From Nonomuraea polychroma (lineage in GTDB: Bacteria > Actinomycetota > Actinomycetes > Streptosporangiales > Streptosporangiaceae): 64,000 nucleotides of DNA. The position numbers and the translations under genes were made by a program. The stretch spans positions 310,001 to 374,000 of the forward strand of contig NZ_SAUN01000001.1 of the NCBI RefSeq assembly GCF_004011505.1, in the 5' to 3' direction. The notes under the pieces were generated by a model, which saw only the letters and a list, made by a program, of their open reading frames with translations, did not search any database and had not been told where the DNA came from. Shown here piece by piece: positions 1 through 64,000 of the stretch (the first letter of the stretch is position 1; each line of letters begins with the position of its first letter).

Positions 1-307
1 GCATCATCGCGCAGTAGGCGGCGTGCTTCTCCATCGACTGGAACGTGAACGGGCTGTTGAGCAGATAGACGTCGTCCATCATGGAGATCTTCTTGAGCCA
101 CTCGCGCGGGTGGTAGTACCAGTACGCCAGCCGGTCGATCACCAGCGAGTGCCGCGGCCGGGCCCGCAGATCGAACGGCTCGATCGTGACACGTTCCACG
201 TCGAACTCGCCCATGCCCTTGATCGGCCCGAGCCGTCGCAACACGGTCTCGAACGCCGACGGCCAGTCCTCCTCGGTCCCCAGCAGCAGCCCGATCCGAT
301 GTCGCAC
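1..307 (-). CDS. ATP-grasp/RimK-like protein, N-terminal part
   Basis: The gene runs off the left edge; only about 102 N-terminal residues are present. It starts at GTG 307-305, with a good GGAGG ribosome site just upstream (about 311-318 on the complement). The N-terminus reads VRHRIGLLLGTEEDWPSAFE and the visible part ends in a KHAAYCAMM stretch. This resembles the pre-ATP-grasp region of actinobacterial RimK/glutathione-synthetase-like proteins, but no catalytic part is visible, so the substrate is unknown. It lies 26 bp downstream of the DUF2252 gene on the same strand and is probably co-transcribed with it. Family assignment is from memory of similar N-termini. Confidence 0.6.
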   Translation of the reverse strand, partial: MRHRIGLLLGTEEDWPSAFETVLRRLGPIKGMGEFDVERVTIEPFDLRARPRHSLVIDRLAYWYYHPREWLKKISMMDDVYLLNSPFTFQSMEKHAAYCAMM

Positions 308-333
308 GGGGTTCCTCCGCTCCCGCCCGCGGG

Positions 334-1629
334 TCAGACGCCAGGAAGGCGGCCGTTGCGGAACAGATCGACGAACCGTTGATGGTCTTCCCGGGCCTGT
401 GCCCCATAGCGGTGGGCAAAATCCACCAGAACCCCGATAAATCCAGGCTTGTCGCCGTCGATCACTCCCACGATCGCCTCCTCCGTGGAGAAGTCGACGA
501 GGTCGTGGCTGGACTCGTCGTCGGCCACCGAGTGCATGCGCGCCACCGCCCGCCCGAGGTCCCGCATGATCGAGCGCAGCTCTCCCGGCTCGTTCACGTC
601 GTCCCAGTCCAGGTCGGCGGAGTACGGCGACACCTCCGCCACGAGCTGCCCGACCCCGCCGAGCGTCGTGTACCCCAGCCAGGGATCGGCGTACGCCTGC
701 AGCGCCCGCTGCGACTCCGCCGTGCGATGCCCCTGGTGCATGAAGTAGGAGACCACCTTCTCGTCGGTCACGTGCCGCGCCACGGCCGGCACCGCCGCCT
801 GCTTCATGTAGAGGATGACGTCGTTCTCCAGCGCCTGCGAGCGCCCTTCGAGCAGCAGGTTGTACGACGGCAGCCCCGCCGACCCGATGCCCACGCCCTT
901 GCGCAGGGCCACGTCCTTGATCACGTGCTCGACCGGGTTCGCCTGCGTGGGCAGCGTGGCCAGGTAGTCCTCGAACGCGGCCAGCACGGCCTGTCTGGTC
1001 GCCGCGTCCACCGCCACCCGCCCCTCCATGAGCGCGAAGCGCCGGTCGTAGTCGTCGATCACGGTCTCCACGTCCAGCAGCGCCACCCGCGTGCTGAGCC
1101 GCGCCGTCTGCAGCACCCGGTGCAGCACGCCCGTGGTGGTGTCGAGGGTGAGCGCGCCGATCGCGTCGTCCCCACCGGCCGCGATGGCGTCCAGCTCCGC
1201 GAGGTACGCCCCGGCGAAGTCGGTCACCAGCGTGCCGATGGTGTCGTCGGACAACGCCTTGGCGTACCCGAGCAGCGCCACGCTGGCGGCGAAGCGTTTG
1301 AGGTCCCAGATGTACGGGCCCACGTACGCCTCGTCGAAGTCGTTGACGTTGAAGACGAGCACGCCGGAGGCGTTCATGTACGTGCCGAAGTTCTCGGCAT
1401 GCAGGTCGCCGTGGATCCAGACGCGGCTGGTGAGGGCGTCGAGGTAGGCGTCGTCGGCGTACGTGCCGGTCATGTCGGCGTAGAAGAGGCACGCGCTGCC
1501 TCGATAGAAGGCGAAGGGAGAGGCCGCCATTTTCCGAAATTTCCGCGTAAAAGCCGCGGGGTCTTGCTTGATCGACTCGCCGAACTCCGTCATGAGGACA
1601 TCGAGCAGGAAGGAGGAGCGTGTGCCCAT
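334..1629 (-). CDS. DUF2252 family protein (kinase-like fold)
   Basis: 431 residues, the usual size for DUF2252. HGDLHAEN at about residues 73-80 and NDFDE at about 96-100 mirror the catalytic and metal-binding loops of aminoglycoside-phosphotransferase-like kinases, which this family resembles. The substrate is not known. The ATG at 1629 is the first start; its ribosome site is weak. The downstream ATP-grasp gene follows after 26 bp, so both may act on one small-molecule or peptide substrate. That is inference from proximity only. Confidence 0.85.
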   Translation of the reverse strand: MGTRSSFLLDVLMTEFGESIKQDPAAFTRKFRKMAASPFAFYRGSACLFYADMTGTYADDAYLDALTSRVWIHGDLHAENFGTYMNASGVLVFNVNDFDEAYVGPYIWDLKRFAASVALLGYAKALSDDTIGTLVTDFAGAYLAELDAIAAGGDDAIGALTLDTTTGVLHRVLQTARLSTRVALLDVETVIDDYDRRFALMEGRVAVDAATRQAVLAAFEDYLATLPTQANPVEHVIKDVALRKGVGIGSAGLPSYNLLLEGRSQALENDVILYMKQAAVPAVARHVTDEKVVSYFMHQGHRTAESQRALQAYADPWLGYTTLGGVGQLVAEVSPYSADLDWDDVNEPGELRSIMRDLGRAVARMHSVADDESSHDLVDFSTEEAIVGVIDGDKPGFIGVLVDFAHRYGAQAREDHQRFVDLFRNGRLPGV

Positions 1630-1692
1630 GTTCCGGACGTTAGATCCGAAACCTCCTGCCGCCTACCCTGATCTTTTGCTGACAGCGACCGG

Positions 1693-2688
1693 TCAGGACC
1701 GGGGCAGCGCCTTCAGCCCCGTCCCCGCCAGCACCCCGATCAGCACGATGAGCAGCACGCACTGCTCGAGCATCGTCAGCCACGGGATGGCGTTCGGCGC
1801 GTTCCCGTAGTTGTCGATCATCATGGGCAGGCGCACCAGCAGCAGGAGCGAGGCGGCGGCGGACAGCGCGAGCGCCCAGGCCGGTGAGCGCCCGCGGACC
1901 AGCACGAACAGCGATTCCGCGGCCAGCGCCAGGACCGACATCCCGATGAGATCCAGCCACAGGTAGAGCCAATCGTGCTCGTGCAGGCGCAGTGAAAGCA
2001 TCACCTGCACCCCGCCCATGGTCACCAGTCCGGCGATGATCGGCGACAGTGCGAGTCCCCATGACCGGCGGCGCGGTGCGACGTCGCGGTGAAAGCCCAG
2101 CATCAACGCGGCGACCGGGAAGAGCACGAACACCGCACTGGCCACCTGTCCGCCAGGATTCGGTCCCGCCGCCAAGGGCCCCGCTCCGGTCGCGGCGTAG
2201 CCCAGTGCGGGCATGGCGCCGATCAGAGCGGTGACTTTCGCCAGGCGCGGGTGGCCTCGCGTGATCGCGACGAAGGCGATGGCCGAGCACAGGGTCGCCA
2301 CGGACTCGGCAATGGACAGCAACCGCTCGATCGATCCCGGCGCGCCGGCGAAGTTCGGATCGGCCTCGAAGGTGAGCGCTCGGTAGAGGTCCGCGGCCAC
2401 GAAGACCGCGTACACCGTCTGGTAGGCCAGCCCGAGCAGCGCGACGAGACGGACGGCCTCGCCCCAGGCGTAGGCACGAGGGGCGGCCAGGGTGCCGCCG
2501 ATGCGCACTCGCAGGGCCAGCCCGAGCACGCTCGCGATCTCGCCCCAGCCGGGGCGCGGGTTCACCTCGTCGGGCACGTCGCCGGCGGCCTCCATGAAGG
2601 CCGCCACCATCTCTTCCTCGCGCTCGGCGCGGTAGGAGGCGGGAAGGAGGCGCAGGACGCCGCGGTAACGCCGTTCGAGCAGGCTCAT
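1693..2688 (-). CDS. Multi-pass membrane protein paired with PadR regulator
   Basis: 331 residues. A short soluble N-terminus (MSLLERRYRGVLRLLPASYR) is followed by about seven hydrophobic segments. The start codon overlaps the stop of the padR-like gene by 4 bp, so the two are translationally coupled. Membrane proteins with this N-terminal segment commonly sit directly after PadR regulators in actinomycetes. The function is unknown, possibly sensing or transport of a membrane-active compound. No catalytic motif is seen. Confidence 0.8.
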   Translation of the reverse strand: MSLLERRYRGVLRLLPASYRAEREEEMVAAFMEAAGDVPDEVNPRPGWGEIASVLGLALRVRIGGTLAAPRAYAWGEAVRLVALLGLAYQTVYAVFVAADLYRALTFEADPNFAGAPGSIERLLSIAESVATLCSAIAFVAITRGHPRLAKVTALIGAMPALGYAATGAGPLAAGPNPGGQVASAVFVLFPVAALMLGFHRDVAPRRRSWGLALSPIIAGLVTMGGVQVMLSLRLHEHDWLYLWLDLIGMSVLALAAESLFVLVRGRSPAWALALSAAASLLLLVRLPMMIDNYGNAPNAIPWLTMLEQCVLLIVLIGVLAGTGLKALPRS

Positions 2689-3077
2689 GCGGCACCTCCG
2701 GCGAGCATGCCCCGGCCGGCGCCTCCGCTGAACAGGGCGCCACCAGTGGCCGGGGTTCCTCGGGCGGCTCTGGCGCGCAGGCGGGTGGTGGCGGTGCTGG
2801 CGTTGGCGGCCATTCTGACGGCCTCCTCCTGCAGCGCGCGGGCGCCGTCGTCGGTCAGCCGGTAGTAGCGGCGCAGCCGCCCCTGCTGCACTTCCTCGCG
2901 GTCGGGCGCGACCAGACCCTCGGCTGCGAGCCGGTCGAGCACCCCGTACAGCGTCCCGATCTTGAGCTGCACCCGGCCCTCGGAGAGCCGGTCCACCTCC
3001 TGGACGATCCCGTAGCCGTGACGTGGCTCGTCCACCAGCGCCGTCAGCGCCAGGAACATGGGTTCCGTGATATGCAC
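2685..3077 (-). CDS. PadR family transcriptional regulator
   Basis: 130 residues with a winged-helix domain (EPMFLALTALVDEPRHGYGI, then a KIGTLYGVLDRLAAEGLV recognition helix region) typical of PadR. The C-terminal tail is short and Ala/Gly-rich. It lies in a two-gene operon with the membrane protein and very likely represses that operon through the ATATCCTG half-sites just upstream (3087-3111). Its ligand cannot be told from sequence. Confidence 0.9.
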   Translation of the reverse strand: MHITEPMFLALTALVDEPRHGYGIVQEVDRLSEGRVQLKIGTLYGVLDRLAAEGLVAPDREEVQQGRLRRYYRLTDDGARALQEEAVRMAANASTATTRLRARAARGTPATGGALFSGGAGRGMLAGGAA

Positions 3078-3086
3078 ACCTTCACT

Positions 3087-3111
3087 ATATCCTGTTGCTC
3101 AGGATATCCTG
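3087..3111. promoter_or_regulatory. Candidate PadR operator, three ATATCCTG half-sites
   Basis: ATATCCTG at 3087-3094 and CAGGATAT at 3100-3107 form an 8-5-8 inverted repeat. A third half-site, ATATCCTG at 3104-3111, overlaps it and makes the palindrome AGGATATCCT at 3101-3110. The cluster starts 10 bp upstream of the padR start and abuts the SDR stop codon, which fits autoregulation. Confidence 0.7.
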
Positions 3112-3885
3112 TCAAGGGTGCTGGGAGGAGACCGAGACCACCTCGCCCGTCATGTACGAGGAGTAGTCGCTGGCCAGAAAGACGATCACGTTCGCCACCT
3201 CCCACGGCTCCGCCGACCGCCCGAACGCCTCCTTGGCCGCCAGCTCCGCCAGCAGATCCTCGCTCGTCACCTTCGCCAGGAACGGATGCACGGCCAGCGA
3301 CGGCGCCACCGCGTTGACCCGCACGCCGTGCTCGGCCGCCTCCAGTGCCACGCACCTGGTCAGCGCCATCACCCCGGCCTTGGCGGCGGCGTAGTGCGCC
3401 TGCCCGCGCTGCGCCCGCCACCCGATCACCGAGGCGTTGTTCACGATGACGCCGGAGCCCTGGGCGATCATCTGGCGCAGCGCGGCCCGGGTGCAGCGCA
3501 TGGTGCCGTTCAGGGTGACGTCGATGACCGCGTGCCACTGGTCGTCGGACATCTCGGCCAACGGCGCCGTACCGCCGAGTCCGGCGTTGTTGACCACCAC
3601 GTCGAGCCGGCCGTGCGCCTCGACCACCGCGTCGAAGAGCGCCAGCACCTGCGCCTCCGACGTCACGTCGCACGGGACGGCGAGCGGCTTGACGCCGGTG
3701 AGCTCGGTCAGTGCCTCGGCGGCGGCGGCCAGGCGGCGCTCGTGCCTGTCCGAGACCACGATCGTGGCGCCTTCCTCGGCGCACCGGCGGGCGGTCGCGT
3801 AGCCGATGCCGGCGCCGGCGGCCGCCGTCACCAGCGTCACCTTGCCGTCGAGCAGGCCGTGCGCCTTCGGGTACGCCGGTGTCAT
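3112..3885 (-). CDS. SDR family NAD(P)-dependent oxidoreductase
   Basis: 257 residues from ATG 3885, chosen because GGGAGAG lies just upstream; ATG 3897, which overlaps the preceding stop as TGATG, is the alternative. Classical SDR features are a cofactor loop TAAAGAGIG near residues 20-28, NNAGLGG, a Ser in NNASVIG and a catalytic YAAAK. It is the last gene of the operon flavin reductase > acyl-CoA dehydrogenase > SDR, which suggests oxidation of a hydroxyacyl-CoA or cyclic alcohol intermediate. The enzymes look like those used for steroid-ring or branched acyl-CoA breakdown. The substrate is inferred, not shown. Confidence 0.9.
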   Translation of the reverse strand: MTPAYPKAHGLLDGKVTLVTAAAGAGIGYATARRCAEEGATIVVSDRHERRLAAAAEALTELTGVKPLAVPCDVTSEAQVLALFDAVVEAHGRLDVVVNNAGLGGTAPLAEMSDDQWHAVIDVTLNGTMRCTRAALRQMIAQGSGVIVNNASVIGWRAQRGQAHYAAAKAGVMALTRCVALEAAEHGVRVNAVAPSLAVHPFLAKVTSEDLLAELAAKEAFGRSAEPWEVANVIVFLASDYSSYMTGEVVSVSSQHP

Positions 3886-3896
3886 CGCCTCTCCCA

Positions 3897-5039
3897 TCAC
3901 CGTGGCAGTCCCAGGGTGCGCTCGGCGATGATGTTCCGCTGGATCTCGCTGGAACCGGCATAGATCGTGTCGGCCCGGCTGAACAGGTAGAGCCGCTGCA
4001 GGTCGTTCAGCTCGCCCACCAGCCCGCTCTTGCCCTGGACGGCCTGCGCCAGCTCGCCGAGCCGGCGATGCCACTCCGACCAGTAGAGCTTGGCGATCGA
4101 CACCTCCGGCCCCGGATCGGGGCGTACCATCCTGAGCGCGTTGAGCCGCATGATCTCCAGCTCCAGCCACGACTGCACGAGGCGGTCGCGCAGCACCGGA
4201 TCATCGGCGGCACCGGTCGTTTTGGCCGTCTCGATCACCTTGGCCAGCTCGCGCCGGAAGCCGATCTGCTGCCCGAGCGTGGAGGCGCCACGCTCGTAGC
4301 CGAGCGTGGCCATCGCGACCCGCCAGCCGTCGCCGGGCGCCCCCAGCACGTTGCCCGCCGCCGTGCGAGCGCCGTCGAAGAACACCTCGTTGAACTCCGA
4401 CGTCCCGGTCAGCTGCACGATCGGCCGCACGGTGACGCCAGGCTGACGCATGGGGACCAGCAGGTACGACAGCCCGCGGTGCCGCTGCGAGCCCGGCTCG
4501 GTACGGCACAACACGAAGCACCAGTCGGCCACGTGGGCCAGCGAGGTCCACACCTTCTGGCCGGTGACCACCCACTGGCCGTCTTCCAGGCGCGCCTTGG
4601 TCTGGACGCCGGCCAGGTCGGAGCCGGCCTCGGGCTCGGAGTATCCCTGGCACCACAGTTCCTCGCCCCGCTGGATCGGCGGCAGGAACCGGGCCTTCTG
4701 CTCGTCGGTGCCGAATTCGAGGATGGTGGGGCCGATCAGCCCTTCGCCGATGTGGCCGACCCGGGCGGGGGCGTCGGCTCGGGCGTACTCCTCGTGGAAG
4801 GCGACCTGGTCCTCCAGGGAGGCAGTGCGGCCGCCGTACCGCTCCGGCCAGCCGAGGCACGTCCAGCCGTTCTTGCCGAGGTGGCGCTCCCAGGCCAGCC
4901 GCAGCTCGTGACCCTCGTGCTCACGCCCGGGCCCGCCCAAGCCGCGCGCGGCGGCGAACTCGCCGCGCAGGGCCTCCTCCAGCCAGGCCCGCGCCTCCTC
5001 GCGGAAGCCCGGCGTCTCGCCCAGCTCAGGAAGCGTCAA
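3897..5039 (-). CDS. Acyl-CoA dehydrogenase, full length (FadE type)
   Basis: 380 residues. It has FAD/acyl-CoA binding motifs (WCQGYSEPEAGSDLA near the middle, WVVTGQKVWTSLA) and a typical C-terminus, YAGSSEIQRNIIAERTLGLPR minus the last residue. It introduces an alpha,beta double bond into an acyl-CoA. Its start overlaps the 3' end of the flavin reductase gene by 14 bp, and its stop shares a base with a possible SDR start, so translation is coupled. It resembles the FadE30/FadE17 type of mycobacterial steroid-ring catabolism, but the specificity is inference. Confidence 0.92.
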   Translation of the reverse strand: MTLPELGETPGFREEARAWLEEALRGEFAAARGLGGPGREHEGHELRLAWERHLGKNGWTCLGWPERYGGRTASLEDQVAFHEEYARADAPARVGHIGEGLIGPTILEFGTDEQKARFLPPIQRGEELWCQGYSEPEAGSDLAGVQTKARLEDGQWVVTGQKVWTSLAHVADWCFVLCRTEPGSQRHRGLSYLLVPMRQPGVTVRPIVQLTGTSEFNEVFFDGARTAAGNVLGAPGDGWRVAMATLGYERGASTLGQQIGFRRELAKVIETAKTTGAADDPVLRDRLVQSWLELEIMRLNALRMVRPDPGPEVSIAKLYWSEWHRRLGELAQAVQGKSGLVGELNDLQRLYLFSRADTIYAGSSEIQRNIIAERTLGLPR

Positions 5040-5637
5040 CGAACCCCCCGTAGCCGCCGCGGAAGAACACCAGCGGGCCGCCGTCGGCGTGCGTGTCGAG
5101 CTGCAGCACCCGCGCCACCACGATCACGTGGTCGCCTGCCGGGTGCTCGGCCTCGACCGCGCAGTCCATCCAGGCCAGCGCGCCTTCGAGCACGGGGTTG
5201 CCGCCGGGGGAGCCGGTCCACTCCAGCCCCGCGAACTTGTCCCCGCCCTTGGTCGCCATCTGGGCGCACACCGATTGCTGGTCTTCGGCCAGCACGTTCA
5301 CGGTGACGACTTTCGCGCCGCGTACCCTGGGCCAGCTCGTGCTGGTGTGCGCCACGCAGAACGCCACCAGGGGCGGGTCCAGTGAGACCGAGGTGAAGGA
5401 GTTCGCGGCCAGTCCGCAGGGCCGGCCGTCTTGGGGGTCGAGCGCCGTGATCGCCACCACGCCCGTGGCGAACCTGCCGAGCACCTGCCGGAAGCGCCGG
5501 CTGTCCAGGTGGCCGTTCGCGCTCTGTGAGTTCGGGCCCGTCGGCATGGCGGCTCCGTTGCGAATCCTGCGCTGATGCGGCGTCGGAAGGCTGCGGCAAC
5601 CATCCGGCGCGATGAGCCGGGCAGCGTGTGTGCTCAT
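5026..5637 (-). CDS. Flavin reductase (FMN-binding split barrel)
   Basis: 203 residues if started at ATG 5637, preferred because AGGAGG lies 7 bp upstream; ATG 5547 is the alternative and would give about 173 residues. The fold is clear from FATGVVAITAL, GLAANSFTSVSLDPPLVAFCV and the C-terminal VFFRGGYGGF. Such proteins supply reduced flavin to a two-component monooxygenase (HsaB-type partner). The LLM oxidoreductase at 21477-22544 is a possible partner, since both promoters carry the same operator. First gene of its operon. Confidence 0.9.
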   Translation of the reverse strand: MSTHAARLIAPDGCRSLPTPHQRRIRNGAAMPTGPNSQSANGHLDSRRFRQVLGRFATGVVAITALDPQDGRPCGLAANSFTSVSLDPPLVAFCVAHTSTSWPRVRGAKVVTVNVLAEDQQSVCAQMATKGGDKFAGLEWTGSPGGNPVLEGALAWMDCAVEAEHPAGDHVIVVARVLQLDTHADGGPLVFFRGGYGGFVDAS

Positions 5638-5675
5638 GGGTCCGCCTCCTAGTCCACCGGCTGCGCTCTCATCTT

Positions 5676-5692
5676 ACCAAGCGCTTGCTTGG
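5676..5692. promoter_or_regulatory. Operator, CCAAGC-N4-GCTTGG (site A)
   Basis: ACCAAGCGCTTGCTTGG lies 39 bp upstream of the flavin reductase start. It contains the inverted repeat CCAAGC-gctt-GCTTGG (5677-5692). Together with site B it controls a 158 bp divergent promoter region. This is the shape of a TetR-type operator. The same repeat occurs at 5809, 22567 and 24209. Confidence 0.8.
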
Positions 5693-5795
5693 ACGCTAGG
5701 GGCAATCGCGGAAACGTGTCAAGTCGTATGCCGCACGGGTCGCGCGCTGGGTGGCCCCATACGTGCGTTGACATGGGGGAAATGTCCGGCATAGC

Positions 5796-6974
5796 GTGAG
5801 AGATGTGCCCAAGCGCTTGCTTGATTTTCGGGACGTGACCGCGATCGCCGGCGTCGGATACACCCCCTTCACCAAGGACTCCGGGGCCAGCACTCTGACG
5901 CTGGCCTGCCGCGCCGTGCTGGCCGCCCTGGAGGACGCCGGGCTGACGGCGGACGACGTGGACGGCCTGGCCACGCACCGCGTCGGCGACTCGGCGCCGC
6001 CCGCCTTGGTCGGACCGGCGCTGGGGCTGACGGACCTGGCCTGGCATCTGGACCAGTTCGGCGGCGGCAGCGTCTCCCACGCCGTGGTCGGCCAGGCCGC
6101 GCTGGCGGTGGCGGCCGGGATGGCCGAGACGGTCGTCTGCTACCGGGCCATCAACGCCCGCTCCGAGTTCCGCATGGGCGGCACCGGGCGGGGTGTGCCG
6201 GCGAGCCCGGAGGTGCAGTACCAGGCGCCGTACGGATATGTCGCACCGCCGCAGCAGTACGCCATGTATGCCCGCGCCCACATGCTGAAATATGGCACCA
6301 AAGCCGAGCACTTCGGGCAGTTGGCCGTCACGCAGCGCGCCAATGCCGCCAAGAACCCGCGGGCGCTCATGCGTACCCCCATCACGATGGACGACTACCT
6401 GGCCAGCCGGTGGATCGCCGAGCCCTTCCGCCTCCTGGACTGCTGCCTGGAGACCGACGGGGCCTGCGCCGTGGTCGTCACCACCGCGGAACGTGCCCGC
6501 TCGTTGCGCCGCCCGCCGGTCCTGATCTCGGCCGCGGCCTGGGGTGGCGGCACGTCGCACCTGTCGGGCCCCGCCGCCGACCCCACGGTGACCGCGGCCG
6601 CCGCGCTCGCCCCGCGCCTGTACGCCCAGGCCGGGCTCGGGCCCGCGGAGATCGACGTGGCCGAGCTCTACGACTGCTTCACGTACTCGGTGATCGTGCA
6701 ACTGGAGGACTACGGGTTCTGCGCCAAAGGAGAGGGCGGCCCGTACGTGGCCTCGGGCGCCACGGCGCTGGACGGCCCGCTGCCGGTCAACACCCACGGC
6801 GGTTTCCTGTCGGAGGGCTACGTCCACGGCGTCAACCACATTGCGGAGGCGGTGTCCCAGCTCAGGGGCGACGCGGGGGACCGCCAGGTGCCCGGCGCGG
6901 AGGTGGCGTTGTCCACGGCCCAGCCCGGCTACATCCTGCCCGCCACCTCCGCCCTGATCCTCAGGAGGTCCTGA
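5796..6974 (+). CDS. Thiolase-fold lipid-transfer protein (Ltp2-like)
   Basis: 392 residues from GTG 5796. VAL-type alternatives are GTG 5805 and GTG 5835, none with a strong ribosome site; only 5835 would place operator B outside the gene. The C-terminal half (PINTHGG-like VNTHGGFLSEGYVHGVNHIAEA, RWIAEPFRLLDCCLETDGA) matches the Ltp2/SCP-x thiolase group. In steroid side-chain breakdown these enzymes act as retro-aldolases on a hydroxyacyl-CoA together with a DUF35 protein, and such a partner follows immediately (TGATG overlap). The actual substrate is inferred. Confidence 0.88.
   Translation: MRDVPKRLLDFRDVTAIAGVGYTPFTKDSGASTLTLACRAVLAALEDAGLTADDVDGLATHRVGDSAPPALVGPALGLTDLAWHLDQFGGGSVSHAVVGQAALAVAAGMAETVVCYRAINARSEFRMGGTGRGVPASPEVQYQAPYGYVAPPQQYAMYARAHMLKYGTKAEHFGQLAVTQRANAAKNPRALMRTPITMDDYLASRWIAEPFRLLDCCLETDGACAVVVTTAERARSLRRPPVLISAAAWGGGTSHLSGPAADPTVTAAAALAPRLYAQAGLGPAEIDVAELYDCFTYSVIVQLEDYGFCAKGEGGPYVASGATALDGPLPVNTHGGFLSEGYVHGVNHIAEAVSQLRGDAGDRQVPGAEVALSTAQPGYILPATSALILRRS
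5809..5824. promoter_or_regulatory. Operator, CCAAGC-N4-GCTTGA (site B)
   Basis: CCAAGCGCTTGCTTGA differs from the inverted-repeat consensus in the last base only. It lies inside the first codons of the Ltp2-like gene if translation starts at 5796, or 11 bp before a start at 5835. This supports either a leaderless transcript or the later start. Confidence 0.75.
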
Positions 6975-7369
6975 TGCCCTACCGGCCCGAGCCCGACCGG
7001 GACTCCCGGGAGTGGTGGCAGCGGATCGCGACGCGCGAGTTCGTCGTGCAGCGGTGCGACACGTGCGGCACGACCCGTTTCCCGGCCAGGGCGTTCTGTC
7101 CGGCGTGCCGGACTGAGGCGTGGCACTGGCAGGAGGTGGAGCCCGAGGGGCGGGTCGAGAGCTGGATCGTCAACCACCAGGCGTTCATGCCGGGCGCCCG
7201 GGAGCCGTACGTGGTCGTCATGGTGCGGCTGGCGGCGGTGCCCGGCTGTCTCGTGTACGGCAACTGGGACGGCGAGCGACCCCCGGAGGCGGGTGAGCGG
7301 GTGCGGGCGTCCTACAACCGGATCGACGACACGCTGACACTGGTGAACTGGGCTCCGGCCGCCGGGTGA
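6974..7369 (+). CDS. DUF35/OB-fold protein with zinc ribbon
   Basis: 131 residues. A zinc ribbon, CDTCG then CPACR (about residues 28-46), is followed by an OB-fold (VESWIVNHQAF, EPYVVVMVRL). The start overlaps the thiolase stop as TGATG, behind AGGAGGTCC. DUF35 proteins bind acyl-CoA and form a complex with Ltp2-type thiolases, so this is very probably the obligate partner of the preceding gene. Confidence 0.9.
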   Translation: MPYRPEPDRDSREWWQRIATREFVVQRCDTCGTTRFPARAFCPACRTEAWHWQEVEPEGRVESWIVNHQAFMPGAREPYVVVMVRLAAVPGCLVYGNWDGERPPEAGERVRASYNRIDDTLTLVNWAPAAG

Positions 7370-7764
7370 CGAGGACGCCGGGAACGTGGATCCCGGCATT
7401 GGTTTCGTACCCACGAACCCCATCAGTCCCACCATGGCGAAGCTGCCCCCAGTTCGGGCTCCGAGGGTTGATGATGAGGCAGTAGACGTCAACGCGGACG
7501 GCTTGATCTTGGCGGCGGACGTGAGCGGAACGGACTCGGCGACCGGCGTGGCCGCGCGGCCACGGCTGACGATCATGCCTGCGGTCCGGACGTTCGTGCC
7601 CGCAGAGGCGCGGCCGCGCGGGCCGCCGGGCGGGCGGAAGAAAGGAAGTGATCGATCGGCCGGTCCTCAGAGGAAAGCGCGCCCTGGCGGGCGTGGGGGA
7701 CCCGCCAGGACGCGCTTCCTGCCCCGTGAGCGGCGGCGCCAGGACTCCGGCGAGGGATGGAGTC
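7370..7764. other. Intergenic stretch without a supported gene
   Basis: 395 bp. Open frames exist on both strands but run through a strong hairpin (7671-7720) and have poor composition, so no gene is called. Apart from the terminator, no repeats or promoter are evident. Confidence 0.5.
7671..7720 (+). terminator. Hairpin terminator
   Basis: AGGAAAGCGC...CCTGGCGGG (7671-7691) pairs with CCCGCCAGG...GCGCTTCCT (7701-7720) around a 9-base loop, giving a long GC-rich stem without a T-run. It can stop transcripts from the thiolase/DUF35 side. Confidence 0.65.
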
Positions 7765-8088
7765 CTAGGCCGTGTGATCGCACACGGAGTCGATGGGGGA
7801 GTGTGAAAGCTCCTGCCGCCGGTAACGTGCGGCGATGCGTTGAGCTGCACCAACCGGGTCATCAATGGGGTGCGTGACGGGGGCGCCACCCTCCTCGTTC
7901 CAGACAAAGGATCCGTCGTCGCACCACGCGGTCAGCTCAGTCGACACCGATTGCACGGACTCGCCATGCCGATTGCTCTGGCAGGTGTGGGTGAACCGCT
8001 GGCGCGGCAACACGTAACGCAGTAAACGTGTTGCTTCACCAGGGTCTTGCCAGGGCAGGTACGGCGTACCCGTGCGGACCGGCAACAC
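7765..8088 (-). CDS. Small hypothetical protein
   Basis: 107 residues from GTG 8088, with GGTGAAGG upstream. The C-terminal half is charged and folded-looking (STELTAWCDDGSFVWNEEGG, then a helical VGAAQRIAARYR). I do not recognise the family. It is divergent from the GntR gene, with about 130 bp between them, so the regulator may control it. Confidence 0.5.
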   Translation of the reverse strand: MLPVRTGTPYLPWQDPGEATRLLRYVLPRQRFTHTCQSNRHGESVQSVSTELTAWCDDGSFVWNEEGGAPVTHPIDDPVGAAQRIAARYRRQELSHSPIDSVCDHTA

Positions 8089-8219
8089 TGGCCTTCACCC
8101 CCTCACCGGCCTTTAGATGGATTTGTACCAACGAATGGATGATGGGCCGCTCAAGGGGGTTCGGTCAAGGGGTTGTGGCCTGCTAGAACCAGATCGTCTA
8201 AATTGTTGGAACAAAAGGG

Positions 8220-8975
8220 GTGAAAGTGGCAAGGTCGGTGCTGTATCAGCAGGTGGCTGCGGAATTGCGTCGCGCCATCTACTCGGGTGTCCTCGGCCCC
8301 GGGGCGCAGCTGCCGACCGAGGCGCAGCTCATGGAAGACCATGGGGTGAGCAGAAACACCGTACGGCTGGCCCTCGGAGAGCTCGTCAACGAAGGGCTCG
8401 TTACGCGCACGCCGCGGCGCGGAACCGTGGTCAGAGACCGGCGGCCGCTGCTCATCTATCCCCAACGTGAGCTGGAGCCACAACCTCGTGGGGAACTGCG
8501 GGAGGCGTTCGCCTACGCCGTGGCACAGGAAGGCCGCGCGCCAAGCCAGTACATCGAGGTGCTGACCGTGTCTCCGGTCGAGGAGATCGCCAGCAGGCTG
8601 GAGTTGGCGGACGGGGAATTGGCGGTGGTGAGACGTCGTCTGCGGTTCGTGGACGGCCAGCCGTACAACACCAACGATTCCTACTTCCCCCGTGATCTGG
8701 TTGCCGATTCCGAGATCGCCAGGCCCGGAGACATCGCGCGAGGGGCGAACCGGGTGCTGGAGGAACTGGGTCATGCGCAGGTGCGCGTCGTCGACGACAT
8801 CTGGGCCCGCATGCCCAACCAAGAGGAGGCGGAGCGCCTCCAACTCGAGCTCGGCACACCAGTCATGGTGTATGTCCGAGTTGGTTTCGACGGGGCCGAC
8901 ATGCCCGTGCGTGTCGCGGTGTCGGTACTGCCCGCCGACAAACATTTGATCAGATACGAGCTCGATCGCCGCTAG
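8220..8975 (+). CDS. GntR family regulator (HutC/UTRA type)
   Basis: 251 residues. An N-terminal winged helix (LYQQVAAELRRAIYSGVLGPG, then SRNTVRLALGELVNEGLV) is followed by a UTRA ligand-binding domain with FVDGQPYNTNDSYFPRDLV. GTG 8220 and GTG 8226 are both possible starts. It lies divergent to the small hypothetical gene and is followed by a leader with several inverted repeats. The effector is unknown. Confidence 0.9.
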   Translation: MKVARSVLYQQVAAELRRAIYSGVLGPGAQLPTEAQLMEDHGVSRNTVRLALGELVNEGLVTRTPRRGTVVRDRRPLLIYPQRELEPQPRGELREAFAYAVAQEGRAPSQYIEVLTVSPVEEIASRLELADGELAVVRRRLRFVDGQPYNTNDSYFPRDLVADSEIARPGDIARGANRVLEELGHAQVRVVDDIWARMPNQEEAERLQLELGTPVMVYVRVGFDGADMPVRVAVSVLPADKHLIRYELDRR

Positions 8976-9175
8976 AGGGCTCGGATGAAGGGGTGATTTC
9001 GCCGGCCGGGTGCAGCGAGAAATAGCCGCCTCGCTGGCCTGAGGGAGTCGTGCATACTCCCTCAAATCGCCATTTATCCGTATATACCGGGTTGAGGCCC
9101 CATTTCGCCCCTACGCGACATCGCGTCATTACGCTCTGCGCTCGCGTAGGAACCCATCGCAACGGGAGTTGTATT
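8976..9175. promoter_or_regulatory. Structured leader with three inverted repeats
   Basis: GAGGGAGT-N7-ACTCCCTC (9041-9063) can form a hairpin after gntR. CCTACGCGA (9110-9118) and TCGCGTAGG (9142-9150) form a 9 bp inverted repeat, and ACGCGA-N2-TCGCGT sits at 9113-9126. All lie upstream of the GNAT gene. They could be a terminator plus operators; the regulator is not identified. Confidence 0.45.
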
Positions 9176-9778
9176 ATGCACACAAACACCCTGCTTCATC
9201 CGCTCGCGCTCCGCAGGGCGGAACCTCACGACCTTCCCGGCGTCCTGACGCTGCTCGCGGACACCGCCGAGTGGCTCTATGCGCAAGGGGTGCGGCAGTG
9301 GCCCCGCAACGGGTTCGGCCCCGAGCGGATCGAGCCGCTCATTGAGGAGCGGGTGCTGTTCCTGCTCGACGACGAGCTTCGATACCTGGACCCCGACGAG
9401 TCGGCGCCGCCGGTGGCCACCATTGCCCTCGACGACCACGCCGATCCCGAATTCTGGACTCCCGGCGACGACCCGGGTGCCGCCCTCTACATCCACAAGC
9501 TGGCCGTGGCCCGGCCGTGGTCCGGCAGCGGGCTCGGGGACGCCCTCCTCGACTGGGCCGCCGCCTCGGCGTTCGCGGCGGGGCTGCCGTGGCTGCGGCT
9601 CGACTGCGCCAAGGCGAACCCGCGCCTGCAGTCGTACTACCGCAGCCGCGGTTTCCACCACGTCCGCACCGTGGACCTGCCCCACCGCTCCTCGGGGGCC
9701 CTCTTCCAGCGCCCTTCGGAGGACCTGTCCACGACCGCCTTCCGCGACCTGACGATCGCGGAGCTCATCTCCGCGTAG
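9176..9778 (+). CDS. GNAT family N-acetyltransferase
   Basis: 200 residues from ATG 9176, behind GGGAG. The start fits the family N-terminus (PLALRRAEPHDLPGVLTLL). The acetyl-CoA loop region (YIHKLAVARPWSGSGLGDALLD) and the C-terminal YYRSRGFHHV are typical of GNAT. The substrate is unknown. A strong terminator follows directly. Confidence 0.88.
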   Translation: MHTNTLLHPLALRRAEPHDLPGVLTLLADTAEWLYAQGVRQWPRNGFGPERIEPLIEERVLFLLDDELRYLDPDESAPPVATIALDDHADPEFWTPGDDPGAALYIHKLAVARPWSGSGLGDALLDWAAASAFAAGLPWLRLDCAKANPRLQSYYRSRGFHHVRTVDLPHRSSGALFQRPSEDLSTTAFRDLTIAELISA

Positions 9779-9790
9779 AACCCGGAACCG

Positions 9791-9822
9791 GGGCCCGGCC
9801 TCCTCGCCTGGAGGCCGGGCCC
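9791..9822 (+). terminator. Hairpin terminator after GNAT gene
   Basis: A 13 bp perfect stem, GGGCCCGGCCTCC (9791-9803) with GGAGGCCGGGCCC (9810-9822), and a 6-base loop, 12 bp after the stop. Confidence 0.85.
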
Positions 9823-9881
9823 TGCCGGCACGACAGGCGACCCAAAGCAGACCCAAAGCGGCGAGCCACACCGTGGTTCCC

Positions 9882-10895
9882 ATGAACAACGACTTCATCA
9901 GCCGTGAGATCCGGCTGGCCGCCCGTCCGGTGGGCGTGCCGGGCCCGGAGACCTTCGAGCTCGCCTCCACCCGTGTCCCCAGGCCTGGCGAGGGCCAGAT
10001 CGTCGTCCGCAACACCTGGATGTCGGTGGACCCGTACATGCGGGAGTGGATGAGGGAGGAGGTGTCCTACGCCCAGCCGTACCGGATCGGCGCCCCGCTG
10101 CTCGGCTCGGCCGTCGGCGAGGTGGTCGCCTCACGGGCGGACTCCGTCCCGGTGGGCAGCATGGTGACGCACTTCCTGGGCTGGCGTGAGTACGCGCTGC
10201 TGGACGCCGCGGACGCGACCGTCATCGACACCACGGCCGCGCCCGCGGAGGCGTACCTGGGGCCGCTGGGCACGACCGGGCTGACCGCTTACGCCACGCT
10301 GACCCGGGTCGCCCCGGTCGAGCCCGGCGACGTGGTCTACGTGTCGGCGGCCGCCGGGGCCGTGGGCAGTGTGGCCGGGCAGATCGCCCGCAAGCTCGGG
10401 GCCGCCCAGGTGATCGGCTCGGCCGGCGGGCCGGTCAAGGCCAAGAAGCTCGTCGCCGACTTCGGCTTCGACGCCGGGCTCGACCACCGGGCCGCACCGA
10501 TCGGCGCGCAACTGGCCGAGGCCGCCCCCGACGGCATCGACGTCTACGTCGACAACGTCGGCGGCGACCACCTGCGGGCCGCCATCGAGGCGCTGCGCGA
10601 CCACGGCCGGATCGGCATGGTCGGCGCGATCTCCTCCTACAACTCCACCGAACCGGTGCCCGGCCCGGACAACCTGTTCAAGCTCGCCGCCAAGAACGCC
10701 ACGCTCCGCGGGATGCTGGTCACCTCCTACCTCGGCCTCTTCCCCGAGTGGATCGAGCGCGGCGCGGCGTGGATCGCCGACGGCTCCCTCCACTACGAGC
10801 AGACTGTCTTCGACGGAATCGACCGCGCCCCGGACGCCTTCCTCGGCGTGTTGAGCGGCGCCAACACCGGCAAGATGCTGGTCCGGCTGAACTGA
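9882..10895 (+). CDS. NADP-dependent medium-chain oxidoreductase
   Basis: 337 residues from ATG 9882; GTG 9873 in the same frame is an alternative, and neither has a clear ribosome site. The leukotriene-B4-dehydrogenase/CurA branch of the MDR family is recognised by the VDPYMREWM N-terminal motif, GTTGLTAYATL, the cofactor loop AAAGAVGSVAGQIARKLG and GIDVYVDNVGG. It reduces activated double bonds of enones. It is zinc-independent, as no zinc ligands are seen. The PPOX gene follows after 12 bp. Confidence 0.9.
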   Translation: MNNDFISREIRLAARPVGVPGPETFELASTRVPRPGEGQIVVRNTWMSVDPYMREWMREEVSYAQPYRIGAPLLGSAVGEVVASRADSVPVGSMVTHFLGWREYALLDAADATVIDTTAAPAEAYLGPLGTTGLTAYATLTRVAPVEPGDVVYVSAAAGAVGSVAGQIARKLGAAQVIGSAGGPVKAKKLVADFGFDAGLDHRAAPIGAQLAEAAPDGIDVYVDNVGGDHLRAAIEALRDHGRIGMVGAISSYNSTEPVPGPDNLFKLAAKNATLRGMLVTSYLGLFPEWIERGAAWIADGSLHYEQTVFDGIDRAPDAFLGVLSGANTGKMLVRLN

Positions 10896-10907
10896 AGGGG
10901 GATGCGC

Positions 10908-11339
10908 ATGTCCACGCGCATGAGCGTCAGTGAGCGCGAGGAGTTCCTGGCGGGCACGCACATCGGGGTGCTCAGCGTGGCCGACGGCCGGGCCCCGCTG
11001 CTGGTCCCGATCTGGTACGGCTACGCGCCCGGCGGCGACATCCGGATCAGCACGCCGTCCGGCACCCGCAAGCTCGAGCTGATCCGCGACGCGGGTCATG
11101 TCGGCTTCGCCGCCCAGCAGGAGGCGATGCCCTACAAATACGTCTCCATCGACGGCGTGGTCGCCGGATACGAGCCCACCGACCCCGGCGAATACCGCGA
11201 GTGGTCGATCAGGTACCTCGGTCCGGAGCAAGGAGAGCGGTTCTTCGCCTCCATCCAGGATGGGCTCGGCGATTGGGTGACGATCCGGATTCGCCCTGAA
11301 CGGTGGCGTACGTTCGATTTCGGGAAGGAGTTCGCCTAG
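10908..11339 (+). CDS. Pyridoxamine 5'-phosphate oxidase-like protein
   Basis: 143 residues from ATG 10908, set by AAGGGGG 6 bp upstream. Split-barrel flavin/F420-binding fold: FLAGTHIGVLSVADGRAPLLVPIWYGY, then KYVSIDGVVAG. Actinobacterial members often use F420 rather than FMN; which applies here cannot be told. Co-transcribed with the upstream oxidoreductase, and the AfsR-like gene starts 9 bp downstream. Confidence 0.85.
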   Translation: MSTRMSVSEREEFLAGTHIGVLSVADGRAPLLVPIWYGYAPGGDIRISTPSGTRKLELIRDAGHVGFAAQQEAMPYKYVSIDGVVAGYEPTDPGEYREWSIRYLGPEQGERFFASIQDGLGDWVTIRIRPERWRTFDFGKEFA

Positions 11340-11348
11340 CTTTGACGG

Positions 11349-14300
11349 GTGCGTTTCGGGGTGCTGGGGCCGCTGACGGTCTGGACGGAAGACGGTGAGC
11401 CGGTCCGCATTCCGGAGACGAAGGTCCGCGCCCTCCTGGCCGATCTGCTGGTCCGGGAGGGCGGCCCGGTCTCCGCCGACCGGCTCGTCGACGACCTGTG
11501 GGGCGACGACCTGCCGCGCCATCCGGCCAACGCGCTCCAGCAAAAGGTCTCCCAGCTGCGGCGGGTCCTGAACGAGGCGGAGCCGGGCACGCGTGACCTC
11601 GTCGGCCACGGGCCCGCGGGCTACCGGCTCACGATCGAGGCCGACGCGGTCGACGCCGGGCAGTTCGCGGTCCTGGTCTCCCGCGCGGGCCGCACGCGAG
11701 ATCCCCGTACGAGGTCCGCCCTGCTCGCCGACGCCCTCGCTCTGTGGCGAGGGCCGGCGCTGGCGGACTTCGCCGACGCCCCTTTCGCCGGGCCGGCGAT
11801 CACGCGGCTGGAGGAGGCCCGCCTGGCCGCGCTGGAGGATCGGGCGGAGGCGCGCCTCGACCTCGGTGAGCACCACACGGTCGCCGGGGAGCTGGGCGAC
11901 CTCGCCGCCCGGCACCCGCTGCGCGAGCGGGTGCAGGCCGCGTACCTCCGGGCGTTGTACGGCGCGGGCCGGCAAGCCGAGGCCCTGGAGGCGTACGAGG
12001 AGGTCCGCCGCCGCCTCGCCGACGAACTCGGCGCCGATCCCGGCCCGCAGCTGGCCGCCCTGCACGCGGCGATGTTGCGGCAGGATCCCGCGCTGATGCC
12101 CCGTACGGAACAACCGGCACGCCGTGCCGTGCCCGCGCCCGTCACGGAGATCATCGGCCGTGAGGAGGAGACCCGCCGGATCCGCGAATCCCTGGAGCGC
12201 TCACGGCTGGTCACCCTGACCGGACCCGGTGGTGTCGGCAAGACCCGGCTGGCACTGGAGGTCGCGGCCACCTGGGCGGAGGAGGACGGCGTCCACCTCG
12301 TCGAACTCGCCGAGCTGCGCCGGTTCGACGAGGAAACCGTACGAACCGCGCTGGGCGTCCGGGACGACGGCTCGTCCCGCCCGCTCGGTGAGGTGCTGTA
12401 CGGCAGGCGGCTGCTGCTGGTCCTGGACAACTGTGAGCACGTGGTCGAGCAGGCCGCCGCGGTCGTGGGCCCGCTGCTGCGTCAGGTGCCCGGCCTGCGC
12501 GTGCTGGCCACGAGCCGGGAGCCGCTGCGGGTGTCAGGGGAGGCGGTGGTCGTGGTGCCGCCGCTGCTCCCCGCCGATGCCGCGCGCCTGTTCACCGAGC
12601 GGGCCGCGGCAGCCGGACAGGCCGCCGACGACGCCGACGCGGTGGCCACGATCTGCCGCAGGCTGGACGGCATCCCGCTCGCACTGGAGCTGGCCGCGTC
12701 CCGGGTGCCCGGGCTGGGCGTGCGCGAGCTTGCCGAGCGGCTGCACCTGCGGTTGCTCGGCGACGGCCCCAGGGACGCGCCGGCCCGCCAGCGCACGCTT
12801 GCCTCCGTGATCGAGTGGAGCTGGGACCTGCTGAGCGGGCCGGAGCGGACGGTGCTCGCCCGGCTCGCCGTGCACGTCGGCGGCTGCACGCTCGACGCGG
12901 CGGAGCGCACCTGCGCCGGAGGCGGTGTCGGCGTCTCGGAGGTCATGGACGTCCTCGCCCGGCTCGTCTCCCGGTCCATGGTCGTTCAGGGGGACGGGCG
13001 TTACCGGCTGCTGGAGCCGATCGCCGAGTACTGCCGTGAACGGCTCAGGGACGCCGGGGAACTGGAGGCGGCGCGGCGGCGGCACCGCGACTACCACGCC
13101 GCGCTCGCCGTACGAGCCGAGACCCACCTCCGCGGTCCCGGCCAGCAGGCGTGGATGGCCCGGCTGGAGGCGGAACAGGCCAACCTCCGTGCGGCGCTGG
13201 ACGAGGCGATCGAGCACGGCGCGGCAGAATGTGCCTTGACCTTGGTCAACGCCCAGGCCTGGTATTGGTTCGTGACCGGACGGCTGGGTGAGGCACGCCG
13301 GTCGATCGCCAGGGCCCTGGCGGTGGAGCCGCCGGATGCGGCAGGAGCGGCGCGGGCGGAGGCGCTGGCCTGGCAGGCCGGCATCGGCCTGCGCACCGGT
13401 GAGGCCGGGAACGCCGACCGCGCGCTGGAGGACCTGGACGACCCCGCCACGCGGGCCCGGATGCGGTGGTTTCTTGGGTTCGCCCGGATCGGCGTGGGAG
13501 AGCAGGCGGTGGGGATCCGCCACCTGGCCGAGGCGCGGCGCGAGTTCGACGCCGTCGGGGATCGGTGGGGGATGGCCGCAGCCCTGGCCGGGCTGGCCCG
13601 ATACGCCGCGATCGGCGGCGACCTCGCGACCGCCGGACGCGACGGCGAGCGGGCCGCCGCGCTCTTCGCCGAGGTGGGGGACCAGTGGGGAGTGCTGCAG
13701 GCCACCGAGCCCTTGGGCGTGCTGGCCGAGGCCACGGGCGAATACCCAGCGGCGACCCGCCACTTCACGACGGGACTCCGGATCGCCGAACGCCTCGGGT
13801 TGTGGTCGGAGGTGTCCCTGATGTCCTCGCGGCTGGGCAGGATCGCCCTCCTCACCGGCGACCACGAGCGCGCCGACGAACTCCACGAACGCGCTCGGCG
13901 GCGCGCGGTCGAGCAGTCCGACAAGTCCATGGAGGAGTTCGCCAGGATCGGCCTCGGGCTGTCCGCCCGCAGGAGGGGAAGCCTGGACGAGGCGGAGGAC
14001 TACTTCCGCACCGGCCTGGAGTGGATGCGCCGGATCGGCGGAGGCGGGCCGGAGGCGCTGCTCCTGGCCGAGCTCGGCTTCCTCGCCGAGCAGCGGGGGG
14101 ATGCCCGGGCCGCGTCCGATCTCCATTCACGGAGCCTGGACGTGGCCCGCGCGGAGGACGATGCCAGGGGCGAGGCTCACGCGCTGGAGGGGCTGGCGGG
14201 CGCGCGGGTGCTCGCCGGGGATCCCGTCGGCGCCGCCCGGCTCCTGGAGGCGGCGCGGGAGCTTCGCGAGCGGGCAGGCGTCCCGCTCCCACCGGCCGAG

Positions 14301-14375
14301 CGCTTCGACGTGGACCGCATCAGCGTGGCGGTGCGGAAAGCACTTGCCAGCACAAAGGGGCAGATCCCCATATAA
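11349..14375 (+). CDS. AfsR/SARP-type regulator with NB-ARC and TPR
   Basis: 1008 residues from GTG 11349. Order: OmpR-like winged helix (1-90), BTAD domain (about 95-245, with REEVQAAYLRALYGAGRQ-like helices), NB-ARC ATPase with Walker A GPGGVGKT at about 292-299 and LLLVLDNCEHV as Walker B, then TPR repeats to the end. Such proteins activate secondary-metabolite or stress genes when the ATPase switch opens. It has no adjacent biosynthetic cluster; it may control the oxidoreductase/PPOX pair upstream. It starts 9 bp after the PPOX stop. Confidence 0.92.
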   Translation: MRFGVLGPLTVWTEDGEPVRIPETKVRALLADLLVREGGPVSADRLVDDLWGDDLPRHPANALQQKVSQLRRVLNEAEPGTRDLVGHGPAGYRLTIEADAVDAGQFAVLVSRAGRTRDPRTRSALLADALALWRGPALADFADAPFAGPAITRLEEARLAALEDRAEARLDLGEHHTVAGELGDLAARHPLRERVQAAYLRALYGAGRQAEALEAYEEVRRRLADELGADPGPQLAALHAAMLRQDPALMPRTEQPARRAVPAPVTEIIGREEETRRIRESLERSRLVTLTGPGGVGKTRLALEVAATWAEEDGVHLVELAELRRFDEETVRTALGVRDDGSSRPLGEVLYGRRLLLVLDNCEHVVEQAAAVVGPLLRQVPGLRVLATSREPLRVSGEAVVVVPPLLPADAARLFTERAAAAGQAADDADAVATICRRLDGIPLALELAASRVPGLGVRELAERLHLRLLGDGPRDAPARQRTLASVIEWSWDLLSGPERTVLARLAVHVGGCTLDAAERTCAGGGVGVSEVMDVLARLVSRSMVVQGDGRYRLLEPIAEYCRERLRDAGELEAARRRHRDYHAALAVRAETHLRGPGQQAWMARLEAEQANLRAALDEAIEHGAAECALTLVNAQAWYWFVTGRLGEARRSIARALAVEPPDAAGAARAEALAWQAGIGLRTGEAGNADRALEDLDDPATRARMRWFLGFARIGVGEQAVGIRHLAEARREFDAVGDRWGMAAALAGLARYAAIGGDLATAGRDGERAAALFAEVGDQWGVLQATEPLGVLAEATGEYPAATRHFTTGLRIAERLGLWSEVSLMSSRLGRIALLTGDHERADELHERARRRAVEQSDKSMEEFARIGLGLSARRRGSLDEAEDYFRTGLEWMRRIGGGGPEALLLAELGFLAEQRGDARAASDLHSRSLDVARAEDDARGEAHALEGLAGARVLAGDPVGAARLLEAARELRERAGVPLPPAERFDVDRISVAVRKALASTKGQIPI

Positions 14376-14385
14376 CCTCTCCTGC

Positions 14386-15066
14386 ATGACCGGATCCCTG
14401 CTCGAGGTGATTGCGCTCAATGTGCGCGACGCCGTGGCCGCCGAACAGGGCGGAGCCGACCGGCTGGAGGTCGTCGCCGACATGGCGGCCGACGGGCTGA
14501 CCCCCTCCCCGGAGACGGTGGCCGCGATCGCCGCGGAATGTCCCCTGCCCCAGATGGTGATGCTCCGCTGCGACGCCAACTTCGTCGCCGACCCCGACGT
14601 CTTAGTGCGGCTGAGCCGCGACGCCAAGGCGCTGGCACAGGCGGGGGCGGCCGGTTTCGTGTTCGGGTTCCTCGACGGCGCCGGAGCCGTCGACCTCGCG
14701 GCCACCGAGGCGCTCATCCACGCCGTCTCCCCCTTGCCGTGGACCTTCCACCGGGCCGTCGACCACGCGGCCGACATCCAGGCGTCGTGGCGCGCCGTGC
14801 GCCTGCTGCCCAACCTCGCGACCGTGCTCACGTCCGGATCCCCAGTCGGCGTGGGCGACGGCCTGCCGGTGTTGAAAACCCGCGCGGAGGCGGGTGACGG
14901 CTCGATCATCCTGGCCGGCGGCGGCCTGCGGCCGGCACACGTGCCCGTGCTGCTCGACTACGGCATCAGGGCCTTCCACGTGGGGTCCGCGGTCCGCGCG
15001 AGCTGGTCGGACCCGGTCGAGTGGCGCCTGGTACGCCAATGGCGGGCCCTGGTCGAACGCGACTGA
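14386..15066 (+). CDS. cutC: CutC family protein
   Basis: 226 residues, near the family length, with the TIM-barrel motifs of CutC: ADRLEVVADMAADGLTPS, FHRAVDHAADI, ILAGGGLRPAHV. Historically called copper homeostasis; the real role is debated. ATG 14386 has no ribosome site, and TATAAC lies at 14371-14376 (across the AfsR-like stop), which fits a leaderless transcript. Its stop codon is the edge of a 41 bp tandem repeat. Confidence 0.88.
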   Translation: MTGSLLEVIALNVRDAVAAEQGGADRLEVVADMAADGLTPSPETVAAIAAECPLPQMVMLRCDANFVADPDVLVRLSRDAKALAQAGAAGFVFGFLDGAGAVDLAATEALIHAVSPLPWTFHRAVDHAADIQASWRAVRLLPNLATVLTSGSPVGVGDGLPVLKTRAEAGDGSIILAGGGLRPAHVPVLLDYGIRAFHVGSAVRASWSDPVEWRLVRQWRALVERD

Positions 15067-15202
15067 CTACGGCAGGGCGCGTCTGAGTAGGCCAGGGCGG
15101 CCTCCGACTACGGGAGGGCGCGTCTGAGTAGGCCAGGGCCGCCTCCGACTACGGGAGGGCGCGTCTGAGTAGGCCAGGGCCGCCTCCGACTACGGGAGGG
15201 CG
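15065..15202. repeat. 41 bp tandem repeat, about 3.4 copies, between convergent genes
   Basis: Units at 15065-15105, 15106-15146 and 15147-15187, with a partial unit from 15188. They differ by single C/G changes. Each unit carries GACTACGG(G/C)AGGGCG, the sequence that contains the stop of the DUF6986 gene on the minus strand (TAG, 15192-15190), and the array begins inside the cutC stop. Because 41 is not divisible by 3, the copied stops fall in all three frames. Confidence 0.95.
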
Positions 15203-16347
15203 GCGTCGGCGCGGCGGAGGGCGGCGGCGAGCGTGCGAATCGTGGCCGGCTCGTCCATGACGCCGCCCCCGGCCTCTCGCTGCTCCTCCCACGCGCTCAC
15301 CCGCTCCCGGTAGGAGTCGTAGTGGGCCAGGTGGAAGGCGTAAACAGTGGCGAAGCGGCTCACCAGGTGCGACGGGTGCATGTCCCATCCTTGGTAGAAG
15401 CCGTGCCGCAACGAGTGGCGCACCAGCTCGGCGTGCCGCAGCCACAAGGCGTGCACGTCGACGGCGCGGTCGGAGGCAGGTGAGGCGGCGAGCGAGCCGT
15501 CCGAGAGCTCCACGCCGGTGCCGGCGAACGCCGTCTGCATGACGTGCCGGGCGTGGTCGCAGGCAGGATGGTCCAGCCGCTGCTCGTGCGGCGGCAGCCC
15601 GAGCGCGGCCGTGTAGTCGAACACCCCGAAGTGCGCCGCCGCCAGCCGCCCGCCGAGCGACTCGGCCAGCTCGGCACGCAGGAAGGGCAGCGTCTGCGGC
15701 GCCTCCACCTGCATCTCGAACCGCAGCCGGACGTCCAGGCCGGCCTCCAGCCGCTCCAGCACGCCCGCGAACTGCGGCAGATAGTCCTCCATGAGCACCT
15801 TCGGGAACGTCACCGTGAACCCGGCCGGCAGCTCGCCGACCCGCTCGACCACCCCGGTGACGAACCCGCCGAGCGTCCGCACCGACCGCCCGGGGTCCCC
15901 GTCCGCGAACGACTTCACCCGCGGCCCCCACCGCCGCGGCAGCGCCCCGGCGGCGTGCAGCGCGGCCACCGCCTCGGCGGCCTGCTCCACGTGGCCGTCC
16001 TCGACCTCGTCCGGTCGCACGCCGTAGCCGTCCTCGAAGTCGACGCGCAGGTCCTCGATCGGCTCGTGGGTGAGCTTGGCCAGCACCTTCTCGTGTACGG
16101 CCGCGGCCGGTCCGCGAGGCACGCCGAAGACCTCGACCAGCTCGCCGGGGCCGCCGAGATGGGCCTTTACCAGGGACAACGCGTGATCGCGCCACTCATC
16201 GACGGTGCGCGCGGAGAACCGGTCGGCCGGCACATAGACGGTGTGGACCGGCTGCCACCCGGGAGCGGCGCTCAGCTGCGGGTAACGGGCCTGCTGGGCG
16301 CGGTAGGCCTCGGCGAACCCGCCCGGGGGCTCAGGGACGACAGGCAC
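15190..16347 (-). CDS. DUF6986 / HpcH-HpaI aldolase-like protein
   Basis: 385 residues from GTG 16347, which overlaps the fprA-like 3' end by 17 bp behind a GGAGG; longer frames upstream lack a ribosome site. TIM-barrel with acidic metal-site motifs (DLRVDFEDGYG, RFEMQVEAPQ) and QGWDMHPSHL, like the citrate-lyase beta/malate-synthase superfamily. It probably cleaves or condenses a 2-oxo acid or CoA ester; the substrate is unknown. Last gene of the fprA operon. Confidence 0.8.
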   Translation of the reverse strand: MPVVPEPPGGFAEAYRAQQARYPQLSAAPGWQPVHTVYVPADRFSARTVDEWRDHALSLVKAHLGGPGELVEVFGVPRGPAAAVHEKVLAKLTHEPIEDLRVDFEDGYGVRPDEVEDGHVEQAAEAVAALHAAGALPRRWGPRVKSFADGDPGRSVRTLGGFVTGVVERVGELPAGFTVTFPKVLMEDYLPQFAGVLERLEAGLDVRLRFEMQVEAPQTLPFLRAELAESLGGRLAAAHFGVFDYTAALGLPPHEQRLDHPACDHARHVMQTAFAGTGVELSDGSLAASPASDRAVDVHALWLRHAELVRHSLRHGFYQGWDMHPSHLVSRFATVYAFHLAHYDSYRERVSAWEEQREAGGGVMDEPATIRTLAAALRRADAALP

Positions 16348-17659
16348 GGAGCATGGCCTCCAGACCGACGATTTTGACACGTTCGCCGCGACCCAGCGTC
16401 TTGGCCAGCTCGGCCTCCGCCGCCTCGATCGCCAGCCACTCCTCGTACGTCACCGGATGCACCCCCCGCTCGGCCAGCAGCGCCTCGACGGGCCCGCCAT
16501 GGACGCGTTCGCGCCCCGCCCGGTTCGACGTGCCCGGGTCCGGCACCAGATCCGACAGCAGCGTCCGGACCGTCTCGGCGGCGTCGGACTTGTTGGTGCC
16601 GATGACCCCGGTGGGGCCGCGTTTGAGCCAGCCTGCCACATATTCGCGCTCGCGCACGCGCCCGGCCACGTTCGGCACGGTCATGGTCTGCTCGGAGAAC
16701 GGCACCCCGGGCAGCGGCACGCTCTGGTAACCGACCGAGCGCAGCACCATGCCGACGTTCAGGGTCTCGAACTCGCCCGTGCCCACGACGCGGCCCTCCT
16801 CCGACAGGCGGGTGCGTTCGAGCTTGAGCCCTTCGACCCGCTCGGTGCCGAGGATCTCCACGGGCCGCAGCCAGAACCGCACGTCGAGGCGGCGCGGGCG
16901 GCCGACGGGCTCGCGGGCGGCCCACGACTGCAGGACCTTGATGTTGCCCTGGACCTGGCGCGGGAAGTCGCCGCCGAGCACGACGGCCTCGTCCGGCCGT
17001 ACGCAGACGTCCGCGTTGGCCAGATCGCCCAGCTCCCGCAGCTCCTTCAGGGTGAACTTGGCGTGCTCGGGACCCCGGCGGCCCACCATGTGGATGGCCT
17101 TCACCTGGCTCTCCGACAGGCGCTGGAGCACGTCGTGCGGCACGTCGGTGGCGCGTAGCTCGTCGGCGGTCTTGGCCAGGACGCGTACGACGTCCACGGC
17201 GACGTTTCCGACCCCGATGACGGCGATCTCGGAGCTGTCGAGCGTGAACCTGTCGGGATCGACGTCGGGGTGCCCGCAGTACCAGTTGACGAAGTCGGTC
17301 GCCGCCACGCTGCCCGGCAGGTCCTCACCGGGGATGCCGAGCTTCCTGTCGACCATGGCCCCGGTGCAGTAGACCACCGCGTCGTAGAGTCCGAGCAGGT
17401 CATCGACGGACAGGTGCGTGCCGAGCGTGACGCCGCCGAGGAAGCGGACCTCAGGCAGCTCCAGCACCCTCCGCAGGTAGTTGGCGATCGACTTGATCGA
17501 GGTGTGGTCGGGCGCGACGCCGTACCTGACCAGCCCGTACGGGGTCGGGAGGCGTTCGAGCACATCGACCTGCACGGGCTCCGCCGACTGCTTGACCAGT
17601 GCCTCGGCCGTGTAGATCCCGGCGGGACCCGACCCGATGACCGCCACACGCAACGCCAC
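16331..17659 (-). CDS. fprA: Ferredoxin/adrenodoxin-NADP+ reductase, FprA type
   Basis: 442 residues. FAD site VAVIGSGPAGIYTAEAL at the N-terminus, NADP site IGVGNVAVDVVRVL, and PTPYGLVRYGVAPDH typical of the adrenodoxin-reductase group. It feeds electrons from NADPH to ferredoxin and on to cytochromes P450 or oxygenases. The GTG start uses a GGAGG that overlaps the stop of the upstream truncated ligase (TAGGAGG), so the two are coupled. Its place in this cluster suggests a ferredoxin-dependent oxygenase works in the pathway; none is in the window. Confidence 0.93.
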   Translation of the reverse strand: MALRVAVIGSGPAGIYTAEALVKQSAEPVQVDVLERLPTPYGLVRYGVAPDHTSIKSIANYLRRVLELPEVRFLGGVTLGTHLSVDDLLGLYDAVVYCTGAMVDRKLGIPGEDLPGSVAATDFVNWYCGHPDVDPDRFTLDSSEIAVIGVGNVAVDVVRVLAKTADELRATDVPHDVLQRLSESQVKAIHMVGRRGPEHAKFTLKELRELGDLANADVCVRPDEAVVLGGDFPRQVQGNIKVLQSWAAREPVGRPRRLDVRFWLRPVEILGTERVEGLKLERTRLSEEGRVVGTGEFETLNVGMVLRSVGYQSVPLPGVPFSEQTMTVPNVAGRVREREYVAGWLKRGPTGVIGTNKSDAAETVRTLLSDLVPDPGTSNRAGRERVHGGPVEALLAERGVHPVTYEEWLAIEAAEAELAKTLGRGERVKIVGLEAMLRACRP

Positions 17660-17667
17660 GCCGCCTC

Positions 17668-18837
17668 CTAAGACACGCGTCCTACCAGATGCAACCGGCC
17701 AGTGCCATCGATGTATCCCCGGTCGCCAGTGTGGACGAACCCGTCCCTGGCGAAAACCGCTTGATCGGTGTTGTTGCCAACGTAGCCGCTCATGACCGCG
17801 TCCGAGCGAAGAAGGACCTCCCCTTCCTCGTCATCAGGCAGGAGGCGGCCGTCCGCGTCCCTGATCGACACGTCCACCCCGCCGCGCGGCCTGCCGACGC
17901 TCACCTCGGCGTCCTCGGGCGGGTCGTCGGGCCGCGTGCCGAGCCCGAGCCCGGCCTCGGTGCAGATGTACCGGTTGCAGACCGGCACGCCGTACTTGGC
18001 CCGCAGCGCCCTGATCAGCTCGGGCGGGGCGGGCGCGCCGCTGGACAGGATGAGGGTCAGGTCGGGCAGGTCACCGCCGCCGGCGAGGATGCGCGCGAGC
18101 TGGTCCGGGGTGCCCTGCAACACGCTGATCCGGTGCTCGCGCAACACCCGCAGGGCGGCGTCCTCGCTCCATGCGGGCAGCACGTGGCAGGTCCGCCCGG
18201 TCTGCAGGAAGATCGGCAGCCGGGTGACGAAGCCGAGCCGCCCGAGCGGATGCGGCACCAGCCGGGCGTCACCAGTGGCCCAGCGGTCGCCGGCCCCGTG
18301 GGCGCGGATGGCCTCGAGCTGGCGGTTGCCGAACAACACGCCCTTGGGCGGCCCGGTCCGTCCCGAAGTGAAAGTGATCACCACCTGACGCCCGGGGTCG
18401 GGTGGGAACGGCGGCGGTGGCGGCTCGGCCCGGCACAGCCCGCCGAGCCGCGCCGGGTCGTAGGAGTCCCGTGGCTGCCCGCCGCCCTCGACGGGCAGCG
18501 TCACCACGTCGAGCCCGGCCAGCGGCGGCAACACCCGTGGGACGGTGATGACAAGGGCCGGCTCCAGCATGGTCAGCAGCTCCACGCGGTCCGTCCCGAT
18601 GCCCGCGGTCACCGCGCCGATCTTCGCGGCGGCGACGTAGCAGATCACGAACTCGGGCCCGTCGGGCAGCGCGAGGACCACGACGTCGCCGACGCGGATC
18701 CCCCGATGGGCGAGCCCGGCGGCCACCTGGTCGGAAAGCCGGTCGAGGTCGGCGAAGGTCAGCGAAGTGGCGCCGGTGACGACGGCCGCGCGCGCCCCGA
18801 ATGTACGTGCGGCCGCACCGGCCAGCAGGCGCAACAT
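17668..18837 (-). CDS. ANL acyl-CoA ligase-like protein lacking the C-terminal domain
   Basis: 389 residues instead of about 500. It ends with LHLVGRVS, exactly at the hinge where the C-terminal domain with the catalytic Lys should begin. The P-loop reads TSGRTGPPKG, with Arg in place of the usual Thr. The stop overlaps the ribosome site of fprA (TAGGAGG), so the end looks native rather than a recent frameshift. It probably cannot finish thioesterification; a binding or subunit role beside the full-length ligase upstream is possible. A shortened but active adenylation enzyme cannot be excluded. Confidence 0.85.
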   Translation of the reverse strand: MLRLLAGAAARTFGARAAVVTGATSLTFADLDRLSDQVAAGLAHRGIRVGDVVVLALPDGPEFVICYVAAAKIGAVTAGIGTDRVELLTMLEPALVITVPRVLPPLAGLDVVTLPVEGGGQPRDSYDPARLGGLCRAEPPPPPFPPDPGRQVVITFTSGRTGPPKGVLFGNRQLEAIRAHGAGDRWATGDARLVPHPLGRLGFVTRLPIFLQTGRTCHVLPAWSEDAALRVLREHRISVLQGTPDQLARILAGGGDLPDLTLILSSGAPAPPELIRALRAKYGVPVCNRYICTEAGLGLGTRPDDPPEDAEVSVGRPRGGVDVSIRDADGRLLPDDEEGEVLLRSDAVMSGYVGNNTDQAVFARDGFVHTGDRGYIDGTGRLHLVGRVS

Positions 18838-18870
18838 GGCAGCTCCTGGGGCAGTGGGCGCACTTCCAAC

Positions 18871-20409
18871 CTACTCGCCCGGCGCCTGCCTCGCCCGATC
18901 GCGGAGGACCTGTTTGTCGATCTTGCCGTTGACGTTGACCGGCAGGGCGTCCACCACGACGACCCGCTTGGGGATCTTGTAGTTGGACATGTTGGCCCGC
19001 GCCCACCCGACCAGCGTGTCGGGGTCGACGGCCGCGCCGGGCCTCGGGACCACGTACGCCACCCCCGCCTCGCCCGTGGCGGAGTCGGGGACGCCGACGA
19101 CCGCGGCCTGGGCCAGCGATCCCTCGCGCAGGAGCAGCGACTCGACCTCGGCAGGCGAGACGTTGAAGCCGTTGACGATGTAGAGCTCCTTCTTGCGGTC
19201 CACGATCGCGAGGTTGCCCTGCTCGTCCAGCACGCCGACGTCGCCGGTGTGCAGCCAGCCGCCGGCGTCGACGGCCTCGGCCGTGTGCTCGGGCGCGTTC
19301 CAGTAGCCGCGCATCACGCCGTACCCGCGCTGCAGGATCTCGCCGCGCTCGCCGGGCGCGACCTCCTTGCCGTCGTCATCGACGATCTTGACCTCGATGC
19401 CCGGCACCGGCCTGCCGGTGGTGTTGGCGACGACCTCGATGGGGTCGCCGGCCCTGGTCATGGAGACGACCGTGCCCTCCGTCAGCCCGTACGCGTTGAT
19501 CATCCGCTCCAGGCCGACCCGCTCGGCCAGCCGCCTGATCAGCGTCGCCGGCACGGCGGCGGCGCCGCAGATGGCCACGCGTAACGACGACACGTCCCAG
19601 GAGCCGCGGTCCAGCTCGTCCAGGATCCGGTGGAACAACGTGGGCGGCCCGGCCAGGATGGTGACGCGTTCGGCCGAGATGAGCGACATGAGAGCGTCCG
19701 GGGTGAAGATCGGGATCGGCACCATCGTGGCCCGGCGCATGACGCAGGCGACAAGCCCGGCGTTCAGCCCGAAGCCGTGGCTGAACGGGGCGATGATCGG
19801 ATACCGGTCGTGCTCGTTCAGCGTGACGATCTCGGACCAGTCCCAGTAGCCGCGCACGACCTGGGCGTGGTCCAGCATGACGCCCTTGGGCGTGCCGGTG
19901 GTGCCCGACGTGGACATGATCTCGCACAGGTCCTCCGGCCGTACGGCGAGTGCCCGCTCCTCGGCCTCCCGCGCGGAGACCCGCGCCCCGAGCGCACGCA
20001 GCTCCGACGCCGGGGGGACGATCGTGTGACGCAGGCCGGGCAGCTCCGGCAGCAGCCCGGCGAGCGGGACGGCCGTGGGGCCATCCCCGGTGATCAGCAC
20101 CTTCGCGCCGGTCTTCTCGATCAGCTGGGCCGCCTCGATGCCCTTGTACCTGGACGAGAGCGGCACGATCACCCCGCCCGCGTCCCAGATGCCGAACGCG
20201 TGCGCCACCCAGTACGCGGAATTCACCCCCCACATCGCCACCCTGTCGCCCGGGGCGACGCCCAGGGCGATGAGGCCGCGGGCGACGTCGGCGGCCGCCA
20301 CCCGCAGCCCGGCCATCGTCATCCGGACGCCGCCCTCGGCGACGATCGTGGCGGCGGCGTGGTCGTCGGCCTGCTCGCGCAGCATGCGGGGGAGCGTTCC
20401 CCAGTCCAT
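18871..20409 (-). CDS. Acyl-CoA synthetase, full length (FadD3-like)
   Basis: 512 residues with complete ANL motifs: STSGTTGTPKGVML, INAYGLTEGT, GWLHTGDVG, the hinge DRKKELYIVNG and the C-terminal catalytic Lys in NVNGKIDKQ. It activates a carboxylic acid as AMP ester and then CoA thioester. The length and setting (acyl-CoA dehydrogenases, Ltp2, SDR) resemble mycobacterial FadD3, which activates a steroid C/D-ring propionate. That substrate is inference. It starts after GGGGGA, 10 bp behind the PaaK-like gene. Confidence 0.92.
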   Translation of the reverse strand: MDWGTLPRMLREQADDHAAATIVAEGGVRMTMAGLRVAAADVARGLIALGVAPGDRVAMWGVNSAYWVAHAFGIWDAGGVIVPLSSRYKGIEAAQLIEKTGAKVLITGDGPTAVPLAGLLPELPGLRHTIVPPASELRALGARVSAREAEERALAVRPEDLCEIMSTSGTTGTPKGVMLDHAQVVRGYWDWSEIVTLNEHDRYPIIAPFSHGFGLNAGLVACVMRRATMVPIPIFTPDALMSLISAERVTILAGPPTLFHRILDELDRGSWDVSSLRVAICGAAAVPATLIRRLAERVGLERMINAYGLTEGTVVSMTRAGDPIEVVANTTGRPVPGIEVKIVDDDGKEVAPGERGEILQRGYGVMRGYWNAPEHTAEAVDAGGWLHTGDVGVLDEQGNLAIVDRKKELYIVNGFNVSPAEVESLLLREGSLAQAAVVGVPDSATGEAGVAYVVPRPGAAVDPDTLVGWARANMSNYKIPKRVVVVDALPVNVNGKIDKQVLRDRARQAPGE

Positions 20410-20418
20410 CGGATCCCC

Positions 20419-21477
20419 CTACGAGATGAGAGCCCGGTCCCTGCCCAGATGGTGGCCGCGCAGGTCGGTCACCGTGCCGGGGCGCGGCGTTTCTGCGACG
20501 TCCTGGGCGATCTCCACGCTGATCGAGACGGGGGTCAGCGCCCCCACAGCCTGCTGGATCCGCGAGCGCCACATGGGGTTGCCGACCAGGCTCTGCCGGT
20601 TGAACGTCACGGTGAGCACGGCCGCGTCCAGCGTGCCCTGCCTGCTGATCTGAAGGTCCCAGCCCGCCACCCCGTCGATCTTCGACAGCGCCTTCTCGAC
20701 CCGGGGCAGGGCCAGCCACACGCCTCTGACCAGCACGTGCTCGCCCACGGTGTGTACGGGCGCCGGGATGCCGTCACCGGCTCCGGCCACCTGCCCGGTC
20801 CTCAGCACGGCGTCGCCGAGCGTCGCGTGCCCGTGCGGGGTGACGACCAGCTCGGCCAGCTCCGCGCCCGCGTCGGGCTCGGCGTCCTTGGCGAGCGCCG
20901 CCAGCCCCAGCATGCCGTCGGCGAGCGGGGTGAGCGGGTCGTCCTCTGCCGCCCGCCAGGCCAGGGCCGTGCCGCCGAACGGGCTCGCGTACACCTCTGT
21001 GACCCGCGCCGCGAATTCGCCCGCCAGATGACCGAGCGTTCGTTTCGAGGCGATCTCGCCGGTCAGCACGATGTTCCTGAGCCCGAGGTCCAGCGGGTCC
21101 AGGAGGAACTCCAGGTGCAGGCGGGCCAGGAAGTCCATGGCGCCCGTCGGGGTGGCCACGAGCGTGGTGGCACGCAGCGTGGACAGCGCGTGGTGCAGGC
21201 GCATCCGGCCACGCGGCCCCAGACCCGCGGCGGCCTGTGCCACGTCGGCCGCGGCGGCGGTCCACAACGCGCCCGCGGGCTCGGCGAGCGCCACCGCGAC
21301 CCGGTCCCGCTCGCCCACCCCGGCCGCCCGCAGCGCTGCCGCGGTCAGCCCCACGGCGGCCGTGCGGTCGTCCCGGCTCAGCGGGAAAACGCTCGACACG
21401 TCGGGGGAGACGAGCAGGAGCCCTCCGGCGGTGTGCGCGGCGGCCCCGAGATCGTCGCGGGTCAGCCAGCGACCCAT
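20419..21477 (-). CDS. Degenerate ANL / PaaK-like protein
   Basis: 352 residues from ATG 21477 (TGATG overlap with the upstream gene). The order of segments (a central RNIVLTGEIASKRTL, TEVYASPFGGTALAW, a late VLRTGQV and a C-terminal VLVRGVWLALPRVEKALSKI) follows phenylacetate-CoA-ligase-type proteins. The nucleotide P-loop is missing: the matching region reads LVATPTGAMDFL. Probably not a working ligase; a scaffold or acyl-binding role is possible. Assignment is from pattern only. Confidence 0.65.
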   Translation of the reverse strand: MGRWLTRDDLGAAAHTAGGLLLVSPDVSSVFPLSRDDRTAAVGLTAAALRAAGVGERDRVAVALAEPAGALWTAAAADVAQAAAGLGPRGRMRLHHALSTLRATTLVATPTGAMDFLARLHLEFLLDPLDLGLRNIVLTGEIASKRTLGHLAGEFAARVTEVYASPFGGTALAWRAAEDDPLTPLADGMLGLAALAKDAEPDAGAELAELVVTPHGHATLGDAVLRTGQVAGAGDGIPAPVHTVGEHVLVRGVWLALPRVEKALSKIDGVAGWDLQISRQGTLDAAVLTVTFNRQSLVGNPMWRSRIQQAVGALTPVSISVEIAQDVAETPRPGTVTDLRGHHLGRDRALIS

Positions 21478-22544
21478 CAGCGCACCACCTCGCTCATGAA
21501 CAACGTCATCGACTCGCACACCCGCTCGTGCGCCAGCCCGCCGACCTGGGCCTGGATGATGAGATCCGTGGCGCCCGCCTCGGCGATCCTGGCCAGGGCC
21601 TTGCGCGAGCCCTCCACGTCGTCCACCACCACCATCAGGTGCTCCCGCAGCGTGGCCATGGCCTCATCCGGCGGCATCCCGGCCGCGAGCTGGCCGAGCA
21701 CGCGGTGCGTGGCGTGGCGGGCGTCGTAGTAGTCGGGCGGGGTGACCAGGTTGACCTGGCGGCGGATGTACCACAGGACGGCGTCGGCGGCCGTGGCGTT
21801 GGCCTCGTCCCGCGTGAGGGCGACGAACCAGGGGATCATGAGGGCGACGCGGCGGCTCGACGGGTCGAAGCCGTGCTCGCTCAGGCACTCCCGATAGCGC
21901 GCGATGTCGGCGGCGACGTCGTCGATGCCCTTGAGCATCGTCATGCCGAGCAGGTTGTATCCGTGTTTGGCCGCCGCCAGGTAGCCCTCCAGCGAGGTGG
22001 ACGCCACCCACACCGGGGGATGGGGCTCCTGGACCGGCCGCGGGTAGACCGCCACGTCGGGGATCTCGAAGAACTCGTTCGACCGGCTGATCGGCTCGCC
22101 GTCGGCCCGCCAGATGGCCAGCGTGGCCTCCAGCGAGTCCTCCCAGATCTGCCGGGACTTCTCGAACGGCCGCTGGAACGCCTGATACTCCAGCGGTGAG
22201 GCCCCGCGCCCGGTCCCGAACTCCACCCGGCCGCCGCTCAGCACGTCCAGCGTGGCGACGCGCTCGGCCGTGCGGATCGGGGACTGGAACGGCAGCAGCA
22301 CCACCCCGAGCCCGAGGTGGATGCGCTCGGTCCGCTGCGATATGGCGGCCAGGACCAGGTCGGGTGCGGAGGAGTGGGAGAAGCCCCTGGTGAAGTGGTG
22401 CTCGACGAACCAGGCGGTGTCGAAGCCCAGCCGGTCGCCCAGCACGACCTGGTCGACCACGTTGTGGAACGCCTGTTGCTCGACTTCGCGGGTGCGGCCG
22501 CGGACCTCCAGTTCATACCCCAGGCTGATCCGTAGGGACGTCAT
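21477..22544 (-). CDS. LLM class flavin-dependent oxidoreductase
   Basis: 355 residues from ATG 22544, chosen because GGAGG lies 5 bp upstream. Luciferase-like TIM barrel: AWFVEHHFTRGF, GLGVVLLPFQSPIRTAERVA, GRVEFGTGRGASPLEYQAF. Uses reduced FMN or F420 to oxidise a substrate. First gene of the operon LLM > PaaK-like > ligase > truncated ligase > fprA > DUF6986, with operator C directly upstream. The flavin reductase at 5026-5637 is a plausible partner. Confidence 0.9.
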   Translation of the reverse strand: MTSLRISLGYELEVRGRTREVEQQAFHNVVDQVVLGDRLGFDTAWFVEHHFTRGFSHSSAPDLVLAAISQRTERIHLGLGVVLLPFQSPIRTAERVATLDVLSGGRVEFGTGRGASPLEYQAFQRPFEKSRQIWEDSLEATLAIWRADGEPISRSNEFFEIPDVAVYPRPVQEPHPPVWVASTSLEGYLAAAKHGYNLLGMTMLKGIDDVAADIARYRECLSEHGFDPSSRRVALMIPWFVALTRDEANATAADAVLWYIRRQVNLVTPPDYYDARHATHRVLGQLAAGMPPDEAMATLREHLMVVVDDVEGSRKALARIAEAGATDLIIQAQVGGLAHERVCESMTLFMSEVVR

Positions 22545-22566
22545 CGCGCCTCCGGCACAATAGGAA

Positions 22567-22584
22567 ACCAAGCGCTCGCTTGGT
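22567..22584. promoter_or_regulatory. Operator, perfect inverted repeat (site C)
   Basis: ACCAAGCGCTCGCTTGGT is an 8-2-8 perfect inverted repeat, 22 bp upstream of the LLM gene start. It is the best copy of the CCAAGC-N4-GCTTGG motif in the window. Confidence 0.85.
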
Positions 22585-22638
22585 AGAGCGTATCAGCAGC
22601 GAACACTTGCGGGAAGGGCGCGCGCACGATCAGAGTGG

Positions 22639-23124
22639 ATGCCTGTGAAGCGAAAGCACGCGCCGAGGCGGCCGAAGGACACCACGGTCCCCGATCATGG
22701 CGACGACGGCCTCTCGCTCACGAGTGCCCGCCGCTACGAAGCGTTCGGCCGGGTGATGGCCGCTCTGGCGACCGAGGCGGACTTCATCGAGTCGTGCCGC
22801 GACCTGACCTGGTGGCGGGGATCCGACCACAGCTGGCACATCGAGTGGCGCGACGGGCCGTATGCCTCCGAAGTGGCCTCCCTGCTGGCCGAGCAGGTGC
22901 GCGACCCCGACTATGACGGCTCGCTCGTCACCGAGGCGGGTCCGGGCGGCGGCGGCTCGGCCGTGCTCGACGTGATGGGCGTGCGGTTCGAGCTGCGGGC
23001 GATCGATCCGATGGGCCGGGCCACCGTTCGCTCCCGGGCCGGCTTCTGGCGCCTGGCCGAGGCCCTCGACACCACCCGCCGCACCAACACCCGCCACCCC
23101 TGGGAAGAGCTCCTGGGCGGCTGA
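22639..23124 (+). CDS. Hypothetical protein
   Basis: 161 residues from ATG 22639 with only a weak AGAGTGG upstream. Basic N-terminus (KRKHAPRRPKD), then a mixed alpha/beta body with WWRGSDHSWHIEWRDGPY and a C-terminal HPWEELLGG. I do not recognise a family. It sits between two genes of the CCAAGC regulon, divergent from the LLM gene, so operator C may affect it too. Confidence 0.6.
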   Translation: MPVKRKHAPRRPKDTTVPDHGDDGLSLTSARRYEAFGRVMAALATEADFIESCRDLTWWRGSDHSWHIEWRDGPYASEVASLLAEQVRDPDYDGSLVTEAGPGGGGSAVLDVMGVRFELRAIDPMGRATVRSRAGFWRLAEALDTTRRTNTRHPWEELLGG

Positions 23125-23249
23125 CCCCGCCCTTCCTCCTCGGCCGATCAACCCCACAGGCGTCTGCCCTTCGAACGGCGGGGTGCCCGTTCTCCCGCAA
23201 AGCACCTCCACCTGAAGCTCGCGCCGGCCTCGGAGGCCCGGGAACGGGA

Positions 23250-24194
23250 TCAGGCGGGTGGCCCGAAGACGTGTGCCGCGAGCCGGGCACGGTGCGCCTG
23301 GGGTGGGCAGAAGAGCTGGGCGTCGGACGTGGCCCGCTTGAGGTAGCGGTGCGCCGGGTGCTCCCACGTGATCCCGATCCCGCCGTGGACCTGGATGTTC
23401 TCGCCTGCCGCCACCAGATACGCCTCCGTGCAGTACGACCCCGCGATCGCCGCGAACACCCCGTCCCGCGCCGCCGCGGCGGCCGCCGATCGGGCTGACT
23501 CCACCAGGAGCAACACGTCGGCCAGTTTGTGCTTGATCGCCTGAAAGGACCCGATCGGCCGCCCGAACTGGTGCCGCCGCTGGGCGTGCTCGACCGCCAT
23601 GTCCAGACACCGCTGAGCCCCGCCCACCTGCTCGGCGGCGAGCGCCGCGACGCCGAGGTCCCGCACCCGGGTCCACGCCCGATCGTCGCCGAGCCGCCGT
23701 ACCGGGACGCCGTCGAAGGTCAGCCGCGCCAGCGGCCTGCTCTCGTCCATCGTCGGGTACGTCTCCCGCCACGTGGGCACGGCTTCGACCAGCAGCCCGT
23801 CGACGTAGAGCAGCACCAGCTCGCCGTCCAGCGCGTACGGCACCGCTCCGGTGAGCAGGTCGCCCTCCAGCCGCAACTCGCCGTCACCCGGCAACACCAC
23901 GGTCGCCGTCACCGCCCCGTCGCCCAGTGCCGCCAGCAGGTCGGACGCCCCGCAGGAAGCGGCCGCCGTCACCGCCATCACCGCCGACTGCACGAAGGGA
24001 TGCGGCGACAGGACCCGGCCCAGTTCCTCCGCCACGGCCGCCATCTCGGCCGGCCCGCATCCCGCGCCGCCGTGCTCCTCGGGAACGAGCAACCCCGCGA
24101 CGCCCACGTCCCGGGCGAACTCCTGCCAGGACGCGCCGGGACGGCCGCCGAGGTAGTCGCGGACAACGGCGCGGAGCTCATCGGGAAGCGACAC
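23250..24194 (-). CDS. Acyl-CoA dehydrogenase, short form
   Basis: 314 residues from GTG 24194; a TTG further upstream would lie inside the operator. Acyl-CoA dehydrogenase motifs are present (GLLVPEEHGGAGCGP, RRHQFGRPIGSFQAIKHKLAD, IQVHGGIGITWEHP) but the protein is about 60 residues shorter than a usual homotetramer subunit. It looks like the partner-type subunits (FadE29/FadE33 kind) of heteromeric steroid enzymes, which need a second subunit. TAGCAT just upstream and no ribosome site suggest a leaderless mRNA. Confidence 0.87.
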   Translation of the reverse strand: MSLPDELRAVVRDYLGGRPGASWQEFARDVGVAGLLVPEEHGGAGCGPAEMAAVAEELGRVLSPHPFVQSAVMAVTAAASCGASDLLAALGDGAVTATVVLPGDGELRLEGDLLTGAVPYALDGELVLLYVDGLLVEAVPTWRETYPTMDESRPLARLTFDGVPVRRLGDDRAWTRVRDLGVAALAAEQVGGAQRCLDMAVEHAQRRHQFGRPIGSFQAIKHKLADVLLLVESARSAAAAAARDGVFAAIAGSYCTEAYLVAAGENIQVHGGIGITWEHPAHRYLKRATSDAQLFCPPQAHRARLAAHVFGPPA

Positions 24195-24208
24195 GGCAGA
24201 TATGCTAA

Positions 24209-24224
24209 CCAAGCGATTGCTTGT
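24209..24224. promoter_or_regulatory. Operator, CCAAGC-N4-GCTTGT (site D)
   Basis: CCAAGCGATTGCTTGT lies 15 bp upstream of the short acyl-CoA dehydrogenase start, next to its probable -10 (TAGCAT on the minus strand). One mismatch to the inverted repeat. Confidence 0.75.
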
Positions 24225-24322
24225 CTTGGTAAAGGAATGACCGAAATTTGCCTTTTCTGTACGGTCACATAATCTGATGGCGGTCTGCCCTATAAGTCCT
24301 CGGGGGAGGGTTTGACCAGGGA

Positions 24323-25000
24323 ATGGAGATGAACAACACCACCATCGACTACGCCGACTTCGCCGAGTACGACCGGCGGCTGAGCCGCATCGAACGTCAC
24401 CTGGTCGCGGCCTTCCTTGGGGGATTGCTCGTCGGCCTCGTCGGCATGCTCATCTCGGGCCGCGGTCCCGCTTGGGTCGGCCAGGTCTACGAGCCCTACG
24501 CCTACCTGGCTCTGGCACTGGCCGTCGGGGTCACCGCGTCGGGGTTCGGGTGGGCGTTGCTGACCACGTTCCTGGCGGCCGTGTCCACGCTGGTCGCGGC
24601 CATGGGCGCGAGCGCGTTCCGCGGCGACCTGGCCTTCGACGTCATCGGCGGCAGCGCCGCCGGGCTCAACTGGATGCTCGCCCTGCTCGTCGGCCTGGGC
24701 CTGCTGGCGTACGTCACCCACAGGGACGACGCCTGGGGCGACCTGGCAGCGGGCGCGGTCGGCGCGGCGCTGATCGCGGACGTCGTGGACCGGGCGACCC
24801 CCGGCTTCATCGACAGCGAGCAGTCGTTCTGGCCCCTTCCCGCGCTGCTCATCGGGCTGCTGTCGGTCGTGGTGGTGCTCGTGCTGCGCAGGAACGCCCG
24901 TGCCCGGCTCCGTGCGCTCGCCCTCGCGGCGGTCTTCGCGGGCTTGTTCGCCACCGGCCTGGCCGCCTTCGTCGCCGGCTGGATACCCTTTGCGGTCTGA
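24323..25000 (+). CDS. Multi-pass membrane protein
   Basis: 225 residues from ATG 24323; ATG 24329 is also possible. An acidic soluble N-terminus of about 28 residues is followed by about six hydrophobic helices (LVAAFLGGLLVGLVGMLIS, ALAVGVTASGFGWALLTTFL, and others) and a late basic loop RRNARARLRA. No family recognised. Separate from proS, which follows after 129 bp. Confidence 0.75.
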   Translation: MEMNNTTIDYADFAEYDRRLSRIERHLVAAFLGGLLVGLVGMLISGRGPAWVGQVYEPYAYLALALAVGVTASGFGWALLTTFLAAVSTLVAAMGASAFRGDLAFDVIGGSAAGLNWMLALLVGLGLLAYVTHRDDAWGDLAAGAVGAALIADVVDRATPGFIDSEQSFWPLPALLIGLLSVVVVLVLRRNARARLRALALAAVFAGLFATGLAAFVAGWIPFAV

Positions 25001-25129
25001 CTAGCTGGTGATTCGGCCGGTGGTTCAGCCGGCGGCTCGGTTCGGGCGGCGGATTTAAGGCCGAGCGAGCGGCTCCCCCGACTCGATAGCCTGTAATCCT
25101 TCACATCCAGGTTCGAGCAAGGAGTAGCC

Positions 25130-26872
25130 GTGTTGCTGCGCATGTCGTCGTTGTTTCTTCGCACCCTGCGGGACGACCCGGCAGACGCGGAAGTGCCGAG
25201 CCACAAGCTCCTGGTCCGCGCCGGCTACGTCCGCCGCGTCGCCCCCGGCATCTACTCCTGGCTGCCCCTCGGCAAGCTCGTCCTGGAAAACGTCACCAGG
25301 ATCGTCCGCGAGGAGATGAACCGGATGGGCGCCCAGGAGGTGCTCTTCCCCGCCCTGCTGCCCCGCGAATACTACGAGGCCACCGGACGCTGGACCGAAT
25401 ACGGCGACACGCTGTTCAGGCTCCAGGACCGCAAGGGCGCCGACTACCTCCTCGGGCCCACCCACGAGGAGCTCTTCACCGACATGGTCAAGGGCGAATA
25501 CTCCTCCTACAAGGACTATCCGGTCACCCTTTACCAGATTCAGACCAAATACCGCGACGAGGCCAGGCCCAGGGCGGGCATCCTGCGGGGCCGCGAGTTC
25601 CTCATGAAGGACTCCTACTCGTTCGACCTCGACGACGACGGGCTCAAGCGCTCCTACGAGCAGCACCGCGAGGCCTACATCCGGACCTTCGACCGGCTCG
25701 GCATCCGCTACAAGATCGTGTTCGCGCAGTCGGGCGCCATGGGCGGGTCGGCGTCGGAGGAGTTCCTCGCGCCCACGCCGACCGGCGAGGACACGTTCGT
25801 CGCCTGCCACTCCTGCGGCTACGCGGCCAACGCGGAGGCCGTCACCACGCCCGCGCCGGCCGCCCGCTCCTACGAGGACGTGCCGCCCCTGCGGGTCATG
25901 GACACCCCCGACACCCCGACCATCGAGACGCTGGTCGCGCACGTCAACGAGCACCACGGGCTGTCCATCACCGCCGCGGAAACGTTGAAGAACGTCGTCG
26001 TCAAGGTCACGACGCCGGGCTCCGACAAGATCGAGACGCTGATCATCGGCGTGCCCGGCGACCGCGAGGTGGACTTCAAGCGCCTGGAGGCGGCGCTGGC
26101 CCCCGGCGAGCCCGCCATCTTCGAGGCCGCCGACTTCGCCAGGCACCCCGGGCTCGTGCGCGGCTACATCGGGCCGCAGGTCCTGCGCGAGCTCGGCATC
26201 CGCTATCTCGTCGACCCGCGTGTGGTCACCGGCACCTCCTGGGTGACCGGCGCCAACGAGCCGGGCAAGCACGCCGCCAACGTGGTCGCCGGCCGCGACT
26301 TCACCCCTGACGGCACGATCGAGGCCGCCGAGGTGCGCGCCGGCGACCCCTGCCCCCGTTGCGGCTCGGGGTTGTCCATCGACCGCGGCATCGAGATCGG
26401 CCACATCTTCCAGCTCGGCCGCAAATACGCCGACGCCGCCGGCCTCGACGCCCTGGGCCCCGACGGCAAGCCGATCCGCATCACCATGGGCTCGTACGGC
26501 ATCGGCGTCTCGCGCGCCGTGGCGGTCATCGCCGAGCAGGCCTACGACGCGCTCGGCCTCGTGTGGCCTCGCGAGGTCGCGCCCGCCGACGTGCACATCG
26601 TCGGCACCGGCAAGGAAAACCAGGTGGAGGCGGCGCTGGAGCTGGCCGGCGAGCTGGCCTCGCGCGGCGTGCGCGTCCTGGTGGACGACCGGCCGCAGGT
26701 GTCGCCGGGCGTCAAGTTCAAGGACGCCGAACTGCTGGGGGTGCCGACCATCGTGGTGGTCGGGCGCGGGCTGTCGCAGGGCGTGGTCGAGCTGCGGGAC
26801 CGCGTCTCGGGCGAGAAGTCTGAGATCCCGCTGACCGAGGCCGCCGACCGCGTCGCCGCCGCCATCGCCTGA
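25130..26872 (+). CDS. proS: Proline-tRNA ligase, bacterial type
   Basis: 580 residues from GTG 25130, with AAGGAG 5 bp upstream. Class II motifs are clear ([21 protein letters not shown] start, [23 protein letters not shown], the [17 protein letters not shown] motif 3). The insertion (editing) domain between motifs 2 and 3 is present, so it can hydrolyse Ala-tRNA(Pro). The C-terminal anticodon domain ends in an [13 protein letters not shown] helix. Stands alone before a bidirectional terminator. Confidence 0.97.
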
Positions 26873-26886
26873 CACCTCTGCCCTGA

Positions 26887-26920
26887 GCGGGCCCGCTGCC
26901 CTTGCCGGGCACGGGCCCGC
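26887..26920. terminator. Bidirectional terminator between proS and hydrolase gene
   Basis: GCGGGCCCG (26887-26895) pairs with CGGGCCCGC (26912-26920), and TGCCC (26897-26901) with GGGCA (26907-26911), giving a 14 bp stem with one bulged base. It lies between convergent genes. Confidence 0.85.
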
Positions 26921-26982
26921 GCTGACAAGGCGTGCTGAGCCGCGCGCCAGTCGCGGCGGCCAGGCATGCGCCGTCCGGGGCT

Positions 26983-27843
26983 TCAGCCGGAGGTGGTCGC
27001 CGGCGACTCCCGGCGCGACAGGATCGAGGCGAAGAAGTCCTTGACCGGCTCGAGCACCCGCATCGGCTCGTGGCCCACGCCCGGCACGACGTCGAGCCGC
27101 ACGCTGATCCCGTGGGCCTCGAAATTGTCACGCAGCGCCCTGAGCCGCTCGACGCGCGTGACCCCGTAGGCGTCGGCGCCGTCCATCCAGTTGGCGTCAC
27201 CCTGGTTGTTGATCTCCCAGGTCTCCACGTCCGCGCTGCCCACGACCATGTGCACGGGCACGTCCCGCAGCTCACTCACCCGTGGCGCGCAGCCGAACTC
27301 CTCCTCGAATCCCTTCAGCCCGATCCACCACGGGCTGTCGTAGTCGATGGAGGTGATCCGTCCCGGCGCGCCGATGGACAACCCGGCGAGCCGGTCGGGA
27401 TGCAGGTACGCGAACCGGTGCACGAACTGGCCGCCACCGGAGAACCCGTGCAGCAGGAACCGCCGGGTGTCCACGTTGAAGCGCTCGCCGACCTCGTCCG
27501 CCATGGCCAGCAGCACCTCGTCGAAGCGGATGTCGCCGTACCGGAGGAACTTGAAGTTGTGCAGGTCGTCGGGGTCGCCGATGCCGGCGGGGAAGAGCGG
27601 GGCGAGGACGAGGCAGCCGTGCCGCTCGGCCCATTCGGCGAAGTTGTCACGGTACTGCGGGCCGCGCCGGGCTGTTCCATGCTGCAGGACGACCAGGGGC
27701 AGCGCTGGGCCGTCCTGGTCGTGCGCCGAGGGTACGTACAGGCAGTAGGAGAACCTCTGATCGAATTTCGACGCGAAAAGGGTCGTGGCGCCCGCCGAAT
27801 AGAAGCCCGTCGGATGCCTGACCACATGCAGTGCCTTCACCAT
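26983..27843 (-). CDS. Alpha/beta hydrolase (PHB-depolymerase/esterase-like)
   Basis: 286 residues. The oxyanion region LVVLQHGTARRG, nucleophile elbow GFSGGGQFVHRFAYLHPD and a late His in PGVGHEPM make a complete Ser-Asp-His set. No signal peptide, so it is cytoplasmic. It probably cleaves an ester or polyester unit; the substrate is unknown. It is divergent from the ArsR-type gene, with about 68 bp between them. Confidence 0.85.
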   Translation of the reverse strand: MVKALHVVRHPTGFYSAGATTLFASKFDQRFSYCLYVPSAHDQDGPALPLVVLQHGTARRGPQYRDNFAEWAERHGCLVLAPLFPAGIGDPDDLHNFKFLRYGDIRFDEVLLAMADEVGERFNVDTRRFLLHGFSGGGQFVHRFAYLHPDRLAGLSIGAPGRITSIDYDSPWWIGLKGFEEEFGCAPRVSELRDVPVHMVVGSADVETWEINNQGDANWMDGADAYGVTRVERLRALRDNFEAHGISVRLDVVPGVGHEPMRVLEPVKDFFASILSRRESPATTSG

Positions 27844-27911
27844 GAGCCCACAGCCTGTGCAAACACCGGTTCGCTCACAAGGAGATTGACGCGAACGCGG
27901 TAATCTGCAGG

Positions 27912-28988
27912 GTGGCCGTCACGCTCTACCTCGACTCGACCGGCGCCGGATCCATCGCCGTGCAGCAGTCGCCGCTGGCGGAGCTGTGCGCCTGCCTGCA
28001 CGCCCTCGACGAGCCAGGACACCACCCCGCCAGCGCGGGCTGGGTGGCCAGGGCACAGCGCGACGTGGACGGCGACCTGCTGGACACGGCCGCCGCCTGG
28101 GCGCCGCTCTGGGGCGGCTTCCGCGCCCGCTACCTCCTGCCCCTGTCGGCCGGTCCACGGCGTACGCTCTTCGCCGAGCTGCAGGACATCGCCGAGTTGC
28201 CCATCGGCGACTTCGTGGGGATGACCGTGCAGGCGCTCATCGGCAAGAACGAGACCGAGCCGGCGCCCGTCCTCGGCGACGACCTGCTGCAACGGCTGCG
28301 GCTGATCTCCACCAGCCGTATGGAGATCGCAGCCAGGCTGCGCGCCGACCCGGAGACGTTCCGCGCCGCGTTACTCGGCTTCCTGGCCGCGTTCGCGGCC
28401 GCGGCCTTCGACGCCGAGTGGCGCGTCCTGCGCCCCGCCCTCGACCGGGACGGCGCGCTGCGCGAACGCGACCTGCGCAACAAGGGCGCACTGGTCCTCG
28501 CCGACTATCCGACCACGCTCGCCACCTCTGCCACCGGCCCCTCGTCAGGGCCGCTGCGGATCGTGTTCGACAAGCTCTACAACGCCACCGCCCGCGTGCA
28601 CGCCGGGCGTCCCTGCCTGCTCGTCCCCACGGTCCACGGGCGGCCGCACTTCGTGATCAAGCACTTTCCCGGCTACCCGGTCGTCATCCAGTACAGCCCG
28701 GACGCGGCCGACATGCCGACGCTGGAGACGGCCAGGCGCCGGCTCGCCGCGCTCCAGGACCCCACCAGGCTGCGCCTCTGCTACGCCATCGTGCGCACTC
28801 CGGTCGCCACCGCGGAGCTGGCCACGCAGCTCGGCATGAGCGCGCCCCAGGTCTCCCGGCACCTGCGCAGGCTCAGGGAGGCCGGGCTCGTCCACACTCA
28901 CCGGCGCGGCTCGGTCGTCTACTACCAGTTGGACACCGCCGCCGTCGAACGCCTCGGGCCCGACCTACTCTCCGTCCTGTACCGCTGA
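27912..28988 (+). CDS. ArsR-type regulator with DUF5937-like N-terminus
   Basis: 358 residues from GTG 27912. About 260 N-terminal residues of a helical sensor-like domain precede a C-terminal ArsR winged helix (ARRRLAALQDPTRLRLCYAIV, then MSAPQVSRHLRRLREAGLV). No metal-binding Cys cluster is seen in the HTH part, so it is unlikely to sense arsenic. The 3' end overlaps the converging DUF4439 gene by 24 bp. Confidence 0.88.
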   Translation: MAVTLYLDSTGAGSIAVQQSPLAELCACLHALDEPGHHPASAGWVARAQRDVDGDLLDTAAAWAPLWGGFRARYLLPLSAGPRRTLFAELQDIAELPIGDFVGMTVQALIGKNETEPAPVLGDDLLQRLRLISTSRMEIAARLRADPETFRAALLGFLAAFAAAAFDAEWRVLRPALDRDGALRERDLRNKGALVLADYPTTLATSATGPSSGPLRIVFDKLYNATARVHAGRPCLLVPTVHGRPHFVIKHFPGYPVVIQYSPDAADMPTLETARRRLAALQDPTRLRLCYAIVRTPVATAELATQLGMSAPQVSRHLRRLREAGLVHTHRRGSVVYYQLDTAAVERLGPDLLSVLYR

Positions 28989-29435
28989 GGGGGAGGGCGA
29001 GGGCGAGGCCGCCGCGGCGACCGGCATGCCGGGGAACGCGGACGGCTGGGCGGGCCGGAAGGAGTAGGCGCGGGTGACCGCCTCCTGCATGGCCAGCGCG
29101 GCATAGCGGCGCAGCGACTCGTCCTGCGCGGCCGCCAGCTCCAGGTAGGCGGCCGTGACACCGGTCTCCAGGTGCACGGCCAGCTTGGCCGCCTGGGTGG
29201 CGTTGGAGGGGAAGAACGGCAGCGCGTAGGACGCGTCGGGCTCGGCCGGCCGGCCGCCGCGCGTCGTGATGAACCCCCGCAACTGGTCGCGGCGCGCCCG
29301 GTGGGCGTCGAAGGCCGCGCTCATCCTCTCCCGCAGCGACCCGGACGTCCGCGCGCCCAGCAGCCCGTACGCGAACAGCACCGCGTGCTCGGCCGCCAGC
29401 GCCTTGCGCAACTTCTCGACGTCGCCGGCGGTCAC
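28965..29435 (-). CDS. DUF4439 ferritin-like protein
   Basis: 156 residues from GTG 29435, overlapping the lipoprotein gene stop as GTGA. Four-helix ferritin-like pattern with AAEHAVLFAYGLLGAR, AHRARRDQLRGFI and a late AYLELAAAQDESLRRYAALAMQEAV. The C-terminal tail is Ala/Ser/Pro-rich. It pairs with the upstream lipoprotein of similar helical make-up; both may form one extracytoplasmic complex. Function unknown. Confidence 0.8.
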   Translation of the reverse strand: MTAGDVEKLRKALAAEHAVLFAYGLLGARTSGSLRERMSAAFDAHRARRDQLRGFITTRGGRPAEPDASYALPFFPSNATQAAKLAVHLETGVTAAYLELAAAQDESLRRYAALAMQEAVTRAYSFRPAQPSAFPGMPVAAAASPSPSPSAVQDGE

Positions 29436-29914
29436 AGGGACCTCGGCAGGGCGACGGCATGGGCGGCCTCGCAGGCGCCGATGCTGGCGATGAGCTGGGC
29501 CATCCCTGGCGAGACGCTCGCGAGCTGGCGCGCCCGCAGCGCAGCTGCCTTGCGCTCGAGGTCGCGCAATCGCGACAGCGACGTCTTCGGCATGGCGGTG
29601 GCGGACGGCGTCGCGGAGCCCGAGGCGGACAACCTCGTGGGGGCGGTGGCCTTGACGTGCTTGCGCAGCTCGTTGAGATGGGCCTGGTGACGGTCCCTGA
29701 AGGGGACCAGCTTCTGCGCCCCGCCCGCGATCAGCGATGAATAGAGCGCGATCGTCCGTTCCTTCTCCGCGATCAGCTCTTTCAGCAGGAGCGTCTCGGG
29801 GGAGTCCGGAGCCTGGGAGGGCGGCTGCGGCGGCGGGCCGGAAGCGCTGCAGGCGGTGAGAGCGGCCGCTCCGCCCGCCAGCAAGACTCGCCGGGAGAGG
29901 TGACGCGGGCGCAC
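29432..29914 (-). CDS. Tat-type lipoprotein, ferritin-like
   Basis: 160 residues from GTG 29914 behind GGAGG. The signal reads SRRVLLAGGAAALTAC: twin arginine, short hydrophobic core and a lipobox Cys, so it is likely Tat-exported and lipid-anchored. The mature part is a Pro-rich linker and helices with EKERTIALYSSLI and FRDRHQAHLNELRKH, whose spaced Glu/His look like ferritin-type metal ligands. Translationally coupled to DUF4439. Confidence 0.8.
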   Translation of the reverse strand: MRPRHLSRRVLLAGGAAALTACSASGPPPQPPSQAPDSPETLLLKELIAEKERTIALYSSLIAGGAQKLVPFRDRHQAHLNELRKHVKATAPTRLSASGSATPSATAMPKTSLSRLRDLERKAAALRARQLASVSPGMAQLIASIGACEAAHAVALPRSL

Positions 29915-30133
29915 GGACAGGAACCTCCAGTATTGCGGAACCGACTAGCATCGTACGGGCTCCTGCCCGCGATCGCTGTCGGCGACGCTCGCCATTCGAC
30001 CATGATGAGTGGCGCTCTTTCCGTGCCCTCATACGGATAGGGTGTCAACTGTCGTCGCTGGCTGCGCGGCCAGGCGGCGGAGAGCCCGAGGCGAGGTCCG
30101 CCCGGCTGAGACATGACAATAGGGGAGGTCGAT

Positions 30134-30619
30134 ATGGGCAGCGCATCACCCCGCGACCACCTGATGAAGCTCCTGGAGCCTGTGGTCAGCGCGGAGGGCC
30201 TCGATCTGGAGGACATCACGGTCACCCAGGCAGGCAAGCGACGCTTGCTGCGTGTGATCGTGGATCGGGACGGCGGCGTGAGCCTCGACGACGTGGCCGA
30301 CGTGAGCCTGGCCGTCTCGACGGCGCTGGACGACGACGACGCGATGGGCCAGGCGGCTTACACGCTTGAGGTCTCCTCGCCGGGCGTCGACCGCCCTCTC
30401 ACCGAGCCGCGTCACTGGCGGCGTGCGGCCAAACGCCTGGTGAAGGCCGAGATGAAAGACGGCACCGTGGTGGAGGGCCGGATCCTGGCGGCGGACGAGA
30501 GCGGCGTCGACATGGACGTCGCGGGCACCGCGCGCCGGCTTGATTACGTGGACCTGACCCGGGGACGGGTGCAGGTGGAGTTCCGCCGTCTCGACGACGT
30601 CGACGGCGACGAAGGCTAA
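30134..30619 (+). CDS. rimP: Ribosome maturation factor RimP
   Basis: 161 residues from ATG 30134, with GGGGAGG upstream. RimP signatures: GLDLEDITVTQAGKRRLLRV, YTLEVSSPGVDRPLTEPRHW. Needed for 30S subunit maturation. First gene of the rimP-nusA-ylxR-infB operon, the standard bacterial order. nusA starts 12 bp downstream. Confidence 0.96.
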   Translation: MGSASPRDHLMKLLEPVVSAEGLDLEDITVTQAGKRRLLRVIVDRDGGVSLDDVADVSLAVSTALDDDDAMGQAAYTLEVSSPGVDRPLTEPRHWRRAAKRLVKAEMKDGTVVEGRILAADESGVDMDVAGTARRLDYVDLTRGRVQVEFRRLDDVDGDEG

Positions 30620-30631
30620 GGGGGAGCCGCC

Positions 30632-31636
30632 GTGGACATCGACATGAGCGTCCTGCGCAGCCTGGAACGTGAAAAGGACATCTCCTTCGACCTGGTGGTC
30701 AAGGCGATCGAGGACGCGCTGCTGATCGCGTACTTCCGGACCGAGGGCGCGGCCTCCAAGGCGCGCGCCGAGCTCGACAGGAGCAGCGGTCACGTGACCA
30801 TCTGGGCGGCCGAGCTCGACGAGGAGGGCGACGTCGTCAGGGAATACGACGACACGCCCAACAACTTCAGCAGGATCGCCGCCACCACCGCCAAGCAGGT
30901 CATCCTGCAGCAGCTGCGCGACGCCGAAGACGAGATCAACTTCGGCGAGTACGCCAGCCGCGAGGGCGAGCTGGTCTCCGGCGTCATCCAGCAGGGCAAG
31001 GATCCCCGCGTGGTGCTGGTCGACCTGGGCAAGATCGAGGCCGTGCTGCCGCACGCCGAGCAGGTGCCCGGCGAGGAATACGGGCACGGGGAGCGCATCC
31101 GCGCCTACGTGGTGCAGGTGAAGAAGGGCCACAAGGGCCCCTCGGTCACCTTGTCGCGCACGCATCCCGGGCTGGTGAAGAAACTGTTCGCCCTGGAGGT
31201 CCCGGAGATCGCCGACGGCACCGTGGAGATCGCCGCGGTGGCGCGCGAGGCCGGGCACCGTACGAAGATCGCGGTCAGGTCGCGCAAGCCCGGCGTCAAC
31301 GCCAAGGGCGCGTGCATCGGCCCGATGGGCTCGCGCGTGCGCAACGTGATGACCGAGCTCCACGGCGAGAAGATCGACATCATCGACTGGTCGGAGGACC
31401 CGGCGGAGTTCGTCGGGAATGCGCTCTCTCCCGCGCGTGTTTCACATGTCGAGGTTCTCGACTTGGAGGGGCGCGTCGCGCGGGTGACCGTGCCCGACTA
31501 CCAGCTCTCGCTGGCCATCGGGAAAGAGGGGCAGAACGCCCGGCTGGCCGCACGGCTCACGGGATGGCGGATCGACATCCGGCCCGATACACAAGCGGAA
31601 GATGCCGCCGGTTCCGTAGATGCGTCAACACGGTAA
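30632..31636 (+). CDS. nusA: Transcription termination/antitermination protein NusA
   Basis: 334 residues from GTG 30632 behind AAGGGGGAG. N-terminal RNA polymerase-binding domain, S1 domain ([21 protein letters not shown]), then two KH domains ([38 protein letters not shown]). It lacks the acidic C-terminal repeats of gamma-proteobacterial NusA, as is normal in actinomycetes. The 3' end overlaps ylxR by 17 bp. Confidence 0.97.
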
Positions 31637-31919
31637 GCTGGAATATGGTGGCCAAGCGGCCCCACAGCGCACCTGTGTGGGCTGCAGGGTTCGCACGGCT
31701 AAGTCCGAGCTGCTCCGCCTGGTGAGGGTCGAGGATCATGTGGTCCCTGACCTGCGAGGACGGCTTCCTGGCCGCGGTGCATCGCTGCATCCGTCCTTGG
31801 GCTGTCTGGAGCTCGCCGAGCGGCGCCGGGCGTTTCCGCGCGCATTTCGCGTGCGGGGGCCGCTCGACGTTTCGCGCGTACGGGCACACCTAGAAGGAGA
31901 ACCACGAAATGTCATGTAG
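31620..31919 (+). CDS. ylxR: YlxR family RNA-binding protein
   Basis: 99 residues. The core [19 protein letters not shown] ... [10 protein letters not shown] ... [10 protein letters not shown] is the YlxR (DUF448) signature with the Cys-x2-Cys start. ATG 31620 lies within the nusA 3' end; no later start is available in frame before the motif. Between nusA and infB, its usual place. Confidence 0.88.
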
Positions 31920-32044
31920 GACGCCGAGTTGATGGGCGGAGTCAGATTGCTATGAGCGCCTGATGAGCACGCGGCGATGAAGACGTCAAGGTAGCGACGG
32001 TCCGGACGGCACAGCCAGCCTCCCGGGCCGAGTAAGGGAGTGCA

Positions 32045-35194
<3,150 letters not shown>

Positions 35195-35204
35195 CACGCG
35201 GCAT

Positions 35205-35233
35205 GGCGCCCGGCGGGACATCCGCCGGGCGCC
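35205..35233 (+). terminator. Hairpin after infB
   Basis: GGCGCCCGGCGG (35205-35216) and CCGCCGGGCGCC (35222-35233) form a 12 bp perfect stem with a 5-base loop, 10 bp after infB. There is no T-run, so it may be leaky and tune expression of the genes behind it. Confidence 0.8.
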
Positions 35234-35314
35234 TCTCGCACGTCCTGGCCTGGTCTCCACCGCAGCAGGCCGGCCGTGCGTCCACCACACCAGGCCAAGC
35301 GGTGGTAGCCAACG

Positions 35315-35611
35315 ATGTATGTGGGTGCTCTGACCCTGGACATCCTGCTCGGCGACGTACGGTCGCTGAAGCAGAAGCGCTCTGCCGTCCGGCCTCTGAT
35401 CGCCGAGCTGCAGCGACGTTATCCCAGCATCGCGGTGGCCGAGACCGGTCATCTCGACCTGCATCGCAGGGCTGAGATCGGCGTCGCGGTGATCTCCGCC
35501 TCCGCGGGTAACTGCAAAGAGGTGATGGACGCCTGCGAGCGGATGGTGGCCTTCCGCCCCGAGATCGAGCTGCTGTCGGCCAGGCAGCGGCTCTACACCG
35601 ACGAAGATTGA
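35315..35611 (+). CDS. DUF503 family protein (YlxP-like)
   Basis: 98 residues. The DUF503 signature is MYVGALTLDILLGDVRSLKQ at the N-terminus, then KRSAVRPLIAELQRRYPSIAVAE minus its last three residues. Small protein found between infB and rbfA in many bacteria, linked to 30S assembly by position only. No strong ribosome site before ATG 35315. Confidence 0.9.
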   Translation: MYVGALTLDILLGDVRSLKQKRSAVRPLIAELQRRYPSIAVAETGHLDLHRRAEIGVAVISASAGNCKEVMDACERMVAFRPEIELLSARQRLYTDED

Positions 35612-35650
35612 ACGACAGCACGGCCAGGTCGTGCGTGAGGGGGAGCGAAC

Positions 35651-36097
35651 ATGGTGGATGCCGCACGAGCGCGCAAGCTCGCCGACCGCATCCAGCAGAT
35701 CGTCGCCGAGATGCTGGAGCGCCGGATCAAGGATCCGCGCCTGGGCTTCATCACCGTGACTGACACGCGCGTCACCGCTGACCTGCGTGAGGCGACGGTC
35801 TTCTACACGGTGTTCGGCTCCGAGGCCGAGCGGGCCGACAGCGCGGCCGCCCTGGAAAGCGCCAAGGGCATCCTCCGCTCCGAAGTCGGCCGGCAGACCG
35901 GCGTACGCTTCGCTCCGACGCTGACGTTCAAGCACGACCCGCTGCCCGACAGCGCACGCCACCTCGACGACCTCATCAACGCCGCCCGGGCGCGGGACGC
36001 CGAGGTGGCGCGCCAGGCCCAGAGCGCGGCGTACGCGGGCGACGCGGATCCCTACAAGAAGCCCGATGAGGGCGAGGACGAGGAAGAGCCGGCGTGA
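35651..36097 (+). CDS. rbfA: Ribosome-binding factor A
   Basis: 148 residues. KH-like fold with [39 protein letters not shown] and a later [17 protein letters not shown]. Assists 16S rRNA 5'-end maturation and cold growth. AGGGGGAG upstream of ATG 35651. It ends in an acidic tail ([10 protein letters not shown]) and overlaps the next gene by 4 bp (GTGA). Confidence 0.95.
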
Positions 36098-37134
36098 CGC
36101 CCGACGTGAGGGACCGGGCCGACCGGCCGGCGCGTGTCGAGTCTCACAACGGCGTCGGCGGCGGCGCGATACCGGAGAGCGACTGGAACCGGGCGCTGCA
36201 CCTGATCAAACAGGCTGACGAGGTGGCCCTGGTCTGCCACGTGACGCCCGACGGCGACGCGCTCGGCTCGATGCTGGCCGTGGCCTTCGTGCTGCGGTCG
36301 ATGGGCAAGCGGGTCGTGGCGTCGTTCGGCGACCAGCCGTTCGCGGTGCCGCGACTGCTGCGGTTCCTGCCGGGGCAGGAGATGTTGGTGCCGCCGGCGG
36401 AGTTCCCCGTCGCGCCGGAGCTGGTGATCTCGTTCGACTCCTCGACGTTCGAGCGGCTGGGGATGCTCGGCGACAACACCGCCAGGGCGCGCGAGGTCAT
36501 CGTGGTCGACCACCATCCGTCCAACGCCGGGTTCGGCACGCTCGGGATCATCGACGCCAAGGCCGCGGCCACGGCGATGCTGGCCGAGCAGCTCATCTAC
36601 CGGCTGGGCGGGCGGCTCGACCGGGACATCGCCACGTGCCTGTACGCGGGCCTCGTGACCGACACCGGCTCGTTCCGCCACTCCTCGACCACGCCTGCCG
36701 TGCACCAGATGGCGGCCAGGCTCGTGGCGACGGGGCTGCGTACCGACGAGATCGCCCGCGAGCTGTGGGACCGTTCGCCGTTCAGCTACCTCAAGGTGCT
36801 GGCCGCCGCCCTGGACCGGGTGAAGCTGGAGGGCGGGCTGGTGTGGACGTACGTGACGCGGGTCGACCGTGCCGCGTACGGGCTGCCGTACGCCGAGCTC
36901 GAAGGCATCATCGACATCGTGCGGCGCACCGACGAGGCCGAGGTGGCGGTCGTGCTCAAGGAGGACGACCAGGGCGCCTGGCAGGTGTCCACCAGGTCCA
37001 AGGGCACCGTCGACGTGGCCGCCGCGTGTGCGGCGCTGGGCGGCGGCGGGCACCACAACGCGGCCGGTTACACCTCGCACGCCACCGTGGAGGAGACCAT
37101 GGCCGCCTTCAAGCGCGAGCTGGGGATGGCGTGA
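36094..37134 (+). CDS. nrnA: DHH phosphoesterase (NrnA-type oligoribonuclease/pAp phosphatase)
   Basis: 346 residues from GTG 36094. DHH family motifs: [25 protein letters not shown] and the C-terminal DHHA1 motif [10 protein letters not shown]. It degrades nanoRNA and pAp, and possibly cyclic dinucleotide products. Placed between rbfA and truB, the usual actinobacterial order. Its stop region GGGGATGGCGTGA is repeated almost exactly 52 bp later, before truB. Confidence 0.92.
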
Positions 37135-37186
37135 CGGCCACCGAGCCAGGCGGAATGGCGTTCGGACGAGGGCAGGGGATGGCTTG

Positions 37187-38059
37187 ATGGCCGAGAGCGG
37201 TCTGATCATCGTCGACAAGCCGGCCGATTGGACATCCCACGACGTGGTGGCCAAGATGCGGCGCATCGCGGGCACCCGCCGCGTGGGGCACGCCGGCACG
37301 CTGGACCCGATGGCGACGGGCGTGCTGGTGATCGGCGTGGAGAAGGCGACCAGGCTGCTCGGCCACCTGGCGCTGACCGAGAAGGTCTACGAGGCCACGA
37401 TCAGGCTCGGCGCCAGCACGAACACCGACGACGCCGAGGGCGAGGTGACCGCCACGGCCTCGGCGGCCGGTGTGACCACGGCCGAGATCCACAAGGGCGT
37501 CGCCGCGCTGACCGGGGAGATCATGCAGGTCCCGCCGCAGGTCAGCGCCATCAAGGTGAACGGGCAGCGGGCTTACAAGACCGCGCGGGCAGGCGGCGAG
37601 GTCGAGCTGGCGGCCAGGCCCGTCACGGTTCGGGCGTTCGACGTGCTGGACATCAGGGTCCATGAGGACGTGGTGGACGTGGACGCGGTCGTGACCTGCT
37701 CCAGCGGGACCTACATCCGCGCGCTGGCCCGCGACCTGGGCGCGGCGCTCGGGGTCGGAGGGCATCTGACGCGGCTGCGGCGTACCCGGGTGGGGCCCTA
37801 TGACCTGGCACTGGCCAGGACCATCGAGCAGCTCGCCGAGGAGTGCGTGATCCTGCCGATCGGGGAGGCCGTGGCGGCGGCGTTCGCGCGCAGGGACGTG
37901 ACGGCTGAGGAAGCGCGCGTCGTCGCGCACGGTGGGCGGCTGCCTGCGATCGGCTTCGGGAAAGGGCCGATCGGCGTGTTCGGGCCGGAGGGTGAGTTGC
38001 TCGCGCTGGTCGAGGAGCAGGGCAGAACCGCCAAGCCCATCGCCGTCTTCGCCGGCTGA
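37187..38059 (+). CDS. truB: tRNA pseudouridine(55) synthase
   Basis: 290 residues from ATG 37187. Catalytic Asp40 in GHAGTLDPMATG, plus PPQVSAIKVNGQRAYKTAR and CSSGTYIRALARDLG. Makes the T-loop pseudouridine of tRNAs. The C-terminal PUA-like part carries GKGPIGVFGPEGELLALVE. Last gene of the co-directional block; a weak GGCCGGTC/GACCGGCC inverted repeat (38068-38109) lies in the convergent gap behind it. Confidence 0.96.
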   Translation: MAESGLIIVDKPADWTSHDVVAKMRRIAGTRRVGHAGTLDPMATGVLVIGVEKATRLLGHLALTEKVYEATIRLGASTNTDDAEGEVTATASAAGVTTAEIHKGVAALTGEIMQVPPQVSAIKVNGQRAYKTARAGGEVELAARPVTVRAFDVLDIRVHEDVVDVDAVVTCSSGTYIRALARDLGAALGVGGHLTRLRRTRVGPYDLALARTIEQLAEECVILPIGEAVAAAFARRDVTAEEARVVAHGGRLPAIGFGKGPIGVFGPEGELLALVEEQGRTAKPIAVFAG

Positions 38060-38153
38060 TCGCCTTCGGCCGGTCGGCCCCGGTTTCCCGCACATCACCG
38101 TGACCGGCCCGCGCTCCTCTCCGTCGCCCCGCACTTCGGCGGCGGTCCCTGGT

Positions 38154-39173
38154 TCAGGCGGGCTTGTGGGCGACGATGATGTCGCGGACGATCGCCTGGT
38201 CCACCCAGTGCTCGAAGTCGGGGTAGTCCATCACCTGGAGGCCGGCCGCGGTGAGGATCTCCGCCAGGTCGGAGCTCTTGCCGCCATAGGTGTTCCAGGC
38301 GATGCCCATCGCGCCGCCAGGACGCAGCAGTCCGGCCCAGACGGGCACGGCCTGGCGCAGCAGCTCCAGAGGGCTGCGGGACAGGCCCGAGCCGCCCTTG
38401 CTGCCGTGCTGGACGCCGTAGGGGGCATCGGCCACCAGCACGTCGAACGAGCGCGGCTTGAAGAACTCGCGGCTCTTCAGCGTGTCGGCGTTGACCATGG
38501 TCAGGTGCTGCACGTCCCCTGCCTTGATCGCCTCCTTCGACAGCCCGAACGTGATGTTGAGCCGCCGCCCGACCAGGGCCCGCTCGCGGCGCACCGGCAC
38601 GGTCTCGGCGGTGTGCTTGAGCCGCTTGTTGCGTAGCCAGGCCTTGATGAAGCCCGTGTACGCCTCGAAGTCCTTGCCGTCGACGTCGATCCCGTAAGCG
38701 TCGTAGCCGTACATGAGGGCCTGGTTGAGCGTCGTGCCCCGCCCGCACAGCGGGTCGAACACCGACAGCCGCTCGTCCAGCCCCTTGTCCCCGGCCAGGA
38801 TGGTGACGTTGAGCAGCAGCTTGGTGAAGTGCTCGTTGGTCTTGCCCGCGTACTTCTGAATGGTGATCAGGTCACTGCTCAGCCGGTCGAGCGACTGCAT
38901 GTGCAGCGGCCTGAGGAGCTCGCCCTCGATCCCAAAAATTGCGTAAACCGAGGAAAGGTTTGACAAAAGCGCGATGTCTGGCTGGGTGAGCGGCTCAGCC
39001 GTCTCGAACGTCACGTACGGCACGCCGCCGATCGTGGTCTCCTCGCTGCCCAGCACCTCACCTCGGAGGGCCTGCGCGCCGAAGACCGCCAGCTCGCTCC
39101 TCGTCAGCCGGACGGAGCTCTCGCCATAGACCCGGTTGAACGCAGGCAGGATCAGAAGCGCGTATCGAGGCAT
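38154..39173 (-). CDS. TRM11-like SAM-dependent methyltransferase
   Basis: 339 residues from ATG 39173. The N-terminal half is a THUMP-like or unique domain (RYALLILPAFNRVYGESSVR). The Rossmann methyltransferase half has motif I VFDPLCGRGTTLNQAL and motif IV VADAPYGVQHG, where most relatives have DPPY. The nearest known type methylates guanosine in tRNA (N2), but the altered motif IV leaves the target open. Convergent to truB and divergent from ribF. Confidence 0.85.
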   Translation of the reverse strand: MPRYALLILPAFNRVYGESSVRLTRSELAVFGAQALRGEVLGSEETTIGGVPYVTFETAEPLTQPDIALLSNLSSVYAIFGIEGELLRPLHMQSLDRLSSDLITIQKYAGKTNEHFTKLLLNVTILAGDKGLDERLSVFDPLCGRGTTLNQALMYGYDAYGIDVDGKDFEAYTGFIKAWLRNKRLKHTAETVPVRRERALVGRRLNITFGLSKEAIKAGDVQHLTMVNADTLKSREFFKPRSFDVLVADAPYGVQHGSKGGSGLSRSPLELLRQAVPVWAGLLRPGGAMGIAWNTYGGKSSDLAEILTAAGLQVMDYPDFEHWVDQAIVRDIIVAHKPA

Positions 39174-39267
39174 GATGCCCGATCCTATCGCCCTCGATTG
39201 GGGGAAACCGAGACGCGCGTGGCAGGCTTGTGGGGTATTGAGCCGCCACGAGCGAACGGGGCCTAGC

Positions 39268-40182
39268 GTGCAGGGTTCGGGAAGGTCTGTCGTCACCATC
39301 GGCGTGTACGACGGGGTGCACCGCGGGCACCAACGGGTGGTCGAGCGGGCCGTCGCCGTCGCCGGAGAGCGCGGGCTGCGCTCGGTCGCCGTCACCTTTG
39401 AGCCGCATCCCGACGAGGTCGTCCGGCCCGGGTCTCATCCGCAACGGCTCACGAGCCCCAGGCGCAGAGCCGAGTTGCTGACCGGGCTGGGGGTGGACGA
39501 GATCGACGTGGTGGAGTTCACGCTCGAGCTGTCGCGGACCAGTCCGGCCGACTTCGCCCAATCGGTGCTGGGCGAAAGAGCGCGGGCCGCAGTCGTGGTG
39601 GTGGGCGAGGATTTCGTGTTCGGGCAGGGTGCGAGCGGGGACGTCGAGACTTTGCAGACGCTGGGCGACAAATACGATTTCGAGGTGGACGTCGTGCCCA
39701 TGCTCAACGGCGTCTCGTCCACCGCCATCCGCGAGCGCATCGTGGCCGGCGACGTGGAGGGCGCGGCGGCGGCGCTCGGGCGGCCGCACCGGGTGGAGGG
39801 GGTGGTCGTCCGCGGTTACCAGCGGGGGCGCCAGCTCGGCTTCCCGACCGCGAACGTCGAGACGCCGCAGCACACGGCGATCCCCGCAGACGGGGTCTAC
39901 GCGGGCTGGCTGGAGTGCGTGCCCGTGGCCAACCTGCCCGCCCTGTACGCGGGGGAGCGGTGGCCGGCGGCGATTTCGGTCGGCACGAATCCGACGTTCG
40001 AAGGGGTGCCGCGGACGGTGGAGGCGTACGCGCTGGACCGGGACGACCTGGAGCTCTACGGGGTGCACGTGGGAGTGGACTTCGCGGCGCGCCTGCGCGG
40101 CAACACCCGGTTCGAGTCGATCGACGCTTTGATCGAGCAGATTCACGCCGACGTCGCCGCCACCCGGCGCCTCACAACCTAA
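39268..40182 (+). CDS. ribF: Bifunctional riboflavin kinase/FAD synthetase
   Basis: 304 residues from GTG 39268, chosen because the family core SVVTIGVYDGVHRGHQ begins about 7 residues in; longer frames upstream overlap the divergent gene. The nucleotidylyltransferase part holds DGVHRGHQ and FEPHP; the kinase part holds GRQLGFPTANVETP and GTNPTF. Makes FMN and FAD. Its stop codon is copied four times in frame by a CCTAAA repeat. Confidence 0.94.
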   Translation: MQGSGRSVVTIGVYDGVHRGHQRVVERAVAVAGERGLRSVAVTFEPHPDEVVRPGSHPQRLTSPRRRAELLTGLGVDEIDVVEFTLELSRTSPADFAQSVLGERARAAVVVVGEDFVFGQGASGDVETLQTLGDKYDFEVDVVPMLNGVSSTAIRERIVAGDVEGAAAALGRPHRVEGVVVRGYQRGRQLGFPTANVETPQHTAIPADGVYAGWLECVPVANLPALYAGERWPAAISVGTNPTFEGVPRTVEAYALDRDDLELYGVHVGVDFAARLRGNTRFESIDALIEQIHADVAATRRLTT

Positions 40183-40217
40183 ACCTAAACCTAAACCTAA
40201 ACCTTTTTTCTTTTTTT
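40178..40217 (+). repeat. Hexanucleotide (CCTAAA) repeat followed by T-tract at ribF stop
   Basis: Four CCTAAA units (40178-40201), then CCT and two T-runs (6 and 7) separated by one C. In the ribF frame this reads ACC TAA repeated, giving stops at 40180, 40186, 40192 and 40198. Very AT-rich for this genome. The T-tract could help end transcription. Confidence 0.95.
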
Positions 40218-40292
40218 ACGCGTTGCCGTGGTTTGCCAAACGCCGTCGCTGGCTTGCGTCTGTCCAGGGGAACGGCCTCTGACCGGTCAGTG

Positions 40293-40314
40293 GCGCGCCG
40301 CCGTTACGGCGCGC
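40293..40314. terminator. Bidirectional hairpin between ribF and tetR
   Basis: GCGCGCCG (40293-40300) and CGGCGCGC (40307-40314) with a 6-base loop. A perfect 12 bp palindrome, CTGACCGGTCAG, precedes it at 40279-40290. Confidence 0.75.
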
Positions 40315-40321
40315 ACGGGCA

Positions 40322-40402
40322 CCGGCTTCCGTGGTTTCAATCGTGTGCCCGGCTTCCGTGGTTTCAGTGGTGTGCCCGGCTTCCGTGGTTTCAGTGGTGG
40401 GC
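40322..40402. repeat. 27 bp tandem repeat, 3 copies, at tetR stop
   Basis: Units 40322-40348, 40349-40375 and 40376-40402 begin CCGGCTTCCGTGGTTTCA. The last unit contains the real tetR stop (TGA on the minus strand, 40393-40391); the other two carry the same TGA in the same frame (27 is divisible by 3). Confidence 0.95.
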
Positions 40403-40975
40403 CCGGAGGGAGTCCAGTAGGCGGGACAGCGCCGTCTGTGTGTCCGCGAGGTCGTCGGGGCCGGTGGACTGGGCCAGCCACAAGGCGGCCTCGTTCATCG
40501 CGCCCGAAAGCAGGCGGGTCAGCGGTGCGACCGGCTGCGCCGGGAGCGTTCCGTTCTCGATGAGGGTGGTCAGCGCCTCGGTCAGGTGTTTGGCGGAGGT
40601 CGCCTCGTCAATGGCGCGCCATTCGGTCCAGCCCAGCACCGCGGGGCCGTCGACCAGCATGATGCGCTGGACCTCCGGGTCGGCGCCGGCCGCCACGAAG
40701 GCCGCGCAGCCGTTCTTGAGCTGATCCCACGGATCGGCCGCGGCCTCCGCCGCCGCGACCACCCGGGCCGCCACCTCCTGCTGCACCTCTTCCAGCACGG
40801 CGCGGAAGAGCTCGGCCTTGCCCGCGAAATGGTGGTAGAGGGCTCCCTTGGTCACCCCGGACTCGCGCACGATCTCCGCCAGCCCGACGGCGCCGTAGCC
40901 CTTGGCCGCGAACAGCCGTCTGCTCGCGGCGAGCAGCGTTCGCCTGGTGTGTTCCTTCTGCTCGGCCCTGGTCAA
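40391..40975 (-). CDS. TetR family regulator
   Basis: 194 residues from TTG 40975, with GGAG upstream. N-terminal HTH (TLLAASRRLFAAKGYGAVGLA, ESGVTKGALYHHFAGKAELF with the TetR signature) and a helical ligand domain with WDQLKNGCAAFVAA typical of the TetR_C group. Divergent from the glyoxalase-like gene, with two matching operators between them, so it very likely controls that gene and itself. Confidence 0.93.
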   Translation of the reverse strand: MTRAEQKEHTRRTLLAASRRLFAAKGYGAVGLAEIVRESGVTKGALYHHFAGKAELFRAVLEEVQQEVAARVVAAAEAAADPWDQLKNGCAAFVAAGADPEVQRIMLVDGPAVLGWTEWRAIDEATSAKHLTEALTTLIENGTLPAQPVAPLTRLLSGAMNEAALWLAQSTGPDDLADTQTALSRLLDSLRAHH

Positions 40976-40987
40976 TCCAACACTCCT

Positions 40988-41017
40988 TTGACATACCGAT
41001 GGTACGTGAAGTAGCGT
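40988..41017 (+). promoter_or_regulatory. Promoter of the glyoxalase-like gene
   Basis: TTGACA at 40988-40993 and TAGCGT at 41012-41017, spaced 18 bp. The -35 overlaps operator box 1, and box 2 lies just past the expected start of transcription. Confidence 0.6.
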
Positions 41018-41040
41018 ACCCCGGCATACCGATGGTATGT
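40991..41040. promoter_or_regulatory. Two TetR operators, CATACC-GAT-GGTATG type
   Basis: Box 1, ACATACCGATGGTACGT, at 40991-41007 and box 2, CATACCGATGGTATG, at 41025-41039; box 2 is a perfect inverted repeat around GAT. Centres are 33 bp apart, about three helical turns, so two dimers could bind on the same face. Confidence 0.85.
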
Positions 41041-41057
41041 GAACGAAGGAGATGGGC

Positions 41058-41492
41058 GTGGAGCTGAGCAGCTTCTATCCGGTGGTGTGCACGGCCGACG
41101 TCGCCGCGTCGAAGGACTTCTACGTGCGGCTGTTCGGGTTCGAGGTGACGTTCGAGGCCGAGTGGTACGTGAGCCTGCGCCGTGGGCCGTACGAGCTGGC
41201 CCTGCTCGATCACCGGCATCCGACGATCCCTCTGGCCTACCGGAGGCCGGTCGCGGGGCTCTTGCTCAATTTCGAGGTGGCCGACGTCGACGCCGAGTGG
41301 GAACGGCTCGTCGTCCGTGAAGGGCTGGAGCCCGAGCTGGCGTTGCGCGACGAGGAGTTCGGCCAGCGCCACTTCATCGTGTCGGATCCCAGCGGCGTGC
41401 TCGTCGACGTCATCACGCCGATCGCGCCGTCGGCCGAGTTCGCCGGGCAGTACGTGTCCGGCGGGCAGGAACACCCGAGCATCCGGCCCTAG
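41058..41492 (+). CDS. Glyoxalase/bleomycin-resistance (VOC) protein
   Basis: 144 residues from GTG 41058, preferred because AAGGAG ends 6 bp upstream; ATG 41052 would touch it. VOC fold with [22 protein letters not shown] and a C-terminal [18 protein letters not shown]. It may be a resistance or isomerase-type enzyme for the TetR ligand. Not linked to other genes on this strand. Confidence 0.88.
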
Positions 41493-41629
41493 GTGGTAGT
41501 CTTGCATGTCGGCTCTGTGACGGCGGCGCTGCGCGCTGCCCATGACGGCCTTCACGCGGCGACTGTAGGCACGCACGGTTGTTCGCTCATTGGTTACATT
41601 AGCGCGTGCCCGTAGATTGAAGGAGAGCC

Positions 41630-41899
41630 GTGTCCCTCGACACCGCTGCCAAGAAGTCCATCATCGGCGAATACGCGACGACCGAGGGTGACACCGGGTC
41701 GCCCGAGGTGCAGATCGCACTGCTGAGCAAGCGCATCAGCGAGCTCACCGAGCACCTGAAGACGCACAAGCACGACCACCACAGCCGTCGTGGCCTGCTT
41801 CTGCTCGTCGGTCGCCGGCGCCGCCTGCTGAAGTACCTGCAGAAGGTCGACATCCAGCGCTACCGTTCGCTCATCGAGCGGCTCGGCCTGCGCCGATAA
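41630..41899 (+). CDS. rpsO: 30S ribosomal protein S15
   Basis: 89 residues from GTG 41630 behind AAGGAGAG. S15 signature: [44 protein letters not shown]. Binds 16S rRNA central domain. Followed by a strong terminator, then pnp, the usual rpsO-pnp order. Confidence 0.98.
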
Positions 41900-41902
41900 C
41901 AT

Positions 41903-41933
41903 GAAAGGGAGCGGCGTCGCGCCGCTCCCTTTC
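41903..41933 (+). terminator. Terminator after rpsO
   Basis: GAAAGGGAGCGGCG (41903-41916) and CGCCGCTCCCTTTC (41920-41933), a 14 bp perfect stem with a 3-base loop, 4 bp after the stop. A CCCATATGGG palindrome follows at 41933-41942. Confidence 0.9.
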
Positions 41934-42040
41934 CCATATGGGTAGTAGCACCCATAGGGACGAAAGGCGCGTGGCGGCGTGAAACCGTCACCCCGCCTGA
42001 CGTACAACTGAAGATCCGAGACACACAGCCCCCGCGTCCG

Positions 42041-42180
42041 CTCAGCACCATGCGACCCGCGACGCCTGCGGGCCGGTCCTCGGTAGTGGCTTCCGGTAGA
42101 CGTGACGTCTGACCGGGCGCTTCGATCGAAGACCGGCGCTGCACCTAACGAGGGTGCCGGTGAGAAAAGGGCGCGGGAGA
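42041..42180 (+). ncRNA. Actino-pnp-like structured leader
   Basis: The roughly 260 bp between the rpsO terminator and pnp have no gene but several hairpins: AGACG-tga-CGTCT (42098-42110), the palindrome CTTCGATCGAAG (42120-42131) and GCACC-N7-GGTGC (42141-42157 region). An Actino-pnp RNA motif is known in front of actinobacterial pnp genes and is thought to control PNPase level, like the RNase III-cut pnp leaders of other bacteria. Boundaries here are approximate, and the motif assignment rests on position and structure, not on a model search. Confidence 0.55.
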
Positions 42181-42201
42181 CCGACCACAAGGAGGTCCCC
42201 C

Positions 42202-44541
42202 GTGGAGGGTGTCCACACTGCTGAAGCCGTCATAGACAACGGCTCATTCGGCACGCGCACGATCCGGTTCGAGACCGGACGGCTCGCGCGTCAGGCGGCG
42301 GGGTCCGCCGTCGCATATCTCGACAACGACACGATGGTGCTCTCAGCGACCACCGCGTCGAAGACTCCGAAGGAACAGTTCGACTTCTTCCCGCTGACGG
42401 TGGACGTCGAGGAGCGAATGTACGCCGCGGGGCGCATCCCCGGCTCGTTCTTCCGTCGTGAGGGCCGTCCCTCCGAGGACGCCATCCTCACCTGTCGCCT
42501 GATCGACCGGCCGCTGCGCCCGTCGTTCGTCAAGGGCCTGCGCAACGAGGTGCAGGTCGTGGCCACCATCATGGCGCTCAACCCCGACCACCTCTACGAC
42601 GTGGTCGCCATCAACGCCGCGTCCCTGTCGACGCAGCTGGCGGGCCTGCCGTTCTCGGGCCCGATCGGTGGCGTGCGGGTGGCGCTGATCGAGGGCCAGT
42701 GGGTGGCGTTCCCGACGCACCATGAGCTCGAGTCGGCCACGTTCGACATGGTCGTGGCGGGCCGGGTGCTCGACGACGGCGATGTCGCGATCATGATGGT
42801 CGAGGCCGAGTCCACCAAGGACACGCTGAAGCTGGTCGCCGAGGGCGCCGTCGCGCCCACCGAGGAGACCGTCGCACAGGGCCTGGATGCCGCCAAGCCC
42901 TTCATCAAGGTGCTGTGCGAGGCGCAGTCGCGCATCGCGCAGGTCGCGGCCAAGGAGACGGCCGAATACCCGGTCTTCCTGGACTACCAGGAGGACGCCT
43001 ACGCCGCGGTCGAAGCGGCGATCAAGAACGAGCTTGCCGCCGCGCTGACCATCGCCGGCAAGCAGGAGCGCGAGAACGAGCTGGAGAAGGTCAAGGCGCT
43101 GGCCGCCGAGAAGGTCCTGCCCGACTTCGAGGGGCGCGAGAAGGAGATCTCCGCCGCGTTCCGCTCGGTGATGAAGAAGCTCATGCGTGAGCGGGTCATC
43201 AAGGAGGGCATCCGCATCGACGGCCGTGGCACCAAGGACATCCGCGCCTTGTCGGCCGAGGTCCACGTGGTGCCGCGGGTGCACGGCTCGGCGTTGTTCG
43301 AGCGCGGCGAGACCCAGATCATGGGCATCACGACGCTCAACATGCTGCGCATGGAGCAGGTCATCGACACGCTCAACCCGGACCGCACCAAGCGCTACAT
43401 GCACAACTACAACTTCCCGCCTTACTCCACCGGTGAGACCGGCCGGGTGGGCTCGCCCAAGCGGCGCGAGATCGGTCACGGCGCGCTGGCCGAGCGGGCG
43501 CTGATCCCGGTGCTGCCCTCGCGCGAGGAGTTCCCGTACGCGATCCGCCAGGTCTCCGAGGCGCTCGGCTCGAACGGCTCGACCTCGATGGGCTCGGTGT
43601 GCGCGTCCACGATGGCGCTGCTCGACGCCGGTGTGCCGCTCAAGGAGATGGTCGCGGGCATCGCGATGGGCCTGATCGGCGAGGGTGACACGTACGTCAC
43701 GCTGACCGACATCCTCGGCGCCGAGGACGCCATGGGCGACATGGACTTCAAGGTCGCCGGCACCAAGGACGTCATCACCGCCCTGCAGCTCGACACCAAG
43801 CTCGACGGCATCCCGGCCCACGTGCTCGCGGGCGCTCTGAAGCAGGCCAAGGGCGCCCGGCTGGCGATCCTCGACGTGATGCAGGAAGCGATCGACTCCC
43901 CGGCGGAGATGAACCCGACCGCGCCGCGCATCATCACCATCAAGGTCCCGGTCGACAAGATCGGCGAGGTCATCGGCCCGAAGGGCAAGATGATCAACCA
44001 GATCCAGGACGACACGGGCGCCGAGATCACCATCGAGGACGACGGCACGATCTACATCGGCGCCACCGACGGCCCGGCCGCCGAGGCCGCGCGGTCGGCG
44101 ATCAACGCCATCGCCAACCCGCACATGCCGGAGGTCGGCGAGCGCTACCTGGGCACGGTCGTCAAGATCGCCGCCTTCGGCGCGTTCATCTCGCTCATGC
44201 CCGGCAAGGACGGCCTCCTGCACGTCTCCCAGATCCGCAAGCTGCACGGCGGCAAGCGCATCGAGAACGTCGAGGACGTCATGAGCGTCGGCGAGAAGAT
44301 CCAGGTGGAGATCGCCGAGATCGACGGCCGCGGCAAGCTCTCGCTGGTGCCGGTCGAGGTCATCGAGAAGGAGGCCGCCGAGAAGGAGGCGAAGGCTCCC
44401 GAAGGCGACAGCGAGGCTCCGGAGACGGAGGAGGCCGCCGCACCGGGCGAGGAGAAGTCCGACCGGCCCCGCCGCACCCGTACGCGCGTCCGCACCCGCA
44501 CTAGCAGCGGCGGCGGCGAGGGGGACGACCGGAACTCGTGA
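42202..44541 (+). CDS. pnp: Polyribonucleotide nucleotidyltransferase
   Basis: 779 residues from GTG 42202, behind AAGGAGG. Two RNase PH-like domains ([39 protein letters not shown]), a helical linker, KH domain ([18 protein letters not shown]) and S1 domain ([21 protein letters not shown]). The C-terminal tail is Glu-rich and then Arg-rich, as in other actinomycetes. Phosphorolytic 3'-5' RNA decay and tailing. Its stop overlaps the M16 protease start. Confidence 0.97.
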
Positions 44542-45848
44542 CAACGACCACGCTGCACCCCGGCAAGGACGGAGCCGGGGTGGTAAGGCGCACCGTCCTT
44601 CCGGGTGGCCTGCGCGTGGTGACCGAGACCATGCCGACCGTGCGCAGCGTCGCGGTCGGCATGTGGGTCGGCATCGGCTCGCGTGACGAGGCCCCCGAGC
44701 ACATGGGGGCCACCCATTTCCTTGAACACCTGCTGTTCAAGGGCACTCCGACACGCGACGCCATGGAGATCTCCGCCTCCATCGAGGGCATCGGCGGTGA
44801 GATCAACGCCTTCACCGCCAAGGAATACACCTGCTACTACGCCCGGGTGCTGGACGAGGACCTGCGGATAGCGGTCGACGTGCTCGCCGACGTGGTGACC
44901 AGCTCGCTGGTGACCGACGAGGACGTCGAGTCGGAGCGTGGCGTGATCCTCGAGGAGATCGCCATGCACGACGACGACCCCTCGGACGTGGTGCACGAGC
45001 AGTTCGCCGCCGAGCTCTACGGCGATTCGCCGATCGGCCGGCCCATCCTGGGCACGGTGGACTCGATCAACGCGCTCGGGCGCGACCGGATCGCGGAGTA
45101 CTACCACCGCTACTACCGGCCTCGTCGCACGGTGGTGTCCGTCGCGGGCAACATCCGGCACGAAGAGGTCGTCGAGCTGGTCACCAGGGCGTACGAGCGG
45201 GCGGGCGCGCTGAGCGGCCCCGCCGAGTTCGCCACGCCGCGCACCAGCGGCCCCGGCGCCGACGCGCGCTCGGGAGTCAGGGTGCTCGACCGGCCGACCG
45301 AGCAGGCCAACCTGGTGCTCGGCACGACCGGCCTGGCCCGCACCGACGACCGCAGGTTCGCGCTGGGCGTGCTCAACTCCGCGCTGGGCGGCGGCATGTC
45401 GTCCAGGCTCTTCCAAGAGATCAGGGAGAAGCGCGGCCTGGCGTACTCCGCCTACAGCTACACCTCGGCCTACGCGGACACCGGCCAGTTCGGCATCTAC
45501 GTCGGCTGCCTGCCGTCGAAGATCGACGACGTGCTGAAGATCTGCCGGGACGAGCTGACGCGGGTGGTGGACCAGGGGCTGACCGCCGACGAGATCATGC
45601 GTGGCAAGGGTCAGATGCGCGGCGGGCTCGTGCTCGGGCTGGAGGACACCGGCTCGCGCATGTCCCGCATCGGGAAGAACGAGCTGGTCTACGAGGAGCT
45701 CATGTCGGTGGACGAGGTGTTGTCCCGGATCGAGGGCGTCACCCCCGACGAGATCTCCGAGATCGCCAGGGACGTGCTCAACCGGCCGCTCACGCTCGCC
45801 GTGATCGGGCCGTACGGCGACAAGGACTTCACCGACGCCATCCGCTGA
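44538..45848 (+). CDS. M16 family zinc protease
   Basis: 436 residues from GTG 44538 (GTGA overlap with pnp). Inverted zinc motif HFLEH at residues 60-64 in [14 protein letters not shown], followed by [20 protein letters not shown] complete single-chain half-size member, expected to form dimers. The pnp-M16-dapB order is common in actinomycetes. Substrate unknown; cytoplasmic, no signal peptide. Confidence 0.93.
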
Positions 45849-46944
<1,096 letters not shown>

Positions 46945-46976
46945 GCGCCGGCCGCGGTGCGGTCTCGGCGTGGCCG

Positions 46977-47010
46977 CACGACGTGCCCACCCATGGGTGG
47001 GCACGTCGTG
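46977..47010. terminator. 34 bp perfect palindrome after dapB
   Basis: The sequence from CACGACGTGCCCACCC onward reads the same on both strands over 34 bp, with no spacer. As RNA it gives a 15 bp stem with a tight 4-base loop. Very likely the dapB terminator. Confidence 0.85.
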
Positions 47011-47102
47011 AGGAGAGGGTCCCGGCTCCGCACAGCCGGGCCTACGATCATCAACATTAATACGAGCGGCGCGATCCGCCCGAAACATGAGATCGTGTCG
47101 GC

Positions 47103-47582
47103 ATGGTGCGATGGGCGGAGGCCGGTGAGCTGGCCGGGCTGGTGGCGATCGAGTTGGCCGCGGATCGGCTGTTCGAGCAGGTGGGCATCACCTTCCCGCC
47201 CGGCACCACCATGATCGAGGAAGTGGACGATCCGGGCACCGTGCTGGTCGAGGGCGAGCCGCCGGTCGGGTTCGCGCTGATCGGATGGGTGGACGGCAAC
47301 CTGCATCTCGAGCAGCTGGCCGTCCATCCGGACAACATGCGCCAGGGCATCGGCGGGCGGCTGATGGCCGCGGTGATCGACCATGCGGGGGCGGCCGGCG
47401 CACCGCACGTGACGTTGACGACGTACCGGGACGTGCCGTGGAACGCGCCCTGGTACGCGCGCCACGGCTTCACCGTGCTGCCCGAGGAGGAGTGGGGGCC
47501 GCAGCTGCGGGCGCTGGTGGTGCATGAGCGGGAGCTGGGCATCGAGGTCGCCCCGCGCGTGGTGATGAGCCGCGCCTGCTAG
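47103..47582 (+). CDS. GNAT family N-acetyltransferase
   Basis: 159 residues from ATG 47103. Typical GNAT pattern: VGFALIGWVDGNLHLEQLAVHPDNMRQGIGGRLM (acetyl-CoA loop QGIGGR) and WYARHGFTVL. Substrate unknown. The ribosome site is poor. Its stop is followed at once by a 29 bp tandem repeat, and it converges on the AAC(3) gene. Confidence 0.9.
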   Translation: MVRWAEAGELAGLVAIELAADRLFEQVGITFPPGTTMIEEVDDPGTVLVEGEPPVGFALIGWVDGNLHLEQLAVHPDNMRQGIGGRLMAAVIDHAGAAGAPHVTLTTYRDVPWNAPWYARHGFTVLPEEEWGPQLRALVVHERELGIEVAPRVVMSRAC

Positions 47583-47640
47583 CCGGGCTCGGTAGCGCCC
47601 TGTCACTTGGACCGGGCTCGGTAGCGCCCTGCCACTTGGA
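47583..47640 (+). repeat. 29 bp tandem repeat directly after the GNAT stop
   Basis: CCGGGCTCGGTAGCGCCCTG begins units 47583-47611 and 47612-47640, which differ at one base (T/C). A degenerate third copy follows to about 47675. Each unit contains a TAG. The GNAT gene end (GCGCCTGCTAG) is itself similar to the unit, suggesting the array grew from it. Confidence 0.9.
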
Positions 47641-47702
47641 CCCGGCTCCGAGCCGCGCCCTGCCGCGTGGTGCCGGCCGGAGCGGTGCCTCGCCGCGTAG
47701 AG

Positions 47703-48500
47703 CTAGCCCCCGGCGGGGGCGTCGCGGTGGGAGGCTAGCCAGTCGACGGCGTAGGCAACGGCCGCGGGCAGGGAGAACAGCCGGGCCTCGGCCGCACCGA
47801 CCCGGCCCCGCCGCACGACACCGGTCTCGTCGAAGTCCGCGCCCAGGGCGGCGAAGTCGCTCGCGTCCACGGCCACGTCCTCGAATTCGCACCACGTCCG
47901 CCCGTTCCCGTCGTCCACCACCGCACGGTAGCGGCGCCGCGGCGGGCTGGCGGTGTAGCGATATTCGGCCAGGTGAAAGGCCGTGCACTTGTCGTAGCCC
48001 ACGCCCAGCAGCAGGACCAGGGCGCCCGCGTCGTACAGGCGGGCGAGCGGGGACCGCTCGCCGAGCAGGCAGTCGCGGTCGTGCCCCTCGATGATCTCGG
48101 CCGCCCGCGAGCCCATGGCGGCGAAGGACGTGTGCGGATGCGCGCTGCGCAGAGCCCCGGGCAGCGTACGCACGTGCTCGGCGATCTGTCCCATCTGATG
48201 GGAGGGGGTCGTGGCCGGATCGAAGGCCGGCATGCGGGAGCGGTAGGCGGCGGCCTCGTCCGGGGTCATCCCGGCCACGGCGGCACGGTAGAGGGGAGAG
48301 GTGTCGGAATTGCCCGACGTGCCGGCGGGAACCACGAGTGTGCCGTCGCCACCGAGCACTTTCCGTAGCGCCGCGACGACCGTGCCCGCCCCGCACTCAG
48401 AGCGGCCGAGGCTCTTGAGCGAGGAATGCAGCAACACGACCTGCCCGAATCCCACACCCAATGCGGCGAAGTCCCGTGCTAACCGGTCAACGTCCAACAT
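47703..48500 (-). CDS. AAC(3) family N-acetyltransferase
   Basis: 265 residues. AAC(3) features: VVLLHSSLKSLG near the N-terminus, GDGTLVVP, HPHTSFAAMGSRAAEI and the C-terminal FAALGADFDETG. Could acetylate an aminoglycoside or a self-made amino sugar or peptide; resistance cannot be predicted from the sequence alone. TATACT at 48538-48533 on the minus strand is a likely -10. Divergent from the MFS gene. Confidence 0.88.
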   Translation of the reverse strand: MLDVDRLARDFAALGVGFGQVVLLHSSLKSLGRSECGAGTVVAALRKVLGGDGTLVVPAGTSGNSDTSPLYRAAVAGMTPDEAAAYRSRMPAFDPATTPSHQMGQIAEHVRTLPGALRSAHPHTSFAAMGSRAAEIIEGHDRDCLLGERSPLARLYDAGALVLLLGVGYDKCTAFHLAEYRYTASPPRRRYRAVVDDGNGRTWCEFEDVAVDASDFAALGADFDETGVVRRGRVGAAEARLFSLPAAVAYAVDWLASHRDAPAGG

Positions 48501-48581
48501 ATCGACACCTATCCCGCTTTGGGGCGATTTTAGTATATCGTGGCGACAAGGGCTATTGGTGGAGCATTTTGCGCAACGGTC

Positions 48582-48601
48582 TACAATGCCGTTGAAACGG
48601 C
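48582..48601 (+). promoter_or_regulatory. Promoter -10 and inverted repeat before the MFS gene
   Basis: TACAAT at 48582-48587 is followed at once by GCCGTT-ga-AACGGC (48588-48601), a 6-2-6 inverted repeat at the expected transcription start. The repeat is well placed for a repressor. Confidence 0.5.
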
Positions 48602-48625
48602 CATCGTAACGAGCTCTTTTAACAG

Positions 48626-50236
48626 GTGTTTCCTTTCGGATGGCGGGCCACAGAGCTGCTCGCTATGTCAGCGCACAGAATTCCTGGTTATACTCTGACG
48701 GGTCCTCGGCAGCAGCTCCAGCCGGAAATACTGCCGTCCGAAATACTCCAGGATCGGGCTGTCACTGTGGCCACCCCTTTCGATGACCGTATGGTCATGA
48801 CCCCAGAGGAAACCACTGGGGAGGGGAGTCCGGAGGGATCAGGCGGAGGCTGGCGGCGGATCCGGCGCCTGCGAAGGAACGTCGAGCTGAATCTGCTCTG
48901 GACGGGATCGGCTGTTTCCACGTTCGGCACCCGCACCCTCAGCGTGGCCTATCCGCTCCTGGCCCTGGCCGAGGGCAACTCGCCGATCGCCGCGGGCTGG
49001 GCGGGATTCGCCTTTACCGTCCCGATCCTGATCCTCTACATACCGGGCGGGCTTCTGGTTGACCGAATATCCCCCCGGCGCGTCATGCTCGTCGCCGAGT
49101 TCGTGCGGGGACTAACGGTGGGCACCGTCCTCCTGACGATGATCTTCGGGCATCTGTCGCTGATCCACATCATGATCGCCGCCGCCGTCGAGGGCGCGAT
49201 GTGGGCCCTCTACACACTGGCCGAGTCGTCGCTGCTGCCCTCGCTGGCGCATCCGGGCACGATGCGGCGCGTGCTGGCCAAGAGCGAAGGTGCGACCCAT
49301 GTCGGCTCGCTTCTCGGCCGGCCGGTGGGCGGATATCTGTTCGGCCTCGGCAGTGCCTTCCCTTTTGCGCTCAACACCGCGCTCTTCGTCGTCTCCTGGG
49401 GGTTGTTCCTCAGCGTGCGACGCCCGTCCGAGCGCACGCCCGCGGGTCCCTCGCAGCTGCGGGATCTGTCCGGAGGCTTCCGCGAGCTCATGCGGCAGCC
49501 GTTTCTCCGCAGCTCCATCCTGTTGATCACGATCACCAATCTGATGATCAACACTCTCATGATGGTCTTCGTCGCGGGGTCCCACGGGCTGTCCTCGCTG
49601 TCGATCGGCGTGGTGCTCGCCGCGGGTGGCGTCGGGGGGGCGGTGGGAGCCGGTCTGGCCTTCTTCAGGAGTCCACCGCGTTCCGTGCTGCTGGTGCACA
49701 TGTGCATCTGGGGCGTCGCGCTCTTCCTGGCGGCACTGGGCACCTGGGTGGGCGCGTGGCTGCCGTTCTTCGCCGCGGCGTTCTTCATCACCGGCATGGG
49801 GGGCGCGTGGAGCAACGTGGCGATCCGTGAGGTGGAGGTCAATCGCATCGATCCTCGCACGCTGGCTCGCGTCGTCGGCGTCTCGCGGTTGTCCGCCCAC
49901 GCGGCGATCTGCCTCGCCGCCCCCCTGGGCGGTCTCCTCGTCACCTGGTACGGCGTGACAGGCGGCGCGTCCGCGTTGTTCGTCGTGATGATGTCGGCCA
50001 TTGTGTTGATCTCGTGCTCTCCGAAGGCACGCGAAGCGCTGGTCCCGCGCCTGCCCGGCCCGTTAAGCCAGAACCGCCGGGTGCCCGTGCCGACGCATGC
50101 CCCCGTGCCGGCTCTGTGTGTGGAGCCTCCGCCTGAGGTGTCCCGCACTCAGGAGTTCCAGCATGAGCCATCAGTCAGAGAGTCATCGCGCGAGTCGTCC
50201 CTCAGCTCGTCGCGGCCATGCCCGGCGAACGTGTAG
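48626..50236 (+). CDS. MFS transporter (MFS_3 / EntS-like exporter)
   Basis: 536 residues from GTG 48626, but ATG 48665 or ATG 48791/48797 is as likely; none has a good ribosome site. The membrane part starts around ELNLLWTGSAVSTFGTRTLS and has about 11-12 helices with GGLLVDRISPRRVMLVAE as the loop 2-3 motif. The C-terminus is an unusual 60-residue polar tail rich in Pro and Ser. It could export the product of the adjacent RiPP locus or an antibiotic; proximity is the only argument. Stops 10 bp from the converging nSTAND1 gene. Confidence 0.88.
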   Translation: MFPFGWRATELLAMSAHRIPGYTLTGPRQQLQPEILPSEILQDRAVTVATPFDDRMVMTPEETTGEGSPEGSGGGWRRIRRLRRNVELNLLWTGSAVSTFGTRTLSVAYPLLALAEGNSPIAAGWAGFAFTVPILILYIPGGLLVDRISPRRVMLVAEFVRGLTVGTVLLTMIFGHLSLIHIMIAAAVEGAMWALYTLAESSLLPSLAHPGTMRRVLAKSEGATHVGSLLGRPVGGYLFGLGSAFPFALNTALFVVSWGLFLSVRRPSERTPAGPSQLRDLSGGFRELMRQPFLRSSILLITITNLMINTLMMVFVAGSHGLSSLSIGVVLAAGGVGGAVGAGLAFFRSPPRSVLLVHMCIWGVALFLAALGTWVGAWLPFFAAAFFITGMGGAWSNVAIREVEVNRIDPRTLARVVGVSRLSAHAAICLAAPLGGLLVTWYGVTGGASALFVVMMSAIVLISCSPKAREALVPRLPGPLSQNRRVPVPTHAPVPALCVEPPPEVSRTQEFQHEPSVRESSRESSLSSSRPCPANV

Positions 50237-50246
50237 GCGCCGCGAA

Positions 50247-52328
50247 TCAGCCGCCGACGACCAGTTGTCTCGCGTCGTTCGCCAGGTGGTCGGGCAGGGC
50301 CGGTGCGCGCGCCGAGATCGCCCGCTTGGCCAGGCCGACCGCCGACGTGGTCTGGCCCGCCAGGTGCTCGACTTTGGCCGCGTACAGCAGCAACGGGCCG
50401 TGCGCCACCTCCGGATCGCGATCTGAGGCCTCCTTCAGCGCCTCGATCATCTCCTCCTGGGCCTGCGGGATGCTGTCGGTTTGGGCGAGCGCGAGGGCGT
50501 GCGCGACCTTGGCGAACGGCCACCGCAGGGGTTTCGCCCTGTCGAGATCGCGTAGCGCGGCCTTCGCTTTGCCCATGCCGGCCAGCATCTGCCCACGGCT
50601 GAGCAGGGCGTCGGTGTTGTTGCCCTCCCTGTCCAGCACGCTGTCGAGCACCCCCACGGCCGCTTCCAGGTGGCCACCGTGCCACAGGGCCCATGCCAGC
50701 TCCGTCTGGATGGACAGATCCGCGGGCACGCGCACCATCGCGGCGTGCAGCTCGCGTACGGCCTCGGCGGGGAAGCCCTGGGCCAGCCGTAGCCGTCCGA
50801 TGGCCGTCAGCAGAGGCCCCACGGCGCCCACCGCCCCGGCGGTCTCGAAGGCTTTGGCCGCCTCGCTGTAGTGCGCGATCGTGGCCTCCAGATCGCCGCG
50901 CTCATGGGCCACATTGCCGAGCATCGATTCGATCCGCGCGCGCAGCCGCAGGTCGTCCTCCTTCGACCGGGCCAGCGCCTCTTCGCCGAGCTTGGCCGCC
51001 CGGCGGAGATCGTCTTCCCGCAAGGCGTCCTCCGCCCCACGCAGGAAGTCCTCGGGCCCCAACCGGGGCAGGGACAGGTCGGCCGGACGGTCGCCCTGCT
51101 CGGCGGGCTGGACCAGCCGGTCGTACGCCAGCTCCAACGACCCCTCGCCCCGGCGCTGGTCGGCCCTCAGAAGATGGCGTTTCACCAACTGGGCGATCAC
51201 GGCCGCGCCGAGCCCCGCGTTCCTCACCGCACTACGCCGGACCGGTTGCCGGCCGCCGGGCTGATCGCCGAAGGTCAGCCGCAACCATGCCCTCAACCTG
51301 CGGTCGTCGCCGTCAAGGCGCTCGGCGGCGATCCGCCTCATCTCCCCTTCGTAGTATTCGGACAGAGCTCTCTCGGTGTAGTGGTGCACGTCCCTCGTGG
51401 TGATCTCGGCTGTCTCCGGCGGCAGGGATTTCCACAGGGCCTCGCAGACGACCTGGAGCTGGACAGGCTCAACCCCCTCTGGTTCGTACGTGCCGTTCGT
51501 ACGCGTTCTGACCGTGATGAGGTCGCGCACGACCTGTTCGGCGGCGCCCGTGGCGAACGTGCGCCCGGTGCCGCGGATGGGCTCCCGCACAGCCTCCAGA
51601 GCGCCGCCGAAGCTCAGCACCTCCAGCGGGAAGCGTTCCCAATCGAGCTCCGGACCATCCGGAGAGCTCTTCCGCTCGGGCTCGGCCAGTTCACATTCGT
51701 AGGGGAGGAGCTCCATCAGCCGGTCGATGCGGATCGACACCAGCAGGCGGAGACCCCGGTGCGCCCGCAGCGCCTCAGCGAGCTGGGCGAAGAACCAGTC
51801 CCGGTACAGCCGGTTCCGCCGGCCGCCGGCGAAGAGCTCCTCGGCCTGGTCAATGGCCACCAGCATGGGAAGGCGGTCGCCGAAGGCGTCGCGCTTGACC
51901 GGCCGGGCCTCGAGGAACGCGGGAATCGTCATGCCCGCGAGCCGGTTGGGCGGCGCCGACGGCGCCCATGACATCAGCAGGGCGAGAACGAAAGGATTGT
52001 GTGGCGGGAGCGCGGCTCGTGGGAAGGCCGTTCCGTAGGAGACCCGGCCGATCGGAAGCACGTCCGCCGCGTGCGTGCCGAGCAGCGGCATGACGCCGGC
52101 CTGGAGCAGCGAGGTCTTCCCGACACCGGAGGCGCCGTAGAGAACGGTCAACCGCTGTGACTGCCATAACCTGCGTAGTTCTCGAGATTCCTCGTCACGT
52201 CCGAAAAATCTGTGACGGTCGTCGAGCTGAAATGCCCGCAGGCCCTGGTACGGCGTCGGTGTCGTTTGCTGTCTCTTCGTGCTGGGAGTCACCATGCTGA
52301 TCTCATTCGCAGCCGCATTCCATCGCAC
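50247..52328 (-). CDS. nSTAND1 ATPase with TPR region
   Basis: 693 residues from ATG 52328; ATG 52295 is an alternative. PYQGLRAFQLDDRHRFFGRD before the Walker A GASGVGKT (about 65-72) is the novel-STAND-NTPase-1 signature. Walker B is LVAIDQAEEL at about 156-165. The C-terminal third is TPR-like helices (ALREDDLRRAAKLGEEALARS and similar), without an obvious effector domain. STAND ATPases act as switches in signalling and immunity. It lies directly downstream of the RiPP precursor on the same strand, separated by a hairpin. Confidence 0.9.
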   Translation of the reverse strand: MRWNAAANEISMVTPSTKRQQTTPTPYQGLRAFQLDDRHRFFGRDEESRELRRLWQSQRLTVLYGASGVGKTSLLQAGVMPLLGTHAADVLPIGRVSYGTAFPRAALPPHNPFVLALLMSWAPSAPPNRLAGMTIPAFLEARPVKRDAFGDRLPMLVAIDQAEELFAGGRRNRLYRDWFFAQLAEALRAHRGLRLLVSIRIDRLMELLPYECELAEPERKSSPDGPELDWERFPLEVLSFGGALEAVREPIRGTGRTFATGAAEQVVRDLITVRTRTNGTYEPEGVEPVQLQVVCEALWKSLPPETAEITTRDVHHYTERALSEYYEGEMRRIAAERLDGDDRRLRAWLRLTFGDQPGGRQPVRRSAVRNAGLGAAVIAQLVKRHLLRADQRRGEGSLELAYDRLVQPAEQGDRPADLSLPRLGPEDFLRGAEDALREDDLRRAAKLGEEALARSKEDDLRLRARIESMLGNVAHERGDLEATIAHYSEAAKAFETAGAVGAVGPLLTAIGRLRLAQGFPAEAVRELHAAMVRVPADLSIQTELAWALWHGGHLEAAVGVLDSVLDREGNNTDALLSRGQMLAGMGKAKAALRDLDRAKPLRWPFAKVAHALALAQTDSIPQAQEEMIEALKEASDRDPEVAHGPLLLYAAKVEHLAGQTTSAVGLAKRAISARAPALPDHLANDARQLVVGG

Positions 52329-52387
52329 ATTTACTCCACGACAGTCAGGATGCGCGACATCTTCGCATGCGCGAGATGGTCAGCACA

Positions 52388-52424
52388 CCCGCCCGCGGAT
52401 ATTAAAGACATGTCCGCCGGCGGG
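52388..52424 (-). terminator. Imperfect hairpin between precursor and nSTAND1 genes
   Basis: CCCGCCCGCGGA (52388-52399) and TCCGCCGGCGGG (52413-52424) pair at 10 of 12 positions around a 13-base AT-rich loop. It would act as a leaky terminator, letting the precursor be expressed more than the downstream ATPase. Confidence 0.55.
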
Positions 52425-52432
52425 CGCGGTGA

Positions 52433-52588
52433 TCAGATGGAGTTTTGGAAGGCCGCCATCTGGTCGTTGACGTCGGTCAAGCAGGAAGCCACCGCTTCCC
52501 GGAGTGCGGCGCTGTCCAGCATGGCCATCTCGCGCAGCGAAACAGAACTCACATCGATCATGCTCGAGCCGTAGTGCCCGTCACGCAT
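52433..52588 (-). CDS. FxsA-like RiPP precursor peptide, core FQNSI
   Basis: 51 residues from ATG 52588, set by GGAG 5 bp upstream; a longer frame to 52693 exists but lacks a ribosome site. The leader (MIDVSSVSLREMAMLDSAAL then EAVASCLTDVND) has the acidic helical pattern of FXSXX-COOH precursors and the C-terminus is QMAAFQNSI. In the family the core is F-x-S-x-x-COOH, with the Phe and third residue joined as a cyclophane by FxsB. Here the third residue is Asn. Divergent from fxsT over 155 bp. Confidence 0.8.
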   Translation of the reverse strand: MRDGHYGSSMIDVSSVSLREMAMLDSAALREAVASCLTDVNDQMAAFQNSI

Positions 52589-52659
52589 GTGCGCTCCATC
52601 CTTTTCGGTCACCCAAAATCTCGGACGATATGCAGGCGCTTTCTCGTGAACGTCGCTGA

Positions 52660-52676
52660 TTATGATTCTGTGATAA
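52660..52676 (-). promoter_or_regulatory. Shared regulatory element, copy 1 (TTATCACAG-N4-ATAA)
   Basis: On the minus strand TTATCACAGAATCATAA, about 71 bp before the precursor start and 67 bp before the fxsT start. It matches copy 2 before the KAP operon at 13 of 17 positions, with the variable bases confined to the central four. Confidence 0.7.
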
Positions 52677-52743
52677 ACGGGACGACTAATCAAGCTCTAA
52701 GATAGGGGCCCATAGCTCTTCGGGCGTGAAGCGGAGGACCGAC

Positions 52744-55257
52744 GTGGCTGACAATTCCGTGCCCTCACCAGGACCGAAGGTCTGGGAACGCGTTCCGAAG
52801 CGCAATCCGGACTTCACCGGCCGCAAAGATCTTCTAACGGCGCTCAGGAAGAGCATGCACACGGTGACCGCCGTTGTGGCTCAGCCTCAGGCGCTGCAGG
52901 GCCTCGGAGGCGTCGGCAAGACGCAGTTGGCGATCGAGTACGCCTGGCAATATCGTTCCCACTACGAGCTGGTGTGGTGGGTCTCTGCCGACCAGCCGCT
53001 CCTCGTTCCCTCGGTCCTGGCGTCAATGGCGCCGGCTCTCGGCCTGCCGCCGGCGACCAGCACCGGCGTGGAGCAGGCCACCCAGTCGGTCCTGCGTGCG
53101 CTCGAGAGCGGATCGCCCTTCCGCAGCTGGCTGGTGATCTTCGACAACGCCGAGGAACCGGAATACATCATGGACTTCCTTCCCCGGGGTCCCGGCCACG
53201 TCCTCATCACGTCGCGCAACTCCCGCTGGAGCGACCATGAGCCCACCATCGAAGTGGACGTGTTCAGGCGTGAGGAGAGCAGGGCGTTCCTCAGCAGGCG
53301 GCTGAGGAATGCGATCAGCGAGAGCGAGGCCGACCGCTTGGCCGAGAAGCTGGGGGACCTGCCTCTCGCGCTGGAACAGGCCGCCGCCCTGCTGGGCAGG
53401 ACCCTGATGTCAGTGGAGGAATATCTCGGGTTGCTGGAGGAGCAGACGAGCCGGCTGCTCAGCCTGGAGAAGGCGCCGACCTATCCGCTGTCGATGACCG
53501 CCGCCTGGCAGCTGTCGGTCTCCCAGCTCCAGGACCGCATCCCCGCGGCGGTCGAGGTGCTGCGCTGCTGTGCGTTCTTCGGCCCGGAGCCGATCCCCCG
53601 CGACGTCTTCCGCCGCGGCAACCGCGCGGTGGGAGAGCGGCTGTCGCCCATCCTGTCGGACCCGATCGAGCTGACCAACGCGCTGAGCCATCTGGAACGC
53701 CTGGCCCTGGTCAAGGTCGAGCCGTCCACCCGCACCCTCCAGGTCCACCGGCTGAACCAGGCGCTGCTGCGGGATGAGACCCCCGAGAAGGACCGCTCGG
53801 AGCTCCGCCACGAAGTCCACCTGCTCATGTCGGGTACGGCCCCGAGCGATCCCGACGATACGGCGAACTGGGCTCGGTTCGAGGAGCTCGCCGCCCACCT
53901 GGAGCCGTCGGGAGTCATCGACTGCACCGTGCCGGCCGTGCGCAAGTTCGCCCTCGACCTCGTGCGTTACCTGTACGTACGCGGCAGCTACAACCAGGCC
54001 GAGACGCTGCTCAACGAGTACATCGAGAAATGGACGGAGGTGAGCGGCGCCCGTCACAAAGACGTGCTCGTCGCCCGCATCCACCTGGGCCTGATCCACC
54101 AGGCGCTGGCCAGGTACGCCGAGGCCGAGAAGATCGTGTCCGAAGCCCTCGACATGATGGTCGCCACTCTCGGTGCCGAGCACTCGGAAACGTTGTGGGC
54201 GAAGGGCGCCTACGGTGCGGCCCTGCGTGGGCGCGGTGAGTTCGCCAGGGCACAGGAGATCGACGCCGAGAGGGCCGACGTCTACCAGCACCAGCACGGC
54301 GACGACCACAACCTGACCCTGCAGGCCCGTAACAACCTGGCCGTGGACTATGCGCTGACCAGCAGATACGACGAGGCCCAGAAGCTCCTCCGGCAGATCT
54401 ACCTCTACCGGAGCGGCGTGGAAGGCGTCGGCCGCCGCGTCCTGCTCTCGACGTGGAACAACCTCAACAGCGTCGTGCGCTTGGGCGGCCAGTCCCAAGT
54501 GGCGGCGGACATGGCCGAGGAGGCCTACGGCTATGGCGTCGCGCAGCTCGGCGACGATCACCCCATCACCCTTCAGGCGGCCAAGGACTACGCGATCGCG
54601 TTACGCAGAAGCGGCCGGATCGCCGATGCGCTGCAGCGCATGAGGGACACTCACGCCCGCCTTCAGCGGTTGTTCGGAGACGAGCACGCCGACACCATGG
54701 CGGCCGCGCTCGGCCTGTCCAACGTGCTGCGTGCGAACGCCGAGTACGAAGAGGCGCTCGAGCTGGCGCGGCAGACGGCCGGCCGGTACCCCAAGGTGTT
54801 CGGAGCCGACCACCCGTTCACGCATGCGGCCGGGATCGACGTGGCGCTGCTCCTGCGGCTCACGGGTGAGGTCGCGGCGGCGCGGGAGCTCAACGAGAAG
54901 ACCTTGGCCGCTCTCAGCGATCGGCTCGGCCCCGACCACGATTACACCGTCACGTGTGCGATCAACCTGCAGAACGACCTGGCGGCGCTCGGCAGGCACG
55001 ACGAGGCCCGCGTGCTGGGCGAGGAGAACTACCGGCGGATCCAGACGTTCTTCACCCCCGACCACTACCTCAGCCTCGTCTGCGCGGCCAACCTGTGCCT
55101 GGACCTGCTGGCGACAGGAGCTGAGAACGAGGCCAAGCGGCTGCTGGCGGAGACGGCGCAGCGCTTTGAGACGGTCATGGGGCGCGAGCACCCTGACGCG
55201 CTGGCGCTGCTGGCCGGCGAGCGGCTCAGCGCCGACTTCGATCCGCCGGTCATTTAG
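52744..55257 (+). CDS. fxsT: FxSxx-COOH system NB-ARC/TPR protein
   Basis: 837 residues from GTG 52744, chosen for GGAGG 7 bp upstream (an in-frame GTG at 52726 lacks one). N-terminal NB-ARC ATPase with Walker A GLGGVGKT at about 53-60 and SWLVIFDNAEEP as Walker B, a winged-helix-like segment, then ten or more TPR units to the C-terminus (for example AEKIVSEALDMMVATLGAEH). This architecture is the named TPR component of FXSXX-COOH systems, assumed to sense or regulate. Converges on the HExxH gene, with a 4 bp 3' overlap. Confidence 0.9.
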   Translation: MADNSVPSPGPKVWERVPKRNPDFTGRKDLLTALRKSMHTVTAVVAQPQALQGLGGVGKTQLAIEYAWQYRSHYELVWWVSADQPLLVPSVLASMAPALGLPPATSTGVEQATQSVLRALESGSPFRSWLVIFDNAEEPEYIMDFLPRGPGHVLITSRNSRWSDHEPTIEVDVFRREESRAFLSRRLRNAISESEADRLAEKLGDLPLALEQAAALLGRTLMSVEEYLGLLEEQTSRLLSLEKAPTYPLSMTAAWQLSVSQLQDRIPAAVEVLRCCAFFGPEPIPRDVFRRGNRAVGERLSPILSDPIELTNALSHLERLALVKVEPSTRTLQVHRLNQALLRDETPEKDRSELRHEVHLLMSGTAPSDPDDTANWARFEELAAHLEPSGVIDCTVPAVRKFALDLVRYLYVRGSYNQAETLLNEYIEKWTEVSGARHKDVLVARIHLGLIHQALARYAEAEKIVSEALDMMVATLGAEHSETLWAKGAYGAALRGRGEFARAQEIDAERADVYQHQHGDDHNLTLQARNNLAVDYALTSRYDEAQKLLRQIYLYRSGVEGVGRRVLLSTWNNLNSVVRLGGQSQVAADMAEEAYGYGVAQLGDDHPITLQAAKDYAIALRRSGRIADALQRMRDTHARLQRLFGDEHADTMAAALGLSNVLRANAEYEEALELARQTAGRYPKVFGADHPFTHAAGIDVALLLRLTGEVAAARELNEKTLAALSDRLGPDHDYTVTCAINLQNDLAALGRHDEARVLGEENYRRIQTFFTPDHYLSLVCAANLCLDLLATGAENEAKRLLAETAQRFETVMGREHPDALALLAGERLSADFDPPVI

Positions 55258-56510
55258 CCGTTCCTGACGGCCCAGGCTTCCCTGTGGCGTTCCGACTGCA
55301 GGCGGGCCTGGGCGGCGGCGGCCGCCGTGACCGGCTCGGACCGCCACCGGCCGAGTGTGTCACGCAGCGTGCTGACGAAGTGTGTCCCGGCTTCCGTCAG
55401 CGCGCCGCTGTCCAGGAGCGTCCCGGCGACCTGGTACGCGGCCTCGCGCCAGCGGGCGAACTCCACCTGCGCACGCATCCCGTGGTCGGCGTCGTCCGTG
55501 TGCCGCCGCCAGAAGCCGGCGACGCCCGCGTGCGCGTACGCGCCGTGCAGCAGGCCGGACACCGGCCGCGGGTCCGGACGCCACGGCGCGTAGAAGCGGC
55601 GGCCGTCGTCCGGCCCGGTCAGCTCCACCACGTCGCTCAGCGCGTACAGCTTGGCGTGCTGCAACTCGTGCGCCAGGGTCGCCGCCATGCCGATCCCGTC
55701 GATCGGGTCGGACAACGCGATCGTGCCGAACGTGTCCCGCGCGGACGCGCTGTGCTGTTCGAGCGAGCGCGTGACGACGGGCGTGAGCACCGAGACCGCC
55801 ATGGCGATCTCCCCGCCCACCGTCCAGTGACGGGCCCGCAGGACCTCCCAGGCCTCGCGCAGGCAGGAGACCCAGCGCCGCCGCCGCTCCTCCGTCAGAC
55901 GCTCGTCGACGTCGTCCCCGGGCCAGCGGTACGGGTCGAGGTCGTCGATGGTCATGAGCACGTCGGGCCCGAACGGCACACGACGGAGGACCTGCCAGCC
56001 GGGCCGGTCACGGGTCAGGTCCAAACGGCGTACGTGGCCGCCGACCCGCAGCTCGGCCCCGTCCTCCGACGGCTCGACGGAGGCCACGGCCACGTCCGGC
56101 ACGTCGCCGGGCAGAGCCAGCAGGCCCAGCGAGGGCAGCATCAGCGTGCCGCCGCGCACCGGCACGGCCAGGCGGCAGGCGGTGCGGGTGCGCACCGCGG
56201 CGGCCAGCGCGACCGCCGCCAGCCGCCCGGGGTCGGCCTGGCCGCGGCAGGCTCGCAGCGCCCATGCCCCCACCGCCGGGTAGCGCAGGCAACGGCCGAG
56301 CTCCTCCGGGGCGTCGGCTTCCATCTTCGACAGCGCTTCGTAAGCGCGGGACACCAGGTCGTCGCGGGCCTGGTCCACGAGCAGGCGCACCAGCAGACGG
56401 TGCTTGCTCGCCTGAGCCGCGCACAGCTCAGCCACGGCCTGAGCGCCCCCGGCGCCCGCGGCCAGCCCGGAGAAGGCGGCGCCGGAGACCTGGTGCGGGG
56501 TGAGGCTCAT
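55254..56510 (-). CDS. HExxH-motif peptide hydroxylase
   Basis: 418 residues from ATG 56510 (ATGA overlap with fxsB). Metal motif HELQH at 281-285 in ATLAHELQHAKLYAL. Proteins of this type occur beside FxsB maturases and have been described as 2-oxoglutarate-dependent peptide beta-hydroxylases rather than proteases. It would add a hydroxyl to the precursor, perhaps at or near the cyclophane. No signal peptide. Coupled to fxsB, so both probably act on the same peptide. Confidence 0.88.
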   Translation of the reverse strand: MSLTPHQVSGAAFSGLAAGAGGAQAVAELCAAQASKHRLLVRLLVDQARDDLVSRAYEALSKMEADAPEELGRCLRYPAVGAWALRACRGQADPGRLAAVALAAAVRTRTACRLAVPVRGGTLMLPSLGLLALPGDVPDVAVASVEPSEDGAELRVGGHVRRLDLTRDRPGWQVLRRVPFGPDVLMTIDDLDPYRWPGDDVDERLTEERRRRWVSCLREAWEVLRARHWTVGGEIAMAVSVLTPVVTRSLEQHSASARDTFGTIALSDPIDGIGMAATLAHELQHAKLYALSDVVELTGPDDGRRFYAPWRPDPRPVSGLLHGAYAHAGVAGFWRRHTDDADHGMRAQVEFARWREAAYQVAGTLLDSGALTEAGTHFVSTLRDTLGRWRSEPVTAAAAAQARLQSERHREAWAVRNG

Positions 56511-57739
56511 CCGGCTCCCCGCAGCCGCGCCATGTCCCGTGCGCATCGCGTCGCGATGTACGTGATCAGCCGGTACATGTCGGCGCAGTAGACGGACGGC
56601 TCGGCGAACCCGGTGGCCGCGCTGTAGCGGTGAGCGTACAGGCCGCCTCCGCAGGTGGACACGATGTCGCAGCGGCGGCAGACCGGGGAGAGGGCCAGCT
56701 CGCCGATCTGGCGGGCGACGATCGACGGGTGCAGCAGCGCGTTGTCCAGGGGGTCGCGGAGCACGTGCAGCCGGGTCTCGGGAGCGCCGTGGTAGGTGCT
56801 CTTGAGTATGTCGGACTGCTCGATGCTCCCGTCGGTCTCGATCACCACCATGCGGACGGGTGACAGCCCCACACTCTCCGCACGTGAAGGGCTGCCCATC
56901 AGCAGCCGCATGATCTCCCTGAACAGCCGGATCTCGGTCTGCAGGACGGGGCTGTCGTACCAGAAGTCGAAGATCGGGATCAGCCAGTCGGCGTACGGCG
57001 TCTCGGGCGAGCCGGGTTCGCGGAACGGCGGTGGAGTGGCCCAGTTGCCGTGCGGCAGCAGGAAGTCGATCGCCGGCGGGTCGTACTCCAGCAGCGCCTG
57101 GTAGGTCCGCACCGGATCGTTGCGTACGTCGATCGTGCACAGGAGGCCGCTGAAGAGGTGATGGTACGGGCCCGCGGACAGCCTCCGCAGCGACTCGCTG
57201 ACCACGGCGTGGCTGCCGCGCCCGTTGGGGAGGCGGCGGTGCCGGTCCTGCCCTTCGGCGTCGCCGTCCATGCTCACGCCGACGCGGATCTCCAAGGATT
57301 CGAACAACCGCAGGTACGCCTCGTCCAGCCGGACGCCGTTGGTCTGGACGTTGACGTTGACCCTCGTGCCCGTGTCCACCGCGCCGCGCACGCCGCACAC
57401 CACGCGGGAGATGAGCTCGGGGCCGGCCAGCAGCGGCTCGCCGCCGTGCAAGATGACGTCGATCTCCGCCAGGTCGTGGCGGGAGGCGTGCTCGGCGATG
57501 CGCTCGACGGCGCGGTCGGCGATGGCCTCGGACATCCTGCGCGGCCGCGCGCGCCAGCTCTGGTCCGCCATCTCGTACACATAGCAGTACCGGCAGGCGA
57601 GGTCGCAGCGGCTGTGGATCTTCAGGATGAACTGCTGGAAGGCGAGTGGCTTCCAGCCCTCCGCCAGTAACGTGTCGACGTCGAGGCGATCCGGGAACTC
57701 CGTGGTGCGCAGCGGTCCCGAATCAGGGCTTCCTAACAA
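56507..57739 (-). CDS. fxsB: FxsB family radical SAM/SPASM cyclophane maturase
   Basis: 410 residues from TTG 57739 with AAGGGG 6 bp upstream. Radical SAM cluster site CDLACRYC (Cys45, 49, 52) and VILHGGEPLL; the C-terminal SPASM region has SPVCRRCDIVSTCGGGLYAH and a later SVYCADM. The opening WKPLAFQQFILKIHSRCDLA is characteristic of FxsB. It forms a three-residue cyclophane in the precursor. A TTGACT box overlapping the upstream stop may give it its own promoter. Confidence 0.93.
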   Translation of the reverse strand: MLGSPDSGPLRTTEFPDRLDVDTLLAEGWKPLAFQQFILKIHSRCDLACRYCYVYEMADQSWRARPRRMSEAIADRAVERIAEHASRHDLAEIDVILHGGEPLLAGPELISRVVCGVRGAVDTGTRVNVNVQTNGVRLDEAYLRLFESLEIRVGVSMDGDAEGQDRHRRLPNGRGSHAVVSESLRRLSAGPYHHLFSGLLCTIDVRNDPVRTYQALLEYDPPAIDFLLPHGNWATPPPFREPGSPETPYADWLIPIFDFWYDSPVLQTEIRLFREIMRLLMGSPSRAESVGLSPVRMVVIETDGSIEQSDILKSTYHGAPETRLHVLRDPLDNALLHPSIVARQIGELALSPVCRRCDIVSTCGGGLYAHRYSAATGFAEPSVYCADMYRLITYIATRCARDMARLRGAG

Positions 57740-57839
57740 CGGCTACCCCTTAAGCGTCGTGCGCCCCATCGCGGTACCTGAGTTGATCGCGTGGGAGGAG
57801 CGCTACACCCCGTCCCTATTTCTCATGAATTCGCCAACG

Positions 57840-57845
57840 AGTCAA
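57840..57845 (-). promoter_or_regulatory. Possible -35 box of fxsB
   Basis: TTGACT on the minus strand, which contains the TGA stop of the upstream ATPase gene. A GAAATA follows after 17 bp as a weak -10. The 102 bp gap before fxsB has no other feature. Confidence 0.35.
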
Positions 57846-60571
57846 GATTTGTGACGATAAGAGCGAATTTCCTCTTGGTAATATAGCAATTCCTCGAAAT
57901 ATAGGTAAAGTTCATCGATTTCGGGAACGAGGGGCAGCCAGTGATAGCCGCCCAGCCCGTCCTGTTCCAGGGGGGACAGCAGGCGGGCGGCCGCTCTGAG
58001 CTCGTTCGGCGGGATCTCTCCGGGCGCGAGCTGCCCCACTCCGCCCCGATACGCCCGGGCGAGCGGATGGCTCTGCCCGCGCACGCCGAGCGCGGCCAGC
58101 ACCAGCTCGGCGGGATGCTGGGACGTCGCGCCGGCGGCCAGGTCCGGCCAGTCGGGGTTGGCCAGCGCCACGAGGACGCGCAGCTCGGGCGGCAGGTCCC
58201 TGAGCGCGCGCGGCGGCTGCTCCAGATGCGTGTGGTGCTGCTTGCGCGCCAGGAGCGAGAGCACCTCAGGGGTCCGCTCGCGCAGGCCCCGCCGCACCTC
58301 CTCCACGCAGGCGGCGGGGGAGCGCTCGGTCATCGCCAGACGGCGGCCGATCGCCTGCCGCACCAGCGCCAGCGGCTCCACCAGGATGGCGTCCACCAGC
58401 GCCGGGTATCCCCTGTCCGGGTCCTCCTTACAGGCGTAGGCGTAGCGGATCACCGGGTCGGCGGCGCCGGGGCGGGCGTGCCGGCGCAGCTCACGGCTCA
58501 GCTGGTCGAGGTCGGCCCGGGAGTCCAGCGGCGCGCCCCGCCGGAATATCCACGATTTGGCCAGTCTCGCGGCGGGGACGGTCCCGGCGCCCCCCACGGC
58601 GACGGCCACCGCGACCAGGGCCAGGGCAGGTTGGGTGGTCCCGCCGAGCGCGAGGCCCGTCGCCAGCAGCAGCACGGCCGCGACGAGGGCGACGATCGCC
58701 AGCGTGAGCTGTGTCCGCCACTCGTGGATGACGTGCTGGCGGGCCTTGCGGAAGCCGTCCCAGTCCGCGGCGGCCCGCGCCGCCCGCGCTTCGGCGATGC
58801 GGTCGGCCAGGTCCCGTCGCCTGGCCGGCCACCCCGAGGCCGCAGGTTGCGGCGGCCGGCCGACCTCTGCGAGTTTGCGGCCGAGCGCCACGGACTCGCC
58901 TCGCCGCTGCGACCCCAGCTCCTCCAGGTACGCCCTGAGCTCCCGCAATGTCTCGCTCAGCAGCGCCGGATCCGACGCGGGCCGGTCCTTGACCGCCAGC
59001 ACGGACGCGGCCCGGGCCACGAGCTCGTCCAGCTCGCGGGAGAACGCCGGGGAGCCGTCGGCGACCAGCACCGTGTGCACCACGCGGCGCAGGGCGGTCA
59101 GGACCGGAGGGCTGACGTACCCGGTGACCAGGAGGGCCGTGTAGACGGCCGTGATGTCCCCGCCCGGCGCCACCATGTCGGCGGCGTTGGACACCTCGTC
59201 GTCGAAGAAGACCGCCTCGGTCAACTTGATGACGACCAGCGGCCTGAGCGAACCGGGCAACCGGAACGTCGCCGACCTGTCCTCGCCGGGGATGCGCTCG
59301 GCGTCGAGCCCCGCTGCCAGCAGCTTCGACTCGACCAGCATGGACAGCTCGGCCAGCGCGGGGGCGCGACGGTAGCGGAGCGCGGCGGTCCCGACGACCT
59401 CCGGGTCGATGTCCGCGCCCCGAGCGGCCTCGTAGCTCGCCCAGGCCAGCTGGAGCAGCAGCCGGACATTGCCGCCGCTGTGGCGCAGCAGCTCCCGCAG
59501 GCCCGCCTCGGTGATCGGCCTGATGTCCTCACGGGCTGTCGGGCGCACGGCGTCGAGGTAGACCCGCAGCACGAGCCGGGCGTCGTCGGGCACGAGCGGC
59601 ATCATGTGGATGGCGCCAGGGCCGATGCGCTGGTGCAGGTCCGGCGGCATGGCCTGCCAGCCGGCCGCGCTCGCCACGAGGAGCAGCAGCCCGCCGGCCC
59701 GCGGGACCACCTCGACCAGGCTCTGCAGCAGCCCCAGGTTCGGCGGCACCGGGACCCCGTCCTCCAGCAGGAACTTCTCGCACTGGTCGAAGACCATCAC
59801 GAAGGGCCGGCCGCTGCGGGTCACCAGCGTGGCCAGCAATTGCAGGCCGTAGCGGCAGGTCTGGGGATCGTCGATCTGCCGGCTCACGCCGAGCGCCCGG
59901 GCGGCGTCCAGGCCGATCGGCCGCCCGCACAACCAGTCATAGGCGGCGTCGGAGAACTCGGGCCGGATCAGGAACGACAGTGCCCGCTGGAAGCGCTCCC
60001 CGTCGCCCGTCACCGCGGCGATCTCCCTGGCCTGCGCCTCCAGCACCCGGCCCGCCTCGATCAGGTGGGCGTCGAACAGGTCGAACACCCGTGTCGGCTC
60101 GGTGTCGAGTGCGGACATGAGCGAGCGCCGATCGCCGGCCATGCCCGCGTTCGCTGCCTGGTCGCCGGCGAGTGTGCCGAGGTAGCGCACGATCAGATCG
60201 GTGAGCAGGCCCTGGGACAGCTGGGGCACCAGACGGCGGTAGGCGGCGACCAGATCGTCGTCCTGGAAGCGTACGTACAGCTGGACCGCCTCGGGCTCCC
60301 GTACGTGGACCGTGGCCATCAGGTGGCGGGCCGCGTGCGTCTTGCCCGCGCCGTGGGCGCCGTACAGGCAGCCGAGACCGCCGTGTCGGGTCGCCTCGTC
60401 CGGGAAATCCTGGGCGTACGCCTCGGCCAGGCGCTCGGCGTCACGCACGCCGGGCAGCGGCGCGGTCGGCGTACGCTCCGCCCACGCGCGCAACGTCTCC
60501 GGCAGGATCGTCTCCTCGGCGCTGGCCGTGCCACGGGCCGGGAACGGGTTGCGGGTGAGATGTTCAGCCAC
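57842..60571 (-). CDS. Membrane-anchored P-loop ATPase
   Basis: 909 residues from GTG 60571, behind GGGAGG and overlapping the upstream stop by 8 bp. Walker A GAHGAGKT at about 71-78; Walker B-like VMVFDQCEKFL near 280. Two adjacent hydrophobic helices at roughly 650-715 (TLAIVALVAAVLLLATGLAL, then ALALVAVAVAVGG) place it at the membrane; the C-terminal 190 residues are helical. No known effector domain. Third gene of the KAP operon next to fxsB. Confidence 0.8.
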   Translation of the reverse strand: MAEHLTRNPFPARGTASAEETILPETLRAWAERTPTAPLPGVRDAERLAEAYAQDFPDEATRHGGLGCLYGAHGAGKTHAARHLMATVHVREPEAVQLYVRFQDDDLVAAYRRLVPQLSQGLLTDLIVRYLGTLAGDQAANAGMAGDRRSLMSALDTEPTRVFDLFDAHLIEAGRVLEAQAREIAAVTGDGERFQRALSFLIRPEFSDAAYDWLCGRPIGLDAARALGVSRQIDDPQTCRYGLQLLATLVTRSGRPFVMVFDQCEKFLLEDGVPVPPNLGLLQSLVEVVPRAGGLLLLVASAAGWQAMPPDLHQRIGPGAIHMMPLVPDDARLVLRVYLDAVRPTAREDIRPITEAGLRELLRHSGGNVRLLLQLAWASYEAARGADIDPEVVGTAALRYRRAPALAELSMLVESKLLAAGLDAERIPGEDRSATFRLPGSLRPLVVIKLTEAVFFDDEVSNAADMVAPGGDITAVYTALLVTGYVSPPVLTALRRVVHTVLVADGSPAFSRELDELVARAASVLAVKDRPASDPALLSETLRELRAYLEELGSQRRGESVALGRKLAEVGRPPQPAASGWPARRRDLADRIAEARAARAAADWDGFRKARQHVIHEWRTQLTLAIVALVAAVLLLATGLALGGTTQPALALVAVAVAVGGAGTVPAARLAKSWIFRRGAPLDSRADLDQLSRELRRHARPGAADPVIRYAYACKEDPDRGYPALVDAILVEPLALVRQAIGRRLAMTERSPAACVEEVRRGLRERTPEVLSLLARKQHHTHLEQPPRALRDLPPELRVLVALANPDWPDLAAGATSQHPAELVLAALGVRGQSHPLARAYRGGVGQLAPGEIPPNELRAAARLLSPLEQDGLGGYHWLPLVPEIDELYLYFEELLYYQEEIRSYRHKS

Positions 60572-61556
60572 GGAAGCCTCCCGGTCCCGGTCCGTACCAT
60601 GTCTCGTCCCTGCGCATGTTGAGCAGCAGCCAGTCCTCATCCATCCGCAGGCCGTCGGTCGGCCACGGCTCGTCGCCGTCGTACTGGCGCAGCCGGGTGT
60701 CGAGCAGCCTGTGCAGGTGGCGCAGGGCCAGGCCGATGGTGCAGGGATGCTCGTGGAAGGCCTTGCAGACGCCCTCGGAGTCGAAGGGGGAGGGCCGGCG
60801 ACCGGTCCACCGGTGGTCGGCCAGCGCCGCGATCTGAGCGGCGGACAGCGGACTCAGGTCGGTGATGTGCCCGCGCCTGGCGAACTCCTGCCGGTCCGCC
60901 CTCGTGAGCTGTACGGCGGTCGCGTGCCGGTAGTTGTCGACGGTGAACACCACGACCGTGCTCGCGTTCTCGAACACCCTGGTGGCCTGGATGATCAGCT
61001 CCTTGGTCGCCACGCCCTCGTACCGGATGCCGAAGCCCATGTCGTGCGCCGCGAAGATGGACGCGGCGTAGTCGGCGATCTCCTGCAGCTCGTAGTCGTC
61101 CATGGCCTGCGAACGCGGCCTCTTGCTCAGGTCCGTGAACATCTCGGCCAGCGGGAGCGGCACGTCGATCTGGTTGGCACGCATCTTGGCGCGTAACGAG
61201 AGCAGCGTGGAGCGCAGCGTGCGATAGGCGTCGTGCGTCATCTCGCCGCGCTCCGCGCAGTGCGTGACCAGGCTGAAACAGGGCAGGCGGGCGGCCCTGG
61301 CGTGCTGGTAGCGGTACATGATGTGGTTCGCCAGGGAGGTCCGGCCGCTGTTGCCCATGCCGGTGATGAGGAAGAAGGCCGGCTTGTTCGCGTCCGCCGC
61401 GCCTTTCACGGTCGCCTCGATCGTGGCGAGCCGGATGAAGCCCTCGAGCTCCAGCAGGCGGTCGTCCTCGGAGGTGAGGGGGTCCAGGGGGCGGCCGGCG
61501 TAGGGGTTGCCCGAGCGTAGCCCGTACAGCTCGTAGCGGGCGTCGGTGACGTGCAT
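60564..61556 (-). CDS. P-loop ATPase with Arg in Walker A
   Basis: 330 residues from ATG 61556, 3 bp after the KAP gene stop. The P-loop reads GMGNSGRTSLA (66-76): the invariant Lys is Arg. Later TVVVFTVDNYRH could be a weak Walker B. Helical C-terminus. It may bind nucleotide without hydrolysing it, or act as a regulatory partner for the ATPases on both sides, with which it is translationally linked. Confidence 0.8.
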   Translation of the reverse strand: MHVTDARYELYGLRSGNPYAGRPLDPLTSEDDRLLELEGFIRLATIEATVKGAADANKPAFFLITGMGNSGRTSLANHIMYRYQHARAARLPCFSLVTHCAERGEMTHDAYRTLRSTLLSLRAKMRANQIDVPLPLAEMFTDLSKRPRSQAMDDYELQEIADYAASIFAAHDMGFGIRYEGVATKELIIQATRVFENASTVVVFTVDNYRHATAVQLTRADRQEFARRGHITDLSPLSAAQIAALADHRWTGRRPSPFDSEGVCKAFHEHPCTIGLALRHLHRLLDTRLRQYDGDEPWPTDGLRMDEDWLLLNMRRDETWYGPGPGGFRG

Positions 61557-61559
61557 CGC

Positions 61560-62807
61560 TCACCCCCCGATCATGGTCAGGTAGACGGGCAGCTCGTCCT
61601 CGAACGCCTCGAAGCGGGAATCGGCGAAGAGCGGCGCCAGGAAGTCGTGGGAGTAGTGGTGCCTGTCCAACGCTCTTCGTATGAGCGAGGCATGCGATTT
61701 GAAGCGCTTGTCCACTTCCGGTGACGTGCCATTGAGTTTGCCCTGGTAGACCAGCTCGAGCGCCACGAGGAGGGAAGGGGTGCGGACCACGTCCGTGAAC
61801 AGCTCCGGGCTCTGCACGCGGAGCACCACCAGGCGGATGACCAGCCCCTTGTCCAGGCCGGCCAGGCCGGGGGTGCCCGCGATGATCGCCTCGGTCACGC
61901 GCAACAGGTTGAGCACGCGTTTGATCTTGCGTGGATTGGCGGAGACGATCTTCTCCAGCGTTTTCACGTGCGCACCGGCCAGCTCTCCGGGGCCGGATTC
62001 CAGGATGAAGCGGCCCACCTCGGCGGGGCCGAGCGGATAGAGGTGCAGCGGGAGCTGGATCATCTTGTCCAGGTACTCATCGCCCAGGCGGTCCGTGGCG
62101 GTGAAGCCGAACGGCTGGTATTTGATCGACACGCCCCGGTCCACCACGTCCTTGGCCAGCGCGATCAGCACGAAGACGTGTTCGATGTCCAGGAACAGCT
62201 TGATCGACTCCAATACGTCGATGATCTGGTCGGGCTCGCACCGGTCGAGGTCATCGATGAAGAAGATGATTTTTCGGCCTTTTTCGGCCAAGCGGTCGGC
62301 TTCCTTCTGCAGCAGCGTGCGCAGGCGGCCGGTCTGGCTGTCGACCTGGCCGCGCATCTCGGCGTACTGCTGGGCGAGCTTGCCGATCTTCTCCACGCTC
62401 GCCGAGCCCAGGTTGATCTTCTTGAGCATCTCGTCGGCGGCCAGATTGAGCATGATCGCGCCAAGCCGCTTGGCGGTGTCGGCGAAGCGTTGCTTGGGGT
62501 CCTCGTTGAGCTCGGTGTGCAGGGCGTTCAGGAGGGGGAGCAGCATCTGCGGCTCGCGGCGGTGCACCCAGGGGTTGAAATGCACGCGGACGAACTCGTC
62601 GCCGTGCCGGTCCAAAAGCCGATCGTCCACCATTTTCAGCAGGGTGGACTTTCCGGATCCCCAGGCGCCGTAAACGCCGATGGTAAACGGCGTCTGCGTA
62701 CGGGGATTGGTAATGACCGAAACGAGCGGATCGACGTACCGGCGAAACTGGAGAAGGTCACCGTGCCAATTGACCGGCGCGTCAGAGAGCATTGCGATAT
62801 CGGGCAT
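61560..62807 (-). CDS. KAP family P-loop NTPase
   Basis: 415 residues from ATG 62807, behind AAGGGGGG. Walker A GAWGSGKS at 47-54, FNPW in VRVHFNPWVHRREPQ, a helical insert at about 105-170, Walker B IIFFIDDLDRCEP near 180-192. KAP NTPases are membrane-associated switches, often in phage-defence or signalling systems. First gene of a three-ATPase operon, with copy 2 of the shared element 51 bp upstream. Confidence 0.92.
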   Translation of the reverse strand: MPDIAMLSDAPVNWHGDLLQFRRYVDPLVSVITNPRTQTPFTIGVYGAWGSGKSTLLKMVDDRLLDRHGDEFVRVHFNPWVHRREPQMLLPLLNALHTELNEDPKQRFADTAKRLGAIMLNLAADEMLKKINLGSASVEKIGKLAQQYAEMRGQVDSQTGRLRTLLQKEADRLAEKGRKIIFFIDDLDRCEPDQIIDVLESIKLFLDIEHVFVLIALAKDVVDRGVSIKYQPFGFTATDRLGDEYLDKMIQLPLHLYPLGPAEVGRFILESGPGELAGAHVKTLEKIVSANPRKIKRVLNLLRVTEAIIAGTPGLAGLDKGLVIRLVVLRVQSPELFTDVVRTPSLLVALELVYQGKLNGTSPEVDKRFKSHASLIRRALDRHHYSHDFLAPLFADSRFEAFEDELPVYLTMIGG

Positions 62808-62858
62808 CGTCCCCCCTTGGGAAGAGGATGCATCGTCAAGGCCCCTGAATGCCTGTGG

Positions 62859-62875
62859 TTATCGAACTGTGATAA
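62859..62875 (-). promoter_or_regulatory. Shared regulatory element, copy 2 (TTATCACAG-N4-ATAA)
   Basis: On the minus strand TTATCACAGTTCGATAA, flanked to give GTTATC-N7-GATAAC. Same orientation to its operon as copy 1 to the precursor gene. Confidence 0.7.
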
Positions 62876-62890
62876 CACGTGCCGGACCGG

Positions 62891-63604
62891 CTAGGTCCGG
62901 CCCACCTTGCGCGGGGGCGGGTCCTCGAAACGGGAGCGCTGCGGGGGCTCGCCGGTCACCTTCTCCACGATCGTGGCCGCGACCTGGTGCAGCTTGACGT
63001 TCCTGTCCTGGGAGACGTGCCGGAGCACCTCGAACGCCTGGTGGGACGTGCACCGGCGCTGTGCCATGAGGATGCCGAGCGCCTGGTCGATGATCGCGCG
63101 CGTGGTCAGCGCGTCCTTGAGCTGCGCGGCGACCTCCCGCATGCGCGCGGCGTCGGCGGCCGTACGGAACAGCACGCCGATGTGGCCGGCGGTCACGCGG
63201 ACGGCGACCCGCGTCTCCTCGCTGAAGCCGCCGCTCCGGCCCGAGTAGAGCGTGAGCACGCCCAGCATCCTGCCTTCGGACTTCAGGGGCTCCGAGTGCA
63301 GGCTGAGCAGGCCCGACTCGGCCGCGAACCGGCGCCAACGGGAGTCCGCCCCGAGGTTGGTGGCCGTCACCGGCTCTCCGGTGTCCAGCGCGTCGAGTCC
63401 AGGCCCCTGCCCGGTGGCCGACTGCAGCTCGTCGAGCAGCTCGGCCCGGGCGTGTGAGCAGGCGACGGTACGCAGGCCCTGCTCGGCGGGCAGTGCGATG
63501 CTGACCATTGGGGAGTCGGGCATCGCGTGAGAGGCGATGGTGACGCACTCAGCGAGTGCCCTTTCGAACTCCTCGATGTCGGTGGGCGCACTAGGCCGGT
63601 TCAA
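62891..63604 (-). CDS. GAF-ANTAR RNA-binding regulator
   Basis: 237 residues from TTG 63604 behind GAGGGA. N-terminal GAF domain (TVACSHARAELLDELQSATGQGP, LHSEPLKSEGRMLGVLTLY minus ends) and C-terminal ANTAR domain (TTRAIIDQALGILMAQRRCT). ANTAR proteins bind paired RNA hairpins and stop termination. It sits upstream of the KAP operon in the same direction, 83 bp away, and could in principle read through its leader; no clear double hairpin is seen there. Confidence 0.92.
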   Translation of the reverse strand: MNRPSAPTDIEEFERALAECVTIASHAMPDSPMVSIALPAEQGLRTVACSHARAELLDELQSATGQGPGLDALDTGEPVTATNLGADSRWRRFAAESGLLSLHSEPLKSEGRMLGVLTLYSGRSGGFSEETRVAVRVTAGHIGVLFRTAADAARMREVAAQLKDALTTRAIIDQALGILMAQRRCTSHQAFEVLRHVSQDRNVKLHQVAATIVEKVTGEPPQRSRFEDPPPRKVGRT

Positions 63605-63734
63605 CTAGATCCCTCGCGCTAGGTGCTGCGGCGGGCCACTTCTCCGGACCACTTGACTAAAAACACTGCCCCAGTAAGGGATTCTTAGGCTAGCGTGTCA
63701 TGCCGCCGTCCCGCGATGCTCGGCAGCATATTGG

Positions 63735-63785
63735 CGTTCGTCAGAAGATGGACGCTCGTCAGAAAGACGGACGCTCGTCAGAAGG
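63735..63785. repeat. 18/19 bp tandem repeat at the menA stop
   Basis: Units at 63735-63752, 63753-63771 and 63772-63785 share CGCTCGTCAGAA. The last holds the real menA stop (minus strand TGA, 63780-63778); copied TGAs lie at 63761 and 63743. Confidence 0.9.
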
Positions 63786-64000
63786 CGATCGCGAGACCCA
63801 CGGACAACAGCAAGCCGTACGCCATCTGCAGCTTGCCCGTCTGCTGCAGCACCGCGATCAGCGCAGGACCCACGGCCTTGCTCAGCACGGTCCTGATCGG
63901 GCTGATCGCTAGTGGCGCGGCCAGCAGCACGAGCGCCGCCCACGGCGTGATCGGCACCATCGCCAGTGCCACCACGAACGGCACCACCTGGCACACCACA
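63778..64000 (-). CDS. menA: MenA-like prenyltransferase, C-terminal part
   Basis: 74 C-terminal residues; the gene continues past the right edge. Hydrophobic helices with ITPWAALVLLAAPLAISPIRTV and TGKLQMAYGLLLSVGLAIAF match the end of 1,4-dihydroxy-2-naphthoate polyprenyltransferase (UbiA family), a membrane enzyme of menaquinone synthesis. Identification rests on this short piece. Confidence 0.7.
   Translation of the reverse strand, partial: VVCQVVPFVVALAMVPITPWAALVLLAAPLAISPIRTVLSKAVGPALIAVLQQTGKLQMAYGLLLSVGLAIAF

What the first reader, a model, noticed from the sequence alone, without database searches (positions are those of the whole stretch)
52433..57739. Fxs-type cyclophane RiPP locus with an atypical FQN core
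The 51-residue precursor ends AAFQNSI. The named family ends F-x-S-x-x-COOH, so Asn replaces Ser at the crosslinked third position. A cyclophane between Phe and Asn (F-Q-N) is the direct prediction, and the adjacent HExxH hydroxylase may act on the same peptide. The reading frame at the 3' end is unambiguous. This would be a product variant not covered by the family name.
Basis: partly seen in the sequence, partly recalled or inferred. Interest (0 to 1): 0.88.

Follow-up and report, generated by a model that had tools for sequence, protein, structure and literature searches.

The report
Asn-tailed cyclophane peptide locus, NLR-like partner
A soil actinomycete encodes a small peptide whose tail is probably stapled between a phenylalanine and an asparagine, a variant that most of its close relatives share, and the peptide gene sits beside, and seems co-regulated with, a gene for an immune-receptor-like ATPase.

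Summary
In detail: a 51-residue precursor ending AAFQNSI (52433-52588, minus), fxsB (56507-57739), an aKG-HExxH hydroxylase gene (55254-56510) and a divergent NB-ARC-TPR gene. It is not an error: of 17 orthologous Nonomuraea loci, 14 have Asn and 3 Ser at the third core position. In 62 further FxsB loci that position is Ser 38, Asn 9, Gln 8, Ala 6, Asp 1, and NCBI's "FxSxx" model already accepts some Asn and Gln tails. F-x-N is a recurrent natural variant. The predicted Phe-Asn cyclophane is reported chemistry for related enzymes, though not, in what I could read, for an FxsB enzyme. The motif tracks FxsB: F-x-[SNQAD] in 78 of 79 fxsB loci, 0 of 13 fxsB-less ones. The hydroxylase is dispensable: lost at least three times among the orthologues, each time in Asn lines. 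All 17 keep the NB-ARC-TPR gene, divergent from the precursor across a conserved 51-bp block. That coupling is not universal: 6 fxsB loci have a precursor but no NB-ARC-TPR in the stretch held, and in 7 of 13 fxsB-less loci the precursor lies beside the hydroxylase gene. Best reading: an FxsB-type triceptide variant working with an NLR-like STAND protein. Crosslink and function are untested.

The parts
52433..52588 (-). FxsA-like precursor peptide, 51 aa, C-terminus A-A-F47-Q48-N49-S50-I51; predicted crosslink F47 to N49
   Evidence: sequence; TIGR04268 22.2 bits (cut-off 28); orthologues
52656..52706 (-). conserved block between precursor and NB-ARC-TPR gene; TTGATT (52693-52688), 17 bases, CAGAAT (52670-52665) read towards the precursor; promoter-like by conservation only
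   Evidence: alignment; nhmmer: 29 of 85 fxsB loci, every hit in or at the edge of this gap. consensus scan found no promoter; one search found the block in 0 of 22 fxsB-less stretches
52726..55257 (+). NB-ARC + TPR STAND-type protein (FxSxx_TPR); likely start GTG 52744 behind GGAGG
   Evidence: NF040586 947.6 bits; NB-ARC, TPR_12, TPR_10; TPRs nearest to kinesin light chain
55254..56510 (-). stand-alone aKG-HExxH-type peptide beta-hydroxylase, 418 aa, motif HELQH
   Evidence: TIGR04267 167.1 bits; PDB 22nu E=5.9e-39, ChlH 8s5f E=1.8e-7
56507..57739 (-). FxsB radical SAM/SPASM cyclophane-forming maturase, 410 aa
   Evidence: TIGR04269 472.9 bits; ChlB 9gm3 E=5.7e-77; CxxxCxxC and three C-terminal (SPASM) Cys invariant in 85 of 85
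50247..52328 (-). nSTAND1-TPR protein, next gene after the precursor on the same strand; recurrent neighbour
   Evidence: PF20703 4.7e-32; homologue over 100 bits in 53 of 85 FxsB loci
57842..60640 (-). 932-aa AAA-type protein upstream of fxsB, accessory, kept in part of the orthologous loci
60564..61556 (-). 330-aa STAND-like protein (weak hits only), accessory
61560..62807 (-). KAP-family NTPase, accessory; resembles PifA/QatA-type ATPases of phage-defence systems
   Evidence: PF07693 2.5e-43; PADLOC PifA 1e-30, QatA 5.1e-29

Best explanation
An FxsB-type three-residue-cyclophane (triceptide) locus in a Nonomuraea-lineage actinomycete. FxsB most likely joins the ring of Phe47 to the beta-carbon of Asn49 near the C-terminus of the 51-residue precursor (inferred). 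The HExxH enzyme then hydroxylates the same peptide as an optional second step (inferred; site unknown). The peptide acts with the neighbouring, probably co-regulated NB-ARC-TPR protein, a STAND ATPase of the kind used as switches in conflict and signalling systems (association shown in this branch, mechanism inferred). Asn instead of Ser is a lineage-specific choice of the second crosslinked residue, one G/A transition away. No FxsB residue separates the Ser and Asn lines, so one enzyme type probably accepts both.
For: Asn in 14 of 17 orthologous loci with both AAC and AAT codons, Ser (AGC/AGT) in 3. In the 17, Phe is invariant, the last core residue is Ile or Leu, and Asn is the only candidate in F-D-N-F-I (L002), which keeps the i to i+2 register and excludes the neighbouring Ser as general target. 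F-x-[SNQAD] within the last 25 residues in 78 of 79 fxsB loci against 0 of 13 fxsB-less loci that keep precursor, hydroxylase and NB-ARC-TPR (Fisher p=6e-15; pattern chosen after seeing the fxsB tails, kinship not corrected). Catalytic cysteines invariant, 85 of 85. 0 FxsB columns separate Ser from Asn orthologues. Hydroxylase lost at least three times among the orthologues, with none found at E<=0.001 in two of those genomes. 17 of 17 orthologues keep the NB-ARC-TPR gene. 121 of 122 FxsB genomes also carry the NB-ARC-TPR family, of 200 searched. Shared 51-bp block in 29 loci including 11 not used to build it. Literature: XncB/OscB make C4(Phe)-Cbeta(Asn), MscB C4(Phe)-Cbeta(Ser) (PMC11002830, passages); ChlBH hydroxylates after the cyclophane (PMC12636437, passages).
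Against: No product, mass or structure exists here; the crosslink is inferred from motif and homology. The peptide fails the TIGR04268 cut-off. Two orthologues (L016, L114) carry 10 residues beyond the core, so the free C-terminus is not essential. The coupling to NB-ARC-TPR has exceptions: 6 of 79 fxsB loci with a precursor have no such gene in the stretch held (L064, L070, L071, L073, L075, L077); 36 of 200 genomes have the NB-ARC-TPR family without FxsB; in 7 of 13 fxsB-less loci the precursor lies next to the hydroxylase gene and is not divergent from NB-ARC-TPR. The 51-bp block is in 29 of 85 fxsB loci and in none of 22 fxsB-less stretches. A consensus scan found no promoter.
Confidence: 0.62

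Rival explanations
1. The product is a secreted antimicrobial or signal peptide; the MFS protein at 48626-50236 exports it, and the STAND genes are immunity or regulation.
For: An MFS gene of this type lies in 16 of 17 orthologous stretches (not L011) and directly after fxsB in Nocardia loci L071, L073 and L075, which have no NB-ARC-TPR in the stretch. An M16 peptidase gene lies at 44538-45848, though beside pnp and probably housekeeping. TPR receptors for short C-terminal peptides exist in other bacteria (recalled).
Against: No peptidase or ABC exporter among the 8 proteins from 48626 to 62807 that I scanned. The MFS gene faces the other way; outside the orthologues and Planotetraspora its matches are under 200 bits. 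MFS genes are common; no background rate was measured.
Confidence: 0.22
2. The Asn tail is a decayed or non-substrate tail: FxsB no longer crosslinks it and the peptide works unmodified.
For: Sub-threshold TIGR04268 score. Asn replaces the residue of the family name.
Against: Asn kept in 14 of 17 orthologues with silent codon change; the six FxsB cysteines present in 85 of 85; where fxsB is absent the motif is gone; related enzymes crosslink Phe to Asn (PMC11002830, passages).
Confidence: 0.12
3. The crosslink goes from Phe47 to Ser50 (i to i+3), so the name residue Ser is merely shifted.
For: Ser50 is present in the window and in 12 of the 14 Asn loci.
Against: At that place stand Ala (L004), Phe (L002) and Thr (L009), while the third position is Asn or Ser in 17 of 17 orthologues. 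The triceptide links described in PMC11002830 (passages) are i to i+2.
Confidence: 0.04
4. The Asn is a sequencing or frame error for F-x-S.
For: Three close relatives have Ser here; one base distinguishes the codons.
Against: Thirteen orthologous loci besides the window have Asn, of which L003 and L111 are nearly identical.
Confidence: 0.01

Closest known systems
FxSxx-COOH / FxsB systems (NCBIfam TIGR04268, TIGR04269; Haft and Basu 2011, recalled, paper not held)
   Same: FxsB over cut-off, leader homology, gene set, C-terminal core with Phe two residues before the partner
   Different: Asn for Ser; precursor under the 28-bit cut-off, although other members that pass also have Asn or Gln
Triceptide enzymes MscB, XncB, OscB (PMC11002830, passages)
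   Same: radical SAM/SPASM, i to i+2 aromatic to beta-carbon link; MscB Phe-Ser; XncB and OscB Phe-Asn
   Different: XncB and OscB are listed under other InterPro families; no Phe-Asn product of an FxsB-family enzyme seen in what I read. That MscB is FxsB-type is recalled
ChlB/ChlH fused radical SAM and aKG-HExxH (PDB 9gm3, 8s5f; PMC12636437, passages)
   Same: homologous domains; there hydroxylation follows the cyclophane
   Different: here two separate overlapping genes, and the hydroxylase is missing in 4 of 17 orthologous loci
Peptide-processing systems with AP-ATPase/TPR partners (PMC7159879, passages and section 24 read)
   Same: FxSxx peptide, zincin-like protein, radical SAM and AP-ATPase-TPR in one locus, peptide proposed as toxin or signal
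   Different: that paper reads the zincin-like protein as a peptidase (that it is the HExxH protein is my inference); the Asn variant, the fxsB-less and HExxH-less states and the 51-bp block are added here

Membership tests
FxSxx-COOH precursor (TIGR04268) | curated score of 28 bits | tested here: not met
   22.2 bits
FxSxx-COOH precursor (TIGR04268) | F-x-S-x-x at the C-terminus | tested here: not met
   F-Q-N-S-I. Of five fxsB-linked relatives tested: FSNSI (L008) 28.7, FVNDP (L062) 37.1 and FSQSI (L059) 36.6 pass; FSNSI (L111, 39-aa piece) 22.3 fails; Ser-tailed L012 is not matched
FxSxx-COOH precursor (TIGR04268) | homologous leader and position beside fxsB / NB-ARC-TPR | tested here: met
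FxsB maturase (TIGR04269) | score over 370 bits; CxxxCxxC and SPASM cysteines | tested here: met
   472.9 bits; six cysteines 85 of 85
aKG-HExxH beta-hydroxylase (TIGR04267) | score over 40 bits and intact HExxH | tested here: met
   167.1 bits; HELQH
aKG-HExxH beta-hydroxylase (TIGR04267) | hydroxylation of this precursor | not testable with these tools
   needs expression and mass spectrometry
Triceptides | i to i+2 aromatic-to-Cbeta cyclophane in the product | not testable with these tools
   motif only
FxSxx system NB-ARC-TPR protein (NF040586) | score over 300 bits | tested here: met
   947.6 bits

The most novel reading that the evidence does not exclude
In this branch the core is not a natural-product pathway but a two-part switch: a small peptide and an NLR-like NB-ARC-TPR ATPase made from one divergent control region. 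FxsB and the HExxH enzyme are interchangeable locks that change the peptide's tail (Phe-Ser, Phe-Asn, Phe-Gln cyclophanes, hydroxylation, or LWQxD/LFGGD-like tails with no cyclophane), and the tail is read by the TPR domain, so that tail diversity is receptor specificity.
Probability: 0.2. Interest if true: 0.75.

Novelty: new variant of a known kind. Interest (0 to 1): 0.44.

Why it matters
If true, FxsB enzymes accept Asn (and perhaps Gln and Ala) as crosslink partner in nature, which widens the product set and offers natural enzyme-substrate pairs for peptide stapling. The natural losses of either modifying gene make a question testable: what does an NB-ARC-TPR protein beside a modified peptide sense? 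It also shows that the family name should not be used as a filter in genome mining.

Tried and rejected
Sequencing error: rejected by 13 other loci with Asn. Ser50 as crosslink target: rejected by Ala, Phe and Thr at that place. Covariation of FxsB with Ser/Asn: none; 0 FxsB columns separate the 3 Ser from the 14 Asn loci. The 2 separating columns of a joint FxsB + NB-ARC-TPR alignment lie in the NB-ARC-TPR part and are chance-level (39% of 560 control triples give as many, L111 left out there as near-duplicate of L003). Asn tied to hydroxylase loss: all 4 loss loci are Asn, but so are 10 of 13 others, so this shows nothing. Residue before Phe (A or G) tied to hydroxylase loss: dropped, since L001 and the wider family break it. 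Promoter consensus scan: nothing. Plasmid search with the precursor: no match. Literature searches (listings seen) showed no FxsB Phe-Asn product, but the primary triceptide papers are not held, so absence from print is not shown. No structure prediction was run.
Full report
What is there. On the minus strand lie fxsB (56507-57739) and a stand-alone HExxH gene (55254-56510), overlapping by four bases. The 51-codon precursor (52433-52588) is about 3.9 kb from fxsB on the same strand, with an NB-ARC-TPR gene (52726-55257, plus) lying between and divergent from the precursor. Family scores: FxsB 472.9 bits against a cut-off of 370; hydroxylase 167.1 against 40; NB-ARC-TPR 947.6 against 300; precursor 22.2 against 28. 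The precursor ends F-Q-N-S-I-stop, as reported.

Is the Asn real? One scan of genome contigs gave 80 FxsB loci (125 relatives found, the best 80 kept). A search of 54 same-genus genomes gave four further orthologous loci, which I fetched. In the 17 loci with the window's gene order (window, L001-L011, L016, L111-L114; FxsB identity 76% or more) the precursor tails are FQNSI (window, L006), FNNSI, FDNFI, FSNSI (L003, L111, L007, L008, L011, L113), FANSI, FSNTI, FGNSL (L016) and FDNSL (L114), against FQSAI (L004), FSSSI (L005) and FQSSI (L112). That is Asn 14, Ser 3. L003 and L111 are nearly identical, so 13 of 16 if merged. Codons are AAC/AAT against AGC/AGT, one transition apart. Nearest relative: L001 (Asn) by FxsB alone, L004 (Ser) in the joint tree with support 0.87. 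On the FxsB tree the third residue changes at least 4 times among these 17 plus the Planotetraspora outgroup L012, and at least 22 times over 79 loci.

The wider family. Of 85 FxsB loci (L001-L080, L111-L114, window), a precursor was found in 79; none in L024, L027, L036, L042, L072 and L078, some of them cut by contig ends. Outside the 17 orthologues, 62 precursors have third residue Ser 38, Asn 9, Gln 8, Ala 6, Asp 1. One precursor per locus was counted; L043, L068, L075 and L077 were assigned by eye from the printed sequences; L068 has His for Phe. Of five fxsB-linked precursors tested against TIGR04268, three with Asn or Gln pass the cut-off (L008, L059, L062), one Asn (L111, a 39-residue piece) fails with 22.3 bits, and the Ser-tailed L012 is not matched. 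So the name FxSxx is narrower than the family as curated, and the cut-off does not sort by the third residue.

Does the motif belong to FxsB? I looked for NB-ARC-TPR loci without fxsB nearby: 22 stretches fetched, of which 13 (from 11 genomes) have a recognisable precursor; the call for L150 is weak (E 0.04-0.12). All 13 also have hydroxylase and NB-ARC-TPR sequence. None has F-x-[SNQAD] in the last 25 residues. Tails are LFGGD (4), LFSGS (1), LWQ followed by ED, KN or SD (5), RWNKSD (1), and two with neither. L160 (LWQSD) does hold an aromatic-x-Ser, with Trp. With fxsB it is 78 of 79 loci; the exception, L030, has FQAKL followed by a long extension, and L068 counts only through an upstream F-G-A. 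The pattern was chosen after seeing the fxsB tails, and kinship is not corrected for. On the other hand the precursor model was built on fxsB-linked peptides, a bias against finding motif-less ones. In three of the genomes no FxsB was found at E<=0.001 (G022, G160, and G185, which is 84% complete); the other eight have one elsewhere.

Is the hydroxylase part of it? HExxH sequence is missing between fxsB and the NB-ARC-TPR gene in L002, L003, L009 and L111, at least three losses. The genomes were matched to loci by coordinates. G045 (L003) and G031 (L009) have no match at E<=0.001; G042 (L002) and G046 (L111) have only a 44-45% paralogue beside a second fxsB (7 genomes searched, places of fxsB). 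All four loci keep FxsB, the Asn precursor and the NB-ARC-TPR gene. So hydroxylation is an add-on. ChlBH, the studied relative, hydroxylates Asp and His after cyclophane formation (PMC12636437, passages). Which residue is hydroxylated here is unknown.

The NB-ARC-TPR partner. It is kept in 17 of 17 orthologous loci. Of the 85 loci, 74 have it over 100 bits, and in 66 of these 74 the precursor is divergent from it and close by. In 200 genomes of the family (searches list the same handles as far as shown), FxsB occurs in 122 and the NB-ARC-TPR family in 157; 121 of the 122 have both. Genomes are related, so the Fisher value of 2e-20 overstates independence. The gap between the two genes carries a 51-bp block. 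A profile built from 18 loci finds 29 loci at E<=1, every hit in or at the edge of this gap and none elsewhere in the window and L001-L116. Eleven of these were not used in building it, seven of them with E<0.01. Read towards the precursor it holds TTGATT-17-CAGAAT. Results against a general rule: the pattern scan called no promoter; the other 56 of 85 loci do not show the block; none of the 22 fxsB-less stretches does. In 7 of the 13 fxsB-less loci with a precursor (L151, L159-L161, L163-L165) it lies next to the hydroxylase gene, and only in 6 is it divergent from NB-ARC-TPR. Six fxsB loci have a precursor but no NB-ARC-TPR in the stretch held (L064, L070, L071, L073, L075, L077). Thirty-six of 200 genomes have the family without FxsB; several of those proteins lie in much longer open frames. 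So the coupling is a property of this branch, not of the entire family.

How it most likely works. Shown: gene content, conservation, dispensability of the hydroxylase, coupling in this branch. Inferred: FxsB links C4 of Phe47 to the beta-carbon of Asn49. This rests on the Phe-Ser link of MscB and the Phe-Asn links of XncB and OscB (PMC11002830, passages), on the conserved i to i+2 register, and on the absence of the motif without fxsB. Inferred more loosely: the modified tail works with the NB-ARC-TPR protein. PMC7159879 (section 24 read) already proposed that FxSxx peptides act as toxin or signal beside AP-ATPase-TPR effectors. My data add the Asn variant, the separate presence of either modifying gene without the other, and the shared block. 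The neighbouring nSTAND1 gene and, in part of the clade, the AAA, STAND-like and KAP genes fit a conflict-system setting, but no activity is shown.

Verdict. The finding is real, but 'atypical' only with respect to the family name. It is a lineage variant with a predictable Phe-Asn crosslink, in a locus whose more interesting property is the coupling of a modifiable peptide to an NLR-like protein.

Noticed in passing
L147, L155, L156, L158 (LFGGD); L160, L161, L163-L165 (LWQ + ED/KN/SD); L159: fxsB-less loci keep precursor leader, HExxH hydroxylase, NB-ARC-TPR and nSTAND sequence but have tails LFGGD or LWQ followed by acidic or amide residues: perhaps hydroxylase-only peptides with Asp as target. 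No NCBIfam model passes its cut-off on the four peptides tested.
   Followed up: partly
L016 and L114 precursors: core FGNSL / FDNSL is followed by 10 further residues, so the core is not at the free C-terminus there.
   Followed up: no
L167 8311-9276: remnants of fxsB beside an NB-ARC-TPR gene with no precursor found: a decaying locus (described only).
   Followed up: no
window 57842-62807: three further P-loop genes (AAA 932 aa, STAND-like 330 aa, KAP NTPase) lie upstream of fxsB on the same strand; all or part of the set is seen in Planotetraspora L012 and 13 of 17 orthologous stretches (some cut), and not in L002, L016, L113, L114.
   Followed up: partly
window 47703-48500: aminoglycoside 3-N-acetyltransferase family gene (PF02522, E=2e-80), next to the MFS gene; pnp-like and M16 peptidase genes lie at 42154-45848.
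   Followed up: no
window 62891-63604: GAF-ANTAR protein next to the KAP gene.
   Followed up: no
L071, L073, L075: Nocardia loci with FNSFI precursors (two in tandem in L075, motif repeated within one in L073), fxsB and an MFS gene directly after it, without NB-ARC-TPR or HExxH in the stretch.
   Followed up: no
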